A DNA stretch of 59,121 nt, taken from a virus. A program made the position numbers and the translations under genes. The stretch lies in the IMG/VR virus record IMGVR_UViG_3300025154_000106, positions 1 through 59,121 of that record; one strand, written 5' to 3'. Numbering within the stretch: the stretch's first letter is position 1; every line of letters starts with the position of its first letter. Below, in pieces: positions 1 through 59,121 of the stretch. The notes under the pieces were generated by a model that ran no database searches, had not been told where the DNA came from, and worked only from the letters and a program-made list of their open reading frames with translations.

Positions 1-1341
1 ACTGTACCGATCCTTGAGCTTTCCATCATCAATAAGATCATGGAGAGTGGAGTAAAGATTGATGAAAGAATGAAAGAAGTTCCTGTGTGGATGGCACAGA
101 TCAAACAACAGGCTAACGCCGAAGGTTTTGATACATGGGAAAAGAATAAAGATACTATTGTAGATGCCCACTGGAAATATTGGGAACAGGTTATCTTCCA
201 ACCTTATATGGATGGACTGAAAGGTTTGAACATGTATGACTCCCAGCTGTACAAGATGAACTGGGAAGCTGGATACCGTGAACCTACTAAGGAAGAAGTC
301 ATAGCCTGGATACAGAAAGAATATGGCAAGACCAAGTTTACAAAGGATGAGATAGCAGCTGAGGTAGGTAACGTTGGCTACATCAAACCAGAGGACAGGC
401 TAGTATCTGGTAAGAATGAAATCGAAAAGAGTATTGGTGATGTGTACGAAATTATAGCCAGTGCCGGGCCTAGCGTGGGTGAGGATTACAAGAACTTTAT
501 GAAGGCCTTCAAATCCCTGGGTGGTACAGACGAGGAATGGGACAGGTTCTACTATGCTGGAGACAATGTTGAATTGTGGAAAGATGTAGATGAGTACACA
601 GAGTTCTTACGCAAGGTAAAGTTAGCTGCTCTCAAAGCTGAAATACCTCCTGCTTCCAAAGAAAGATTAGAGGAATTCTCTCAGGTAAGGAAGGAAAATG
701 ATCAGTTCAGATTAGACGTAGAGAAGCAGTTAGGTAATGATGTCTGGGATTTGATGGGTGAATACTATGATCTGAGCACAGCTGAACGTGCAGTGTACAG
801 AAAAGAAAACCCGGATGAGTACTACAAGATCTCTCAGTACTATACGTTGAAAGATGTGTATGCAACTGAGCACCAACTGTGGGCTTCTTACTACCACCCA
901 GATTTTGATGGAACATTAGGTTCAACATCCAGTGGTAGTACTGGTGGAAACTATTCAGCTGGGGGTTACTCGGGGTCGGGTGGTTACTCATCCAGCTCGA
1001 AGGGTTACTCCTCAAGTTACTATGAATACAAACGTTCACCCCTTGCTGATGCTTTCCTGCCAATGGGTAAGAGAAGTAGACAGTCAGGTATGGACTTAGT
1101 AGTATATGGAATGGGTAAGGGTGGCGTAACCAGAGCACCATGGTGGCCACAGGAATTATTGGAAAAGCTACACCCGGCAGCAGTTCAACAAATACAGACT
1201 GGACAGGTAACACAGGCTGGGCTGGACTACTTGAATAGTGTAGCAGAGTCGACCCCTGAGTATTCCAAAGTAATCAGGGATAACCTAAAACTTTTAGGGT
1301 TCGGAACGGAAGCTCGCAAGAACTTACCGATGATGAAATAG
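1..1341 (+). CDS. C-terminal part of a large virion or polyvalent protein (5' end outside window)
   Basis: The reading frame is open from base 1 with no upstream stop, so this is the end of a longer gene. The first internal ATG at 40 has no ribosome binding site, which argues against a start there. The visible part is helical and rich in W, Y and E. Around residues 240-280 it has a 'YYDLSTAER..Y....P..Y' pattern that I associate with very large internal phage proteins. A Gly/Ser/Tyr-rich linker near residues 300-340 is followed by a compact C-terminal segment. It lies directly before scaffold and capsid genes, and the open frame of more than 2,700 codons at the other end of the window is the natural candidate for its N-terminal part. 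Function within the virion is inferred only. Confidence 0.7.
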   Translation, partial: TVPILELSIINKIMESGVKIDERMKEVPVWMAQIKQQANAEGFDTWEKNKDTIVDAHWKYWEQVIFQPYMDGLKGLNMYDSQLYKMNWEAGYREPTKEEVIAWIQKEYGKTKFTKDEIAAEVGNVGYIKPEDRLVSGKNEIEKSIGDVYEIIASAGPSVGEDYKNFMKAFKSLGGTDEEWDRFYYAGDNVELWKDVDEYTEFLRKVKLAALKAEIPPASKERLEEFSQVRKENDQFRLDVEKQLGNDVWDLMGEYYDLSTAERAVYRKENPDEYYKISQYYTLKDVYATEHQLWASYYHPDFDGTLGSTSSGSTGGNYSAGGYSGSGGYSSSSKGYSSSYYEYKRSPLADAFLPMGKRSRQSGMDLVVYGMGKGGVTRAPWWPQELLEKLHPAAVQQIQTGQVTQAGLDYLNSVAESTPEYSKVIRDNLKLLGFGTEARKNLPMMK

Positions 1342-1351
1342 TGAAATACTA

Positions 1352-1381
1352 TTGACAAGCGTAGAACAAATATTTTATAAT
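1352..1381 (+). promoter_or_regulatory. Consensus sigma-70-type promoter for scaffold/capsid genes
   Basis: A perfect -35 TTGACA (1352-1357) and a perfect -10 TATAAT (1376-1381) are separated by 18 bases. They lie in the short gap after the gene ending at 1341, and transcription would start just before the GGAG ribosome site at 1391. It is the best promoter match I noticed in the window and would give extra expression of scaffold and capsid genes. Confidence 0.85.
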
Positions 1382-1399
1382 AAACAAATAGGAGAACTA

Positions 1400-2167
1400 A
1401 TGACAATTGAAAATCAGGTTGCAGATTTGAGTAATGAAGTAAAGCCCCAGACTGTGGAAGCAGTGCAGGGTACAGGTGGAGCTGCAGGGTCGGTGACCAC
1501 CCAACCATTACCAGATGCCGGATCAGATAATAAGTTGGAAGTTTTGGAAAAGACTTTACAGGCACGTGAACAGGACATAAATAAGTTGAAATCAACTTAT
1601 GATAAGCAGATGGCACAAACCAAAAAACAGTTCGAGGAACAACAACGACAACTCGAAGAAGAACTGCGTAAAGTCAAGATGTCGGGAATGACTGATGAGC
1701 AAAAGCTACAATTTGAACGACAGTTAGAATTAGAACAAGCTCAACAGTGGCGAGAGGAAGCACTAAGACTAAAGCGTGAAAAGGAAGAAGCAGAAATTTC
1801 AGCTAACTACGCTCAATACTTTATTGAGAATGGTGTACCGAAAGAGAAGCTGGTTACCAACGCTGGTGTCGATGCACTTGTACAGTCTGGATGGGAAGGT
1901 ATCACACACGAACTGAACTCATTGAAGACTAAAGTTTCTGAGTATGAAAAGAAACTAACCCAGGGTACTGTACTCGAACAACCTCAAGCTAACCAACCCC
2001 AACAGCCAATTCAACAACGGTCTCCAATTACTGATACCCCGTCTCCAACCTCCAGGTCATGGACTTGGACAGATGTCATAGACAAGTATGGCTCTGTTGA
2101 TGAATACTTCAACAAGGTTGAAAGACAGGAAATTTCGCCAGTACCACTGGTGCAACCCAAACGATAA
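1400..2167 (+). CDS. Candidate scaffolding protein
   Basis: This 255-residue protein is very likely the head scaffold. Residues about 50-160 form a long charged coiled coil rich in Q, E, K and R, followed by a Pro/Gln-rich stretch and a short C-terminal segment. That layout, the size and the position immediately upstream of the major capsid gene are typical of scaffolds, but no sequence family was recognised. ATG 1400 is chosen because GGAG at 1391 precedes it. An in-frame TTG at 1352 is the -35 box of the promoter and is unlikely to be a start. No maturation protease was noticed nearby. Confidence 0.7.
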   Translation: MTIENQVADLSNEVKPQTVEAVQGTGGAAGSVTTQPLPDAGSDNKLEVLEKTLQAREQDINKLKSTYDKQMAQTKKQFEEQQRQLEEELRKVKMSGMTDEQKLQFERQLELEQAQQWREEALRLKREKEEAEISANYAQYFIENGVPKEKLVTNAGVDALVQSGWEGITHELNSLKTKVSEYEKKLTQGTVLEQPQANQPQQPIQQRSPITDTPSPTSRSWTWTDVIDKYGSVDEYFNKVERQEISPVPLVQPKR

Positions 2168-2183
2168 ACCTTGGAGGTAAATC

Positions 2184-3185
2184 ATGGCTATTGATACTTC
2201 AACTCTTTCCGACGCGGTTAAGGCAGCTTACGAGATGAGGCTGTTGACACGTGCAATTCCACGTTACGTACATGGTAGATGGGCTATGAAAGCCCGCATT
2301 TCCAAACGTGGAACGTATGAAGTTAGGCGTTACGGTTCTCTCTCAGCAAACACCACAGCTCTAACTGAAGGTACGACCCCTGCTGAAACTGCTACCCCAA
2401 CTCCCACTTTGATTACAATGACACCAGCTTTCTACGGAAGTTGGATGTCCTTTACTGACCTGGCAGATCTCGAAATCATTGATCCCATTCTGTCAGAAAT
2501 GTCAAGTATTCTTGGTGAACAGGCAGGTCTTTCTGCTGACACACTGGTTCGTAATGAACTGAATACTTATGCAACTATTGATTACTCTGCTGGTCAATCA
2601 GCTGTAGCCAGTCTTGACGCTCCTGCTCACAACATTTCCTATGCGGATATTGTTGAACAGTATGCTGCGTTAGAGGCTTCCTCAGCTCTGCCAGTAGATG
2701 GAGAAGACTTCATCCTCATCCTGCACCCACACTCATGGGCATCATTGATCTTAGATCCTACATTCGTGAACATGTTCATTCAGGAATCCCCCAACTCTGC
2801 TATTCGTAGTGGCTATGTTGGTCGCATTCTTCGTATGAAAATCTTCGTTTCGTCCAATGCCTATGAATGGGCAGACGTTGGTGTAGGAAGTACTACAGAT
2901 GTTTACTCAGCCCTCTTTATTGCCAAAGAATCCTATGCGATCCTTGGTCTGAGCGGTATTGAAGAACCCAAAGATGTAGATAATCAGGGTGACAATGGTA
3001 AACCTCTTACTGGACAACAGATCAAACCCGTTGAGATCATTATGAAACAAGTAGGATCTGCTGGTTCGTCCGATCCTTTGAACCAACGTGGTTCATTGGC
3101 TTGGAAAATGACATTGACTCCTGAGGTTTTGAATGCTGACTGGATTCGCTGCATGAAGCACACCAATATCTTCTCAGATTCCTAA
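2184..3185 (+). CDS. Major capsid protein, N4-gp56-like
   Basis: This 333-residue protein should form the capsid shell. The N-terminal helix with A-Y-E-M-R-L-L, followed by a basic stretch ending RRYGSL and the T-A-L-T-E-G-T-T-P segment, matches the N4-gp56 type of HK97-fold capsid protein. Length is normal for that family. GGAGG lies 7 bases before the ATG. It follows the scaffold candidate by 16 bases and is followed by two small proteins likely to decorate the shell. Family assignment is from recall of the pattern, not a search. Confidence 0.85.
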   Translation: MAIDTSTLSDAVKAAYEMRLLTRAIPRYVHGRWAMKARISKRGTYEVRRYGSLSANTTALTEGTTPAETATPTPTLITMTPAFYGSWMSFTDLADLEIIDPILSEMSSILGEQAGLSADTLVRNELNTYATIDYSAGQSAVASLDAPAHNISYADIVEQYAALEASSALPVDGEDFILILHPHSWASLILDPTFVNMFIQESPNSAIRSGYVGRILRMKIFVSSNAYEWADVGVGSTTDVYSALFIAKESYAILGLSGIEEPKDVDNQGDNGKPLTGQQIKPVEIIMKQVGSAGSSDPLNQRGSLAWKMTLTPEVLNADWIRCMKHTNIFSDS

Positions 3186-3213
3186 TCAGTGATTGATATA
3201 AAGGAGGCTTACT

Positions 3214-3642
3214 ATGGCAATTGAAATCCTGAAACCACCTCCGTTCATCCCTGGACAAGGGATGTCGGAGCTAATGAAAGACGTTGTACGTATTGCATAC
3301 TCGACTACACTGGCGGTAAGTACTACAATGTCCACAGCTATAGAACTCTTTAAAGTTCCTGCCAATACCTTGATTCTTCAGGTTGGTGCAGAAGTTACTA
3401 CCACATTTGATGGTGGCTCTAGTGATGTGGGTTTGACCATCGGAGATTCCGATGATGCAGACGCACTCTTAACACTGGAACTGTCCAGCTTATTGGTTAC
3501 TACTGGTGGAACTTTATTGAAAAACTATACAGCTGCTCAAGCTATTCTCGCTTACTTTACACCTGGTGAAGGTGTTACTGGTGGGCTGAGAGTTTGGGCA
3601 ACATTCAAAACCGATTCAAATACGCAAGAAATTGCGGAGTGA
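3214..3642 (+). CDS. Small virion protein, possible capsid decoration (paralogue 1)
   Basis: A 142-residue protein with a strong AAAGGAGG site. It is rich in Thr, Val, Ala and Gly and is predicted to be mostly beta strand. The segment IGDSDDADAL has a close counterpart, VGDSDDVDGY, in the next gene, so the two probably arose by duplication. Position right after the capsid gene suggests a decoration or head-fibre role. No family was recognised. Confidence 0.6.
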   Translation: MAIEILKPPPFIPGQGMSELMKDVVRIAYSTTLAVSTTMSTAIELFKVPANTLILQVGAEVTTTFDGGSSDVGLTIGDSDDADALLTLELSSLLVTTGGTLLKNYTAAQAILAYFTPGEGVTGGLRVWATFKTDSNTQEIAE

Positions 3643-3650
3643 GGTGAACT

Positions 3651-4106
3651 ATGACATATAAAATAATTCCAGCTCCTGGAGATCCCTACGCCCCGAAGGT
3701 GGGGATTGATGTCGTGCGAGTTGCCAAGGTTTCTGTTGGAAGCCCCGGTTCAACTGCTTTTGATGTCGTGCTGTCTGGTGAAATAGCAGCTACTCCTATT
3801 TTCTCTGTTGGTGCTAATGTGATGGTGCATGACTTACTTGCAAAAGTGGTTACTGCATACACAGCATCTGCAGCTTTTACTGTTGGTGATAGTGATGATG
3901 TCGATGGATACATGGCTGCTGTTGATTTGATTTGTACCGTAATTTCTTCCGAACTGCGGTCATCTAAATCTTCAACTACATTAGCCACAGTGTATGGCAT
4001 GGGTAAGATCTACAGTGCTGCACAGACCATTGATGTTACCGCTGGTGCGACATTCGCTGTTGGGCAAATGGATTGCTATTTGCTCTACTCGGTTGTCTCA
4101 ACCTAA
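3651..4106 (+). CDS. Small virion protein, possible capsid decoration (paralogue 2)
   Basis: A 151-residue beta-rich protein that shares a GDSDD.D motif with the preceding gene, 8 bases upstream. It starts after a GTGAGGTG ribosome site. Its TAA stop touches a dispersed AAGTAACNGTTACTT palindrome, and a terminator hairpin follows at 4130, so it closes a capsid transcription unit. Role inferred from place and composition only. Confidence 0.55.
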   Translation: MTYKIIPAPGDPYAPKVGIDVVRVAKVSVGSPGSTAFDVVLSGEIAATPIFSVGANVMVHDLLAKVVTAYTASAAFTVGDSDDVDGYMAAVDLICTVISSELRSSKSSTTLATVYGMGKIYSAAQTIDVTAGATFAVGQMDCYLLYSVVST

Positions 4107-4120
4107 AGTAACGGTTACTT
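4106..4120. repeat. Dispersed palindrome, exact copy (N=G)
   Basis: Exact AAGTAACGGTTACTT between a gene stop and a terminator. Its right half TTACTT is followed 17 bases later by TAGTAT, a weak -10-like string inside the terminator loop. Confidence 0.9.
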
Positions 4121-4129
4121 AATCAAATA

Positions 4130-4164
4130 GGGCAGGGTAGTATCTTTATCCTGCCCTTTTATTA
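4130..4164 (+). terminator. Rho-independent terminator after the capsid unit
   Basis: GGGCAGG (4130-4136) pairs with CCTGCCC (4150-4156) around a 13-base loop, followed by TTTTATTA. It lies between the decoration-like gene and the next gene at 4182. Confidence 0.8.
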
Positions 4165-4181
4165 GTTCAAAGAAGGGAAGT

Positions 4182-5099
4182 ATGGAAGAGAAAAAAGTTT
4201 GTCTGATTGGTTTTGCTAAAACTACCCGTCATCTCGCACCTTGGGATGATACATCGTATGAATTTTGGGGCTGTAACGAAGGATACGTACAGGACTTCCC
4301 TAAGATAGATAGATGGTTTCAGATTCACATTTTTGAATCCTTCAGTCGGGCAGAGAATCCAAACGATCCTAACCATTTCAAGTGGTTGCAACAAGAACAT
4401 CCATTTGAAATCTACATGAAGCGTAAATTCCAATTTGCCCCCTCGTCTGTTGGTTATCCACTGGATGAATTAGTAATGATGTTTGGGCGTAGATATTTTA
4501 GATCTTCATTTGATTACATGATAGCCATGGCTTTAGCAGAGGGATATACTACCATTGGTGTGTATGGTTTCGAGATGGCAAGTGGGACAGAGTACGAATA
4601 CCAACGCCCCTCAGCAGAATATTGGATAGGTAGAGCAGAGGGCATGGGAGTAAAGATAGAACTTCCCCTCAATGCAAACCTGCTTCGAGGTACATTATAT
4701 GGGATGGAAGATACCTCAGTTGGATTCAGACAACAACTAGAACTTAGAAAGGGTATTCTACTGACACAGCAACGAGATGAAACTGCTCATTTCAATCGTT
4801 TACATGGAGCTATGATAGAGCTTGAGGGAATAAAGAATGCTACACTATTGAACCCAAACCAGCCAATGGATATTGGCATCTTGATTAATGAGCGTCAAGC
4901 ACAGATGATAGAGAAGACAGCTTTACTAAACCTACTCAATGGTGCTAAACTAGAAGTAGAAACTATGATCAATATTTTTGATGGACATAGTGGAACAACA
5001 GCAGTAGAAGAAAAGGAGAAAGATGACGACAAGAAAAAAGAAATCAGTGAACAACACAGCGGAGCAGATGGAACGCCTGAACAGTCAGGTAAGGCTTGA
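4182..5099 (+). CDS. Rossmann-fold phage protein, possibly DUF115/MptE-like
   Basis: A 305-residue protein. The N-terminal VCLIGFAKTTRHLAPWDD and the later EGYTTIGVYGFEMASGTEYE resemble alpha/beta proteins often found in head modules of uncultured phages, related in fold to the DUF115/MptE group. The last 80 residues are helical and end in a charged Lys/Glu/Asp tail. The enzymatic activity, if any, is not evident; it could modify a nucleotide or glycan, or be structural. The 3' end overlaps the next gene by 77 bases in another frame. Confidence 0.5.
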   Translation: MEEKKVCLIGFAKTTRHLAPWDDTSYEFWGCNEGYVQDFPKIDRWFQIHIFESFSRAENPNDPNHFKWLQQEHPFEIYMKRKFQFAPSSVGYPLDELVMMFGRRYFRSSFDYMIAMALAEGYTTIGVYGFEMASGTEYEYQRPSAEYWIGRAEGMGVKIELPLNANLLRGTLYGMEDTSVGFRQQLELRKGILLTQQRDETAHFNRLHGAMIELEGIKNATLLNPNQPMDIGILINERQAQMIEKTALLNLLNGAKLEVETMINIFDGHSGTTAVEEKEKDDDKKKEISEQHSGADGTPEQSGKA

Positions 5100-5811
5100 C
5101 GGTAAAGGTGAAGATCCAGTAATCCAGGCTGTATTGTCAGACGACTTTGCCAATGCTAAAAACTCTGAGGCTATTGAGATAGCTCTCATGCTTCAGCAGT
5201 TGATACGTGGGCAGAACTCTATGCTCAGCCAGCAAGAACAATTGAATGAAGAGCTGAGTAAACTGCGTGGTAGGATGGATGGCTACGACAAGGATGCTAA
5301 GAAGTGGAATGATAACAGAGAAGATTTCATTAAGGAACAGCTAGAAAAGGCAGAGGACTTACGAATATCAGATCCCAAAGAACGGGAACGATTGCTAGCC
5401 AGAGAAGCCCAGCATGTACAGGCTACCATACAGAAAAAAATGGCAGAGAACGCAGTAGAGAAGATGAGGTTTGACGGATTGCTGAAAAGTATGCCAACGG
5501 AAATTATTCTACCTATGGGCAGGATCGTTACGGTAAATGATAACGGTGTAGTACAGCAACGAGTTGAGTCAGAAGTAATCAAGATCAAACACAGGACATG
5601 GGTATTACAGCCGGGTGTCCCTACTGAAGTTCCCAAGCTGGTAGCTGATGAATGGAAAGCAAGGAACAAAATGCAAATGGAAAATGCAGAGAGGAAAGCC
5701 CTATTGAATGCTAACGCCCCCAAAGATAACATGGTAGTAGCACAGAAATGGGGAGAGATAAATAAAAAGTATGGCTCAGCTGCTGATCAATTCAGGGCTG
5801 ACGAGAGATAA
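5023..5811 (+). CDS. Coiled-coil virion-associated protein
   Basis: A 262-residue hydrophilic protein. Residues about 60-150 form a coiled coil (M-L-S-Q-Q-E-Q-L and onwards), then a small mixed domain around residues 155-200. The start at 5023 has a strong AAGGAG site 5 bases upstream, so the 77-base overlap with the previous gene is real. Between the Rossmann-fold protein and a tail/connector candidate, it is probably structural or an assembly chaperone. No family recognised. Confidence 0.55.
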   Translation: MTTRKKKSVNNTAEQMERLNSQVRLDGKGEDPVIQAVLSDDFANAKNSEAIEIALMLQQLIRGQNSMLSQQEQLNEELSKLRGRMDGYDKDAKKWNDNREDFIKEQLEKAEDLRISDPKERERLLAREAQHVQATIQKKMAENAVEKMRFDGLLKSMPTEIILPMGRIVTVNDNGVVQQRVESEVIKIKHRTWVLQPGVPTEVPKLVADEWKARNKMQMENAERKALLNANAPKDNMVVAQKWGEINKKYGSAADQFRADER

Positions 5812-5820
5812 GGAGATAAC

Positions 5821-6954
5821 ATGGCAAGACCTACCAAAACTAGAGCACAGTTGCGTAGAGACCTGGCGGTAAGGCTGATGATGCCTTTCGCTATCCGTAT
5901 GCCTGATGGTTATGGTACGGTCTCAGCAGCAGGAACACCTGTTCAACTTATTGATACAGTAAACTTACTGCAGCCAAATGATTTCTGGAACGGGCAGTGG
6001 GCATACATCATGGGTACTACAGACAGACTGAGGAAGGTTACAGACTTTGCTCAGACTGGATCTATTGTTACTCTTGAGTATGCCTTACCCGGAGCTTTAT
6101 CAACAGCAGATACCTACGAAATACACTCTGTATTCAATGCGATTGAGATGAACAGTGCTATCAACCAAGCTATTGAAGAAGGCTTCCCTGCTTTCTTTGA
6201 TACTATAGAAGATACCAGTCTGGTAGTACAGGAGAATAAGTTAGAGTATGATCTAACCACTTTGACCAGTCCGGCTTTCCTTTTGCATGAACTCTACATT
6301 GAGAGACCAGCAGTACGGATATATGCTACTGCAGTATCAGGAACATTCGCTACCCCTACAACTACAATCGTGTTAGACCCAGCAGACTTATCACAGGTAG
6401 ATACAAACTGGAGAATATCCTGCTATCAAGGAGCAGGAGAAGGATTGCAGGCAGCTGTTGTTACAGTAGATGATGGAACGAATACCATCACAGTTACTGC
6501 AGACCTGGGTGATATTGATGACAATGACAAGATATTATTATGGGATACCAGAGAACAATACCTTGACTGGTACAGGTTGAAGTATCAAAGATCAACCCCC
6601 AAAGAATGGCCGAGCAAGTTGCATCTTCCCAGCCCAGTAGATAGCTGGTTAGGCAGTAGATTGAAATTAGTTTATTCAACAGTCCCATCTAAACTTACAA
6701 CTGATGCAGGTACGACAGTAGTTCCTGCTGAGTACATCATGTTAGCTGCTATGGCTTCCTTGTATGGAAGTAGGGTAGCAGATAACAGAGTAGATCGACA
6801 ACGCTATGGTATGCTGCAAGAACAGTACAGGCGTGAGGCAGAGATCTACAAACAGATGCACTCCTTCCGTTCACCCCAGACTGAGATCAGACTTGAAGGT
6901 GAGGACAGAAGTTTTGAAGGGCTAAACATAGACGGGAATCCTATGGGGTGGTAG
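5821..6954 (+). CDS. Candidate head-tail connector/adaptor protein
   Basis: A 377-residue protein with GGAG 5 bases before the ATG. The N-terminus is basic and helical, the middle is beta-rich with a repeated TVDDGT / TVTADLGDIDD-like region near residues 205-240, and the C-terminal region ALASLYGSRV...YRREAEIYK is helical. Such mixed proteins lie after the capsid gene in phages and join head to tail. Two bases separate it from the next gene. Assignment is by position and composition. Confidence 0.45.
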   Translation: MARPTKTRAQLRRDLAVRLMMPFAIRMPDGYGTVSAAGTPVQLIDTVNLLQPNDFWNGQWAYIMGTTDRLRKVTDFAQTGSIVTLEYALPGALSTADTYEIHSVFNAIEMNSAINQAIEEGFPAFFDTIEDTSLVVQENKLEYDLTTLTSPAFLLHELYIERPAVRIYATAVSGTFATPTTTIVLDPADLSQVDTNWRISCYQGAGEGLQAAVVTVDDGTNTITVTADLGDIDDNDKILLWDTREQYLDWYRLKYQRSTPKEWPSKLHLPSPVDSWLGSRLKLVYSTVPSKLTTDAGTTVVPAEYIMLAAMASLYGSRVADNRVDRQRYGMLQEQYRREAEIYKQMHSFRSPQTEIRLEGEDRSFEGLNIDGNPMGW

Positions 6955-6955
6955 T

Positions 6956-8857
6956 ATGACAACAGACTTAGGTGACATCAGTTTGGGTGGGGTCAAGTAC
7001 AGAGTAGACCTTACTTCCTACAAAGAAAAAGATTTGGCAGACTTCTCCCCAAGAGCTTCAGTTCCTGGGGGGTCAGTCAACATGGCAGAGCTGTTATTGT
7101 ATCAACCCCTGAACATGACAGACTGGCGACATGGGTATGGTTTCCTCTGGCATACAGATGCTATGGGGTACATGAGAAGCTACGGGGATATTGATACACG
7201 ACAGCCGGGTGCAGTAATGATGGCAAGTACTCCGGTAAGTATAGCTGATTCTACTAATGTATTCAAGCATGGTCTTGTAATGTTCAATAATGTTTTATAC
7301 TCATGGTATGATGGGGCAACTCATGGGGTAAGAAAATATACTTCTAGTACGTGGTCTGCTGTCTATACTACAGCCAATGTACAGTTTTGCCTTGCTACCG
7401 CAGACTACTTGTTTATTTGCCCAGAGGGGGCAAGACTACTAAAAATGAGTACAGCTGGTACTATAACTGATGCTGGTATTGGTGTGACTACAGCTGACAT
7501 TGCATGTATGGCAATTCATAATGGAAAGATTTATGCGAACCCAGAGGGCACAAACAGAATACACTATGGTACAGACCCAGAGCTAGATGACTTAGATACA
7601 CGAGAAGCTGACGACCCTGATCATATAAAGGTAGGTGGCGGACGCTATCAGATTATCAAGATGATAAGCTATGCAAACTATCTCTATGTGTTTACGGGTG
7701 ATGGGGTATACGTGGTGGGTGATGATAACATAGCCCGGAGAGTATTAGACTTTGCATCAGAAACCAGCTCACTCAATTACAGATCTGTTGTAGTGTACAA
7801 TGGCTACCTTTATTTTAATGTAGGATCAAAGTTTTACCAGTGGAATGGGGCAAGGCTTACAGACGTAACTCCCCCCAGGCTGGGTGACAGATACCCATAC
7901 TCAGAAATAAGATACTTTGGTGCTGCTGTTGCTTCAGGTGGATACCTGTATGTACTTGCTCAATGGTACAACGATGAGAGTACTTACAACCCATGGAATG
8001 GATACATAGAAGATGTCCAATCTTTATTCTCATTTGATGGGGTAGGATGGCACAAGCTGAATGACCTTTCATTTGGCTCAACTGGGCCAGTTATTATTTA
8101 CTGCCCGTTAATCTACAATGGAAACTATGGTCTATACTACAGTCTAATATCTGGTAGTGGGACAGGAACATGGCAGCTTCAAACTCCGTGGAGGAATGTC
8201 CCTCTTGCCCCCTTTGCTGCTAACCTCAGTTCAGATACTGCACCCTACCTGAAAACTCCACGATTGGATATGGGATTTCGCAGGGTACAAAAGTCTGTTC
8301 CATCCGTTTTGGTTGAGGCAGATAACTTATCTACTGTAAGTACAGAGTCAAGATACTTGGTAGTAGATTATTATGTTGATGGGTCAACTACTATTGAAAC
8401 CTTTGGAAGTGTAACAGCCAATGGAATAACAGAGCTGTTTCCCAATCAACAGGATGCAGACCCAGCCCCTACTCAAGAATTCAAGAACATGGTGCTAATG
8501 GTAAGGTTTGTAAATGCTGGTGCTCTTACTACACAGACTCCAATACTGGAAGGGCTTACTGTTAGATTCCTTATGAGACCAGATGTGTTCTATGGGTACA
8601 GCTTCGGTATTGTGGTAGCAGAGAACTATTTGTATGGAACTGAGCAAGCCAGTACAAGTGCGAAAGATCTTCGAGATGCTTTGCTTACCTTAAGAGATTC
8701 CAAAGCTCCCATTGAGTTCATAGATATTTATGGTGATACACATGATGTATACATCAGTTCTGTTAGCTTGCAGGCTCAGGAACGACATGAGAATTCTGAG
8801 GATGGGACTAATAATATTGAATCAATAATTGTAGTCAATCTAGTAGAGGCTGCCTAG
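6956..8857 (+). CDS. Tail protein with beta-propeller-like repeats
   Basis: A 633-residue protein with repeated short strands of the type 'YLYVFTGDGVYV', 'YLYFNVGSKFYQW' and 'YLYVLAQWYN' between residues about 100 and 400, suggesting a beta-propeller. The C-terminal third is also beta-rich. In short-tailed phages such proteins form the tail tube or nozzle or hub. It is translationally close to both neighbours (spacings of 1 base). Function is inferred from fold appearance and place. Confidence 0.5.
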   Translation: MTTDLGDISLGGVKYRVDLTSYKEKDLADFSPRASVPGGSVNMAELLLYQPLNMTDWRHGYGFLWHTDAMGYMRSYGDIDTRQPGAVMMASTPVSIADSTNVFKHGLVMFNNVLYSWYDGATHGVRKYTSSTWSAVYTTANVQFCLATADYLFICPEGARLLKMSTAGTITDAGIGVTTADIACMAIHNGKIYANPEGTNRIHYGTDPELDDLDTREADDPDHIKVGGGRYQIIKMISYANYLYVFTGDGVYVVGDDNIARRVLDFASETSSLNYRSVVVYNGYLYFNVGSKFYQWNGARLTDVTPPRLGDRYPYSEIRYFGAAVASGGYLYVLAQWYNDESTYNPWNGYIEDVQSLFSFDGVGWHKLNDLSFGSTGPVIIYCPLIYNGNYGLYYSLISGSGTGTWQLQTPWRNVPLAPFAANLSSDTAPYLKTPRLDMGFRRVQKSVPSVLVEADNLSTVSTESRYLVVDYYVDGSTTIETFGSVTANGITELFPNQQDADPAPTQEFKNMVLMVRFVNAGALTTQTPILEGLTVRFLMRPDVFYGYSFGIVVAENYLYGTEQASTSAKDLRDALLTLRDSKAPIEFIDIYGDTHDVYISSVSLQAQERHENSEDGTNNIESIIVVNLVEAA

Positions 8858-8858
8858 C

Positions 8859-9548
8859 ATGGCCAAAAAAGCTGTGTTTACCCCAACAACTATCTACCCT
8901 TCTAAGTTCGGGAAGCGTAAGAAGATTCATATTCCACAGCCAGACTACCGAGATTATATTCTACGTAAGAGAGATGTAGTAAGATGGGAAGATATAAACC
9001 TTGAGGCAGACTGGCATACTGTACACAAGCGTGGGGTGAGACGGCCCAAGGTTGGAGAAGATCCACTTGAAGCCAGAGCAGTACAGAGAGAGTATGTCAA
9101 CGGTACACTACCTGAGAGAATAGTCCATCAATACTTAACTCAACATTTACACATGCAACCGGGGATAGATTTTGATTTCCAGAGTTCATTAGACGGTGGT
9201 AGGCTAGAGCTGGGTGGTATGGTAGTAGACTTCCTCTTCCGTTTTCTAAAGATTATCATACAGGTTCAAGGCCCAACGCACACACAATTCTTAAGGGCAG
9301 CCCGTGATGAAGAACAAGCAAATGAGTTGGCTCTCTGGGGCTATGATGTATTTGGATTAGACGATACTCTTATCTATGACGAGTATCTTTTCGAGGAAGC
9401 TATGCGTAGAATGTTTGCTCTGCCTGCTGGTATGGGTGGTAGTGGTGGTGCACATGGTTCTTATGAAGGTGATATAACAAATACAGAACAAGTATACATG
9501 GTCTTTCAAGAGATACAGGATAACTTAATCTTACAGTTTGGAGTGTAG
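8859..9548 (+). CDS. PDDEXK/VSR-like domain protein in the tail operon
   Basis: A 229-residue protein. Residues about 85-180 look like a very-short-patch-repair or DUF559-type nuclease fold: LPERIVHQYL helix, DFDFQSSLDGGR, then VVDFLF, IIIQVQGPTHT and R.EEQANELALWGYDVF. The usual core E-x-K or E-V-D-G appears as Q-V-Q-G, so catalysis may be lost. A Gly-rich linker and a short tail follow. It is fused in operon between two structural genes, one base after the propeller protein, so a virion role is possible. The family call is from pattern memory. Confidence 0.5.
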   Translation: MAKKAVFTPTTIYPSKFGKRKKIHIPQPDYRDYILRKRDVVRWEDINLEADWHTVHKRGVRRPKVGEDPLEARAVQREYVNGTLPERIVHQYLTQHLHMQPGIDFDFQSSLDGGRLELGGMVVDFLFRFLKIIIQVQGPTHTQFLRAARDEEQANELALWGYDVFGLDDTLIYDEYLFEEAMRRMFALPAGMGGSGGAHGSYEGDITNTEQVYMVFQEIQDNLILQFGV

Positions 9549-9549
9549 T

Positions 9550-11868
9550 ATGGCATCAATAGAAGACATCCTTGTTATAGCAGAAGATATAAGACAGTAC
9601 GTCATTGACCTGCCTACCAGATTATTGGTAAGTGCTGGGCAAATTGTTATTTATTCTGGTCTATCTGACATCTCTGAATCTCTTGGCATGATACAGGCTG
9701 GGGAGTTTAGGGCAGGAAACAGAAATGATCCTGGAACTTTTCTTAAGACTGCAGTAGCTGGTACTGGGTTTACTGGTATGCGTATGGCTTACCCTGCTCT
9801 TATTTATGATCTGGATGGGACAGATACAGAGTTCCATTTGGTTGGCATCAATGATGATGTGCTGCAGTTCGGTGTCAACGCAGCCAATGGTACACTTGTA
9901 GCCGGGGCAGGAGCAGTTGTACTATCAGCTACAGGAATTGCTGCTACAGCTGGTACGATTGCTGGATGGACAATCAATTCAGATTATTTAGGCTCTGATG
10001 GTACACCAGGCATAAAGATTCTATCTACAGGTACTATTGAAACCTCAGACTTTGTGAGTGGTCTTTTAGGTAAAGGTTGGCGTATCAGTGAGGCTGGTAA
10101 TGCTGAGTTCAATAATGCTGTAATCAGGGGTGAGCTAAGAACAACTGTTCTAACTTATCAAGAAGTACAAGCAATAAGTGGTACGATGGGAGTGTTTCAA
10201 TCTGCCGGGGTTATTCTGGAAACTACAGGTGTAGTACCAGCAGCAGCAAGCTCAATGAATATAAAGGTAAAAGATCCAGACTATGGACATGCAGCCCTGT
10301 TTGCAGTCAATGATGTGCTCTGGATTAAAGATGGAACTAATGCTACATGGTTTACAGTTACTACCGTTACAGACAACACAACATATTATACCTATGCCTG
10401 TACAGTAGAGAGTGGAAGTACGGGTAACGTATACACAGCAGGACAGGCAATAGTAAACTTTGGTGTGAGTGGGGAAGGGTACTTGTTACTAGAAGCTGTA
10501 GGTACAGGTGCACCTTATTTCTCTGTACGAACTACAAGTGCTACGCCGTGGACTGGTGCTACTAACCTAGAACATGTACGTATGGGTAACTTGAATGGAA
10601 ACTGGGGGTATGTAGCAGATACGTATGGTGTAGCTATTGGAAAGTATGATACTAACTTACCAAACATTACCGTTGATCCAACCAATGGATTACGCATTAG
10701 ATCTTATAATAGTGCAGAGCCACTATTACAATTAGATACAAGTGGGAATGCCCTACTTAAAAATAAATTAAAGATGAGTGGGGATAGCTCAGCCATAAGT
10801 ATAGGTGCTGATCCACCAACTGCCAGTAACGCTGGTACTGGTATATGGATAGATAAGACGGGGTTATACTCACTTGATTCTGGAAATTCTCGTACCACAA
10901 TAGATGCAACTACTGGAATATTATATGCTGGGTATGATAATATATCTCTGGGATACGATGGAATTAGGATCACAACAAGCACAGCAAAATCTGGAGTAAG
11001 TCTTATATGGGAATCCAGTTTAGCAACAAGACCAAATGTGGAATTGTATACCTTGGTAGATGCTGGAAACACTGTGCCCCAGTTTTTTATAACAGGCTAT
11101 GGTGATGAGGATGTGTGTGAATTCTATATAACTGCGAATAGTGGTCTTGGTCATACTGGTGGACTGATAATAACAGACAGGTACTCAAAAACTTTGGGAC
11201 TGTGGTCTACATGGAATGAATTATACTGGCTGGGAGCGGGTGTAGTTCCAGTTTATGTGTCGTCTAGTAGCATAAAGTTTCCGGGCATTGATGTAACAAC
11301 CTACTTTCCCCCAGGGACAAAAATAAGGTTTACTCAAACAACAGTAAAATATTTTTATGTTTTATCTTCCAGTTTTTCAACAGACACAACTATTACTTTA
11401 AATGGTGGTGGAACGTACACAGTAGCAGACGCTAGTTTAGGTACGTTTTATTATTCTCATGCAGCAGTAGCAGATACCATGCCATTCGGTTCGTCTACAT
11501 TCATACCCCTTACTACTGCTCTTACCTCTACATCATGGGACGGTGACTCATTCAGCACAACCGCAAAAACAGTTATTGATTTATCAGCAGTGTTTAGTGC
11601 GCCTGCTGGTATAAAAGCAGTGTCTTTACGTGTACTTGCAAGAGACAGTGCCAGTGCTGCAAGCTCAACAACAGAAATAATTCTCTCTCCAAATGATACT
11701 GCTGCGAGTGGATTATCATGTAGATGTGCTGGGAATCCTAATGATGTTTACGAAGATACACCAATGACTGTTCCTTGTGATGCTAATGGAGACATTTATT
11801 ATCAGGTGGTGGCATCAGGAGCAGGTACGTTGGATGCAATAATTCAGATCCACGGATACTGGATTTAG
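9550..11868 (+). CDS. Tail fibre protein
   Basis: A 772-residue protein. Residues about 130-190 contain the W-T-I-N-S-D-Y-L ... GWRISEAGNAEFNNA.IRG pattern typical of phage fibres and structural tip proteins. The remainder is Thr/Gly/Ser/Asn-rich beta sequence, consistent with a trimeric shaft. The C-terminal part from about residue 640 looks like a compact beta domain that could bind receptor. ATG 9550 is chosen, with GGAG at 9540, over an in-frame ATG at 9538 that has no site. Confidence 0.65.
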   Translation: MASIEDILVIAEDIRQYVIDLPTRLLVSAGQIVIYSGLSDISESLGMIQAGEFRAGNRNDPGTFLKTAVAGTGFTGMRMAYPALIYDLDGTDTEFHLVGINDDVLQFGVNAANGTLVAGAGAVVLSATGIAATAGTIAGWTINSDYLGSDGTPGIKILSTGTIETSDFVSGLLGKGWRISEAGNAEFNNAVIRGELRTTVLTYQEVQAISGTMGVFQSAGVILETTGVVPAAASSMNIKVKDPDYGHAALFAVNDVLWIKDGTNATWFTVTTVTDNTTYYTYACTVESGSTGNVYTAGQAIVNFGVSGEGYLLLEAVGTGAPYFSVRTTSATPWTGATNLEHVRMGNLNGNWGYVADTYGVAIGKYDTNLPNITVDPTNGLRIRSYNSAEPLLQLDTSGNALLKNKLKMSGDSSAISIGADPPTASNAGTGIWIDKTGLYSLDSGNSRTTIDATTGILYAGYDNISLGYDGIRITTSTAKSGVSLIWESSLATRPNVELYTLVDAGNTVPQFFITGYGDEDVCEFYITANSGLGHTGGLIITDRYSKTLGLWSTWNELYWLGAGVVPVYVSSSSIKFPGIDVTTYFPPGTKIRFTQTTVKYFYVLSSSFSTDTTITLNGGGTYTVADASLGTFYYSHAAVADTMPFGSSTFIPLTTALTSTSWDGDSFSTTAKTVIDLSAVFSAPAGIKAVSLRVLARDSASAASSTTEIILSPNDTAASGLSCRCAGNPNDVYEDTPMTVPCDANGDIYYQVVASGAGTLDAIIQIHGYWI

Positions 11869-11882
11869 AAAAGGAGAATAGA

Positions 11883-12596
11883 ATGAAAAAGGGTTTCAAT
11901 ATAAATGCACATACAGATTTAGTACCAGCATACTACGATGTAGTATATGTCAATGCTATGCTAGGTAAGACGCTTGACCCAATGTTTACAAAGTATTGGG
12001 AAGCTACCAATACACTCAAGCGTGGGCTTATTCATCAACCTGTTCTTAGTAAGGATGATGATGTAAACGACAATGCCAGTGCTTTCCTTGGAATGCTCAA
12101 CGACTTATCTTACTTGGGGTGGAACAATGATGTCCCCTTGATGATAGATATTTGGAAAGCACCCGAAGAATACAGGTACAATCTTGATCATATACGACAG
12201 CATGGTATCTACATTACTCAGTACTATAAACCAAAATTGAAACCACTGCTGAGGGTTATTGTAAGTACATGGAAAGCATGGTATGAAGCCAACACAACAG
12301 AAACTATTCGATTACTTACTGACTATACCATTCTTCTATGCCAGCCTGGAGTACAGAAACCATCCGAACTAACTGGTATAGGGGTAGCTACATGGTGGGA
12401 GTATGACTGGGGTATGTACGCACAGGATCTCAATGGTATCTTTGATGGTGTAGTAAAACCACCCGAACCTGTTGAAGAACCAGTTCCAGTAACACCACCA
12501 GCACCACCAGTAACACCACAACCCACAGCTAAAAAGAAATACAAAGTCAGCCTGTTGGGTGGGCTGATAAGTGGAACTATAGAGGAGATAGAATGA
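11883..12596 (+). CDS. GH25-like or TIM-barrel protein with proline-rich tail, probably inactive
   Basis: A 237-residue protein. The layout (VVYVNAMLGKTLD..F..YW, then D.P.LMIDIW, then GIGVATWWEYDW) faintly resembles GH25 muramidases, but the expected catalytic D-x-E appears as D-I-W. A Pro/Val-rich linker (residues about 195-220) leads to a short basic C-terminal segment. It precedes the genuine lysin candidate by one small gene. It could be a wall-binding or virion-associated protein; the fold call is weak. Confidence 0.35.
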   Translation: MKKGFNINAHTDLVPAYYDVVYVNAMLGKTLDPMFTKYWEATNTLKRGLIHQPVLSKDDDVNDNASAFLGMLNDLSYLGWNNDVPLMIDIWKAPEEYRYNLDHIRQHGIYITQYYKPKLKPLLRVIVSTWKAWYEANTTETIRLLTDYTILLCQPGVQKPSELTGIGVATWWEYDWGMYAQDLNGIFDGVVKPPEPVEEPVPVTPPAPPVTPQPTAKKKYKVSLLGGLISGTIEEIE

Positions 12597-12940
12597 AGTT
12601 AACTTTGTTAGATTTGTTTAGTCCTTCTGGACAGTTGGTTATTAATAAGTTAGGAGAAAGTAAGGAAGCTGACATACAGACTACCCGTATGGCTATTCGC
12701 TTATTGAAGGCAGTCAAAGAATACAACGATGAACTACAGGCTATTGTCAATAAGCTGAATGAAAAGTATGCAGGTAAGATTGAAGAATCAGTAGTAGAAA
12801 TCAATCAAGAGATTACTGACGAACTCAATAAGGTAGAGATTGAACTGGATATACAGCAACTTACTATCGAACAACTGCATCAGGCAGGACTGAATGGCAA
12901 AGAAATCTTTGCAGTAAGCTGGCTTTTGTCTGACGTTTAG
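12593..12940 (+). CDS. Small helical protein, possibly DUF1617-like
   Basis: A 115-residue protein overlapping the previous stop by 4 bases (ATGA). It opens with MKLTLLDLFS and has two long charged helices followed by a short T-I-E-Q-L-H-Q-A-G-L segment. Size and layout recall DUF1617 phage proteins found near lysis genes; the match is from memory and uncertain. Confidence 0.5.
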   Translation: MKLTLLDLFSPSGQLVINKLGESKEADIQTTRMAIRLLKAVKEYNDELQAIVNKLNEKYAGKIEESVVEINQEITDELNKVEIELDIQQLTIEQLHQAGLNGKEIFAVSWLLSDV

Positions 12941-12943
12941 GGG

Positions 12944-12949
12944 TATAAT
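12944..12949 (+). promoter_or_regulatory. -10 element upstream of the lysin gene
   Basis: A perfect TATAAT, with no good -35 at normal spacing (TTGTCT at 12926 is only 12 bases away). The AAGTAACGGTTACTT palindrome begins 6 bases downstream, so it would cover the start point of transcription. Confidence 0.45.
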
Positions 12950-12955
12950 AAGACT

Positions 12956-12970
12956 AAGTAACGGTTACTT
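12956..12970. repeat. Dispersed palindrome, exact copy (N=G)
   Basis: Exact AAGTAACGGTTACTT between a -10 box and the ATG at 12971, ideally placed to act as an operator for the lysis genes. Confidence 0.9.
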
Positions 12971-13873
12971 ATGAACAATGTCTACTTACCACTTATTATG
13001 AACGGAGAAGAACCTATGGCAGATGGTGAATATATTTCATTTGGACAAACATTTACGAAGGTACTTGATGTAAGTAAATTTCAAGATAAGAATGAAACTG
13101 CAGCAAGACCAGACTTCAAGAAAGCCAGAGCCAAAGGTACACGTGGTGTAGTTATCAGGGTATCTGCAAACTTTGGAGTAGACGAGGATGCTGAGTACAA
13201 CTGGAAAGCTGTACAAGATGCAGACATGATACCCCTTGCTTATCACTGGTTTGAATACCGGGCAGGCATTATGAAAAGTGGTGGTGATCAGGCGAAGACA
13301 TGCTTAGATACAATAGATATGATTAATGGTACTGTAGAAAACGTGCCCATCTTTTTGGACTACGAACAGCCATCAGCAGCATGGCCTCCTCTGCCTGAAT
13401 ACTACACAAGTATTGCTAACTTATCCAGGTTTTATGAAGTAACAGATCCCAACACAAAACGGTTGACGGGGCTATATGGTAACCGGAATACTGTGTATGC
13501 CATATCCCCCGTTCCAACCCGTACATTATTGAGACCCTTCTGGCCAGCAGGCTGGATATTCAGCAGGCTTATGAGAGCAGAAGAAATTACTGGACTATCA
13601 TGGAGACCTAATATATCTCCGTGGACTAAGTTTACTGTATGGCAGTGTGGTCTTACGTATGGGTATGAGTATGGGATGGAGTCAGCAGAAGTAGATTTGA
13701 ATTTCTTCAATGGAACGTTTGATCAATTGGCTGAGTTTGCTGGGTATACTATACCTACAGAACCGACACAGCCTCCCATTGTTTTTCCAGAATTAGAAGA
13801 AAGGGTAAGTAAGTTAGAACAGGACATCCAAAATTTACGACAAGAGGCAATACTACATGGGTGGTTTGTCTAA
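12971..13873 (+). CDS. GH25 endolysin (muramidase)
   Basis: This is a lysozyme of the GH25 family, expected to cut peptidoglycan glycan strands at lysis. In the 300-residue reading, the catalytic region includes LDVSKFQ (D33), IPLAYHWFEYR and IFLDYEQP (D130, E132), then GLYGNRN and WQCG...VDLNFFNGT. A short C-terminal coiled coil ends the protein. Two starts are possible: ATG 12971 directly after the palindrome without a ribosome site, or ATG 13016 preceded by GGAG at the right distance. The latter is better supported by the sequence. The upstream residues VYLPLIMNG resemble a motif common in Chloroflexota proteins. Holin and coiled-coil genes follow. Confidence 0.85.
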   Translation: MNNVYLPLIMNGEEPMADGEYISFGQTFTKVLDVSKFQDKNETAARPDFKKARAKGTRGVVIRVSANFGVDEDAEYNWKAVQDADMIPLAYHWFEYRAGIMKSGGDQAKTCLDTIDMINGTVENVPIFLDYEQPSAAWPPLPEYYTSIANLSRFYEVTDPNTKRLTGLYGNRNTVYAISPVPTRTLLRPFWPAGWIFSRLMRAEEITGLSWRPNISPWTKFTVWQCGLTYGYEYGMESAEVDLNFFNGTFDQLAEFAGYTIPTEPTQPPIVFPELEERVSKLEQDIQNLRQEAILHGWFV

Positions 13874-13893
13874 ATTTATAACAAGGAGGTTTC

Positions 13894-14292
13894 ATGGAAG
13901 AACAAATACCACTCGTATGGATAATATTAGGTGCTTATGTACTACCTGGAGCATTAGGTATTGCAAATTATATTTCAACTCACAAGAAAGACAGGCATAA
14001 AGAACACATAGATGATGACAGTCTATCTCTTGAGTGGTCAAAAGAATTTATGAAACGCCTGACAGATGTAGAAGATGAGAGTAAGGCATTACGAACAGAG
14101 CTGATAGTAGTACAGAAAGAAAAGCTCTGCCTTGAACACGAGATAAATAAGCTAAAGCTATTGAATGCAGATCAGACAGCCAGAATTATAAAGTTGGAAA
14201 ACGAAAGAGCTGGGTTGATAACCGAGATTGCCAGCTTACGGGATAGAATACGTGAGCTTGAAGATGAAAATAAAAGACTAAAGGAGAGTTAA
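13894..14292 (+). CDS. Membrane-anchored coiled-coil lysis-cassette protein
   Basis: A 132-residue protein with an AAGGAGG site. Residues about 6-26 form one membrane segment, followed by basic residues and a coiled coil to the end. It sits between the lysin and the holin candidate. A spanin-like or holin-partner role is possible, but no family was recognised. Confidence 0.55.
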   Translation: MEEQIPLVWIILGAYVLPGALGIANYISTHKKDRHKEHIDDDSLSLEWSKEFMKRLTDVEDESKALRTELIVVQKEKLCLEHEINKLKLLNADQTARIIKLENERAGLITEIASLRDRIRELEDENKRLKES

Positions 14293-14293
14293 T

Positions 14294-14647
14294 ATGTTAG
14301 AGAGAATCGTTGTTGAATTTAGTGCACTGCTTGGCTTCGCTGCTTTAATTGCACTGCTGGTAAACGTTGCCAAATTTTTTGGCTGGATCAAAGATGGTGA
14401 TGCACTGTACTGGACATCGGGTGCGAACTTCCTTGTCATCATAACCATGTATGCCCTAAAGTTATTCAAGCCAGAGTTCGACTTTGCAAACATTGATCCT
14501 ATTGTAGCTGAGATTGCTGCTGTTGGTACTATGTTGTTCCAACTTATCTCTGGCATCTTAGCCAGTAGACTGACACACTATGCAGTAAAAGGACTCCCCG
14601 TTATTGGAAAGTCCTTTACTCAAGAACGTGAACAGTACTTAGGTTAA
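14294..14647 (+). CDS. Holin candidate
   Basis: A 117-residue protein with about three hydrophobic segments (residues near 10-28, 44-58 and 70-90) and a charged C-terminus. Small size, membrane topology and position at the end of the lysis cassette fit a holin that opens the cell membrane for the GH25 lysin. Start has GGAG upstream. Confidence 0.7.
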   Translation: MLERIVVEFSALLGFAALIALLVNVAKFFGWIKDGDALYWTSGANFLVIITMYALKLFKPEFDFANIDPIVAEIAAVGTMLFQLISGILASRLTHYAVKGLPVIGKSFTQEREQYLG

Positions 14648-14653
14648 ACCTAA
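14639..14653. repeat. Palindrome at the convergent gene junction
   Basis: TTAGGTTAAACCTAA overlaps the holin stop and lies between convergent operons. It may form a weak hairpin in both transcripts, but no U-tract follows. Confidence 0.5.
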
Positions 14654-14656
14654 CAA

Positions 14657-15226
14657 CTAGGTTACATCACCTATATAATCGGTGATACATGCGAGGGCTA
14701 CTCCTATGGAGTCAGCCCCGTTATGGTTTATGTTTACGAATAGATCCTTGGCTGACTTCTTGCCAGATCCAAATGCTTTCTTCCGTGCTGTAGATGGTGG
14801 GATGTACTTGATATTGTCCTGATATACAAACTTACTGAACCCCTGCACAAAGCCAAAGCGTACCTGCTCTAACTCTACCTGACCATACCTGCTTTTGTAT
14901 GCTGCCCCCTCTACATACACATGCAAGTTCTTTGGATCATAGGAGGCAAGGTCATACTCATAGCCCAGCTTTTCAATAAGGTGCATAGAGTTCATGCCAG
15001 CAAACTCTCCCAGCCTTGGCAGTCTCCCATACATTATCTCAATGACAGAGGTAGAGATAAGAGTAATGCCAAAGTTTATACCTGGGTCTACCCCAATGAA
15101 CAGGTGCTTACCAGAGGGAAAGCCGGGGTACTTTGTGTCTATGAAGATAGACTTGACAGAGCACATACCCAAACTAATTTTCGTCTGATTCAATTTCTTC
15201 GTAAAGTCCAGGGTTTCCCAGAACAT
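14657..15226 (-). CDS. RuvC-like Holliday junction resolvase
   Basis: A 189-residue RNase H-fold nuclease. LFIGVDPGINFGI carries the first catalytic Asp, VYVEGAAY the Glu, and NGADSIGVALA the C-terminal acidic residue typical of RuvC-type resolvases. It would resolve branched replication or recombination intermediates before packaging. ATG 15226 follows an AAGGAG site; this makes the gene overlap the recombinase 3' end by 53 bases. An in-frame ATG at 15166 lacks a clear site. It is the last gene of the leftward replication operon. Confidence 0.8.
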   Translation of the reverse strand: MFWETLDFTKKLNQTKISLGMCSVKSIFIDTKYPGFPSGKHLFIGVDPGINFGITLISTSVIEIMYGRLPRLGEFAGMNSMHLIEKLGYEYDLASYDPKNLHVYVEGAAYKSRYGQVELEQVRFGFVQGFSKFVYQDNIKYIPPSTARKKAFGSGKKSAKDLFVNINHNGADSIGVALACITDYIGDVT

Positions 15227-16184
15227 TTTTGTTTTTCTCCTTCTCTAGTTTTTCAAATATGGGATCAAACTTGGATGTGTTACCAGTTACAGCAGCTTCA
15301 AATAGTTTAGAGATGTATCCGATTGACTTACCATCTACCTTGACTACTGACCCACGGTCTATTAGCTCTAAGTTAGCTGCATCATACAGTGCAGTTAGCT
15401 CTCTGCTAACACCATAGCTTGGTACAATAACCAGCTCGAACTTCCTACCCTTACCACCATACCTGAGCTTCTCTACCTGCCCACCCACACGGTAACCAAT
15501 GATGTCCTCACCAGACTTGACTGCCTCCTTTTGCCACAGTGTAATCCTGACTGCAGATAAGTACTTGAGTGTATCACCACCTGCAGTAATGTGTCCCTGC
15601 CCAGCAAGCACAGAGTGGGTGTGATTGATATAGATAACATTGATAGGCTTCTCTCTTACATTCATAAAGTTTACGCAGCGTCTTGCCCATTGACCCAAAG
15701 CAAACGCCCGTCTGCCCATGTTAGCCTCACCAATATCACCAGCTGACTCAGAGTCAGGGATGAATGCCCCAACACTATCAAGAATGACTACCCGTATATT
15801 TTCATTCTTCCCTATAGCATCAGCTGATTCAGTAATCATGTCAGTGTGTGATCTGATCCTGCCTTTGATCACATCATCAACGAGATGTACCTTACCACGA
15901 AAGCCCGACACCCCAATAGCCTGGCTAAGATAGTCTACGTCCAGCCCTTCAAGATCTACTACCTCTATCTGGTCAGTCTTACTACCATTCTTAGCCAGTG
16001 CGCCAGAGATAAAATAAGAAGAAGTAGATTTACCTACCCCTGTCTTGCCTGCTATCTCAAAGAGTGTAGCGTTTGGTACACCTAGCTTACCCTTCTCACT
16101 GAGTGCAAGGTCAAGAGAGTATAGCCCTGTTGGAACTCTAACGATTGGTCGTCTGTTGCCTACATCTATTTGTATACCTTCCAT
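15174..16184 (-). CDS. RecA/UvsX-like recombinase
   Basis: A 336-residue ATPase for homologous strand exchange. Walker A is GKTGVGKST (residues 46-54) and Walker B is VVILDS (D136). INHTHS near residues 190-195 and the downstream GGDTLKYLSA region match the RecA core. It is slightly shorter than bacterial RecA and lacks the long C-terminal domain, as is usual for phage proteins. It overlaps the upstream HTH gene by one base and the resolvase downstream, forming a recombination pair. Confidence 0.85.
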   Translation of the reverse strand: MEGIQIDVGNRRPIVRVPTGLYSLDLALSEKGKLGVPNATLFEIAGKTGVGKSTSSYFISGALAKNGSKTDQIEVVDLEGLDVDYLSQAIGVSGFRGKVHLVDDVIKGRIRSHTDMITESADAIGKNENIRVVILDSVGAFIPDSESAGDIGEANMGRRAFALGQWARRCVNFMNVREKPINVIYINHTHSVLAGQGHITAGGDTLKYLSAVRITLWQKEAVKSGEDIIGYRVGGQVEKLRYGGKGRKFELVIVPSYGVSRELTALYDAANLELIDRGSVVKVDGKSIGYISKLFEAAVTGNTSKFDPIFEKLEKEKNKNVLGNPGLYEEIESDEN

Positions 16185-16873
16185 TACTTCTCCATCATGT
16201 TCGTACTGGATACTATCTTTGCTATGGCTGCCTCAATAAGATCATTCTTATCTCGCTGTGATACCAGCAACATTCCAACAACTTCTAACTGACTGCCCTT
16301 GCGTACAGATATTGCACCTGTAGTAAGACTGAGTTCAAGCATCATAGCAGTAGAGCTGGATGTTCTCTCGCCCCGGATGTCTCGCACAATCCCTCTGACT
16401 TCTGAGGATGTAGTTGCTTCTGCTACTCGTTCCCAATCTTCCCCACTCAACTGACCCTCACGTGCTGCTGCAGTAAGAAGAAGTAAAGACTTCATTGGCT
16501 TACCTTCAATACCCTGTTTGACTTCATCAGGTATCTCCGGGTTCTCAAACACAGCCTTCCACATATTGATATACTTGTATGCTGTTGAGTGTGCAATACC
16601 CATCTCTGTGTAGAAAACTTCATACATGTCATCTTCATAATTGAACATGCTTTCCCACACATCAGATACTCTTGACAAGAGCTTAGCCAACGCCAGCCCA
16701 CTCGCCTGAATATTTCTTTTGAGTGCACGACCCATAGCCATGATAGGTTGTATATCACCCTGAGCAACAGCCTGATCAACAGTAGTATCTACCATGTCAA
16801 ATACTTTTCTATCGCCTGGGGTAAGAACTACTGCCATATCCACACCAGTATTAAAGATCATATCTTCACTCAT
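16184..16873 (-). CDS. HTH DNA-binding protein in the replication operon
   Basis: A 229-residue acidic protein. The segment M-G-I-A-H-S-T-A-Y-K-Y-I-N-M-W-K (about residues 90-105) reads as a helix-turn-helix. A helical domain follows, and the C-terminal part is beta-rich. No family was recognised. It lies between the uracil-DNA glycosylase-like gene and RecA with overlaps on both sides, so it may be a replication or recombination accessory, and is one candidate reader of the dispersed palindrome. Confidence 0.5.
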   Translation of the reverse strand: MSEDMIFNTGVDMAVVLTPGDRKVFDMVDTTVDQAVAQGDIQPIMAMGRALKRNIQASGLALAKLLSRVSDVWESMFNYEDDMYEVFYTEMGIAHSTAYKYINMWKAVFENPEIPDEVKQGIEGKPMKSLLLLTAAAREGQLSGEDWERVAEATTSSEVRGIVRDIRGERTSSSTAMMLELSLTTGAISVRKGSQLEVVGMLLVSQRDKNDLIEAAIAKIVSSTNMMEK

Positions 16874-17364
16874 ACAATACCTCTTTTCAAACTCTTCAGT
16901 GCTAATCTAAACTCACCATTGTAGCCATTGATACTACCATACAGTTCCCCAGTAGCCACAACATTACCCTGTACACCCAATGATTTTATTCCACCCAACT
17001 GAATGCCCTGAATATCCTTAAGGTTTACACCTACCATACCCAGAACATTTGTTAAGGTATTACCTACCAATAGAATACCTTTTCTATTAATGAGAAGTTC
17101 AGGCATACATGTATTTACAAAGTGCTCACGTAAACATTCCTGAGTTGTATCAAGATGCGGATAGGCAGTAACCAATCGACAGGCAGTAAGCTGGATACCT
17201 ACACGTGCAAGTTCATAGGCAAGGAACTCTCCAACCTTTCCAGTAAAGGGAAGCCCAACCTTGAGATCATCATAGGATGGGTACTCTCCAACAATAAGCC
17301 AGTCAGCATTCTGTTTACCATTTGCCCTGACACTGTACCGATTACACGTTGGGCAGTTGTACAT
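16870..17364 (-). CDS. Uracil-DNA glycosylase superfamily protein
   Basis: A 164-residue protein with the family 4/5-like pattern GEYPSYDD (residues 26-33), GLPFTGKVGEFL and a later ILLVGNTLTNVLG. Cysteines C4 and C7 plus later cysteines could form an iron-sulphur or zinc site. Known relatives remove uracil from DNA. ATG 17364 has GGGAG six bases upstream; the ATG at 17391 has no site. Overlaps with both neighbours suggest co-translation in the replication operon. Confidence 0.7.
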   Translation of the reverse strand: MYNCPTCNRYSVRANGKQNADWLIVGEYPSYDDLKVGLPFTGKVGEFLAYELARVGIQLTACRLVTAYPHLDTTQECLREHFVNTCMPELLINRKGILLVGNTLTNVLGMVGVNLKDIQGIQLGGIKSLGVQGNVVATGELYGSINGYNGEFRLALKSLKRGIV

Positions 17365-17566
17365 CTGTATCTCCCATCTTAGCCTGTGCACCTATGGCTT
17401 TAGCCATGGCTACCCCGAACCAGTAAGCAGCTACAACCGCATCACGTTTTCGGGTAACATCTAACTTGTATGGTACACCCTGTGGAGTAATCATGTCTTT
17501 AGCTATGGCTGCCACGATCTGCTTGTACTGTGCATTCATCTGATCTTCATATTCTTTTTTATTCAT
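17342..17566 (-). CDS. Hypothetical small protein
   Basis: A 74-residue protein of mixed charge with an Ala-rich helix (VVAAYWFGVAMAKAIG). Its start overlaps the upstream stop by four bases (ATGA) and its end overlaps the glycosylase start. No family recognised; operon position suggests a replication accessory. Confidence 0.6.
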   Translation of the reverse strand: MNKKEYEDQMNAQYKQIVAAIAKDMITPQGVPYKLDVTRKRDAVVAAYWFGVAMAKAIGAQAKMGDTDVQLPNV

Positions 17567-17811
17567 CGTGCCCTCTCTAAGAATTCTTCTACTGTCAATT
17601 TATCTGAATAGGTTACATTCAACTGCAGTAATTCACTCAATCGTTCTGCAACCTGCACAATGTGGAATCTATCATTGGTTCGAAATACTCGAACAATCTC
17701 GTTCTTGTGAAGACCCCATGGTTCTTGATATATGTTTATAACAAACTCATCAGGCTCATCCTCCTGAATTATTATTCCAACTCTTATTGTTGCCCACATT
17801 TTCTCTCCCAT
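17563..17811 (-). CDS. Hypothetical small protein
   Basis: An 82-residue protein from ATG 17811 (GGGAG five bases upstream). An in-frame ATG at 17799 is equally well spaced, and a TTG at 17823 is less likely. It reads as mixed alpha/beta with an acidic loop EDEPDEFV. No family recognised. Confidence 0.55.
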   Translation of the reverse strand: MGEKMWATIRVGIIIQEDEPDEFVINIYQEPWGLHKNEIVRVFRTNDRFHIVQVAERLSELLQLNVTYSDKLTVEEFLERAR

Positions 17812-17813
17812 CT

Positions 17814-18077
17814 CTACTCCCAATACTTTCTTAGTGTTTCAAATATATCATCGCCATAAACCAGCTTCATGGCAGATGAGAATACCCAATGTTCCTCTTC
17901 GTCTAAGTCCATTGTTTCAGTAGTCATAACAGCTTTAACATATTCACTACAATGGTATCTTAATTCATTCATTGGACGAGAGGTAAACACACCTACTTGT
18001 GGGATACCCTTATCTACTTGTTCTAACTTTTCCTGTAGAATTTCAATTTGCTTTTTGATTTCTTCTTTTGTTGCCAT
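17814..18077 (-). CDS. Hypothetical small protein
   Basis: An 87-residue protein with an N-terminal coiled helix (KKQIEILQEKLEQV) and an acidic centre DLDEEEHW. It follows the DNA polymerase gene by two bases. No family recognised. Confidence 0.6.
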   Translation of the reverse strand: MATKEEIKKQIEILQEKLEQVDKGIPQVGVFTSRPMNELRYHCSEYVKAVMTTETMDLDEEEHWVFSSAMKLVYGDDIFETLRKYWE

Positions 18078-18079
18078 CT

Positions 18080-19801
18080 CTACTCCTTACATGCCCAGCT
18101 ATCCCCATGTCCTACCTCATAGATGAAAGGAACAGGAGAGTTTGGCACAGCTAATGCTACTGCATCTTTGAATGACTTATCTATTAGTTCTAAATAAGTG
18201 TCCAGTAATTCTTTTCTTACATCCAGTACAACCTCATCATGGATAAGCATGGTCAATCCAAAAGGTATACCTGCCTGCCTTGTGTACTCCAGTAAGAAGT
18301 ACGTCCATGGTTTCAGCATGTCAACCCCACCACCCTGATGTGGATAGTTCATACATGCACGTTCCCATCCATTGGAATGAATGTTGATATGGATTTTTCT
18401 GCCTGCTGGGGTACGTACATACTCATTCCTGTACCCTTCCTGTACCAGACGATCAACCATCCTCTTGACAGCAGGGAATTTCTTGAAGTAGTTATCAATA
18501 AACTCCTGACACTTCTCTACTGTCAGGTTCTCAATCTCTGGTGCTTTCTCTTTGAGGTTGGTATACAACCCATCTGCAGACAGACCATAAGCAATACCTA
18601 AGCCTACTTCCTTACCGATCTTTCTACGAGGATCAGACTTCTCTATCTCATCCAGTCCAAACAAAGTCTTAGCAACTGCACTGTGTACATCTTCTCCATT
18701 ATTGAAAGCAGCAATAAGGGTAGGGTCTTTGGATAGTAAGGCTGTAATCCTTGGCTCTTGTTGAGATACATCAGCTACTATGATTACCCCATCCTCACCA
18801 TACTTAGAGATAAAGAACTCTCTGAACACTGGCATCTTCCTTGATGGTATCTGCTGCAAGTTGGGGGAATTAGAACTCATACGACCAGACACAGCCCCCG
18901 TTACATTGAAGGAAGCCTGGACTAATCCATTCTCATCAGCATGTTTCTCTAACCATGACTCCCCGTATGTACTGACAGCTTTACGATAGGCTCGTGCTTC
19001 ACGTACTCCATCTACAAAAGGATGCCCAGCATGTTCAGCAAGGATTTCATCTCCAGTACTGTCAACCTTTATTCCTTCCTCAAGTAACCGTTGCTTAACC
19101 TGCTTGGGAGACATGACATTGACACCCAGCTGTGCCTCAAGGCTCTTGGCTTTGGAAGCATTGACTACTGACAGCTCTCGCCAGCGTACCTTATCTACCT
19201 TGACTGGGCTGAGGTTTACTACTACCCATACCATAGGGTTATCTATCTTTCCCAGCACAAAGTTAGACTTCTCATCTTCAGCTAATTGTTTGAACTGTAT
19301 TTCCTCTATCTTCCTTGTCCAGACTGCATCATCTATTGCATAGGCATTCAGTATGTCTGCATTGATGGTACGATCCTTGATGTCTTCGTACTTATCTTTC
19401 TCCAATACTACCCCGAAGTATCTGCGAACCATATCCTTCAGGGAAAAGTTAGTATAATACCCAGAGTATAAATCTTTCTCAGCCAGCATAGTATCATAGA
19501 TAGTATGCAGTGGGACACCAGGTCGTTGAATGTTACACAAAGCATTCAACTGGATAAGATCATACGTAGCATTCTGGAATACCCATACAGGCACATCCCA
19601 GAGTACATCCATTACAGGCTGCAGTAACTTGAGATCGTTGATCAGATAGTTTGTTCCATCTTCCATTGAGATAGAGAGACAAGCAAACGTACCATGTGGA
19701 ATGTGTAGTCGTTCCTTATCCTGGCCAAACATCTCCAAATCTATTGCAGCAAAGTTATTCTCCCCTATTACAGGGATTTCATTGACAGTGAAATCATTCA
19801 T
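18080..19801 (-). CDS. polA: Family A DNA polymerase with 3'-5' exonuclease domain
   Basis: A 573-residue replicative polymerase. The N-terminal DnaQ-like proofreading domain shows D21/E23 (AIDLEMF), D81 (NATYD) and D158. The polymerase domain has SGRMSSNSPNLQQIP, motif A VADVSQQEPRI (D344), motif B R393..K397...L401...Y405-G, and motif C HDEVV (D522). The 5'-nuclease domain of bacterial Pol I is absent, as usual for phages. L401 aligns with E. coli F762, a position often used to type phage polymerases. It lies in the leftward replication operon with helicase, primase and recombinase. A near-copy of the dispersed palindrome lies inside the gene at 19082. Confidence 0.95.
   Translation of the reverse strand: MNDFTVNEIPVIGENNFAAIDLEMFGQDKERLHIPHGTFACLSISMEDGTNYLINDLKLLQPVMDVLWDVPVWVFQNATYDLIQLNALCNIQRPGVPLHTIYDTMLAEKDLYSGYYTNFSLKDMVRRYFGVVLEKDKYEDIKDRTINADILNAYAIDDAVWTRKIEEIQFKQLAEDEKSNFVLGKIDNPMVWVVVNLSPVKVDKVRWRELSVVNASKAKSLEAQLGVNVMSPKQVKQRLLEEGIKVDSTGDEILAEHAGHPFVDGVREARAYRKAVSTYGESWLEKHADENGLVQASFNVTGAVSGRMSSNSPNLQQIPSRKMPVFREFFISKYGEDGVIIVADVSQQEPRITALLSKDPTLIAAFNNGEDVHSAVAKTLFGLDEIEKSDPRRKIGKEVGLGIAYGLSADGLYTNLKEKAPEIENLTVEKCQEFIDNYFKKFPAVKRMVDRLVQEGYRNEYVRTPAGRKIHINIHSNGWERACMNYPHQGGGVDMLKPWTYFLLEYTRQAGIPFGLTMLIHDEVVLDVRKELLDTYLELIDKSFKDAVALAVPNSPVPFIYEVGHGDSWACKE
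19082..19096. repeat. Dispersed palindrome, one mismatch (inside polA)
   Basis: AAGTAACCGTTGCTT. On the coding strand it reads AAG CAA CGG TTA CTT (K-Q-R-L-L). The single change to C avoids the in-frame TAA that an exact copy would create. Confidence 0.75.
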
Positions 19802-20018
19802 GTTGATTCCAGTCCCAAACTATTGTGTGCATTATTGGGGATACTACAGGTATCTCTTCTCCCTCTTTTACTTCACGGAGTTCTGGGTGCTCAACAACCA
19901 TTCCAAGTGTGTTGTCTGTAGAATCCAGCCAGACTTCTTCAATCGTAGTTTCTATTGGCATGCGTAGTACCTCCTTTAGGTAATCAATATCCAGCTTAAA
20001 TACTGCTAAGTTATTCAT
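19794..20018 (-). CDS. Hypothetical small protein
   Basis: A 74-residue acidic protein with an AAAGGAG site; its end overlaps the polymerase start by eight bases. It looks like a small alpha/beta protein. No family recognised; the overlap suggests translational coupling to the polymerase. Confidence 0.6.
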   Translation of the reverse strand: MNNLAVFKLDIDYLKEVLRMPIETTIEEVWLDSTDNTLGMVVEHPELREVKEGEEIPVVSPIMHTIVWDWNQHE

Positions 20019-20031
20019 CTTTCTCCTTTAT

Positions 20032-20232
20032 TTAATATGTATACCCACAAGAATCACACTCTCCTCTGTGGTACTCGTAGTCCATCCATGCTCTGTCCTT
20101 ATCCCAAAGAACAACTTGAGAAACTATGCCAGTTTCCTGCAGTTCATACTCAACTACCTCTGCTAGACTACAGTAGTAATCAAATAATCTCTGCCCTTCT
20201 GCACACAACTTCAACTCACCTTTTATTTCCAT
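20032..20232 (-). CDS. Small protein with C-terminal Cys pair
   Basis: A 66-residue protein with AAGGAG upstream. The last residues G-E-C-D-S-C-G contain a C-x-x-C that could bind metal with C10 or C21. No family recognised. Confidence 0.55.
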   Translation of the reverse strand: MEIKGELKLCAEGQRLFDYYCSLAEVVEYELQETGIVSQVVLWDKDRAWMDYEYHRGECDSCGYTY

Positions 20233-20240
20233 CTTACTCC

Positions 20241-21431
20241 TTACACACTGTTAAGATTGAACCAACCCCAGCTCTGGCTACCCCATGAAGCCTTGCCATC
20301 AAAGTCAACCTGTATTGCACCAACCCCACCCTCTTTGTATCCGAACCTTGACTTACCTATAATCAGATAGCCCTTGCCCGGTATGGCTGGTAGCCTGTCA
20401 TCAGAACCCTGAGTAGCAAAGATCTGATTGGGATTGTAAATCAGTATGATCAGTGCTCCCAATGCTTCTGCTAACCCTGAGTACCTGAGATGGTTGATCT
20501 TTGGTACACCACCTGTATAGTTTCTGTTCAGTTGACTGAGCAAGAATACTGGTGCTCCTGCTGTGTTCTTCTTAGCAAGGTTCGCACACTTCCTATACAC
20601 ATACGCCATTGATTGTTCATCTTCCTCCTTCTCTATAAGTAAGTCTGAGAAATCTATGAAGACTGCATACACATTCATGGTATTGCATAACCTCATAGCA
20701 TCAGCATAGACTTCATCTGCACTCATTATCTCTTCACAAATAATAACATGGGACTGTTGTTCTACTGTAAGCCCAGTCATGGAGACCTGTAAGATACGCC
20801 TTGCTATCTGTCCTGTTGTCATCTCTAAGGTATAGAGCAGAACTGTTTTCAATTGCTTAGCTAAGCCTGCTATGATCTTGGCAATCAAAGATGTTTTTCC
20901 CGTGCCAGGGGGGCCGGCTATGATGGTAAGACCTGACTCCGGTACACCTACCATGCTCATGTCTCCGGGATCTCCAAGGTGCTCATCAATAGGGGAGTAG
21001 TATGTCCGTCTCCAGATAGGAGAAGTATCCTCTACATCTGACATGCGTACATACTTACCCTTGTAGTCCTCTGTCTTATCCATCAGGGCTACGATCTTAT
21101 CTATCTGTATGTTCTCTCCACGTTCCAGTACCCTGATCTGATCCTTGAAAGTTTTGATCTGTTCTTCCCTACGATAGGCAGACATCAATAGCTTCAGCAA
21201 TTCCTCAATGGTATTCTCTGTGAACTTTACAGTATGGGCTGCCTCCCTTGCTGCCTGTATGGGTAACAGTCCTACAATATCTAGCAGCTCAGCAGGTGTC
21301 TTACCATCCTTGGTCTTGGAGATGATGATGTCGTAGGGTGCAGCAAGGTAAGATGGGATGACATAATCAGCAGACATCTTACCTTCCAGTACTAGCCCTG
21401 CACAGATCTCTGATATATCTGTATGCTTCAC
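20241..21431 (-). CDS. DnaB-like replicative helicase (RecA fold, superfamily 4)
   Basis: A 396-residue protein expected to unwind the replication fork. The C-terminal ATPase has Walker A GPPGTGKT (residues 173-180), LYTLEM and AVFIDFSDLL as Walker B, and LLSQLNR typical of DnaB/T7 gp4-type helicases. The N-terminal 150 residues are helical as in DnaB but shorter. It overlaps the upstream small gene by four bases. The CHC2 primase is encoded three genes upstream as a separate protein. Confidence 0.85.
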   Translation of the reverse strand: MKHTDISEICAGLVLEGKMSADYVIPSYLAAPYDIIISKTKDGKTPAELLDIVGLLPIQAAREAAHTVKFTENTIEELLKLLMSAYRREEQIKTFKDQIRVLERGENIQIDKIVALMDKTEDYKGKYVRMSDVEDTSPIWRRTYYSPIDEHLGDPGDMSMVGVPESGLTIIAGPPGTGKTSLIAKIIAGLAKQLKTVLLYTLEMTTGQIARRILQVSMTGLTVEQQSHVIICEEIMSADEVYADAMRLCNTMNVYAVFIDFSDLLIEKEEDEQSMAYVYRKCANLAKKNTAGAPVFLLSQLNRNYTGGVPKINHLRYSGLAEALGALIILIYNPNQIFATQGSDDRLPAIPGKGYLIIGKSRFGYKEGGVGAIQVDFDGKASWGSQSWGWFNLNSV

Positions 21432-21640
21432 GGTTGTTCCCTGATATGGTAGCCTATTTGTTGTAGACTAATTACTAGATCGTTGTATTTGTACTCAACA
21501 AGATACAGTCTGCCAAGTTCCATCCTCATCCTAGCATTCTCGCTGATCAATTCTTCATACATGTTTTCTTTGTTGTAGTGCTCAAGCTCTAACCAATACT
21601 CAATGGGTTTACCTAAGAATATATCACCAAAGTTATTCAT
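21428..21640 (-). CDS. Hypothetical small protein
   Basis: A 70-residue mostly helical protein, overlapping the helicase start (ATGA) and the upstream gene by eight bases. No family recognised. Confidence 0.55.
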   Translation of the reverse strand: MNNFGDIFLGKPIEYWLELEHYNKENMYEELISENARMRMELGRLYLVEYKYNDLVISLQQIGYHIREQP

Positions 21641-21839
21641 CTTCTATCTCCGAGATGTCTACCAGATCTACCAGCACAGTCCCACCTCTCCACAGCTTAT
21701 CCCATATTCCATGGTCACTGCTGTTCTTACTCCAGAACATATCTGTTTTCACAATAGCAGCAGGGAAACCTTCCTCATCCTGTATCTCTGTTATCTCCCA
21801 GTAACCTGCTATCTTTCTTGGAACTAATTTTATAATCAC
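21633..21839 (-). CDS. Hypothetical small protein
   Basis: A 68-residue protein that looks beta-rich and ends in an acidic segment SEIEDE. It overlaps the primase stop by four bases. No family recognised. Confidence 0.55.
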   Translation of the reverse strand: MIIKLVPRKIAGYWEITEIQDEEGFPAAIVKTDMFWSKNSSDHGIWDKLWRGGTVLVDLVDISEIEDE

Positions 21840-22678
21840 AGTACACTCCTTATTGCATTGATCATAGATTGTCCATACCCCTCAAGGTATAGATCATTCG
21901 GGTCTTTACACTCAGAGGGATAGGGGTACTCTACTACTCTACCTCTCCATCCCAGCTTACGGTACATGTCCCTGGCTTTCCCTTCTTCATCCTTATCAGG
22001 AAAGAATACAATAGGTTTCCTTACCCAGTCCAGTAGATTTAGATTGATTGTCTTACCATAGATAGATGACGCTGCAGGTATCCTCATCTTGGTAAGGGTA
22101 ATGGCATCCAAGATACCAAATGTAATTACTAAGTAATCACCCCTCCTTGCCAAGTACCAGTCAGGAAAGTATAGGCCAGCTGTACTCTTGATGACATAGC
22201 GTAGACCTGTAGCCTGTTGGATGTGCTGACCTGCCCTCAATACCATGCCCTTGTAAGCATCATCATAGTCATAGGTAGGGAAGGTATACCATCCGTTGTA
22301 CCATCCTATCTTTTGGGGTAGGATCTGATCTTCAATACCTCTCAGCCTTAGATACCATGCCAGACTTTCAGAGAACCTTACTAAGGTTTCGTGCGCATCC
22401 ATGGCAAAGTACTCTGAGTTGGTAGGGATGGGGGGTATGTGGTAATCGGTTACTTCTTGTCTGATCCTATGGCTGGTAGTTGTCCAGCCATGCAGTACCT
22501 TGTGTAAGGTATGTAAATCACCACTTTTCCCACACCCCAGACACTTGAACCACCCATCCTTGAACAAAAGAAAGGAAGGTTTTGTATCATCATGGAAGGG
22601 ACATAACGCTGAGTAATACTTCTCATACTCTTTGAGTTGTTGTAGCTTAGGCAGTACTTGAGATAGTGTTATCTTCAT
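21836..22678 (-). CDS. DNA primase with CHC2 zinc finger and variant Toprim domain
   Basis: A 280-residue primase. The zinc finger is C26, H29, C46, C49 (CPFHDD...CLGCGKSGD). The Toprim region has G188..D191 (FGILDA) and D228-K-D230 for metal binding. The glutamate normally preceding that glycine is F187. It is much shorter than DnaG and lacks a helicase-interaction domain. Neighbouring DnaB-like helicase and polymerase complete the replisome. It overlaps both flanking genes by four bases. Confidence 0.85.
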   Translation of the reverse strand: MKITLSQVLPKLQQLKEYEKYYSALCPFHDDTKPSFLLFKDGWFKCLGCGKSGDLHTLHKVLHGWTTTSHRIRQEVTDYHIPPIPTNSEYFAMDAHETLVRFSESLAWYLRLRGIEDQILPQKIGWYNGWYTFPTYDYDDAYKGMVLRAGQHIQQATGLRYVIKSTAGLYFPDWYLARRGDYLVITFGILDAITLTKMRIPAASSIYGKTINLNLLDWVRKPIVFFPDKDEEGKARDMYRKLGWRGRVVEYPYPSECKDPNDLYLEGYGQSMINAIRSVL

Positions 22679-23052
22679 TGTATTGGTTCTAAATCCATAA
22701 CTGAATCAGGAAAGAATGAGAAGATACCAAAGGTTTGATTGCTTGCTTGTGCACTGAATAACCAACCATTCATTTCTATCTTAGTATTAGTAAGACTTAC
22801 ATCTTCTAAAGGATTAACTGATTCATACGATTCAACATACTCTTTAGCTCGTTCAAACTTATCTGTATAGTATGGTACAGATGCTGCTTGAATGATGATA
22901 ACGAACCCGAATATTACTATTAAACACACACTGAAATACTGCACAAAAAAGTACTCATTATATTCATCAAGTACCCTGGTAGCAATATAAACTGCGAGCA
23001 GAAAACCAACAACTAAAATCCATCCTAACATAATAAGTATGGGGCAGAGCAT
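22675..23052 (-). CDS. Two-span membrane protein
   Basis: A 125-residue protein with two hydrophobic segments in the first 60 residues (around ILIMLGWILVVGFLLAVY and VCLIVIFGFVIII), then a soluble domain with E-R-A-K-E-Y-V-E-S-Y and FGIFSFFPDSV. ATG 23052 is preferred over the in-frame TTG 23082. It may tether replication or other factors to the membrane, but no function is known to me. Confidence 0.6.
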   Translation of the reverse strand: MLCPILIMLGWILVVGFLLAVYIATRVLDEYNEYFFVQYFSVCLIVIFGFVIIIQAASVPYYTDKFERAKEYVESYESVNPLEDVSLTNTKIEMNGWLFSAQASNQTFGIFSFFPDSVMDLEPIQ

Positions 23053-23074
23053 TACACCCTGCCCCTTCTCCTTT

Positions 23075-23869
23075 CTATTCAAAACCTAGCTTAGCAAGTA
23101 GAGCTACAATCTCTTCCTTGTCCTTACCCTCTGCAGTTTGAGCAGCCTTGCGTAGTTGATCAATAGCAGGGTTGGGGCTGACAACTTCCTCTTTAGCTGG
23201 AGGTTCAGCTGGTTCAACAACTTCTGACTCATCATCAGGTGCTGGAACAATAGTGTCTACCCATCCCTTGTTATTGAGACTAATCACGACTGTCTTATCT
23301 TTCTTCAATAACATCTTCTCAACATACGGAAGTACATTCTCACTGAATGGGATGTCGTCAGCCCCAAAGTCTACACCCAACACCTGTAAGAAGTCTTCCA
23401 ATTTCTGTGACCCATCACCCTTGATCATGGTTATCCCATGCTCGTACTCGAGGAAAGCATAGAATAAATTGTTACTGATCTGATATTTCTTCCATTTCTT
23501 TGGGGATTGAATTTCAAACAGAGCAGTAAACTCAAGATGTTCTGGGATTTTGTATGGCTTTCCTGCACCTGACGTACCAGTCCTTGCATCAACTTTCTTT
23601 GCTACTGGTGGCTCACCTTCACGAGACCAGAAACCAATAAACTTGCAGAAGTATGAACCACCAATAGGTTTGGCAGAAAAGATTTTGTTGTTGTCTCCCG
23701 ACAACACTACGATCTGGCGACCTGAGATCATGTAGTCTGGTGCATCCTCACGAATTACATCAATGACCTGACCGCCTTCTTCAAACTCAACACGTACTCT
23801 ACTGGAAGTAACCGTTACTTCGGCTACCCCACTCGCACCCTTACCACCACGTACAACTGGAATAGGCAT
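23075..23869 (-). CDS. Possible ssDNA-binding or recombination mediator-like protein
   Basis: A 264-residue protein. Residues 1-140 look beta-rich (VEVTVTSSRVRVEF, IVVLSGD, YFCKFIGF), the middle is mixed, and an acidic Pro/Glu linker precedes a short C-terminal helical domain DQLRKAAQTAEGKDKEEIVALLAKLGF. An OB-like N-domain with acidic tail fits single-strand binding proteins, but no family was recognised. The dispersed palindrome lies within codons for V-T-V-T near residue 17. Confidence 0.35.
   Translation of the reverse strand: MPIPVVRGGKGASGVAEVTVTSSRVRVEFEEGGQVIDVIREDAPDYMISGRQIVVLSGDNNKIFSAKPIGGSYFCKFIGFWSREGEPPVAKKVDARTGTSGAGKPYKIPEHLEFTALFEIQSPKKWKKYQISNNLFYAFLEYEHGITMIKGDGSQKLEDFLQVLGVDFGADDIPFSENVLPYVEKMLLKKDKTVVISLNNKGWVDTIVPAPDDESEVVEPAEPPAKEEVVSPNPAIDQLRKAAQTAEGKDKEEIVALLAKLGFE
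23806..23820. repeat. Dispersed palindrome, exact copy inside a gene
   Basis: Exact AAGTAACCGTTACTT. The coding strand reads it in the frame GTA ACG GTT ACT (V-T-V-T), which allows an exact copy with no stop. Confidence 0.9.
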
Positions 23870-23883
23870 TACAATCTCCTCAT

Positions 23884-24243
23884 CTAAAATGTTTTACTTC
23901 TACCACGAAACTCGTTGTAGTTCTCCTCAATTGCTGAGGCCAGCTGATCAGCTATCATTACTGAACCACGGGGGGTCAGTACGATAATGTCCTGATCTTT
24001 ATAATAATGAACCACTTCACTCAGAGGTATAGTAACTTCAACATAGATATGGTTGACTGAATAGCCCATGCCATAGGGTTTGTACTGTACTCTGTCTGGT
24101 GAAAGTTGACCCATTGGTAGATAGATTGATACTGATTCATTCTCTTTGTTTACCCGTACCTTGCGGATGTCAGTCCACGTATCATTTGTATAAGTGGAGG
24201 TAACAAAGCAATCTTCATTGATTGGATCTTGATTTTCAGACAT
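23884..24243 (-). CDS. Hypothetical protein
   Basis: A 119-residue, apparently beta-rich protein (VSIYLPMGQL, IYVEVTIPLSEV, DIIVLTPRG) ending in an alpha helix. It precedes the OB-like protein by 14 bases. No family recognised. Confidence 0.6.
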   Translation of the reverse strand: MSENQDPINEDCFVTSTYTNDTWTDIRKVRVNKENESVSIYLPMGQLSPDRVQYKPYGMGYSVNHIYVEVTIPLSEVVHYYKDQDIIVLTPRGSVMIADQLASAIEENYNEFRGRSKTF

Positions 24244-24308
24244 TAGTTATTTCCTTTCGTAGATATAAGCTGATACCATTACGGTCTTGCCAGTATATGT
24301 TAGGGTAA

Positions 24309-24491
24309 TCATCTCCTTCCGTTTACAGATTCTTTCCAAGCAGTCATGGCTTCGATAGCCTTATCGACATCTGGTTCGGAGAGCCTGAGCTGTGGGTTAG
24401 ACCACGTACCGAACTTCATGTGCATCACGACTGCATCTTGGCTGGTTGTATCCCAATCAATACTAACTTTTGTTTTTATTAATTCATCCAT
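24309..24491 (-). CDS. Hypothetical small protein
   Basis: A 60-residue protein whose start overlaps the helicase stop by one base. It has a beta strand region followed by a helix DKAIEAMTAWKES. No family recognised. The 65 bases between it and the next gene show no clear signal. Confidence 0.5.
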   Translation of the reverse strand: MDELIKTKVSIDWDTTSQDAVVMHMKFGTWSNPQLRLSEPDVDKAIEAMTAWKESVNGRR

Positions 24492-26032
24492 TATTCTCCT
24501 ACTTGTAGTAAATCATTCACGGGTATGTCATCAAAGTTTATGACCTGTCCCAATACTTCTTGTTTCTTCTGTATGATCTGATGTATGCGGTCATCTATTG
24601 TACCCTTGGCTATGATGTAGTGTACCGTAACGGGATTGACTTGACCTATCCTATGGATACGTGAGTATACCTGTTCCTCTTTACCGGGACTCCACGATCT
24701 CTCAACAAAGATAAGAGTTGAGGCTGAGTAAAGGTTGATCCCTTCCCCACCTGCCTCAGATATAATAGCTACCCGTACATCTGGATCATTCAGGAATGTA
24801 GAAACTAAATCATTACGATCTTTCTGTGGTGTATCACCAACAATCTTTATCATTTTATAATCTTTTAGTTTCTTTTCCAACTCTGCCACCACTGCTTTGT
24901 GTATGGCAAACAGCACTACCTTCTCACCACCATTCAATACTTCCTCAGCTAACTCAACGCCCGGCTCTACCTTGAGCATACCAATAGCCTGACGTACAGC
25001 CATGAACCGTTGGGAGTTAGACTTAGACTTGGTATCTTCTGTTGCCAGCTTGAGTGCATCGAAGTATTGTGTAACCAGTTTCTCAGTCTCACTGATGTAC
25101 GGGAAGTAGTTCTTTGTTACAGGTGGGAGATCTTTCAATACTTCCTGCTTCGTTCTGCGTAACATGATATGACTTAGCTTTTCTTTTAGTTCAGGTAAGT
25201 TGTCAGCCCCATCAAAGTCCCAATGTCCGAAGTGATCTTGCTTAGCATCACAGTATCTATGTGCAAACTTCCAGAAGGAACTCCACACGGTGGGAAGCAG
25301 TAAGTTTAGTATTGGGAATAATTCTTTTGGTCTATTGAGGAAAGGTGTACCTGATAATCCTATTACATTTGGTGCATTCAATAAGCGTGAGGCTCGTGAT
25401 CTCTGTGATCTCATGTCCTTGAGGTAGTGTATTTCATCATAGATAACCAGATCAAAACTGAAACCTCTCATCATGTATACCCTGTTAGTAAACACAGGAT
25501 AAGAACAGATCAATACTCTTGGTTTGTTATTGAAATCTTTTGTGAACCCCTGAATAACTTCTGAGTCCCATCCCAACCACTCCTTGATCTTCTCCTTCCA
25601 CATGTATGTTACACTGGCTGGACTGACTATCAATACCTTGGCTGGTGCTGTCTCTTCCATGTATGCCAGGGTTTGGATGGTCTTCCCTAACCCTGGATGG
25701 TCAGCTAACAATGCCCTACCACCTGAAGCATGAAGGAACTCAAGTCCCTCTACCTGATAGGGGTACAGTTTTGTACGTGATGTCTTGGTAACCTTATGAT
25801 TGTTACGGGATAACTTCAGTGTAACTGCATCAATAAAGAAACCATACTCACGTGCGAAGGAAGCAACAAACAAAGCGTGCATCTTGGTGGGGGGTAAGTA
25901 CCATAACTTTTCATCACCATCAAAACGTGCATCAGGTATTGCTTTTACTTTTTCTTTCAGTCCATTTGAATAGGGGAACTCTAATTCTATTCTATATTTT
26001 TCAGGATTATAAGTGATCGCCTTTACTGTCAT
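24491..26032 (-). CDS. SNF2-family DNA helicase/translocase
   Basis: A 513-residue superfamily 2 ATPase. Motif I HPGLGKT (residues 112-118), motif II DEIH (199-202), motif III LSGTPF, LRRTKQEVLKDLP, and the C-terminal SEAGGEGINL and QVYSRIHRIGQ (motifs V and VI) are all present. The N-terminal 85 residues look like a HARP-type small domain, as in SMARCAL1-like phage helicases. ATG 26032 has GAGAGG upstream; earlier in-frame ATGs lack a site. First gene of the leftward replication operon; its role is probably fork remodelling or strand annealing. Confidence 0.85.
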   Translation of the reverse strand: MTVKAITYNPEKYRIELEFPYSNGLKEKVKAIPDARFDGDEKLWYLPPTKMHALFVASFAREYGFFIDAVTLKLSRNNHKVTKTSRTKLYPYQVEGLEFLHASGGRALLADHPGLGKTIQTLAYMEETAPAKVLIVSPASVTYMWKEKIKEWLGWDSEVIQGFTKDFNNKPRVLICSYPVFTNRVYMMRGFSFDLVIYDEIHYLKDMRSQRSRASRLLNAPNVIGLSGTPFLNRPKELFPILNLLLPTVWSSFWKFAHRYCDAKQDHFGHWDFDGADNLPELKEKLSHIMLRRTKQEVLKDLPPVTKNYFPYISETEKLVTQYFDALKLATEDTKSKSNSQRFMAVRQAIGMLKVEPGVELAEEVLNGGEKVVLFAIHKAVVAELEKKLKDYKMIKIVGDTPQKDRNDLVSTFLNDPDVRVAIISEAGGEGINLYSASTLIFVERSWSPGKEEQVYSRIHRIGQVNPVTVHYIIAKGTIDDRIHQIIQKKQEVLGQVINFDDIPVNDLLQVGE

Positions 26033-26078
26033 ACCAATCCTCTCTAGTTTATAAGGTCGTAACCAAACTTGTAGATAT

Positions 26079-26106
26079 ATCTTACCACGAATAAAATGGA
26101 TTGCAA
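26079..26106 (-). promoter_or_regulatory. Candidate leftward promoter of the replication operon
   Basis: On the minus strand TTGCAA is followed after 16 bases by TAAGAT, upstream of the helicase start at 26032. Moderate match; supported mainly by its place between divergent operons. Confidence 0.4.
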
Positions 26107-26151
26107 GGGGCAAATGTTCTATCTTAGATTAGAAAATTCTCATCTGATTGT

Positions 26152-26180
26152 TTGGTATTAGAAAGGGAAAGTGGTATAAT
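26152..26180 (+). promoter_or_regulatory. Promoter of the winged-helix gene
   Basis: TTGGTA (26152-26157), 17-base spacer, TATAAT (26175-26180) with an extended -10 TGG just before it. The ribosome site AAGGAG follows at 26188. Confidence 0.75.
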
Positions 26181-26199
26181 AAAGGGGAAGGAGAATAAC

Positions 26200-26526
26200 A
26201 TGGAAGAAAAAGAATATGTAAATTATACAAGGATACCAAACATAATACTAGATGACGAAAGGGTGTCAGTCTATGCACTGAATTTGTACGCAGTAATACT
26301 AAGAACATGTAAGATACACAAGATGTGTTGGAAGAGTATAGATACTCTAACCAAAGAAGCTAAGATGAGCAGGACGTTAGTAATAAAGTCGCGGAAGGAA
26401 TTGGAAAAACTTGGATACATTGAGACGGGAACATTTCAGGATGGAAATTTATTAAGGTATGGATCGAGACCAACAGATATAAAAGATACAAACGAAAAGT
26501 ACCAGTCCATATATGGACTCTATTAA
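26200..26526 (+). CDS. Winged-helix DNA-binding protein, candidate regulator
   Basis: A 108-residue protein. NYTRIPNIILDDERVS is followed by a helix-turn-helix (SIDTLTKEAKMSRTLVIKSRKELEKLGYI) of the type in HTH_36/RepA-like phage proteins. ATG 26200 has a strong AAGGAG site; the in-frame upstream ATG lies inside the promoter. The gene is alone behind its own promoter and divergent from the replication operon, the usual place for an early switch. Two identical 16-bp palindromes follow: one overlaps its last codons and the other lies 42 bases downstream. It is a candidate autoregulator; the target is not proven. Confidence 0.65.
   Translation: MEEKEYVNYTRIPNIILDDERVSVYALNLYAVILRTCKIHKMCWKSIDTLTKEAKMSRTLVIKSRKELEKLGYIETGTFQDGNLLRYGSRPTDIKDTNEKYQSIYGLY
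26504..26519. repeat. 16-bp palindrome, copy 1
   Basis: AGTCCATATATGGACT, a perfect palindrome overlapping the 3' end of the winged-helix gene. It is repeated identically at 26562. Confidence 0.85.
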
Positions 26527-26542
26527 TAGTCTTATATATAGT

Positions 26543-26548
26543 TATAAT
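26543..26548 (+). promoter_or_regulatory. -10-like element between two operator palindromes
   Basis: TATAAT overlapping the left half of a dispersed palindrome copy and flanked by the two 16-bp palindromes. No convincing -35 is visible. It could drive the gene at 26615. Confidence 0.4.
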
Positions 26549-26560
26549 TAACAGTTACTT
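26546..26560. repeat. Dispersed palindrome, one mismatch
   Basis: AATTAACAGTTACTT, one change from the consensus, overlapping a -10 box. Confidence 0.65.
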
Positions 26561-26561
26561 G

Positions 26562-26577
26562 AGTCCATATATGGACT
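26562..26577. repeat. 16-bp palindrome, copy 2
   Basis: Second identical AGTCCATATATGGACT, 58 bases from the first, between the winged-helix gene and the gene at 26615. Confidence 0.85.
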
Positions 26578-26614
26578 GCTGAACAGGGGCTTTTTGAAAA
26601 ATAAATCAGAGTAA

Positions 26615-27034
26615 ATGGCAGCTACACGCATGAATAAACTAACAGAAGATATGAGAAACGAATACAAAGAGAGAAGGAAGATGAGCAAGGAAGATTGGAA
26701 GTATATCTATGTGCTTACCCAAACGATCTACCCTTTTCTTATCAAACGTCTTGAGCAGTTCGTCAGTACGTGGGGGGCAGAGAACATACAGCTTGATCAT
26801 ACCTTGATGGACTACCCACCCAGGATCATGGTCTTTGCTGACTTCAGTAGGGGTGGGAAGATGTTAGAAGATTTTGGTACTATGATGGGTGAGTATTGTA
26901 TCAAGTTCAACCTTGTATCATGGTGTATTGATGGGCATGTACCACATGGATGGGACGTAAGAAAGAATTACATATTGAAAAAGGATATAGAGAAAGAGAT
27001 GGAGATAAAAGATAAGTATGAATCCAATGGATAG
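26615..27034 (+). CDS. Hypothetical protein
   Basis: A 139-residue protein with a basic, helical N-terminus and a C-terminal half with W, F and H (MVFADFSRGGKML..F, FNLVSWCIDGHVPHGWDV). The ribosome site is weak (AGAG). It overlaps the next gene by 17 bases. No family recognised; an in-frame ATG at 26630 is an alternative start. Confidence 0.5.
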   Translation: MAATRMNKLTEDMRNEYKERRKMSKEDWKYIYVLTQTIYPFLIKRLEQFVSTWGAENIQLDHTLMDYPPRIMVFADFSRGGKMLEDFGTMMGEYCIKFNLVSWCIDGHVPHGWDVRKNYILKKDIEKEMEIKDKYESNG

Positions 27035-27500
27035 AAAGATAGTTATTGATCTATACAATGAGATGGTAGCAGAGAGGGGTAAGGAAGTTTCGTATCGTGA
27101 AGTGGCAGAGGAGTTAGCCAGTCGAGGGGTATTCAATCCAGATACACGCAAGCCCTATACCTTATCGACCATGTATTATATTCTTTCACGTACCCCCGAA
27201 GGTAAGAAGAACAGGAAGCAACAGGTCAAGAAGCAACCGTTACTTATCCTGATGAGGAAGTACCCGAAGATCAGTCAGTGGATGGTAGATAACTTAGAGG
27301 GTGAGGTTATAGATGAGTTCGCAGTTACACCTGAGATCGTAAAGGGCAAGCACGTGTATGGTTTTGCTGATGTACCCAGCATGATGGGAGCAAGTAAGAT
27401 GTGGTGGGTATGCAGGGGTAACAGTAAGGTATTGATAACCGAGGATGAGATACCAGAGGATGTAACATGGAGACAGGTAGAGATAAGGGTACTGTATTGA
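27018..27500 (+). CDS. Hypothetical protein with recombinase-like HTH segment
   Basis: A 160-residue protein. Residues about 20-58 (VSYREVAEELASRGVFNPDTR...STMYYIL) resemble the small HTH domain of serine recombinases, but no catalytic domain is present. The C-terminal part is beta-rich with W residues. It may be a DNA-binding regulator. A near-copy of the dispersed palindrome is within the gene at 27231. Confidence 0.5.
   Translation: MNPMDRKIVIDLYNEMVAERGKEVSYREVAEELASRGVFNPDTRKPYTLSTMYYILSRTPEGKKNRKQQVKKQPLLILMRKYPKISQWMVDNLEGEVIDEFAVTPEIVKGKHVYGFADVPSMMGASKMWWVCRGNSKVLITEDEIPEDVTWRQVEIRVLY
27231..27245. repeat. Dispersed palindrome, one mismatch inside a gene
   Basis: AAGCAACCGTTACTT, read as K-Q-P-L-L. 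The T-to-C change again replaces what would be an in-frame TAA. Confidence 0.7.
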
Positions 27501-27709
27501 TAGACAGATGTTATGTTTGCTTGAAACCAGCAGTCAATACCCATGAGATAGTACCGAGAAGTAAGGGTGGTGAGCTGGAGAGTTCTAATCAGGTAAGGCT
27601 ATGTCTTTCCTGCCATGAGAAGATACACCGAGAGGGTACAGCCAAGTGGCAGGAAAGATTATTGTTAGCCAAGCAATACTATGAGGAAGTCTTTATTCCA
27701 GATCAATAA
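27467..27709 (+). CDS. Small HNH endonuclease
   Basis: An 80-residue HNH nuclease. C15 and C18 (CYVC), H26-E-I-V-P-R-S-K-G-G, N41 and LCLSCHEKIH supply the zinc pairs and the catalytic His/Asn/His. Start at 27467 has GAGG seven bases upstream. It overlaps the preceding gene by 34 bases and the convergent gene end by 17. It could be a nicking or homing nuclease, or aid DNA processing. Confidence 0.8.
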   Translation: METGRDKGTVLIDRCYVCLKPAVNTHEIVPRSKGGELESSNQVRLCLSCHEKIHREGTAKWQERLLLAKQYYEEVFIPDQ

Positions 27710-28175
27710 TAACCCTGATCAACTCACCTTCTGTATTGTAGATAGGTAAAGTTCTAGGTTTATTCCTAGTTGTTATAGTACCTTCAATAAACCATTTATC
27801 TTTCTTCAGTGGTGGTACAAGTCCAGAGTTTATTAGTTTTTCTAGTTCACTGATGTTACTTGCACTGTGTTGTTCTAAATCTTTCAAGTCCTGTGTAAGT
27901 TCATGGTCTTTGGATGTCATGCGTGCTGAAAGTTTCTCATCAAAGTATTGTTTCCATAGTTTAGTACGTACTTCTTTTCTTAGAGGAGCAAGAGCTTTGG
28001 TAAGGGCAACCCGTCTACCTTTCTCATAAGAAAAGTTATCCTTTGGATTACACACAGCCCTACCCTCACTCAGAAAATCAAGCATACTGTTCTCACTCTT
28101 CAGGATATAGCAGTGAGTAAAGCGTTTATCATCACCATCAATCATTCCATGTTTGAAATCAATTTTGTATTCCAT
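27693..28175 (-). CDS. Hypothetical protein
   Basis: A 160-residue protein from ATG 28175 (GGAG six bases upstream; upstream in-frame ATGs overlap that site). It has a charged helical middle and a C-terminal segment KDKWFIEGTITTRNKPRTL. Last gene of the leftward small-gene block and convergent with HNH. No family recognised. Confidence 0.55.
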   Translation of the reverse strand: MEYKIDFKHGMIDGDDKRFTHCYILKSENSMLDFLSEGRAVCNPKDNFSYEKGRRVALTKALAPLRKEVRTKLWKQYFDEKLSARMTSKDHELTQDLKDLEQHSASNISELEKLINSGLVPPLKKDKWFIEGTITTRNKPRTLPIYNTEGELIRVIIDLE

Positions 28176-28377
28176 CATCATCTCCATCTTTTATATACTC
28201 AAAGAAAAAATAAAGGGCATAGAGAGGAATTACAAACAAACAGATACCAAATCCCATAGATACTAGCCCACACGCCACAGGTTGCCAGAAAAGTTGGTAT
28301 GCTAGGTAAGAATACATCGTCCAGATACCCAACCCTATCAGTGCTAACCACACAACAACAGTTACAATAAGTTTCAT
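28159..28377 (-). CDS. Two-span membrane protein
   Basis: A 72-residue protein with two hydrophobic segments (near residues 3-27 and 38-60) and an acidic tail DGDDDG. It overlaps both neighbours by a few bases. Possibly acts on the host membrane; no family recognised. Confidence 0.6.
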   Translation of the reverse strand: MKLIVTVVVWLALIGLGIWTMYSYLAYQLFWQPVACGLVSMGFGICLFVIPLYALYFFFEYIKDGDDDGIQN

Positions 28378-28550
28378 AGTTCATCACCTCTCACAGCCAC
28401 AGCAAATCCTATTACCCACAGTACCAATGCGATAGCAGTAAGTACGATAGCCTTAGATACTTCTAACCCTTCATTGATCAGGGTAATGAACGACATGATG
28501 CAGAAGTAGCTCAACATCATTGACATAATAAACGCACCGAACTTTCTCAT
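28374..28550 (-). CDS. Two-span small membrane protein
   Basis: A 58-residue protein. ATG 28550 has GGAGG eight bases upstream and is preferred over GTG 28565. Two hydrophobic stretches fill most of it, and it overlaps the next membrane gene by four bases, so the two are probably co-translated. Confidence 0.6.
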   Translation of the reverse strand: MRKFGAFIMSMMLSYFCIMSFITLINEGLEVSKAIVLTAIALVLWVIGFAVAVRGDEL

Positions 28551-28786
28551 TCCATGTACCTCCACTTCGTATAGGTTTCATTCTCTGTATCATGTTCAAG
28601 GATCATGTTCATGGTAGTGTGTAACTTCAGTTCACCCAGTATAGATTCACCTGATACAAACTCATTCATCCTGCGACAGGTAAAGAGAATATCTTTATAA
28701 GATAATTCAAACAGCCTATTGTTCTCTGGTATAGAGAAGTGTATTAGATTCCATTCTTTTGCTTGTGGTCTTGTAATCATTGTCAT
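28547..28786 (-). CDS. Hypothetical protein
   Basis: A 79-residue protein. ATG 28786 lies behind the block's usual AGAAAGGATAA leader; the longer upstream frame is not supported. No family recognised. Confidence 0.6.
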   Translation of the reverse strand: MTMITRPQAKEWNLIHFSIPENNRLFELSYKDILFTCRRMNEFVSGESILGELKLHTTMNMILEHDTENETYTKWRYME

Positions 28787-28787
28787 G

Positions 28788-29198
28788 TTAGTTATCCTTT
28801 CTGCCACCCAGTAGATTAATAACTTCACTAAGAAAGTTTTTGAAATCATCATAATACCATGAGTAGTCAGCCTCAAAGTCATGCGAAGTAAAGTAGTTTA
28901 GTGCATCTTCTTTAGATTCAAACCACGCAATACTATTGTAGAGATCATCCATAAGTTCTTGCACTTGACTCATGCTACTACATGCCTGAAGTGCATCACA
29001 TCCAGAGCATGACCCCCATCCAAAGCAGAGGTAGCCATACTTACCATCGTTTTTATACAGTAGCCAGCTATCACCTTGATAGTCAGCCTGATCAACTTGT
29101 ATTAATATGTTACCAAATTCTTCCAGCATTGGTTGATAGTTACTTATATAGAATCCCCATTCAGTATCTTTTTCATATAGTTCTTTAGCAGTTTTCAT
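28788..29198 (-). CDS. Hypothetical acidic protein with Cys-rich loop
   Basis: A 136-residue acidic, aromatic-rich protein. GWGSCSGCDALQAC near residues 60-74 could bind metal, and the C-terminal half has Y-F-T-S-H-D-F-E and W-Y-Y-D-D-F. The leader is GAAAGGAAAAC. I have seen similar acidic proteins in phage accessory regions, without known function. Confidence 0.6.
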   Translation of the reverse strand: MKTAKELYEKDTEWGFYISNYQPMLEEFGNILIQVDQADYQGDSWLLYKNDGKYGYLCFGWGSCSGCDALQACSSMSQVQELMDDLYNSIAWFESKEDALNYFTSHDFEADYSWYYDDFKNFLSEVINLLGGRKDN

Positions 29199-29215
29199 TT
29201 TGTTTTCCTTTCTGT

Positions 29216-29221
29216 TATAAT
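29216..29221 (+). promoter_or_regulatory. Extended -10 promoter of the orphan rightward gene
   Basis: TATAAT preceded by TGT gives an extended -10; TTTTCA 18 bases upstream is a weak -35. GGAG for the 29244 gene follows. Confidence 0.55.
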
Positions 29222-29243
29222 AAATTGATAAGGAGATAAGCCT

Positions 29244-29519
29244 ATGTTACCAAACACATCTATGCCACGTAGTCCTATGCCCGGTGGGCAAGCACCTGCT
29301 GGTCAGCCACCGATGGGACAGCCACCGCAAGGTGGTGGACAGGGAGCTGATCAAGGTCAAGTAGTAGAAGCAATCAAGCAAGTTCTAACTAGGGTCAAAG
29401 CCTTAGCAGATCAGAACGGGATTGACTTCATGTCTATTGTGAATGAGATGGCGAGTTCAGGTAGTAAGGGTAAAGCACCCATGCCACCGCCACCTGTGCC
29501 CAGTCAGCCACCCATGTAG
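29244..29519 (+). CDS. Orphan Pro/Gly/Gln-rich small protein
   Basis: A 91-residue protein on the opposite strand to all genes around it. Low-complexity P, G, Q and M runs flank a single helix (VVEAIKQVLTRVKALADQNG). The same style of tail is seen at the end of the portal protein. It has its own extended -10 promoter, a GGAG site and a hairpin terminator, so it is a self-contained unit. A virion-attached or chaperone role is a guess. Confidence 0.65.
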   Translation: MLPNTSMPRSPMPGGQAPAGQPPMGQPPQGGGQGADQGQVVEAIKQVLTRVKALADQNGIDFMSIVNEMASSGSKGKAPMPPPPVPSQPPM

Positions 29520-29546
29520 AGTTAGTAAAGTTCAGCCTATCATCGA

Positions 29547-29576
29547 GGGAAGTAACGATTACTTCCCTTGTTTCAT
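29547..29576 (+). terminator. Terminator hairpin containing a palindrome variant
   Basis: GGGAAGTAA (29547-29555) pairs with TTACTTCCC (29559-29567) around loop CGA, then TTGTTTCATT. It ends the orphan gene and also carries the stop of the convergent gene. Confidence 0.75.
29550..29564. repeat. Dispersed palindrome, one mismatch (in terminator stem)
   Basis: AAGTAACGATTACTT, the core of the terminator hairpin. Confidence 0.6.
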
Positions 29577-29924
29577 TTCAGCCAGTCGCATACGTATCTT
29601 AGTGTACATATCTTGCTGACTGTCACCGACAGAGACATACATATAATTAGCATTGAGTTCCTTTAGTATCACCTCTCTTCGTTTAGTAGCCTGTGTTTTA
29701 CTTCCCCTTATAGTAAGGGTATCAATGTATAAGTAACCATGAGGGGTAAGGATAACAGCAGGTACATACAGCCACTTGTTTCTCTTCTCATCCCCACCCA
29801 CCCATTTGTAGGGCAGGAAAGAATAACCTGTTTGTTTGATAGCATTGTAAAGGTTCTGTTCCCATCGTTCATGTGAATACTTTCTACCGAGTGGGTGAGG
29901 GGAAGTTGTATGATCAAATCTCAT
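29559..29924 (-). CDS. Possible PDDEXK-like small protein
   Basis: A 121-residue protein. RWEQNLYNAIKQTGYSFLPY, a central strand pair with YLYIDTLTIRG, then R-R-E-V-I-L-K-E-L-N-A-N-Y-M-Y-V recall the VSR/DUF559 nuclease layout, but clear catalytic acids are missing. It starts by ATGA overlap with the upstream gene without its own ribosome site. Weak call. Confidence 0.4.
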   Translation of the reverse strand: MRFDHTTSPHPLGRKYSHERWEQNLYNAIKQTGYSFLPYKWVGGDEKRNKWLYVPAVILTPHGYLYIDTLTIRGSKTQATKRREVILKELNANYMYVSVGDSQQDMYTKIRMRLAEMKQGK

Positions 29925-30154
29925 TGGATAAACACAGTCCTTGTGTCGAGTAGATTATAGATGACAGCCATGTGTCCATTGTCCTGAATAAGTTTACAGT
30001 TGATAGGGATAAGATCATCCCGTCTTTCAAGTTCCTCTCTTACATCATCCAACATGACAGGGTTACGCTTATCAATGTTGCAGGTAAGCAGGGCATAGTA
30101 ATCCTGAAGGGTATCGGATGAAACAAATTCAAGGTCAGCTTTAGTTAGTGTCAT
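29921..30154 (-). CDS. Hypothetical small protein
   Basis: A 77-residue acidic protein with a GGAGGG site, overlapping the downstream gene by four bases. No family recognised. Confidence 0.55.
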   Translation of the reverse strand: MTLTKADLEFVSSDTLQDYYALLTCNIDKRNPVMLDDVREELERRDDLIPINCKLIQDNGHMAVIYNLLDTRTVFIQ

Positions 30155-30155
30155 C

Positions 30156-30404
30156 TCATCCCTCCAAGAATATAGTAGTGCCTTTGTCTGATTCAGTGTG
30201 TAGAATTTCTTTTATCATGTCAAGATATACGTAGGTTATTTGAATTTTTTCTGTTTGTTGGAGCAGGACACATCCTAGCTCTTCTGGTCTTATTTCAGCA
30301 GTAAAGTGTCCAGCCAGAAATTTAGAATTAAAATTAGGGTGATGTATGACAATCATATTACTGTTATGTATGATACAAGCAAGTGCTTCTAAGTTTATTT
30401 TCAT
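30156..30404 (-). CDS. Hypothetical small protein
   Basis: An 82-residue protein starting with GGAG seven bases upstream and overlapping the upstream stop. Reads as alpha/beta. No family recognised. Confidence 0.55.
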   Translation of the reverse strand: MKINLEALACIIHNSNMIVIHHPNFNSKFLAGHFTAEIRPEELGCVLLQQTEKIQITYVYLDMIKEILHTESDKGTTIFLEG

Positions 30405-30637
30405 AGCAGGTCTCCGTTCTCATCATAAATTTGTACATCATCTTCCTCTACATACACGAGGATAGAATCTCTGAAGTCTCGTAACATAGGACTGACGGGG
30501 TAGTTACCTCTATAAATATCTGTCTCACCCTGTTCTATCTCATCATCGTCTACCAAAGTAACCGTTACTTTATCAGCCTCGGATGATACGATGTCCCATA
30601 TAACACCACCATGTACATGAATAATAATGTCAATCAT
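30401..30637 (-). CDS. Hypothetical acidic small protein
   Basis: A 78-residue protein from ATG 30637 (GGAGG five bases upstream). It is strongly acidic (LVDDDEIEQGE, VYVEEDDVQIYDENGD). The dispersed palindrome is embedded in codons for K-V-T-V-T. Acidic small proteins of phages sometimes mimic DNA, but nothing here proves it. Confidence 0.55.
   Translation of the reverse strand: MIDIIIHVHGGVIWDIVSSEADKVTVTLVDDDEIEQGETDIYRGNYPVSPMLRDFRDSILVYVEEDDVQIYDENGDLL
30556..30570. repeat. Dispersed palindrome, exact copy inside a gene
   Basis: Exact AAGTAACCGTTACTT; with the flanking A and T it becomes a 17-bp palindrome (30555-30571). Read as V-T-V-T on the minus strand. Confidence 0.9.
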
Positions 30638-30936
30638 TTGTACCTCCATTGGAATTTAGTTTGTGCATCAGGGGATAAGCAGTCACATCTCCAGCCATTG
30701 AAGTAATCTTCTCCACAGATAGGGCAGTTAGTACGTGAGATAGCAACCTTATCAAATCCATTGAGATAATTTTCTACATCAGGATCAATCTCATCCTCAT
30801 CGAGTTCAATAATCATACAGTCGGGGAAGTAATCCATAGCATTATGATTCTTACTAAGTGGGGCTTCCATTCCATAAGCAAGCACCTTATCATAAGACTG
30901 CACATCATCAGGGCTTACAAGTTTAGCCAGCATCAT
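30634..30936 (-). CDS. Zinc-ribbon small protein
   Basis: A 100-residue protein from ATG 30936 (GAAAGG six bases upstream). The C-terminal CPICGEDYFNGWRCDC could bind zinc; the middle is acidic (IIELDEDEIDPD). Function unknown. Confidence 0.55.
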   Translation of the reverse strand: MMLAKLVSPDDVQSYDKVLAYGMEAPLSKNHNAMDYFPDCMIIELDEDEIDPDVENYLNGFDKVAISRTNCPICGEDYFNGWRCDCLSPDAQTKFQWRYK

Positions 30937-31228
30937 ACACATCCTTTCGTAATTTGTTTTGATCAACAACAATATTTACATATTCATCAGAGAAAGTTAT
31001 CTCAACAACAGCACTCCAGTTTACGGTTATCCAAGAGTTATTGTCACCCGATAGGGTAAAGCCATCGAAGGGGCAGGCATACATACCGTCAGATTTATAG
31101 TGATTACAGTCATGCACATCGAAGTGCAGGTCAAAGTGACAGTCTACCTCATGGATAGTAGCATACTTACGTTCTCTAATAGCACTGATAATATTTTTCT
31201 TGCCTAAGTTATCTGTAAAAGTTTCCAT
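30923..31228 (-). CDS. Hypothetical small protein
   Basis: A 101-residue protein rich in His, Asp and Cys in its middle (HEVDCHFDLHFDVHDCNH), suggesting metal binding. It overlaps the downstream gene by 14 bases. No family recognised. Confidence 0.55.
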   Translation of the reverse strand: METFTDNLGKKNIISAIRERKYATIHEVDCHFDLHFDVHDCNHYKSDGMYACPFDGFTLSGDNNSWITVNWSAVVEITFSDEYVNIVVDQNKLRKDVYDAG

Positions 31229-31229
31229 C

Positions 31230-31523
31230 TTATAATCCCTTCTGTCTTAGAATTTCTTTATATCTTTCTCTTGTCATGTCAGGGGTAATCCTCTTGACAA
31301 TTTTCAGATCATCATAACCGATAGAGATAAGTTCTTCTAACAGATCCTTATACTCATCGGGGGTAGCTGGTTGTGTAGTTCTGTACCATCCTGATGTACA
31401 TGCACTATGTTGTCCGACAATTGCATAGCTCCACATGGTAGACAAGTCAAGCGTGCCTGGTTCAGCAGGGAATACAGCTACAATTTCTTTGCCATCCTTA
31501 CGAAAGATTACGGGGGTAGTCAT
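31230..31523 (-). CDS. Hypothetical small protein
   Basis: A 97-residue protein, leader GAAGGATAACC. The first half is beta-rich (TTPVIFRKDGKEIVAVFPAE), the rest helical. The pattern with a central Y-A-I-V-G-Q-H is common in phage and plasmid small proteins of unknown role. Confidence 0.55.
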   Translation of the reverse strand: MTTPVIFRKDGKEIVAVFPAEPGTLDLSTMWSYAIVGQHSACTSGWYRTTQPATPDEYKDLLEELISIGYDDLKIVKRITPDMTRERYKEILRQKGL

Positions 31524-31526
31524 GGG

Positions 31527-31907
31527 TTATCCTTCCTGAATGTCGTTCAGTATTCTATTGCACACAATTTCAAAAGAGTACCATGCCAGCAGATTTTGAT
31601 TAGATGTATCCAAGATGAGGGGGTCAGTATCATCCCATCCATTGAGCATGGTCAATACATTCTCACCGTAGGAATCTGTTTCATCTTTGATAAGTTGATT
31701 GATGTCAGTCTTGAATTTCTTATACCATTTCAAGGTATCAGTATAATAGATCAACGCACCTACCATGCCAGAGATACACCCGTACTGTGTTACATCTTCG
31801 AGGAAGGAAGTAACATCCTCTTCTTGATTGACAATAGATACAACTTTCTTTTCGAGGGGGGTAAGTTCCTCATCTGTTCTGATTTTATTACGTACTAAGA
31901 AAAACAT
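31527..31907 (-). CDS. DUF7222-like phage protein
   Basis: A 126-residue protein from ATG 31907. The pattern YGCISGMVGALIYYTDTLKWY, then a charged helix and DPLILDTSNQNLLAWYSFE, is one I recall for the DUF7222 group of phage accessory proteins. Function unknown. Leader AGAAAGGATG, with spacing that favours the second ATG. Confidence 0.6.
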   Translation of the reverse strand: MFFLVRNKIRTDEELTPLEKKVVSIVNQEEDVTSFLEDVTQYGCISGMVGALIYYTDTLKWYKKFKTDINQLIKDETDSYGENVLTMLNGWDDTDPLILDTSNQNLLAWYSFEIVCNRILNDIQEG

Positions 31908-31908
31908 T

Positions 31909-32100
31909 TCACACATCCTTTCTGTTTGTTTTGATCCAAGTTTTGATTACATCTCTACACTGACGTTCAAATCGGTAGTCAGTTTGGGGGTCAAGGTCAC
32001 CTGATTTTATTTGAGGTAAGCTATTGGCAACCGATTCCCAGAATTTATAGATAGCGTCTTCAGTTATTTGCATCAGTTCTTGATTAGTTATATCGTCCAT
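31909..32100 (-). CDS. Hypothetical small protein
   Basis: A 63-residue acidic protein (D-D-I-T-N-Q-E-L, AIYKFWESVANSLPQ, SGDLDPQTDYRFE). ATG 32100 is behind a GAAAGGAAAAAC leader; the longer frame upstream is not supported. Such short acidic proteins accompany DUF7222-like genes in phages, from memory. Confidence 0.6.
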   Translation of the reverse strand: MDDITNQELMQITEDAIYKFWESVANSLPQIKSGDLDPQTDYRFERQCRDVIKTWIKTNRKDV

Positions 32101-32113
32101 TTGTTTTTCCTTT

Positions 32114-32335
32114 CTAGTTCTGTCTAGTAACTCTCTTGATTGAAAGTTCAAACGCCTGTCTTCCAAGTTCAAAGTATATAGTAGGTTCAGCGTTATCATT
32201 CCCATTACTACCAATGAATTGATTCTTTACTCTATCAGTGGGGAATCCTACATGGTACTCACTCATGCCAACCAGTCCCATCAAGGTATCATATATTTGA
32301 TTAAGTATTTCATCAGTCTCTATTCTTTTATTCAT
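32114..32335 (-). CDS. Hypothetical small protein
   Basis: A 73-residue protein from ATG 32335 (GGAG nine bases upstream). It overlaps the new 47-residue gene by eight bases. No family recognised. Confidence 0.55.
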   Translation of the reverse strand: MNKRIETDEILNQIYDTLMGLVGMSEYHVGFPTDRVKNQFIGSNGNDNAEPTIYFELGRQAFELSIKRVTRQN

Positions 32336-32471
32336 CTTCACTTACTCCAAACTCTTCAATAGTATCTATCATAGCTGAAAGACTAGACTTTGCCTCATCA
32401 AGATAGTCCGACATACCATCAAGGTATTGAAACAAACTGTTCAAAGCTCTCAATAATTCTTTCTCTTCCAT
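32328..32471 (-). CDS. Small helical protein (47 residues)
   Basis: An open frame of 47 codons with the block's AGAAAGGATAAAC leader. It reads MEEKELLRALNSLFQYLDG and continues as a helix ending E-F-G-V-S-E-D-E. It fills an otherwise empty gap, and its end overlaps the start of the next gene, so it is very probably real although short. Confidence 0.65.
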   Translation of the reverse strand: MEEKELLRALNSLFQYLDGMSDYLDEAKSSLSAMIDTIEEFGVSEDE

Positions 32472-32486
32472 TTTGTTTATCCTTTC

Positions 32487-32726
32487 TTACAGCATGGTCT
32501 CAATATTGTTACGAAGTTTAATATCTCTTGTAGCATGGGGTTTATATTGGAATCGAATCTCCGCACCCATAGCTGACATAAAAATCTTTGGCAACAAATA
32601 ATTATCATCATAAGATTCTAAGTCTACTGCACCACTAGCCACTATGCTTTCAGCTTTCTTTATAATCCATTCGTTCATGTCGGGGATCATTTCATTTACT
32701 TTAGATAGAAATTGTTCTTTGTTCAT
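32487..32726 (-). CDS. Hypothetical small protein
   Basis: A 79-residue protein with leader AGAAAGGACAAC. N-terminal helix, then FRYQ-like and basic C-terminal residues. No family recognised. Confidence 0.55.
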   Translation of the reverse strand: MNKEQFLSKVNEMIPDMNEWIIKKAESIVASGAVDLESYDDNYLLPKIFMSAMGAEIRFQYKPHATRDIKLRNNIETML

Positions 32727-32756
32727 GTTGTTGTCCTTTCTTATTCTTATCTTAGT

Positions 32757-32807
32757 ATGTCATGGTAGTAACTACCAGTGTAGAAAATCATATTACTACC
32801 ATGACAT
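32757..32807. repeat. 14-bp inverted repeat between genes
   Basis: ATGTCATGGTAGTA (32757-32770) and TACTACCATGACAT (32794-32807) are perfect inverted repeats around 23 bases. On the minus strand this hairpin follows the stop at 32814 with no U-tract; it may protect or process the operon RNA. Confidence 0.65.
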
Positions 32808-32813
32808 TAATCC

Positions 32814-33434
32814 TTAGTGCATAGATCCATCAGCTAAGAATTCATACTCATTAGCAATAAGGGATTCCTTGATTGCTTCATCAGATGTCATATATTCATA
32901 GTCACGTTCAAGTTCCTTGTATATCTTATGACAATAATCCAATCGCCAGTCTTCCATCCACGATTCAAACTCATCTATTCTTTTTTGGTAGGGAGCTTTC
33001 ATGTCATCATATTCTTTTTGAGTAAGCTCACCATCATACATGAATTCTACATAGTCCACTTCAAATCTAGCAGTTCTCTCATGGGAATAGTAAGTTGATC
33101 CTCTGTGTATACTGAATCCGAATTCAATCAGTCCATCCATATACCAGTCGTATATATCCCGAAAGTTTTCTTTGATAAAGGTAGTAAGGATAGTATCAAA
33201 GTCTATTGACTTACATTCAAACACAGCCCCGTCCCCTTGATTTGAGAATCCAGAGAAATAAATACTTACATTATTGAATCCCATTTTTTGTAGTTCATCG
33301 GTATGATAATCAATCGTTGATTCATACCACCATGAGTCGTCTACATTCCATTCCCTATGTTTATCAATGACTTGTTCTTGTATGTCAGGGTCAAGCTCAT
33401 CAAATTTATACAGCTTAATAATTTCTTCTCTCAT
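32814..33434 (-). CDS. Phage accessory protein with FSGFSNQGDGA motif
   Basis: A 206-residue acidic, aromatic protein from ATG 33434 (leader AGAAAGGATAACC). The FSGFSNQGDGAVF motif near residue 60 and N-terminal L-Y-K-F-D-E-L-D-P are typical of a widespread T4-like phage family sometimes labelled toxin-antitoxin related, with no proven function. The rest is helical with many D/E/W/Y. Confidence 0.6.
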   Translation of the reverse strand: MREEIIKLYKFDELDPDIQEQVIDKHREWNVDDSWWYESTIDYHTDELQKMGFNNVSIYFSGFSNQGDGAVFECKSIDFDTILTTFIKENFRDIYDWYMDGLIEFGFSIHRGSTYYSHERTARFEVDYVEFMYDGELTQKEYDDMKAPYQKRIDEFESWMEDWRLDYCHKIYKELERDYEYMTSDEAIKESLIANEYEFLADGSMH

Positions 33435-33438
33435 TAGG

Positions 33439-33513
33439 TTATCCTTTCTCAAATAGTAAGGTATAAATTAGCATGATAAGAATGACAAAGATTACGAGGG
33501 GGAATAGTTGCAT
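33439..33513 (-). CDS. Membrane micropeptide (24 residues)
   Basis: ATG 33513 lies eight bases from AGAAAGGAT and encodes a 24-residue single-span peptide (MQLFPLVIFVILIML then a short charged end). Its last codons form the ribosome site of the next gene, which suggests coupled translation. Too short for ordinary gene finding. Confidence 0.55.
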   Translation of the reverse strand: MQLFPLVIFVILIMLIYTLLFEKG

Positions 33514-33516
33514 GTG

Positions 33517-33861
33517 TTATCCTTTCTTTATCATTCTGAAAATTGAGTACGTCCATTCAGCAAATAGATCATCTAAATAATCACCCAACCCATCACCACA
33601 GGCACAGATGGTACTAGGGTCAACCTCACAATCAAACTGTACAAATAATAAGGAAAGATCATCACGTTGAAATGCCGCATAAAAATCATAGCAGTGACAG
33701 TAACCACCCCACTCATCCATAGCATCATACGTATTGAAGCATTGTAATTGATTGTCGGTAAAGATTAGAGACCAGTCCCCATTAACACCGCTCCCATGTG
33801 GAAGTTCATTAAGTAAGAAATCTATCAGCTCATCATCAGTAAAGTTATTAAAGTTTTTCAT
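33517..33861 (-). CDS. Hypothetical acidic protein
   Basis: A 114-residue protein, very acidic (FNNFTDDELIDFL, DEWGGYCHCYDFY, GDGLGDYLDDLF). Leader AGAAAGGATAAAC. Acidity and early position suggest a possible host-factor or restriction inhibitor, which is inference only. Confidence 0.55.
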   Translation of the reverse strand: MKNFNNFTDDELIDFLLNELPHGSGVNGDWSLIFTDNQLQCFNTYDAMDEWGGYCHCYDFYAAFQRDDLSLLFVQFDCEVDPSTICACGDGLGDYLDDLFAEWTYSIFRMIKKG

Positions 33862-33898
33862 TAGTTTATCCTTTCTTTATAGTAAGTTTATCCGATAG

Positions 33899-33936
33899 GG
33901 TAAGGATAAGACAGTGTAATTAATCCTATCCTTACC
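33899..33936. repeat. 10-bp inverted repeat between genes
   Basis: GGTAAGGATA (33899-33908) and TATCCTTACC (33927-33936) flank an 18-base loop in the gap between two leftward genes. Similar in place to the hairpin at 32757. Confidence 0.55.
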
Positions 33937-33951
33937 ATGTAGAATGTCATG

Positions 33952-34344
33952 TTAGCAATTCCTTTGCCAATATTCTACGCCGTCAATCTCAACGCAAGAG
34001 TAATCCATTTTCAGATCATCGCATACACCATTCCAGTCAATATTAGATTCAATATAAGACGGTAAGTTATTCGGTAAGTCTCCAATGTCATATACCAATT
34101 CAATAAGATAATCATTCATGTATGAATTACGAATTAAAGTTTCGTCTAGATCAAGGTACTCTAATGTTTTCTTTAGTTGATCAACCGATTCTTGCAATTC
34201 GATAAAGTCTTCGTCGTCTTCGGGAGTCTCATCATCTATCATAGCATCAAGGTCAGATTGCATGTCATACAATAGTTCTAATAGCTTGCGTGGTTCGATA
34301 AAGTTTTCACTTGTAAAGTCAGATAGTTTGGTATAGTATTTCAT
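33952..34344 (-). CDS. Possible antirestriction (ArdA-like) protein
   Basis: A 130-residue strongly acidic protein. The C-terminal pattern LPSYIESNIDWNGVCDDLKMDYSC..IDGVEYW resembles the end of ArdA-type DNA mimics that block type I restriction. The N-terminal half is an acidic coiled helix with repeated D and E (DDETPEDDEDF). Family membership is tentative; charge and place in an early-type block fit. Confidence 0.45.
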   Translation of the reverse strand: MKYYTKLSDFTSENFIEPRKLLELLYDMQSDLDAMIDDETPEDDEDFIELQESVDQLKKTLEYLDLDETLIRNSYMNDYLIELVYDIGDLPNNLPSYIESNIDWNGVCDDLKMDYSCVEIDGVEYWQRNC

Positions 34345-34357
34345 TTCATAATCCTTT

Positions 34358-34597
34358 CTATTTCAGTTCAATAAATAAAATTTTAGATTGATAAGATACA
34401 TCATACAAGTATGACTCATGGACGGTTATAAAATTATCATCATCTTTAGCAATCATCATGCCATTATTGACCTTAGTTATTTTAAAGTTAGGTAAGTTGA
34501 ATGTCATACGTCCATCAAATTTATTCATACCTTGAATGATGATAGTATCTATTGCTTTATTATTCATAATATGATTAAGTTTTTCTAGGGTAGTCAT
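34358..34597 (-). CDS. Hypothetical small protein
   Basis: A 79-residue protein with leader GAAAGGATTAATC. It is the first gene downstream of the palindrome cluster at 34632-34685. It appears beta-rich (FNLPNFKITKVNNGMMI). No family recognised. Confidence 0.6.
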   Translation of the reverse strand: MTTLEKLNHIMNNKAIDTIIIQGMNKFDGRMTFNLPNFKITKVNNGMMIAKDDDNFITVHESYLYDVSYQSKILFIELK

Positions 34598-34631
34598 TAG
34601 ATTAATCCTTTCGTTTATTTATATCTATTGT

Positions 34632-34646
34632 AAGTAACTGTTACTT
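34632..34646. repeat. Dispersed palindrome, exact copy (N=T)
   Basis: AAGTAACTGTTACTT; flanking T and A extend it to 17 bp. It lies 39 bp from the next copy, in a gap between leftward genes. Confidence 0.9.
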
Positions 34647-34662
34647 ATAAGATAAGTGTAGG

Positions 34663-34669
34663 AAGTAAC
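34663..34669. repeat. Half-site of the dispersed palindrome
   Basis: AAGTAAC alone, 8 bases before the full copy at 34671 and in the same register, giving a full-half-full cluster. Confidence 0.6.
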
Positions 34670-34670
34670 T

Positions 34671-34685
34671 AAGTAACGGTTACTT
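34671..34685. repeat. Dispersed palindrome, exact copy (N=G)
   Basis: AAGTAACGGTTACTT just after the stop of the upstream leftward gene. On the minus strand its TTACTT is 18 bases from TCTTAT, a weak promoter-like pair. Confidence 0.9.
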
Positions 34686-34694
34686 TCGTCCTGT

Positions 34695-34970
34695 TTACAT
34701 GTCCCATGTTTTATATACACCATAAACTTTCAGATCATACACGTTACAACCTAAGTTAATAATGTCAGGTCGCCATGTAAAATACGCCTCGTTGTTTTCA
34801 TCAGGACAATCAATAATAATATGGGAGTAGCTAGAATTTTTTGTTAGCTTTTCTTCCCATAATTGGAGTGCTTTTAACTCATCATTAGTTAGTCCTTGAC
34901 TATCACCGTTAACAATAAGAGGTAAGAAAAAGTCAGGTATTTTATAGGTATCAATTAGTTCTGTTTTCAT
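34695..34970 (-). CDS. Hypothetical small protein
   Basis: A 91-residue protein starting inside the stop of the micropeptide gene (ATGA). Contains SHIIIDCPDENNEAYFTWRPD. No family recognised. Confidence 0.55.
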   Translation of the reverse strand: MKTELIDTYKIPDFFLPLIVNGDSQGLTNDELKALQLWEEKLTKNSSYSHIIIDCPDENNEAYFTWRPDIINLGCNVYDLKVYGVYKTWDM

Positions 34971-35053
34971 TGATCAATCCTTTCATAATCAATCAATCCA
35001 GAGATAGATAATCCGAGTAAGATAAGAAATACAAGAGTAGTTATAACGTACAT
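34967..35053 (-). CDS. Membrane micropeptide (28 residues)
   Basis: ATG 35053 lies behind AGAAAGGACTTATC and encodes a 28-residue peptide, MYVITTLVFLILLGL then a short charged tail. Its TGA overlaps the next ATG as ATGA, and its last codons supply GAAAGGAT as ribosome site. A second example of the single-span micropeptide at 33439. Confidence 0.55.
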   Translation of the reverse strand: MYVITTLVFLILLGLSISGLIDYERIDQ

Positions 35054-35106
35054 GATAAGTCCTTTCTGATTGTCTAACCTAAGCTACAATCAAGGGTAAG
35101 AATAGA

Positions 35107-35367
35107 TTATAAATTTTCAGAGATAAGGTTAAGGAAGTCCTTATTATCTATGGGTTGAAAGTCAATTTTCATTAATGACATCTCACGAGCAAATAAATTA
35201 ATATGTTTTGATGTAGTAACGGAGAAAAACTCATTGACTTTATAGTATCCCTTGCCACTTATCCAACATGCAACCGCGACCCCGTAAGAAAAACAGACTT
35301 GACAATTATCCTTGATAAGGATGTGACAGTTATTATTAATAGTATCTAATCGAATATAGTTGTTCAT
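35107..35367 (-). CDS. Hypothetical small protein, first of the leftward block
   Basis: An 86-residue protein with leader GAAAGGATAATAAC. It has C-x-V-C-F and W-I-S-G-K-G-Y-Y segments. It is the promoter-proximal gene of the block. No family recognised. Confidence 0.6.
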   Translation of the reverse strand: MNNYIRLDTINNNCHILIKDNCQVCFSYGVAVACWISGKGYYKVNEFFSVTTSKHINLFAREMSLMKIDFQPIDNKDFLNLISENL

Positions 35368-35402
35368 GTTATTATCCTTTCATAATTTCAATCTATACTC
35401 TT

Positions 35403-35408
35403 ATTATA
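35403..35408 (-). promoter_or_regulatory. -10 element of the leftward small-gene block
   Basis: A perfect TATAAT on the minus strand, 36 bases upstream of the first gene. No good -35 is visible at 16-18 bases, so it may need an activator or another sigma factor. Confidence 0.45.
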
Positions 35409-35601
35409 GGGATAAGAGATAAGATAAACAGTGTCATAAGTAATAAGAAAAGGATGACAAGGTTGGCATGATACTTGCATATTAAAGAAAGGGGATATAT
35501 AGGGGATAGAATAGATCAAGCGGTATGATGCTAACCTTAAGTGTTTTGACTTGGGCGATTGTCTATTCATTCTATGACTATTCATTTAATGAGTAGTTTG
35601 C

Positions 35602-35614
35602 AACGGGCGGCTTT
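35602..35614 (+). repeat. AACGGGCGGCTTT repeat, copy 1
   Basis: First of three direct 13-bp copies in the gene-free region; copy 2 begins 22 bases later. Confidence 0.8.
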
Positions 35615-35623
35615 CGGTTTAGC

Positions 35624-35636
35624 AACGGGCGGCTTT
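35624..35636 (+). repeat. AACGGGCGGCTTT repeat, copy 2
   Basis: Direct copy preceded by GC as in copy 1 (context GCAACGGGCGG). Confidence 0.8.
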
Positions 35637-35674
35637 ATTTGTACGCTTGGATTGTTACGATTGTGTTACTAAGT

Positions 35675-35687
35675 AACGGGCGGCTTT
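35675..35687 (+). repeat. AACGGGCGGCTTT repeat, copy 3
   Basis: Third direct copy. It is fused to an AAGTAAC half-site of the dispersed palindrome (35671-35677). Confidence 0.8.
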
Positions 35688-36070
35688 GATCGACGGGTAA
35701 GTTATATATAGGCATAGTAGGATGAAAGGATAAGACTGATGAGAGAGGGGGAGATTGCGATTGGGATTAGATTAGGTGGGGTAGGTAGTTTAGATTGGTT
35801 GTATTATTTGTATTTGTTGCTCCCCTATTTCCCACATTGAAAAAGTTATTAGAAAGAATAGGTTCAGTATAAGTTTTATTTATATTCCAGGCGTGAAGAG
35901 TTATTGAATTTTGTTGATTTAAAAAGCTCAGGCGTGCTCAAATAAGTTTTACTTATACTACGGGTGATGATGGTATTACTTATATAGATAGATCTTCTTC
36001 CTTCTCTAATATAGATTTAATGTACGGCTTACCCTTTTTGGTACAATAGATTGAGAAAGGAGAAAAGTAA

Positions 36071-36436
36071 ATGAATGAATGTAAGTTATGCGGAAGTAAG
36101 CCAATGAGTATCTATCATTATGATGGGACACACAAAAGAAATCCTGGAACTGGTTGTACTAATCCACATTGTCCACTGTATGAGGCAGAGTTATCTGAAG
36201 ACGAGTGGGAGAAGTTGATGAGTACTGCAGAACTCCCCAGACTATGGCTGAAAGTCGGACAAGATTTGAAGCATGATTGTAATGTCTATCTGGTAAGTGA
36301 AGATTCAGAAGGATGGATTGGATTCTTTTCAACGTACGGACAGGCCAAGGATCACGCTGAGTTCTTTTCCAAAATGTTTGGTGGAATCCCTATTGAGTAC
36401 TATGAGGAAGTTATTGTAGTAAGAGAAAAGAAGTAA
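36071..36436 (+). CDS. Zinc-ribbon protein, Lar-like N-terminus
   Basis: A 121-residue protein with AAAGGAG. The N-terminus CKLCGSKP...CTNPHCPLY resembles the zinc ribbon of restriction-alleviation (Lar-like) proteins; the C-terminal part has WIGFFSTYGQAKDHAEFF. First rightward gene after the gene-free region. Its last bases carry the -35 of the RNA promoter at 36414. Confidence 0.55.
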   Translation: MNECKLCGSKPMSIYHYDGTHKRNPGTGCTNPHCPLYEAELSEDEWEKLMSTAELPRLWLKVGQDLKHDCNVYLVSEDSEGWIGFFSTYGQAKDHAEFFSKMFGGIPIEYYEEVIVVREKK

Positions 36437-36442
36437 TATAAT
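36414..36442 (+). promoter_or_regulatory. Promoter of the candidate small RNA
   Basis: TTGTAG (36414-36419), 17-base spacer, perfect TATAAT (36437-36442). Predicted start near 36449, just before the ACCCGGC stem. Confidence 0.55.
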
Positions 36443-36448
36443 AAGATC

Positions 36449-36576
36449 AATAGTACCCGGCAGGCTTAGGACTCCACAAGAACATGGGAGAAACCGCCGA
36501 CCGAGCCGGGTCGTCTCTGCTCTGTCTCAACAGGCATCAGAATTTCCCCTGCCAGTATTGGTGGGGGTTTCTTATT
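36449..36576 (+). ncRNA. Candidate structured small RNA (about 125 nt)
   Basis: A gene-free stretch bounded by a promoter and a terminator. ACCCGGC (36455-36461) can pair with GCCGGGT (36505-36511), enclosing a CTCC/GGAG hairpin. A further CTGT-CTCA-ACAG hairpin follows near 36520-36531, then the terminator. No open frame with a ribosome site is present. It does not match a known RNA family I can recall. It might be regulatory or decoy RNA. Confidence 0.45.
36546..36576 (+). terminator. Terminator of the candidate small RNA
   Basis: CCCCTGCCA (36546-36554) pairs with TGGTGGGGG (36559-36567) with two G-U pairs and loop GTAT, followed by TTTCTTATT. Confidence 0.7.
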
Positions 36577-36604
36577 AACTCTTACGCATTAAGATGACCA
36601 TACA

Positions 36605-36720
36605 AACTATACATTTTTGTATAGTATATGCAATCGGATTGCCAAACTGTACAATAAAACCCGTCCAAAGTGCATAGTAACTCGTCATTCCTTGCACTTT
36701 AGTGTGAAACTCCCACATTA
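36605..36720. repeat. Two inverted repeats in the gap before 36876
   Basis: ACTATACA and TGTATAGT around a T5 loop near 36605-36625, and AAAGTGCA and TGCACTTT around about 20 bases near 36669-36705. Apart from these and the AAACTCTAAT element, I see nothing in 36577-36875. Confidence 0.5.
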
Positions 36721-36805
36721 TTCCTTTGAGTTCTGTGATGATCTACACGGAATACGTTTGTGTTTTGTGTACAATTTGTTCAGTACTGCTGATTAAATTG
36801 TAGGG

Positions 36806-36852
36806 AAACTCTAATCTGGTTCTAATATAATCAGGATTATTAAACGTATAAT
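36806..36852 (+). promoter_or_regulatory. AAACTCTAAT element with -10 boxes upstream of 36876
   Basis: AAACTCTAAT (36806-36815) lies 41 bases before TATAAT (36847-36852). The same 10-mer is at 41321, 42 bases before TATTAT, and at 40746. It may be an activator site or an upstream promoter element. Confidence 0.45.
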
Positions 36853-36875
36853 TTGTATATAGAAAGGAAGGTAAG

Positions 36876-37208
36876 ATGAACATAATCAAGATTGTAGTGG
36901 ATGGTGATCTACCGATAAGATGTGCATATTGTGACATACCGCTTAGATTGTGTATAAATAAAGTTAGCATGACACTAAACAGAACGGCTCTGCTTGAAAT
37001 GGAAACCCGCCCCTCATGGTGTCCGCTTGTTGTTGAGGATGTGTGCAGGTATGTTGGTGAATATGGTGGGTGTGACGAGCATGGAGATATGATTTTCTTT
37101 TCAAGAAAAACTGGATGTAGTGATGAACATATCCAAAAGATCATTGTACCAGATTATAAATTTTGTCCAAATTGTGGTAGGCCTGTCAAGTATGTGGAGG
37201 TGGAGTAA
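36876..37208 (+). CDS. Zinc-ribbon protein
   Basis: A 110-residue protein with AAAGGAAGG. Two Cys pairs near the start (CAYCDIPLRLC) and a C-terminal FCPNCGRPV suggest zinc binding. The pattern IRC..CD.PL...(R)..CPL is common in small Gram-positive phage proteins of unknown role. Its stop overlaps the next ATG by one base. Confidence 0.6.
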   Translation: MNIIKIVVDGDLPIRCAYCDIPLRLCINKVSMTLNRTALLEMETRPSWCPLVVEDVCRYVGEYGGCDEHGDMIFFSRKTGCSDEHIQKIIVPDYKFCPNCGRPVKYVEVE

Positions 37209-37624
37209 TGGAAAAATTGAAAGACTGCCCGTTTTGTGGAAAACATAATCTATGGACTTATCGTGGTACTTTTGCACCCGAAGAATATAGGCATGTAAAA
37301 TGTGCTGAAGATCCAAAAGAAGATGATGGCTGTGTTAGTGGCGTATCAGTATCTACTTGGAATAAAAGACCCATCGAAGATGCCCTCACTGCTACCATAG
37401 CACAGAAGGACGCTGAGATTGAGAGGTTGACACAAGAAAACGCATGGCTGACAGAAAAGGCATTGATGACACCTGATGAACTTGAACTAATGGAAAAACT
37501 GAAGCTGCTTTATGAAGCATGTATGAAAGCCGACCTAGAGGGAGAATTGTCAGAATATATTGACGGTTCAATTCTTGATAATGTCAGTGAAACATTAAAA
37601 ACACTAGAGGTGAACGATGACTGA
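37208..37624 (+). CDS. Lar-like restriction alleviation protein with coiled coil
   Basis: A 138-residue protein. KDCPFCGKHNLW ... C...GC...VSTWNKRP is the Lar-family zinc-ribbon pattern; Lar of lambdoid phages modulates type I restriction. Residues from about 60 form a coiled coil that Lar lacks. It overlaps both neighbours in an accessory operon. Confidence 0.6.
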   Translation: MEKLKDCPFCGKHNLWTYRGTFAPEEYRHVKCAEDPKEDDGCVSGVSVSTWNKRPIEDALTATIAQKDAEIERLTQENAWLTEKALMTPDELELMEKLKLLYEACMKADLEGELSEYIDGSILDNVSETLKTLEVNDD

Positions 37625-37997
37625 ATTTACACCTGAATGGATTGAGGAACAAAAAAAATTGATGGAAGAATATAGTGCAGAGGGTGTGTTTGAAAATCCT
37701 AACGTTGACTATTCTAAAGAGTTAGATATTTTGTATGAATATTACCCAAACGCTTTATCAGAAATCCAACGTCTCCAATCACGTGTGCAGGAGTTGGAAG
37801 CCGAGCAAAGGTGGATACCTGTGAGTGAGTGGAAATTAGTAAGCTCGATTGATCTTTACTGGGTCGTTGATAATAATTTGTGCTACCATGAGGCATATAG
37901 ATTTGAAGGCAAATGGTACACATATTCTGGTGATAATCGCATTTACCCAACACATTATAGACAACTACCCAAACCCCCAAAGGACAGATCACAATGA
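37617..37997 (+). CDS. DUF551-domain protein
   Basis: A 126-residue protein with an N-terminal coiled coil and C-terminal WIPVSEW ... THYRQLPKPP, the DUF551 pattern frequent beside Lar genes in phages. Function unknown. ATGA overlap with the following micro-gene. Confidence 0.7.
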   Translation: MTEFTPEWIEEQKKLMEEYSAEGVFENPNVDYSKELDILYEYYPNALSEIQRLQSRVQELEAEQRWIPVSEWKLVSSIDLYWVVDNNLCYHEAYRFEGKWYTYSGDNRIYPTHYRQLPKPPKDRSQ

Positions 37998-38110
37998 CCC
38001 ACTTCTGGATTGGCTTCGTCTGGTTTGTTATCGGAGCATTTGTAGGAGCAGTAGCTATGTCTTGGTTTGTTGCTGCTGGGAATGACGATATGAGAGCAGG
38101 GAGAAAGTAA
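37994..38110 (+). CDS. Small single-span membrane protein (38 residues)
   Basis: ATG 37994 overlaps the upstream stop (ATGA), and its TAA overlaps the next ATG (TAATG). It encodes a Gly-rich membrane helix (IGFVWFVIGAFVGAVAM) and a basic end RAGRK. The double coupling makes it credible despite its size. Confidence 0.65.
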   Translation: MTHFWIGFVWFVIGAFVGAVAMSWFVAAGNDDMRAGRK

Positions 38111-38760
38111 TGGCAACTATATTGATTATCAGTAACAATGCTTATCTTGCAGCGTTGGTAAAGAAGACCATGTTATATGAAGGACATGATGTAGAGATAG
38201 CCTATGATCTAATATCAGGAAAGGATCTGTGTGTAAAGTCTACCCCGGACTTGATCGTTACAGATTGGGAAACATTTCAGATATGTGCATTTGATTACAT
38301 CAAGAAAGTAAGCTCAGCTCCTGTTATTGTTATGATGGAAAACCCACGTTATGCTATTACTGAAGAAGTAGTCTGGTGTTTGAATGATGGTGCTGATGAT
38401 GTTGTCGAGTTTCCTTTTCATCCTGCAGAACTGGCGGCCCGTTCCCGTGCACTATTACGAAGACATGCTAATAAGAAAACTTTACAGGTAGGAGATCTAA
38501 ACCTTTCATGGAAAGGACAGCTGCATTATACAGACAGGACTATCATTCTTACTGCCAGAGAGTTTGACTTATTGAAAGTCTTTATGCTACATCCGGGCCA
38601 GGCTCTGTCAAAAGAATTGTTGTCAACCAGTGTATGGGGGGATACGTATGGAATGGACAGTAAGCAGCTGGATATTTACATAGGAAGGTTGAGAAGTAAG
38701 ATAGGAAGTGATAAGATAAAGTCTATACGAGATTATGGTTGGATGCTGGAGAACAAATAA
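38110..38760 (+). CDS. OmpR/PhoB-type response regulator with degenerate receiver
   Basis: A 216-residue protein with a full receiver-plus-winged-helix layout. The receiver keeps the fold pattern and D52, but the acidic pair is S8-N9-N10, the Thr is M76 and the Lys is F101, so normal phosphorylation is unlikely. The DNA-binding half (LTAREFDLLKVFML, VWGDTYGMDSKQLDIYIGRLRSKIG, IRDYGWML) is intact. It would be a phosphorylation-independent transcription regulator. Rare in phages. Start overlaps the previous stop. It is one candidate regulator of late or host genes. Confidence 0.8.
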   Translation: MATILIISNNAYLAALVKKTMLYEGHDVEIAYDLISGKDLCVKSTPDLIVTDWETFQICAFDYIKKVSSAPVIVMMENPRYAITEEVVWCLNDGADDVVEFPFHPAELAARSRALLRRHANKKTLQVGDLNLSWKGQLHYTDRTIILTAREFDLLKVFMLHPGQALSKELLSTSVWGDTYGMDSKQLDIYIGRLRSKIGSDKIKSIRDYGWMLENK

Positions 38761-38996
38761 TGTGGTTAGCTACTATTGATAGAAGGTTATTGCTTGAGTT
38801 GTTGGGTGAGCTGTTGGGAAACCAGCAGGCTTTTACCGATTTGGTATCTGCCATACTTGAAAGAATCAGACAGGATGAAAGTGATCTGGCTGAAGACCTG
38901 ACAGATACAATTATTGAGTACTCTTTACGAGTGCATGGTGATGTTGCAGCTAAGATACATCAAGAAGTACTAAGACAGAAAGCGAGATTGAATTGA
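38760..38996 (+). CDS. Hypothetical helical protein
   Basis: A 78-residue all-helical protein from ATG 38760 (TAATG overlap, GGAG upstream). Leu-rich first helix, acidic centre. It overlaps the methyltransferase start. No family recognised; it might pair with the regulator before it. Confidence 0.55.
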   Translation: MWLATIDRRLLLELLGELLGNQQAFTDLVSAILERIRQDESDLAEDLTDTIIEYSLRVHGDVAAKIHQEVLRQKARLN

Positions 38997-39739
38997 GCGA
39001 AACAGTTCAGATAAAATTAGAAGGACAACCGAAATGCCCTGTGTGTGGACAGGGTAGAGTAGAAGATGGTCGTGGATATGGAACAAAGTTTCTCGGAGTA
39101 GAGTTATATTATGCTCTTTGCAGGATCTGTGGGAACTATTGGCTCGTAAATCGTATGACGGATGAGTTTACGGACGAGTATTACGAGACAATCTACAGGA
39201 AAATCACTTCTCCAACAGAGGAAATGAAGGAAAGGAACGTAGAATTCGAGAACTTACGTGCACAATACCAGCTTGAATTCCTCAGACAGCACCATATTGA
39301 TGGAAAAGTTGTTCTAGATGTTGGTTGTTCACTGGGAATTCTGATACAAAAGCTGAAAGACGAACTGGATTGCACAGTTTTTGGGGTAGATAAGAACAAA
39401 ACAAGTGGTATTCCATGGATTTTGCCAGACATTTCTGCAGTTGAAGACGAAAGTGTAGACGTTTTGATCCTCTCACACGTTCTCGAACACCAAAACCACC
39501 CCCTAAAGTTCCTCCAAGATGCCATGAAGAAGCTAAAACCGGGTGGAAAGGTACTGTTGGACATGCCAAACTCCAATGTAGACTCACTTTCCTTCCGTTT
39601 ACACCACCCAATAGCCTTCACATGGGCAGGATTGCAGTATTTTGTGGGTTTATTGGGGCTGGAAATAGAAGATACCCTGTGGTATGACCCATTTTCAACC
39701 CCAATCTTGATAAGTATGATGGTTTACTTGAATAGTTAG
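38993..39739 (+). CDS. Class I SAM-dependent methyltransferase with zinc ribbon
   Basis: A 248-residue protein. The N-terminal CPVCGQG ... CRIC zinc ribbon precedes a Rossmann methyltransferase domain with VVLDVGCSLG (motif I), SVDVLILSHVLEH (motif post I/II) and LKPGGKVLLDMP. UbiE-like; the substrate is unknown and there is no DNA-methylase catalytic motif, so a small molecule or glycan is likely. It starts with TTG 38993 overlapping the previous stop. A bidirectional terminator follows. Confidence 0.75.
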   Translation: MSETVQIKLEGQPKCPVCGQGRVEDGRGYGTKFLGVELYYALCRICGNYWLVNRMTDEFTDEYYETIYRKITSPTEEMKERNVEFENLRAQYQLEFLRQHHIDGKVVLDVGCSLGILIQKLKDELDCTVFGVDKNKTSGIPWILPDISAVEDESVDVLILSHVLEHQNHPLKFLQDAMKKLKPGGKVLLDMPNSNVDSLSFRLHHPIAFTWAGLQYFVGLLGLEIEDTLWYDPFSTPILISMMVYLNS

Positions 39740-39757
39740 AGGGCTTACGCCCTCTTT
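39738..39757. terminator. Bidirectional terminator between convergent genes
   Basis: AGAGGGC (39738-39744) and GCCCTCT (39749-39755) around loop TTAC, between the methyltransferase and phosphoesterase stops. Confidence 0.8.
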
Positions 39758-40684
39758 CTACTCTTGTGGGTACACAGTCCCCTGAAATATGTCATTAGTT
39801 GGGGATAAGGGGGATGGGCTGTGTATTATTGGCTCTACAGCTACAATGGGACGCTTACTTTGTCTGCCAGATGTAGCAGTAATCTTTATAAATGCCCCAC
39901 CCAGCGGTTTTGGTACTCCTCCCCGTGTTACTTCCCATCCAACCGTGCCATCTCCATAGGATTGCATGTACCCAGGGGTACGTACATGGTGTTGGGTGTC
40001 GAAATACTGGTCTCCCTTGTTACCAAGCCTCTCTCGTGTTATTGGAATATGATAAGAATTATGCGAATGCCCGTTTATAACTACATCAGCATCTGGTAAG
40101 TAGACCGCCTGCCTATTTGTTTGTATTGCCCCCCGTGTTACTGGTGCTTCTCCCCCTGCTCCATGAAAGTATTTGATTTTTATTGCACTTCCCCCTGCTC
40201 CTGTCCCATCTTTGATCAGTGCTCTGATCCATCCTCCATATCCTCCGTGTTGTACATCTCCACCTTCCTTGTTTAGTTCCCTCACGATTCTGTCTGATAG
40301 GTATGTGTTTGCGTTCTTCAGAACAGCTAACTCGTGATTGCCTGGGGAGATAAGTTTCATCCACTTGGCGTAAGGACTAAGAAGTCCTGCTATGTCGTAG
40401 ACAACAAAGTCATAGTAATCTGCCCTACGATACTCAGGTCTGAGCATACTCATGTCTCGCCTGGGATCAAAGCGTCCCTGCATGGCATCTACTAGATCTC
40501 CGTTTATTACTATTGCTGCTTCTCTCTTGCTTGCCTCATCAAGGTCGGAGAGGAAAAGTTTTCTGTTGCTATACACACTGTCTACATGAACGTCAGAAGT
40601 GACCCAAATGTATTGTGTTTGTCCCACATCCAATGCTAGTTCAAGGGTAGTAACTGCCCCCTTCTGGCTTGTACCTATTATCAT
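39758..40684 (-). CDS. Calcineurin-like metallophosphoesterase
   Basis: A 308-residue protein with all core motifs: D31-x-H33 (SDVHVDS), NGD63, GN116-H117-E, H174 and GH206-S-H208. These bind two metal ions in phosphodiesterases and nucleases such as Mre11/SbcD-like enzymes. The C-terminal region is beta-rich. Phage members may degrade DNA or cut cyclic nucleotide signals; the substrate is not evident. It is a single-gene unit with GGAGG and its own promoter at 40715-40743. Confidence 0.85.
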   Translation of the reverse strand: MIIGTSQKGAVTTLELALDVGQTQYIWVTSDVHVDSVYSNRKLFLSDLDEASKREAAIVINGDLVDAMQGRFDPRRDMSMLRPEYRRADYYDFVVYDIAGLLSPYAKWMKLISPGNHELAVLKNANTYLSDRIVRELNKEGGDVQHGGYGGWIRALIKDGTGAGGSAIKIKYFHGAGGEAPVTRGAIQTNRQAVYLPDADVVINGHSHNSYHIPITRERLGNKGDQYFDTQHHVRTPGYMQSYGDGTVGWEVTRGGVPKPLGGAFIKITATSGRQSKRPIVAVEPIIHSPSPLSPTNDIFQGTVYPQE

Positions 40685-40714
40685 AATGCCTCCATCGTGA
40701 ACACATACCCCCTT

Positions 40715-40743
40715 ATAATAACCTTTTTGGTACTAAAAGTCCA
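40715..40743 (-). promoter_or_regulatory. Leftward promoter of the phosphoesterase gene
   Basis: On the minus strand TGGACT, 17 bases, TATTAT, then GGAGG and the start at 40684. Confidence 0.6.
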
Positions 40744-40745
40744 CG

Positions 40746-40755
40746 AAACTCTAAT
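40746..40755 (+). promoter_or_regulatory. AAACTCTAAT element beside the HNH gene
   Basis: Copy of the 10-mer found upstream of the genes at 36876 and 41391. Here it lacks a downstream -10 and abuts the HNH gene end. Confidence 0.45.
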
Positions 40756-40761
40756 CTTTTC

Positions 40762-41265
40762 TTAATGTAAATACAGGTAATCAGCAGCAGATTGAAAAAT
40801 TTTGGGGTCTTCTTTTAGTAATCCAATTCCTCTGTTGCACGCACCACACAGTAATCCACGAACTACATCAGTGGTATGACAATGGTCAACGTGTGCCTTT
40901 ATTGATTCTGAAAATTTATTCCCACATATAGCACACGAACCACCTTGATTTTCCATTAGTTTGATGTAGTCTTCTCTAGTTAGTCCATACTTGTATTTAT
41001 ACATTCTAAACATCTGTGCTTCTGGGTCTTGTTTGTTTTTTTCTCTGGCTTTTTTTAGTATCTCATCCCTGTTTTTACTGTATAGTTTTTTGTTTCTTTC
41101 CCTTTGATACGCCCTTCTTTTATCCTTTCGTTTTGGTTCTTCATAGTACTCATTCCAACACGGTTTACACATGTAAACATATCCACGTGTAGTGTTTTTG
41201 TCTTTAATAAATTCAGACGGGTTTTTATACTGTCCACATTTTGAGCATCTTAATAGATTTTCCAT
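40762..41265 (-). CDS. HNH endonuclease, recombination endonuclease VII type
   Basis: A 167-residue nuclease from ATG 41265 (AAAGGAG five bases upstream). The N-terminal zinc ribbon CSKCGQYK..SEF ... CKPC is followed by a basic linker and the endonuclease VII core YGLTREDYIKLMENQGG.CAICG ... VDHCHTTDVVRGLLCGACN. Stand-alone genes of this type are often mobile homing nucleases. It is flanked by two copies of AAACTCTAAT and preceded by an 11-bp inverted repeat. Confidence 0.85.
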   Translation of the reverse strand: MENLLRCSKCGQYKNPSEFIKDKNTTRGYVYMCKPCWNEYYEEPKRKDKRRAYQRERNKKLYSKNRDEILKKAREKNKQDPEAQMFRMYKYKYGLTREDYIKLMENQGGSCAICGNKFSESIKAHVDHCHTTDVVRGLLCGACNRGIGLLKEDPKIFQSAADYLYLH

Positions 41266-41275
41266 TGGATCTCCT

Positions 41276-41317
41276 TTGTATATAGACAATTTTACCACCT
41301 TTGTTATCTATATACAA
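41276..41317. repeat. 11-bp inverted repeat upstream of the HNH gene
   Basis: TTGTATATAGA (41276-41286) and TCTATATACAA (41307-41317) around 20 bases, just upstream of the HNH ribosome site; operator or RNA hairpin. Confidence 0.7.
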
Positions 41318-41320
41318 GAA

Positions 41321-41368
41321 AAACTCTAATTTAGTTTTAATATTTAATCCATTAAATCGGAGTATTAT
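41321..41368 (+). promoter_or_regulatory. AAACTCTAAT element with -10 upstream of 41391
   Basis: AAACTCTAAT (41321-41330) lies 42 bases before TATTAT (41363-41368), matching the arrangement upstream of 36876. Confidence 0.45.
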
Positions 41369-41390
41369 CTAGTTACGAAAGGAAGAAAAG

Positions 41391-41624
41391 ATGAATAAAT
41401 ATTCTGAGTGGTCAACGAGTGAACTTGAATATGAGTTAGAAGATGTGGAGTATGAGATTGAGATGTGTGAGTTCTGGTTATTATGTGGATCAGATACAAT
41501 GCCCAGAACAGATGTTCCAGTTCTTGAGCAGCTGAATAAGAGCAGGACAGACAAAGCTCTTGTTGAGGCAGAATTGGAAAGGAGAAAAGATGCCAATACC
41601 AGTGGGCAGTCTGAAGAAATGTAA
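41391..41624 (+). CDS. Hypothetical acidic small protein
   Basis: A 77-residue acidic, mostly helical protein (ELEYELEDVEYEIEM) with GAAAGGAAG. It overlaps the next gene by 35 bases. No family recognised. Confidence 0.55.
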   Translation: MNKYSEWSTSELEYELEDVEYEIEMCEFWLLCGSDTMPRTDVPVLEQLNKSRTDKALVEAELERRKDANTSGQSEEM

Positions 41625-41814
41625 TTGTCGTGGACTAGCTGTGTATAAGTTATCTGGTCTGGGATGGTCGGTGTATTGTATAGAGTGTGAGAACAAGACC
41701 AGAGAATATAAATTGAAAGCTGATGCCCAGAAAGAATGGAATACAGAAGTATGTTATGAGGGGTATGACCCTTATGATGACTGGACGCTAGATCCAGAGG
41801 AAGGAAGTAGATAA
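41590..41814 (+). CDS. Lar-like zinc-ribbon protein
   Basis: A 74-residue protein from ATG 41590 (AAAGGAG five bases upstream). KKCNCRGLA ... YCIECENKTREY..K.DA..EWN is a Lar-type ribbon. Ends by one-base overlap (TAATG) with the next gene. Confidence 0.6.
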   Translation: MPIPVGSLKKCNCRGLAVYKLSGLGWSVYCIECENKTREYKLKADAQKEWNTEVCYEGYDPYDDWTLDPEEGSR

Positions 41815-41987
41815 TGAATACAATACCAGAAGTTATATGGAGTTCATTTACATGCCAGACATGTTGGGGGAATGGGCAGCATTGGTATCTTGGAGAGATG
41901 GTAGAGTGTCCAATATGTCAAGGGCAAGGAGAGATCGTGGAGGTTATTGAGGTAAGAGATGGAAAGGAAATAGTAGAATATGAATGA
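41814..41987 (+). CDS. Small zinc-finger protein with DnaJ-type CxxCxGxG repeats
   Basis: A 57-residue protein coupled at both ends to its neighbours. CQTCWGNG and CPICQGQG are two C-x-x-C-x-G-x-G repeats as in the DnaJ zinc domain, enough for one zinc site. It could act as a small chaperone or binding module. Confidence 0.7.
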   Translation: MNTIPEVIWSSFTCQTCWGNGQHWYLGEMVECPICQGQGEIVEVIEVRDGKEIVEYE

Positions 41988-42540
41988 AGAATGGGATGGG
42001 AAAGTAAGGTTTACTCCTGACTATGTTCCAATGAATCCAGATCCATATAATTTTGTGTGGATTGCTGCACCTATTGGAACTAATGAAATGATTGCAACTT
42101 CATCTGATGCAAGTTGGTCAAGTTTCCAGAAGCAGTATCCAAGTGTCTGTCCTAAGTGTAAGATAGCAGACGGGTTGGACGAGAACAGGAAATGCCAGTA
42201 CTGTGATTATGATGATTCCCCAAAGGAATGTACAAAGTGTGGTGGTGAGTACAGAGGAGAGGACTACACCAAACCACTATGTCAAACCTGCTATGATAAA
42301 AAGCAGGCCAAGAAATTGAAAGCCCAACAGAAAAGATGGGCAGAGCAGGAAAGAATACAACAAGAACAATACGAGAGAGAGCGTATTGCATGGCGAGCCA
42401 GTGTTGAAGAAAAAGATGGTGAGATTGTTGTTGACCTTGATCCTAACTACTATTGGGATTATGTAGAGCCAAAGAAACTTACACGTGAACAGGCATTGGA
42501 CTTGTGGGAAAAGTTGGGAAGGGTGTTGGGATATGAGTAG
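41980..42540 (+). CDS. Multi-zinc-ribbon protein
   Basis: A 186-residue protein. The middle has CPKCK, CQYCDYD, CTKCGGEY and CQTCYDKK, enough for two zinc sites, followed by a basic coiled coil (KKLKAQQKRWAEQERIQ) and a C-terminal helix. It may bind nucleic acid. No family recognised. Confidence 0.6.
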   Translation: MNEEWDGKVRFTPDYVPMNPDPYNFVWIAAPIGTNEMIATSSDASWSSFQKQYPSVCPKCKIADGLDENRKCQYCDYDDSPKECTKCGGEYRGEDYTKPLCQTCYDKKQAKKLKAQQKRWAEQERIQQEQYERERIAWRASVEEKDGEIVVDLDPNYYWDYVEPKKLTREQALDLWEKLGRVLGYE

Positions 42541-42769
42541 AAAAGTATATGAAGTAGTAGTCCATCTCAGTGGAACACAGATAAAGTATTTGCAGAAAAG
42601 ATTTCCCAAGGAGTGGAGCTTTACAAGAAAGTTGATCACATGGAAGTTAGCATCATGGTTATCACGTGAAGAGCAAGATGAACCAAGGATAAAAGAGATC
42701 ATTGAAGATCTGGAAGATTACTATGCAGTACCAACTGATCCACAGATTCCTGCTTTCCCCTTGCAATAA
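42533..42769 (+). CDS. Hypothetical small protein
   Basis: A 78-residue protein from ATG 42533, overlapping the previous stop; ribosome site weak. Mixed alpha/beta with a basic centre. Last gene before the terminator at 42810. Confidence 0.5.
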   Translation: MSRKVYEVVVHLSGTQIKYLQKRFPKEWSFTRKLITWKLASWLSREEQDEPRIKEIIEDLEDYYAVPTDPQIPAFPLQ

Positions 42770-42809
42770 AGATAAATTCGTGCTACAGTATTAAACAATC
42801 CTTTCTGAA

Positions 42810-42850
42810 AGAGAGAACCGGGTTACGTCCTTTCTCTGGTTCTCTCTCTA
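42810..42850 (+). terminator. Terminator ahead of the late region
   Basis: AGAGAGAACC (42810-42819) pairs with GGTTCTCTCT (42838-42847), followed by CTATTT. It separates the accessory genes from the structural genes. Confidence 0.65.
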
Positions 42851-42853
42851 TTT

Positions 42854-42868
42854 AAGTAACGGTTGCTT
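42854..42868. repeat. Dispersed palindrome, one mismatch, overlapping a -35 box
   Basis: AAGTAACGGTTGCTT. Its right half is the -35 TTGCTT of the promoter for the late genes. Confidence 0.8.
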
Positions 42869-42891
42869 TTCTTTTACTATACTACTATAAT
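42863..42891 (+). promoter_or_regulatory. Promoter of the late structural genes
   Basis: TTGCTT (42863-42868), 17-base spacer, perfect TATAAT (42886-42891), then AAGGAG and the gene at 42940. The overlapping palindrome suggests repression or activation here. Confidence 0.7.
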
Positions 42892-42939
42892 TAGTTATAG
42901 GCTAATGACAGTAGTATGTTTTAATTTAAGGAGATAACC

Positions 42940-43254
42940 ATGACATTTCAAGTACGTAATCAACCAACAGCTCAGACAATTATTGAACTATCCTCTGACT
43001 TTACTGGTATAACAGCAGTTACGACTGCAGAGACAGAGGTACAGCTGGCAGCTATTACCAACGCAGGTGGGTTTTGGGTAAAGGGACATCCAGACAATAC
43101 AGATACTGTATGGGTAATGTTTGAAGGACAGACCAAAGCATCTGCATTCCCACTCAATGCGAGTGAAGTAATGTATCTGGCTGTCAATGATCTAACTCAT
43201 GTGTTTATTGATGCAGACGTAAATGGTGAAAAAGTTTGTTGGATAAAGGCATAG
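42940..43254 (+). CDS. Small virion protein
   Basis: A 104-residue protein that appears mostly beta strand with AAGGAG. First gene of the late operon, before fibre-like genes. Composition fits a structural or fibre-base role; no family recognised. Confidence 0.55.
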   Translation: MTFQVRNQPTAQTIIELSSDFTGITAVTTAETEVQLAAITNAGGFWVKGHPDNTDTVWVMFEGQTKASAFPLNASEVMYLAVNDLTHVFIDADVNGEKVCWIKA

Positions 43255-43258
43255 TACT

Positions 43259-43777
43259 ATGTCCTGGAATCCACCCTTATACAATCAAGCACAGGCACTC
43301 AAGTTACACAAGGTTGATCCAGTTACTTTCGTAGATGCCAATACATGGTACGACATTACTTTTGACACAAAGAATGATAATGAGTCTACACCAGATTTTG
43401 ACTTCTTTAGTTCAGATGTTCTAAGTGTAATCAAGAGTAACACAACCGGGATATTTTTTGTGGGTGGATGTGTAAGACCGAAGTGGGGAGGGGCAGCCAA
43501 CACAGCAGTATCAATTCTTACAAGGATAGTAGTAAGTACAGATGCTGGAGAAACCTACGTAGAGAAAAGATGTTTACAGTCTATTGTAGGAAGAGCACTG
43601 AGTGAGGCAGAGGTTGGAACACAGCAATACGCCGGGTCGGTCATGGTAAGTCCAGACGATCTTATAAAGTTACAGGCACAGGTATCAAGTACAGACATGA
43701 CCTTTACTGGTTCAACCTCTTTTGATAACCCTGTTTCTGTTTCACTACAGATTTATGGTGGACAGCTGGAGGTATAG
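43259..43777 (+). CDS. Jelly-roll-like (C1q/TNF-like) virion protein
   Basis: A 172-residue beta protein. WYDITFDT..., IFFVGGCVRP, ILTRIVVSTDAGETYVEKRC and the final VSVSLQIYGGQLEV suggest a jelly-roll domain used in fibre heads or capsid decorations. Fold inferred from pattern only. Confidence 0.5.
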   Translation: MSWNPPLYNQAQALKLHKVDPVTFVDANTWYDITFDTKNDNESTPDFDFFSSDVLSVIKSNTTGIFFVGGCVRPKWGGAANTAVSILTRIVVSTDAGETYVEKRCLQSIVGRALSEAEVGTQQYAGSVMVSPDDLIKLQAQVSSTDMTFTGSTSFDNPVSVSLQIYGGQLEV

Positions 43778-43821
43778 GTGAAAAGTTTTCTAGCGATAAA
43801 GCAGGGGAGAGGAGTGTAACG

Positions 43822-44487
43822 ATGAATAGTGCGCAGAAGTTGTTGGTGTTGATGGGGGGCAAGCAAAATATACCTTGGTATCTTCCTGCTGGTGTTTCTG
43901 CTGTTAATTGTATTGGAGCGTTTAAAGCCATTGGTGTAGCGGATATAGCAACAAGTTATATAAATTTAATTACACCTGGAACTAATGATTTAATTGTTTC
44001 GGCTACAGGTGATGCTCCAACATTTGATACGTCTTATGGTTGGGCGTTCAATGGCAGTAGCAATTTACTTGAAACACAGATAGTACCAACGAGCCAAAAT
44101 TATTCAATGATGATTAGATTTTCAGATTCGGAAGATGTAACCTGGCAAGCAATTATAGGACAAAATACAACTAATGCGAATTTTTCAATATATCCACAAT
44201 CAGCAGCAAACGCAGTTAATTATTATAATGGTGGAACATTACAAATAGCAACAAGGGTTGCAACTGGTATTTTGGGTGTTGCTGGAAATAAAGGATATAG
44301 AAATGGAAATGCAGAAGCAGGCGAAATAGCAGATTGGGCGGCAGCCAACACCAAGAAAATTCATATTGGTTCTAGTTCTGCTAGTCAATTTGGGCCGGCT
44401 TGTAAAATTCAGGCGGTAGTGATATTTAATACAACATTGACGCCTACACAAATGATGGGACTTTATACCGCAATGGCAGCACTATGA
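43822..44487 (+). CDS. LamG/concanavalin-like fibre protein
   Basis: A 221-residue protein. Residues from about 70 (WAFNGSSNLLETQIVP, YSMMIRFS, KIHIGSSSASQFGPACKIQAVVIFNTTLTPTQMMGLY) match the laminin G / concanavalin-like lectin layout that binds glycans. The N-terminus KLLVLMGGK resembles that of the next gene. Base composition looks more AT-rich than upstream genes. Likely a receptor-binding or tailspike component. Confidence 0.6.
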   Translation: MNSAQKLLVLMGGKQNIPWYLPAGVSAVNCIGAFKAIGVADIATSYINLITPGTNDLIVSATGDAPTFDTSYGWAFNGSSNLLETQIVPTSQNYSMMIRFSDSEDVTWQAIIGQNTTNANFSIYPQSAANAVNYYNGGTLQIATRVATGILGVAGNKGYRNGNAEAGEIADWAAANTKKIHIGSSSASQFGPACKIQAVVIFNTTLTPTQMMGLYTAMAAL

Positions 44488-45959
44488 AACAAGCTAAGTT
44501 ATTAATATTAATGAATAATAATAATCGTATTTTGTTTCGAGACACATTTACCGATACAGATGATGTTAATCTGGAAGATCATACCCCCGAAACAGGCAAT
44601 AGCTGGATAAAGGGTGCTGACGGTTACAACATAATAATAAACAGTAATCATGCCGTAATTACAGTTGATAGCATTTATTTAGTAGATGTTGGAGAAAATT
44701 CTTATGATGTAACAATAAATTATAAGGCAGGAATTGCAGAGCAATGGACAAGATTTTATTGGGCTATGGCTGATATTGTCGATAAATATTTTTTTGAGAT
44801 TACGCCAACAAGATATTCTGGTTCTGAATGGTTTTTATATAAAAGATCAACTACTTTTGCCAACGGTAGAATTACATGGAGTCCAAGTGTTGACCACAAA
44901 ATAAGAATAACAGTCAGTAAATTTGGAATTGTAACTGTTTATGCAGACACCACACAATTATTTCAATTTCTCATGGACGCTTATCAAACAAATACTAAAG
45001 TCGGAATTGGCTATCAAGATTATGCCGGAGTTTACTTTGATGATATTTTAGTAAGACAATTCAGGGGACAATCTTCAATACCTTATTGCAGTGAGTTATT
45101 ATCTGCAACAGCCACAAACGCAGCAACACCATTGACAATTCCAACGTATGATGAAAGCGGTCAGGTAGTACATCCAGACGTAATTGATACAGGTGTGTCG
45201 GGGTGGAATAGTTATAGATATTGGATGGTTATGACACCTTATCCAGCATCTGATGAAACTTACGAAAATCCATCAGTTGTCGCATCAAACGATAAAACAA
45301 CATGGGTTGTACCAGAAGGGCTGACAAATCCAATAGTAGCAAATTTAGCTGATGGGAGTTATTGGTCTGATCCTGATATGGCATTTGTAAACAATAAACT
45401 TTATATGGTTTATAGGTTACGATTGTCAGACAATGTTACCGATATTCTTTATATTTCAGAATCAAGCAATGGTACAACTTGGAGTGATCGTGTTGAAATA
45501 ATGAGGGGAGGAAAAAACGAGTATCAATCTCCATCACTTGTTTATAAAGATAGTTTATGGTACTTGTTTTTTCACAACGAAACAGCAACACCAAACACAT
45601 ATTATCTAAAAACATCAAGCGATATTTACACAGGTTGGTCGTCACAAAAACAATTATATCTGAACAATCATGCTCGCTGGTCACACGTTGATATTATTTA
45701 TGATACCGATAGATTTTATGGTCTGTTTCATACGGATGATTACAACCTATATCTTGGTATGAGTGAAGATGGAATAAATTGGACAAGAAAATTAACAGAT
45801 ATTTTGTTGAAAAGTACAGCTCCAGCATGGGATTCTTATGGATTATATAGAGCGAGTATTGTTAAGACAACAACAGGACTTGATTTATATTACACAGGAA
45901 AAGTAAGTATTGATGATTGGCAAGTTGGGCTAACAGAAATAACATGGAGTGAGTCATGA
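44484..45959 (+). CDS. Tailspike/depolymerase with five-bladed propeller (GH43-like)
   Basis: A 491-residue protein. After the shared start AKLLILMNN, residues about 15-195 look like a concanavalin-type lectin domain. Residues about 215-490 show propeller blades (WSDPDMAFVNNKLYMVYRL, YQSPSLVYKDSLWYLFFH, WSHVDIIYDTDRFYGLFH, YRASIVKTTTGLDLYYTG) as in GH43/GH32-type glycosidases. It probably cuts or binds host surface polysaccharide. AT-rich codons and place suggest recent exchange. Overlaps the previous gene (ATGA). Confidence 0.65.
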   Translation: MKQAKLLILMNNNNRILFRDTFTDTDDVNLEDHTPETGNSWIKGADGYNIIINSNHAVITVDSIYLVDVGENSYDVTINYKAGIAEQWTRFYWAMADIVDKYFFEITPTRYSGSEWFLYKRSTTFANGRITWSPSVDHKIRITVSKFGIVTVYADTTQLFQFLMDAYQTNTKVGIGYQDYAGVYFDDILVRQFRGQSSIPYCSELLSATATNAATPLTIPTYDESGQVVHPDVIDTGVSGWNSYRYWMVMTPYPASDETYENPSVVASNDKTTWVVPEGLTNPIVANLADGSYWSDPDMAFVNNKLYMVYRLRLSDNVTDILYISESSNGTTWSDRVEIMRGGKNEYQSPSLVYKDSLWYLFFHNETATPNTYYLKTSSDIYTGWSSQKQLYLNNHARWSHVDIIYDTDRFYGLFHTDDYNLYLGMSEDGINWTRKLTDILLKSTAPAWDSYGLYRASIVKTTTGLDLYYTGKVSIDDWQVGLTEITWSES

Positions 45960-46035
45960 CCATTCTATACAACGATTATCAAGATTAGCATGAGGCGTGA
46001 TGGATAGTATCAAGTTTGAGGCAGAGGAGAAGTAA

Positions 46036-47625
46036 TTGAGTAGAGTAGAAGAGAAAGAAAAAATAGTTTTACCAGACATGTATGGAGAAGTTCAACCCTT
46101 CTCCATTCCTTTTATTGATTGGGTAGACAAGTATGGTTTCTTTATTAGAGATACATGGAACAGTAAGACACAAAAGTGGGGGAGTAGTGGATGGTTAGAG
46201 TTACAATCTTTACAGAAAGATATTCTAGGGTTTGCTCTAAGTCAGAATGAAGATAAGGAATTCAAATACTCTACTGTTCTATTCAGTACAACGAAGAAGA
46301 GTGGAAAAACTTTGATCTCGGCTGCTATTGCTGGATGGTATGCAGAAGTATGCCCGGCTGGAAGTGAGATATATGTAATAGCAAATGATGTAGAGCAGGC
46401 TGAGGGGCGGGTCATGCGAGATCTGAAATACCATGCTGCTGCACGAGAGTACAAAGTAAATAAGTATGAGATAGAGATACCTAATGGAACTACTATAAAG
46501 GTACTAGCCCAATCATATAAATCAGTAGCAGGTTCTCGTCATGCTCTAGTTTTGTTCGATGAATTATGGGGCATTAATAGTGAGCTTACCAGACGTACCT
46601 ATGAAGAACTTACTCCTATTCCTACTATTCCGTGGTCATTAAGATTTATCTCTACTTACGCAGGATTTATAAATGAGTCTGACCTTCTTTGGGACATGTA
46701 TTTGAACGGGGTTGGAAGGGACGAACACGAAGATGGAAAGGGTGCACCAGTATTTGAGCTGGCAGAATACCCTTGTTGGGAAACAGGGAAGCAATTTACC
46801 TATTGGAATCACGAACCTACTATGCCCTGGCAAGATGACTCATACTATGAAAGCCAGAGAAATTCTTTACGGCCAGCAGCATACCTCAGGTTACACGAAA
46901 ATAGATGGGTAACTACACACGAAGAATTCATTCCTATGGACTGGTGGGAGTATGCAGCTTCACAGATCCAAGACTCTGCAGAATTATGGAAAGACCACCC
47001 CTATGCTAAGTTCCCGTTGTATTTAGGTATTGATGCTGCCCCCAAGCGAGACTCAACCGCACTCGTAGCTTGTTGTTACGATTCAAGTAAGGGTGTAGTT
47101 GTAGATGTATTGCATAAGATCTGGACACCTACTAATGAGCAGCTGGATTTGGATGCTACCTTGAAACAGATGATTATAAAACTGTATACTGAATTCAAGG
47201 TTGTTGACATAAGCTATGATCCTGCACATTTGTATCAATTAATGCTACAATTAGAACAAATGGGCTACCCGGTTTCCGAGTTTACACAAACTGCTGGAAA
47301 CATGGTAAAGGCAAGTCAAAACCTATATGATCTTTTAAAATTCAAACGACTTCATTCTTATAAAGATGAGGAAGCCCGTACCCACATTCAGAACACTGTT
47401 GCTCAGAGTGAGACCAACGGGTTCAGAATTGTAAAACAGAAACAAACTTCAAAGGGAATAAGGAAACCGATGGACTATTCAGTAGCATTATCTATAGCAG
47501 CATACAAAGCTGTGCAGGGGGGTGGGGTAGATGTATCAATTCCGGTACACATATCTTATCCGTTCTCTGATAAGGGAGAAGTAGATACTGCTAATAGTAA
47601 ATTACCATGGATGTTTCGGAGTTAG
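46036..47625 (+). CDS. terL: Terminase large subunit
   Basis: A 529-residue packaging motor. ATPase: Walker A STTKKSGKT (residues 84-92), Walker B ALVLFDE (D175, E176). Nuclease: LGIDAAPKRDST (D333) and DISYDP (D395) in the RNase H-like C-terminal domain. Likely start is TTG 46036 with GAGGAG upstream; no ATG fits. No small terminase gene was recognised. The HNH gene directly downstream is typical of terminase loci. Confidence 0.95.
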   Translation: MSRVEEKEKIVLPDMYGEVQPFSIPFIDWVDKYGFFIRDTWNSKTQKWGSSGWLELQSLQKDILGFALSQNEDKEFKYSTVLFSTTKKSGKTLISAAIAGWYAEVCPAGSEIYVIANDVEQAEGRVMRDLKYHAAAREYKVNKYEIEIPNGTTIKVLAQSYKSVAGSRHALVLFDELWGINSELTRRTYEELTPIPTIPWSLRFISTYAGFINESDLLWDMYLNGVGRDEHEDGKGAPVFELAEYPCWETGKQFTYWNHEPTMPWQDDSYYESQRNSLRPAAYLRLHENRWVTTHEEFIPMDWWEYAASQIQDSAELWKDHPYAKFPLYLGIDAAPKRDSTALVACCYDSSKGVVVDVLHKIWTPTNEQLDLDATLKQMIIKLYTEFKVVDISYDPAHLYQLMLQLEQMGYPVSEFTQTAGNMVKASQNLYDLLKFKRLHSYKDEEARTHIQNTVAQSETNGFRIVKQKQTSKGIRKPMDYSVALSIAAYKAVQGGGVDVSIPVHISYPFSDKGEVDTANSKLPWMFRS

Positions 47626-47633
47626 GAGATAGC

Positions 47634-48080
47634 ATGAGAAAGACAATAAAAGAGCGATTTTATGAGAAGGTTGGGCTAGACTGGCGTTGGAGAAATGCAA
47701 CGGGGAAAGACGGATATGGAAGGATGATATTTAGGGGGAAAATGACAGACGCACATGGGATTTCTTACATGATTCATAACGGTGCAATTCCAGAAGGTGT
47801 GCATGTTTTACATTCATGTGATGATCCAGGCTGTGTTAATCCAGAACATCTTCATCTTGGTACACATGCTGATAACATGAGAGAAATGATGGAAAGAGGA
47901 AGAAGGGGAGGAAAAGGGGGAGGGGGTGTTGGTAGAGCAAAATTAACTCCAGCACAGGTATTAGAAATACGAGAGAAGTATAAAATTGGTGCAATTCAAA
48001 GAAGTCTTGCTAAGGAGTACGAGGTGAACTTTAGAACTATTAATTATATTGTTAATAGAGTGAACTGGAAACACATATAG
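47634..48080 (+). CDS. HNH homing endonuclease (HNH_3 type) with HTH
   Basis: A 148-residue protein from ATG 47634 (GGAG five bases upstream). The pattern GYGRM ... AHGISYMIHNG.IPEG..VLHSCDDPGCVNPEHLHLGTHADNM is the HNH_3 core. A Gly-rich linker leads to a small HTH (VLEIREKY...RSLAKEYEVNFRTINYIV) that should bind target DNA. It sits between terminase and portal; either mobile or a packaging aid. Confidence 0.85.
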   Translation: MRKTIKERFYEKVGLDWRWRNATGKDGYGRMIFRGKMTDAHGISYMIHNGAIPEGVHVLHSCDDPGCVNPEHLHLGTHADNMREMMERGRRGGKGGGGVGRAKLTPAQVLEIREKYKIGAIQRSLAKEYEVNFRTINYIVNRVNWKHI

Positions 48081-48093
48081 AGGCGAGGAATAA

Positions 48094-49860
48094 ATGGATA
48101 CTAACTTAGAAAAGGTTACGCAGAACATAGCATTTGCTAAAGCGTTTATGACTGACTGGCATAAGAATATTGACAGGTGGAGAAACCTATATGACTCCAA
48201 ACACTACTCTGGTACACCCAAGCCGGGTGAGGATAGATTTGCAGACCCAACCTTTACCAACCACGTAGACTTAGCGGTTGGTATTTTGCTTACCAACCCA
48301 TTAGTATGGAAAGCTACTGCATGGAAACCCGGAACAGAAACTCAGAAACTTGAGTCACAGGTAGAGAAATTCCTGGTTGGTGTAATGGAAACTAATATAA
48401 ACAGGAATGAATATGATACCCTTTATGAAGTTCTTCTGCACTATGTTCGTGATGGCGGTTGTGTCTTATATACGGTCTGGGATGAAGATGCAGAAAAGAA
48501 AACCGAGACAGTAATCAATGAGTATGGGGAAGAAGTTCCCGTTCAGGTATATGATGAATGCCCACTGGTTCAAAAGGTTATAGATCCCAGTACAGTATAT
48601 TTCCTTCCAGGGGGGAAGAAAAGATGGATAGCAGTAGCCAGGGAAGAAAAGACATCAGCCTTTGATGTACTTATGCGTTTTGGTAAGTTACCATCTAGTA
48701 TGAGTTACTTGAAATCTACAGAAGACTTGGTAAGCAGGCAAGGAATGCTGGTAGATTATTGGGATGCTACTGAAAAGGATAAAAAAGGAAACATAATTAT
48801 TCGTAATGCTGTATTGTTTGACAATGAGTTTGTTCCTGATCGGGAACTTACTGTCATGCCAAAGTACAAGTCATTACCATATACTCTTGGTTTATACAAG
48901 CCAACAGATAGGACTGATTCAGGAAAGTGGCACAGTATTATTACCCCACTGGAAGAACCAGTAAAACATTTGGAACAGAACATCAACCGCAGACAGCGAC
49001 AGATCAATTTATACTCTTCGCTTCCTGTGGTATCTAAGACATCCAATGGTAGAGCAGTCAGCATGGATGCGGTCATGGGGCAGATTGTAACCTTATCTCA
49101 GGATGAGGATATTGCTTTCCCACAGTGGCCAGGTAATGCTCCTGATGTAGAAAGACAGATTGACTTCCAGAGATCAAGGGTACAGCAATCAGGTTTCTCT
49201 GATGTATTTATTGGCTCTGGTTCTAGTCAGGCATCCGGGTATTCCTTATCACAGTTGGGTGACCAGAACAGGATCAGACTTGAACAACCTATCGCACATC
49301 TCAAAAGATTCTGGGAGTGGGCAGGAAGTAAAGCTATTGAAGTAGCTGTCGATCATGCTGAGGATAATTGTTATCTACGCATGTATGGAAAAATAAAGGG
49401 GAAGCCATTCACAGAACTTATTCCTATAAAAGATCTGGAAGGCTTCCATGTTAGCTGTGAGATTACTCCTAACTTCCCGAATGATCAGGTACGCAAACAC
49501 GCTATGGGCAACCAGGTACGTGGAGTATTGTCAGAAGAAACAATCATGGAAAGATACCTTGACATTCAGCAGCCTGATGAAGAGTATGATCGAAAAGTTA
49601 TTGAGATGACTCAGACACATCCTATTGCACTGCAGTATTCCATGATGAAAGTTCTGGAAGCACAAGCTAAAAACAATGATCCAATCGCAGCCATGGTATT
49701 GCAACAACTACAGCAACAGGGAATGCAGGGTCAGCCGGGTGCACCCACACAGCCACAAGGAATGGAACAACCAGCAGGTGGGATGCCAGCAGTAAACAGA
49801 AAGCCAGAAGCAGAGGCAGGATCAACTGAAACTGCCCCAGATATGACAGGGATGATATGA
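48094..49860 (+). CDS. Portal protein
   Basis: A 588-residue protein, normal size for a portal. FAKAFMTDWHKNIDRWRNLYDS, the long central stem region and the helix before a Gln/Pro/Gly/Met-rich tail (from about residue 545) fit portals of short-tailed phages. Location after terminase supports it. The ring forms the DNA entry channel. The family call rests on layout and context. Confidence 0.85.
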   Translation: MDTNLEKVTQNIAFAKAFMTDWHKNIDRWRNLYDSKHYSGTPKPGEDRFADPTFTNHVDLAVGILLTNPLVWKATAWKPGTETQKLESQVEKFLVGVMETNINRNEYDTLYEVLLHYVRDGGCVLYTVWDEDAEKKTETVINEYGEEVPVQVYDECPLVQKVIDPSTVYFLPGGKKRWIAVAREEKTSAFDVLMRFGKLPSSMSYLKSTEDLVSRQGMLVDYWDATEKDKKGNIIIRNAVLFDNEFVPDRELTVMPKYKSLPYTLGLYKPTDRTDSGKWHSIITPLEEPVKHLEQNINRRQRQINLYSSLPVVSKTSNGRAVSMDAVMGQIVTLSQDEDIAFPQWPGNAPDVERQIDFQRSRVQQSGFSDVFIGSGSSQASGYSLSQLGDQNRIRLEQPIAHLKRFWEWAGSKAIEVAVDHAEDNCYLRMYGKIKGKPFTELIPIKDLEGFHVSCEITPNFPNDQVRKHAMGNQVRGVLSEETIMERYLDIQQPDEEYDRKVIEMTQTHPIALQYSMMKVLEAQAKNNDPIAAMVLQQLQQQGMQGQPGAPTQPQGMEQPAGGMPAVNRKPEAEAGSTETAPDMTGMI

Positions 49861-50078
49861 GGAAAGCAACTGTTACTTCGGGATTTGAAAGAACAATGAA
49901 AGCAGTTCAATCTGGGCTTCAGCGTACTATGGAACGCTCAGGCATAGAGACAGACCGGGATGTAATGTTGTATAATACAATGACACCAGAAGACTTGTTA
50001 GATTTATCAAACATCTATGGTCAAGATGGTGTATTGGATTATGTAAGAGAGATGGAAAGAAAAAGATTTTTCAAGTAG
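49857..50078 (+). CDS. Hypothetical small virion-operon protein
   Basis: A 73-residue protein overlapping the portal stop by four bases (ATGA). Basic helical N-terminus, acidic middle. A dispersed palindrome variant lies in codons 3-8 (K-A-T-V-T-S). No family recognised. Confidence 0.6.
   Translation: MRKATVTSGFERTMKAVQSGLQRTMERSGIETDRDVMLYNTMTPEDLLDLSNIYGQDGVLDYVREMERKRFFK
49864..49878. repeat. Dispersed palindrome, one mismatch inside a gene
   Basis: AAGCAACTGTTACTT in the first codons of the gene after the portal gene. Confidence 0.7.
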
Positions 50079-50089
50079 GAGAGTGAATT

Positions 50090-50998
50090 ATGGCAACTTA
50101 TTATCCACCACCCCCGTCCCCAACAGTATGGAACTGGAGAAACCTACCGGGTAAACCAGCATCCGTGCAGCCAGAGTTCATGGTAAACACACGGGGCATT
50201 TCAAATAAGCCAGTAGATCCAAGGATACCTTTAGGTCTTGGCATTGAGTTTGATACGTGGAGTCCCTACTATCAGAACCAGGCTACTAATTATCTCAATC
50301 AATTCAATACCACTACAGGTGGGGGTAGTGGTGGGGGTACGTATACTGGGTCATCCCCTCAACCAGCCCCACAACCAGAGCCACTTACATGGTCAGACAA
50401 GTATCAGCTAGAAGGCTCACCTTCGTGGTGGAAGGGAATGATGCCCAGCAGGCTGACACCCGAAACAGAGGTAGCTTCTATTATGAATGCACTCATTCCT
50501 TATTTGTCCACTGAAGATCAGCGACAGATGGCTTCCAGTTTATCTCGTCTATTCCCTGATGCTTTTGGTAACTACTCTCCAGAGAAGTCTAACCTTGGAA
50601 CTCCTACTCCAGGTGTAAACGATCAACAGAGAGAGTACTTCTTATCCCAGCAACGAGCAGGAAACATTTTGAGCGCCATGGATAAGATGAAGGAAGCCAG
50701 TGGTAAGGGAGAGAAAGACTTCGGGCCGGGATATCAGTATGTCAGGCAGCTTGCAGCTACAATGAAAGATTTTGGATCAGCTGCAGGATACAAACAACCA
50801 TCCCGTAGACAGATCATAGACATGTACTCAGCCTTCGATCCTTTGTTAGCAGAGGGTGGTGGGGAGAAACTTGGTGCGTATAGTGAGCTGGCGAGATCTA
50901 TTGCACAGCCATTCTTTGGTGCAGGAAAATTAGTCCCAGTAAGTAAAACTGAGTCTGGTGATTGGAAATTCGGGGAAGTAAATAAATCTTGGTTTTAG
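50090..50998 (+). CDS. Virion-associated protein with Pro/Gly linker
   Basis: A 302-residue protein. Pro-rich N-terminus (YYPPPPSPTVWNW), a Gly/Ser/Pro linker near residues 75-100, then a helical domain with SPSWWKGMMPSRLTPETE. It resembles the C-terminal part of the gene at the window start in its linker-then-WW layout. Placed between portal and giant protein, it is probably internal or neck-associated. No family recognised. Confidence 0.5.
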   Translation: MATYYPPPPSPTVWNWRNLPGKPASVQPEFMVNTRGISNKPVDPRIPLGLGIEFDTWSPYYQNQATNYLNQFNTTTGGGSGGGTYTGSSPQPAPQPEPLTWSDKYQLEGSPSWWKGMMPSRLTPETEVASIMNALIPYLSTEDQRQMASSLSRLFPDAFGNYSPEKSNLGTPTPGVNDQQREYFLSQQRAGNILSAMDKMKEASGKGEKDFGPGYQYVRQLAATMKDFGSAAGYKQPSRRQIIDMYSAFDPLLAEGGGEKLGAYSELARSIAQPFFGAGKLVPVSKTESGDWKFGEVNKSWF

Positions 50999-51011
50999 GA
51001 TAGGATAACTC

Positions 51012-54000
51012 ATGGTAGATGCCTTTTGGAAAACCGGACAGTTTGCTCAGTTGCTCAGTGCTGTACGAGAACAACGAGCCAAACAGTCTGCTATAAACAA
51101 CTATGCCTCCACATTTACTCAAGCAGTAAATAAATCGAAAACAGAAAAGCCTCCTGTAGATCCAAACAAGAAGGCTTTATTTGATTGGGGTCAGCGTACC
51201 TATGGAGTAAAGATACCTACCCAAACAGTAGATCCTGCTTTGAGGTTGGATGATAGAAAGCAAGCGTTACTTCACAACCAGTTCTTTGCTGATAAGCGAG
51301 TTGCTGACAGCATTGAACAGGCAAGAATAAGTGCATGGCAGAGAGACCAGACTTTCAAAAGTCAACAGGTAAAGAAAGATGTTCTTACTGGTAAGATAGA
51401 GAAGCCAGCTGGTCAAACTTTTGAAGAGTGGAATCAAGCAAGGCTGGAAGAAGAGAATGCTCTGGCAGCCAGCATCAAGTTCGATCCTGAACTAAAGCCT
51501 GGGGATAAATTGTATCTGGACTACAAACAAAATGTAGTAACCAACAAACCAACAGAGCTTGAGCTATTCAAGTACATGGGAGTTTACATTCCTGTTGAGA
51601 GAAACAAGGCAGGAAACTTAAGCTACCCTGAAGGATACGAAGATCTTGTTATTGATATGACCAAGCTGCAGGATGCTACCTATACACCAGAGGTAGATAT
51701 ATTCCTGCGTGGGTTAGAGTCCAAGTATGAAACAGCCAAGCCCCCAACTTTTGCTTCAAACATACAACCAACCGGGACACCAGCTTACTTGAATGTCTTG
51801 ACAAACGAGATAACAAATGATCAAACTCAGATCCCGTTGTATTGGGATCAGGATACAAAACAAGTTACCCAGTTTGAAGAAAACTATAAGGGTGAAAAGA
51901 ATAGTCCAGTTGTTCTAAATCAAGAGACATTGGATTCTCTTGGTACTGGATTACAACAGGCTATGCAAGTATACATAGCCAACGAACAGAACGCTGACTG
52001 GGGTGTAGGGTCTAACCCTGCAGCAGTATCCATGATAGCCCCTATTGTTACCAGAGAGAACGTATTGGATGGAGTAACAGTTAGGTTTCCATCTGCTACC
52101 AACCAACAGGAAACACAAACAGTAAACTTAGATCCAGTTACTAACGCACCAACCTTCTTAGAAAAGTTCCCAGAGAAGCCTGAGTTCATTAGAAATCTTC
52201 CTGAGCCATTGAGTAATGGATTGGCAGCAAACATATTCAGTGCCACCTGGTGGGAAGTAATGTGGGGTGGTAATGTAACCAAGCAGTTGATGAATACCCC
52301 AACAAGTAAGTTTATGAGTAAGCCAATATTGGGTACAGTATCCTTGAATACGGTTATGGCTGGAGCTGGGGTAGGCTTTACTCTTCTATATAATATACCT
52401 ACAACTCTAGTGAGACAAACGACCTGGCTATTTGGAAATGAGAAGGCTGGAGAAGACTTAAATAATTCTTGGGAGAACTTTGAAGATAAGCTAAGCGTAC
52501 TTCGACAAAGTTACAATATGGACAAAGCTAAGTCCATAAACAAGAATGAAACAAAGACCAACCAGATAGATGAAGCCAGAGCTACTACTCAGTCTATCAG
52601 TGAAGAGTTAGTGAAGTGGAGAAGCGGAACAGTAAAGGGATGGGACAAGTTATCTGATCAACAGAAGGTAACCCGTATTGCTGATCTGGAAGCTCAATGG
52701 GAAAAGTCATTGGAGTATGAAGCAGCCTTAAATAAACTCCAGGCAGACACCATTGGAAAGTTCTCAGAACAGGCTGGGTATTCTGCACAATATTACCGGG
52801 CTGGCAATCTTCCAGTAGCCACAGCTGAATTAGCTTACGGGTATGAGAAGTTGTACGAAGGGGCAGACTGGAATTTAGCCAAGCAATATGCTGGTTCAGT
52901 AAAAGAACACATGTTCACTCCTAATCTGCTTGATCTTCAGAATCGTGGAAGAATACCACAGGAGCAAATACACTTTATGTTGGGTGTACGTGGAATGTCA
53001 GAGCCTGAGATTTCATCTTTTGAACAGTTCATCAACAGCGGATATGTTACTTCCAATATCTTATCCAATGTAGACAATGATACGAAAGCATCCATGCAGC
53101 GTAACCAGACTACAACTGTGTTGGGTGCGAACATGTTATTCCTGCAGGATGTAGCCAAGAAGTCTATTGAGACTGGTCGTACTATGACTACGGCAGAGCA
53201 GTATGATTATCTTGTAGATGAGTGGTTACCAAAGTATCTATACAATTCAGCTACTAACCCCAAGAGGTTAGAGAATACTTACTACAATACTAACCAACAA
53301 CTAACCGCTGACATGGCGAATACAATGTTCCAGCAGTTACAGGTATCCAATAATTATCTGGCCATGGCCAGTCAATATGAAGAAGGAAGCCCAGAGCAGC
53401 AGGAAGTATTGAATAATGCCAAGACATGGATGGATGAGGCTTACCGATTAGGGGATAGAGTAATTGAATACCACTCCAGATCTGGTAATCTCAATCCTTA
53501 TGCAGCATGGACATATAATTTGAGTGAGGAAAAGAAGAACGAGTTCAGGAAGAATGTAGTAGAAGCTATGTTCCAGGCTGGAAGACTTCTTTCAATGGAA
53601 GAGATAACACAGATCTCCTACATTACGCAAGACCCAGCGTTAGAAATGTTGGGTGAGATATTCTTAGATGTAAACAACCTTGCACTCCCTATAGTTGCCG
53701 GGCTGAGTAAGTCATTGATAAAGAGCTTGGGTAGAGTAGCTATGAAAGTTCCATTCATAGGTAAATCTGCTACTGCAATCTCAAACAATACTATAGTAAA
53801 GACTTTACTTGATCGTTCAGTACAGACTGTAGCTTCAAAGCAGGGCAAGGCAGCTACAAATATCTTCTGGTCTGTTGCTCAGACCAAGCCAGCTACTGAA
53901 TCAGAGTTTGTAAAACAGGTATCCAATATTGCAGCATGGGCAAAGCAAGCTACCACAGTAACAGATGAGTTGACTGAAGGTGCAGCTAAGCTATTGAAAG

Positions 54001-57000
54001 AGACTCCATTCAGGGGTGTACCACCAACCATTTCTGCACAGGAGTCATTGATTCAATTAGCCAGAACTATTGATCCAGATGAGTGGGCAGGAATAGCAGC
54101 CAAGGCATGGGAAGCTACACATGAATTCTATGTCAAGGGTGTAACCAAACAAATACTAAGTCAGAACCCAGGCAAGCTGATAAGTGATCCAGTCATAGCC
54201 AATAATATTTCTGATGCAGTGGAGAGACTGGTAGCAAGTTACCGGGGAACATCAAGACTTGGGCAGGAATTTGGTGAGGCATTCAGACAGACATCCTTAC
54301 GAGGAAACCTTGTGAAGTTGGGATCAAACTTAGTTCCTAAAGATACTATCTATGGTGCTATTGCACAGAAATATGGTACTACCAGAGCAGGACAGTTGCT
54401 GGGTGGTATTGCTGAGGTTCAGTCCCGGTTTATGAAAGCATGGATCTGGGCTACGTTAGCTAGACGACCAGCGTGGGCTATCTTCAACTTCGTTGACAAT
54501 ACATTCAGATATACAATGGCTTCAATTCGGTATGGTGGTCAGTTCGGGGATGATATGAAAGCCATGTTGAAAATGTATGGAGATACCGAAGGGGTAATGA
54601 AGACCGTCAAGCAGGGTCAATACAATGTCAAGGCTGAGATAGAAAGTTCTGGGTTGATGAGCTTGACAGATGAGGCGTTTACCAAAGCTGCATCCATGGG
54701 TATTGACAAGAACATGCTCAGCCAAAACCCGTTGTCCTTCCTATCTTATTATAAAAGTTTTGTACAGATAAATGGCACAGGTAAGAACCTGTTAGGTAAA
54801 GTTCTTGGTACTTTCACAGCTTTCCCTGCCAGCATCAAGGCATTGAACAACTCTATTGAGATGGGCATGAAGACTATGATGTACATTCGTTTCTATGAAA
54901 AGAACATAGCCAAGATGAATCATCTCTTCCTTACAGATGTAATAAGTCATCTGTCTGAAGTAGTACAGGCTAAGGGTCTAAGTGCTATTGAAGCAGACAT
55001 GATCCAGAAGCACGTATTGAATTCTATTAACAGTTCAGGTGGGAATGCTGCCAAACTGTATGACTTATTGAGACACAATAGAGTAGATCCAAAGTTATCT
55101 GGATACAATATTTATATCCCAGAGAGCTTAAGAAATGCTGAGTGGTTTGATGAGGCTGCACAGAGAGCCTTCCTTTATGATGTAACTACACGCTTCCAGA
55201 AATTCCAGGCAAGGTTAGCTAAGAGTAATGTTAAAGAAATCTTGCCAGAACACCTTGATCAATTCTTTGATGAGACACTGAGTGTACTCCAGGCAGAATC
55301 CAATATGATTGTGCAGGGGATGAACAGGGATTACTCCATTGTAACTGGTGCAGAGATAGGATCGAATGGAGAGCAAGTAAAAGCTGCTCGCTATTCTAAA
55401 TCCATAGAGAAGGAACTAAAGGGTGTAGATAAGGATACTGCAGATTTCTTAAAGAATCTGGATGATAGCAAACCTTTTGACAGAAAGACTAAGGGTAAGA
55501 TCAAGAAGTATCTACAGGACAATGACATCAAGTTTGAAGATACAGATGAAGGGTTGAAGGATGGTCTTGCCAAGTTACGAGCAAAGAGAGATGAGTACCC
55601 TGACAGCCAACCACGTGCTGCAACCCCAGAAGAACTCAAAGCTATTGATGAGAATAAAGAAGGGGTGCTTACTAACAGTGAAGAGCTTACTGGTTGGGAT
55701 GCTAACGTTCACAGTGCTGATGATAAGGTTTCTGGAAAATGGAATGAGAGAGCACTCTGGGAATCCAAGACACATGAAGCAATTGCCCAGATAGAAAATG
55801 TAAAAGGCTTTAGTGGATTAACCCCAGCAGAACTTACAAAGCTGCAGAGTATAGCAAAGGGTATGCTAGATAGAACAAACAACATTAGCTCCAGGGTAAA
55901 CAAATTCTTTAGGGAAGTCTACCCCGGCCCAGGCATGATCAACAATAAAGCAAGATGGGAGGATTACTATGCAAGAGTAATCAATCAACTTGACAACCGT
56001 ATTGGATACCAAAACGCAGAAGTATTAGTTCCTCTACAGAACGGAACATTAAAAGCTACTGCAGATGTGAACATGGAAGATATATTACAGCTGTCTGGTA
56101 TTGAACTGCTCTATGATACAGATGGAATGATTACTTCCTTCCGTGCTATCAACCCATTCAGTGGGAAGCCAGAGCTGGTTGAGAATACTGTATTTGTAAA
56201 CCAACTCAAGAGACGGTTGGGTATCAATACAAAGGCAGACGCACGTAGAGGATTGGTAGATGACTACTTCAAGATAAAGGGGCAAGCTCCTGTTGGAGAG
56301 ATGGAACGTATCAACATAGCTTACAGTTTGAAAGTACCAGAAGTCCGACCACTCGAAACCATGGTAGCAGATGATGTAAGACTTGACCTGGCCATACGTG
56401 AGGGAAGAAATCAGGATGCTGCAGTATTGTTGGCAGAGAAATTCCAGTTCCCATTGATGTATGAGAAGGGTGGACAGTTACTTCCCAACTATGCACACCT
56501 ATTGAACAAGGCTAAGAAAGAATTAGGATTGAAGGGTGATGATGCAATCAAGACATTGAATGACATCAAGCCTGAAGATCTATATAAAGTTTTGAAGAAC
56601 TGGTATGAAACAACTACTGGCGTTACACTTGCCAGCATAAAGGGAAACCTGAAAGAGGGAATGGTAAAAGCCATTTCAAATATTTTCAATACCCCAACCA
56701 ACATAGCTGAGGGAATATTTGAAACCTACAACAGACTTGCCCTTACTATTGGTAAGCACATGGGTGGTAAGAGTGAGGCTGAGGTATGGCAGGATGTTCT
56801 GTATGGTGTAATGAAAGCAGGAGATTCTGGTGCAGTAGATGTAGTTCGTGCAACAGATACTTTATTCTGGTTCAACACAGAGGTTAGAAACTATGTTACC
56901 AATCTTGTCGGTAATGGTAAGGTAGTCAAGGGAATAAAGAGACCCATTACTAAAGCTGAACTTCTCAAGGCTCTCAAGAAACGATTCAATCAGGAACGCT

Positions 57001-59121: not shown

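What the first reader, a model, noticed from the sequence alone, without database searches (positions are those of the whole stretch)
36414..36576. Phage small RNA candidate with promoter, fold and terminator
A TTGTAG-17-TATAAT promoter, about 125 bases with a long-range ACCCGGC/GCCGGGT stem and inner hairpins, and a strong terminator occur in a gene-free gap. I do not recognise the fold. Phage-encoded structured RNAs are rare and often regulatory.
Basis: partly seen in the sequence, partly recalled or inferred. Interest (0 to 1): 0.6.

Follow-up and report, generated by a model that had tools for sequence, protein, structure and literature searches.

The report
Phage orphan AbiF-type antitoxin RNA
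This phage carries a short RNA gene whose core matches the RNA antitoxins that bacteria keep beside the AbiF suicide toxin, but it has no toxin gene, so it is probably a decoy that stops infected cells from killing themselves.

Summary
A TTGTAG-17-TATAAT promoter, a 7-bp ACCCGGC/GCCGGGU stem with an inner hairpin, and a strong terminator lie at 36414-36576. A related phage (L008/G001; terminase 77% identical) has the same promoter and spacing (TTGTAA-17-TATAAT-5 nt-CAATAGTA) before a different-sequence RNA of the same core architecture. Searching host-type (Chloroflexota) genomes with that RNA found a copy directly upstream of an Abi_2/AbiD toxin gene; it matches Rfam abiF RNA RF03085 sub-threshold. 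Three further Chloroflexota Abi_2 genes carry such an RNA. A covariance model built only from the four bacterial RNAs ranks 36455-36511 first in the whole window (21.3 bits, E 6e-4; next E 0.18) and the L008 RNA first in its genome (E 6e-5). Over six RNAs, all 60 pair cells form standard pairs and 6 of 10 pairs show changes on both sides. No Abi_2 gene was found in the phages. Best reading: an orphan AbiF-type RNA antitoxin that neutralises a host's AbiF toxin in trans, as pseudo-ToxI does for ToxIN. The RNA class is well supported; the anti-AbiF function is inferred. RF03085 itself does not match the window, and no transcript was tested.

The parts
36414..36419 (+). -35 element TTGTAG (inside the 3' end of ORF 36071-36436)
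   Evidence: Sequence; TTGTAA at the same 17-nt spacing in phage L008 and TTGTAA at 16 nt in the bacterial AbiD locus L244.
36437..36442 (+). -10 element TATAAT
   Evidence: The distance from -10 to P1 is 11-12 nt in all six loci compared.
36448..36454 (+). 5' leader CAAUAGU, shared with L008
   Evidence: TATAATAANANCAATAGTA has 59 viral-contig hits; only this phage and L008 continue into a GC-rich RNA with a terminator.
36455..36461 (+). P1 5' strand ACCCGGC
   Evidence: Model hit 36455-36511; 5 of 7 P1 pairs show double changes over six RNAs.
36463..36465 (+). P2 5' strand GGC, after the unpaired A36462
   Evidence: Model alignment; all P2 pairs kept. The MFE pairs two of these bases with CC of the bulge instead, 2.4 kcal/mol better.
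36466..36495 (+). Apical part: UUA plus hairpin P3 with loop AGAACA
   Evidence: Fold. Longer than in the other five RNAs; bacterial L251 also has a UUAA bulge plus a P3.
36496..36498 (+). P2 3' strand GCC
   Evidence: Model alignment.
36499..36504 (+). 6-nt 3'-side bulge GACCGA (UACCGA in L008, CACCGA beside AbiD in L244)
   Evidence: A single-stranded bulge of PbAbiF's RNA is reported to inhibit the RNase (PMC12737573); that it is the equivalent bulge is inferred.
36505..36511 (+). P1 3' strand GCCGGGU
36518..36536 (+). Second hairpin UGCUCUGUCUCAACAGGCA, no counterpart in the bacterial RNAs
   Evidence: Fold.
36546..36576 (+). Intrinsic terminator (9-bp stem, then U-rich tail)

Best explanation
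The element is a stand-alone gene for an AbiF-type RNA antitoxin. A sigma-70-type promoter makes a roughly 127-nt RNA that ends at its own terminator. Its 5' module (P1 of 7 bp, an unpaired A, P2 of 3 bp, an apical hairpin, and a 6-nt ACCGA-type bulge on the 3' side) has the architecture of the RNAs that sit just upstream of abiF/abiD toxin genes. Because the phage has no recognisable toxin gene, the RNA most likely binds an AbiF/AbiD HEPN RNase encoded by the host or its mobile elements and keeps it inactive during infection, so that abortive infection fails. Shown here: promoter conservation, core structure, covariation, relatives next to Abi_2 genes, and no Abi_2 match in the phage records. 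Inferred: transcription, binding to an AbiF protein, and the counter-defence effect.
For: 1) Model R3, built only from four RNAs directly upstream of Abi_2 genes in Chloroflexota genomes, ranks window 36455-36511 first of 59 kb on both strands (21.3 bits, E 6e-4; next 13.2 bits, E 0.18) and the L008 phage RNA first of 60 kb (24.6 bits, E 6e-5; next E 0.35). 2) The bridging relative L244 lies upstream of a gene matching Pfam Abi_2 (E 5e-42), PADLOC AbiD (E 6e-83) and solved PbAbiF 8vz6 (E 1e-24), and its RNA matches Rfam abiF RF03085 (26.5 bits, E 0.0033, below the cut-off). 3) Over six RNAs, 60 of 60 pair cells are standard, 6 of 10 pairs have double changes, 0 of 500 shuffles reach the covariation score, and slid controls pair 30-42%. 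4) Distance from -10 to P1 is 11-12 nt in all six. 5) Abi_2 (PF07751) is absent from G000, G001, G003, G004, G005 and G006 while control genome G084 rings. 6) Terminase relatives in species genomes are all Chloroflexota, the phylum in which these AbiF loci were found. 7) Literature: the AbiF RNA RCd22 neutralises its toxin in trans by direct binding and fails when the stem is destabilised (PMC12373285).
Against: Rfam RF03085 itself does not match the window RNA even in a 66-nt search. In L008 the minimum-energy fold prefers a competing hairpin by 2.0 kcal/mol and the predicted P1 probability is about 0.01. In the window, the MFE pairs two P2 bases with the bulge rather than with GCC. Outside the motif the two phage RNAs are not alignable above chance (p = 0.83 local; 0.76 global). 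R3's alignment was fitted with R1, which had used L008 as one of two sequences. With speed filters on, a 910-kb scan kept L008 but lost the window hit. The 72%-capsid relative G004 shows no such RNA. The host and the target toxin are unknown.
Confidence: 0.68

Rival explanations
1. Relic of a complete AbiF toxin-antitoxin module: an ancestor carried both genes, the toxin was lost, and the RNA is drifting.
For: Abi_2 genes do occur in phages (74 records), and in C. difficile the abiF gene with its RNA sits in a prophage (PMC12373285).
Against: Two phages with mostly 55-80% protein identity both keep promoter spacing, pairing and a terminator while P1 changed at five paired positions between them. 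A drifting relic would break pairs.
Confidence: 0.12
2. Trans-acting antisense sRNA, or a leader/attenuator, controlling phage or host genes; the resemblance to AbiF RNA is structural coincidence.
For: The free 5' leader CAAUAGU is identical in both phages; RNA and terminator stand in the early rightward gene block.
Against: The bacterial-only model ranks both phage RNAs first in their genomes. Sites complementary to the leader are not at shared genes. TATAAT motifs close to the next gene's start suggest separate promoters there.
Confidence: 0.12
3. An RNA tied to a replication origin or DNA structure, the repeat-rich non-coding stretch beside it being the origin.
For: Inverted repeats lie next to it: 36580-36876 in the window and 2600-3110 in L008.
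Against: The order of RNA and repeats differs between the two phages, and it explains neither the conserved core nor the match to AbiF-linked RNAs.
Confidence: 0.05
4. No functional RNA: chance promoter, stem and terminator.
For: A bare P1-A-P2-bulge descriptor has about 5 chance hits per window; fold stability is ordinary for the genome.
Against: Conserved promoter geometry, the full covariance score and pair-keeping double changes.
Confidence: 0.03

Closest known systems
abiF RNA (Rfam RF03085), the RNA antitoxin of AbiF/AbiD (RCd22, AbiFr)
   Same: P1 - A - P2 - 5' bulge - apical hairpin - P2' - 6-nt 3' bulge - P1', starting 11-12 nt after a sigma-70-type -10 in the Chloroflexota loci.
   Different: No abiF/abiD gene follows; extra hairpin and separate terminator downstream; longer apical hairpin; bulge GACCGA instead of CAAAUC-type; the window RNA scores no match to RF03085.
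pseudo-ToxI of phage PhiTE (RNA mimic of the ToxIN type III antitoxin; PMC3475682)
   Same: Proposed logic: a phage-encoded copy of an RNA antitoxin without the toxin, protecting the phage from abortive infection.
   Different: ToxI is a short tandem-repeat antitoxin of ToxN; here the toxin would be a HEPN RNase of the AbiF/AbiD family and the RNA a hairpin with a bulge. Function was tested in PhiTE, not here.
abiF sRNA of cyanophage S-CREM1 (PMC9964418)
   Same: An abiF-type RNA annotated in a phage genome.
   Different: It scores 51.6 bits with RF03085 and was reported without an assigned role; different phage and host group.

Membership tests
abiF RNA family (Rfam RF03085) | Score at or above the family's gathering cut-off (37 bits) | tested here: not met
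   No match at gathering, at E<=5 in 601 nt, or at E<=10 in 66 nt. Not filed as a member of RF03085.
abiF RNA family (Rfam RF03085) | P1/P2 hairpin with A on the 5' side and a 6-nt bulge on the 3' side | tested here: met
   R3 from AbiF-linked RNAs finds it first in the window with all pairs standard.
abiF RNA family (Rfam RF03085) | Lies directly upstream of an abiF/abiD (Abi_2) gene | tested here: not met
   No PF07751 match in the phage records; control genome rings. Next gene 36876-37208 has no Pfam match.
AbiF/AbiD RNA-protein toxin-antitoxin (type III-like) | RNA binds and neutralises the HEPN toxin | not testable with these tools
   Shown for RCd22 in the literature (PMC12373285); not tested for this RNA.
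Phage RNA mimics of antitoxins (pseudo-ToxI kind) | Toxin-less antitoxin-like RNA encoded by a phage | tested here: met
Phage RNA mimics of antitoxins (pseudo-ToxI kind) | RNA is expressed in infection and restores phage growth | not testable with these tools
   Needs wet-lab work.

The most novel reading that the evidence does not exclude
Phages of Chloroflexota-type hosts carry stand-alone, fast-evolving AbiF antitoxin RNAs as dedicated counter-defence genes: an RNA-only inhibitor class aimed at the HEPN family from which Cas13 is thought to derive.
Probability: 0.6. Interest if true: 0.8.

Novelty: new variant of a known kind. Interest (0 to 1): 0.7.

Why it matters
AbiF/AbiD toxins are widespread, are viewed as ancestors of Cas13, and are held in check by an RNA. 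A phage that carries only the RNA would be a natural inhibitor of that family and give a directly testable counter-defence mechanism. It also shows that such RNAs can diverge below Rfam's threshold, so phage-borne copies are probably under-counted.

Tried and rejected
Rfam on the window: only chance matches. BLASTN of the RNA against phages: short unrelated pieces. Pattern GGGAGAAACCGNCGANCNAGC: one chance hit inside a gene, L005. Sequence alignment of the two phage RNA bodies: not significant. Model R1 (L008+L244 only) does not find the window, probably because of its short loop. tRNA/tmRNA: none by ARAGORN. Lactococcal phage sk1, cited for a DNA region protecting from AbiF (reference in PMC12737573): no abiF RNA match. 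Encoded peptide: a 37-aa ATG frame (36484-36597) runs through the terminator, is not seen in L008 and has only a distant AGGA upstream; rejected. Other short DNA matches in Anaerolineae-class genomes are at the level expected over 298 genomes, apart from L244. A 59-nt canonical abiF RNA query finds nothing in the phage collection.

Full report
What is there. The -35 and spacer lie inside the end of ORF 36071-36436, a protein without Pfam or PHROG matches. Fold stability alone would not have made the case: z is -2.9 for the 141-nt stretch but ordinary in a genome-wide ranking, and Rfam finds nothing.

A second phage. The window is a virus record. A 60-kb relative, L008/G001, is collinear once circularly permuted, with mostly 55-80% protein identity in the core genes. 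It has no DNA-similar copy, but reading its early rightward region showed TTGTAA-17-TATAAT-5 nt-CAATAGTA, the same promoter and spacing, followed by a GC-rich RNA and a terminator. The motif is unique in each genome. Of 59 viral contigs with TATAATAANANCAATAGTA, only these two phages continue into such an RNA. The RNA bodies do not align above chance, yet both start a perfect 7-bp stem at exactly the same position (0.5-0.8% of shuffles do so) and both have ACCGA just before the 3' strand.

The link to AbiF. Relatives of the terminase in species genomes were all Chloroflexota, suggesting the host group. Searching 298 genomes of that class with the L008 RNA gave three weak hits, about the number expected by chance. 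One of them, L244, proved real by independent features: TTGTAA then TATAAT 16 nt on, 12 nt to a 7-bp stem ACCCACC/GGUGGGU, CACCGA before the 3' strand, then a U tract and a gene. That gene is Abi_2/AbiD and resembles solved PbAbiF 8vz6. The L244 RNA matches Rfam abiF RNA RF03085 over its full length at 26.5 bits, E 0.0033, below the 37-bit cut-off. Its contig carries ParA-like and recombinase-like genes, as on a mobile element (inferred from translations).

Tests. Among seven Abi_2 hits in 400 Chloroflexota genomes, three more loci (L249, L250, L251) carry the same RNA between promoter and gene; L248 has a more divergent hairpin there. Model R3, built from the four bacterial RNAs alone, was run over both phages with filters off. 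It ranks window 36455-36511 first (21.3 bits, E 6e-4; next 13.2 bits) and the L008 RNA first (24.6 bits, E 6e-5; next 12.3 bits). R2, which adds L008, gives the window 21.8 bits, E 0.0009. The six RNAs keep 60 of 60 pair cells, with 6 of 10 pairs changed on both sides and no shuffle reaching the covariation score. Caveats: the alignment was fitted by a model that had used L008, which leans towards the structure; E-values from the short calibration are rough; and in a 910-kb scan with speed filters on, L008 was kept but the window hit was lost (best unrelated hit 14.4 bits).

Orphan status and distribution. Abi_2 is not found in the phage records, while the control genome rings. The more distant relative G004 (capsid 72%) and other relatives show no such RNA. 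Collection searches needed exact words or close relatives, so the distribution is a lower bound.

Mechanism. In the C. difficile AbiF system the RNA RCd22 neutralises the toxin in cis and in trans by direct binding; destabilising the stem abolishes this, and changes that keep the pairing do not (PMC12373285). In PbAbiF, nucleotides in a single-stranded bulge of the RNA are reported to inhibit the RNase (PMC12737573). The window RNA keeps the stem by compensatory change and keeps a 6-nt bulge, which I take to be the counterpart (inference). With no toxin beside it, the economical reading is an antitoxin mimic that protects the phage from an AbiF-bearing host, as pseudo-ToxI protects PhiTE from ToxIN (PMC3475682). 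The extra hairpin and separate terminator fit a free-standing RNA; in the bacterial loci L244, L249, L250 and L251 the P1 hairpin runs straight into the U tract.

Known versus new. abiF RNAs have been listed in phages before: S-CREM1 at 51.6 bits, role unconfirmed (PMC9964418, PMC12197685). RNA mimicry of a type III antitoxin is known. I found no paper in the held library that describes an orphan AbiF RNA as counter-defence; subscription papers could not be searched. New here are a divergent, toxin-less, AbiF-type RNA conserved by covariation in two phages of probable Chloroflexota hosts, and the counter-defence reading. It is not filed as a member of RF03085, because the score test and the gene-neighbour test were not met; that it works like an AbiF antitoxin RNA is the claim, at about two in three.

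Noticed in passing
window 51012-59121 and 1-1341; G001 reverse complement 13076-25831: A giant open reading frame of about 4250 codons in the related phage corresponds to two pieces at the ends of the window, so the record appears to be cut inside it (circular or permuted genome).
   Followed up: partly
window 36580-36876; L008 2600-3110: AT-rich non-coding stretch with inverted repeats and a shared AAAACCCGTCCAAA(G/T)TGCATA element; a candidate origin or control region whose order relative to the RNA differs between the two phages.
   Followed up: partly
L209 4040-4345 (phage G004): A stretch with a tRNA T-arm-like AGGGUUCGACUCCCUU and several hairpins in the early region; no match to ARAGORN or Rfam.
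   Followed up: partly
window 38110-38760: Phage gene resembling a response regulator, with a Trans_reg_C DNA-binding domain and a weak receiver domain.
   Followed up: no
L246 (G084 contig, 15498 bp): Contig with ParA-like and recombinase-like genes carrying an HTH gene, an IrrE-type peptidase gene, an abiF-type RNA and abiD side by side.
   Followed up: partly
L248 about 2360-2440 (minus strand): Divergent hairpin AGUCGAGCAG/CUGCUCGACU with an inner stem just upstream of a second Abi_2 gene; possibly another AbiF RNA variant.
   Followed up: partly
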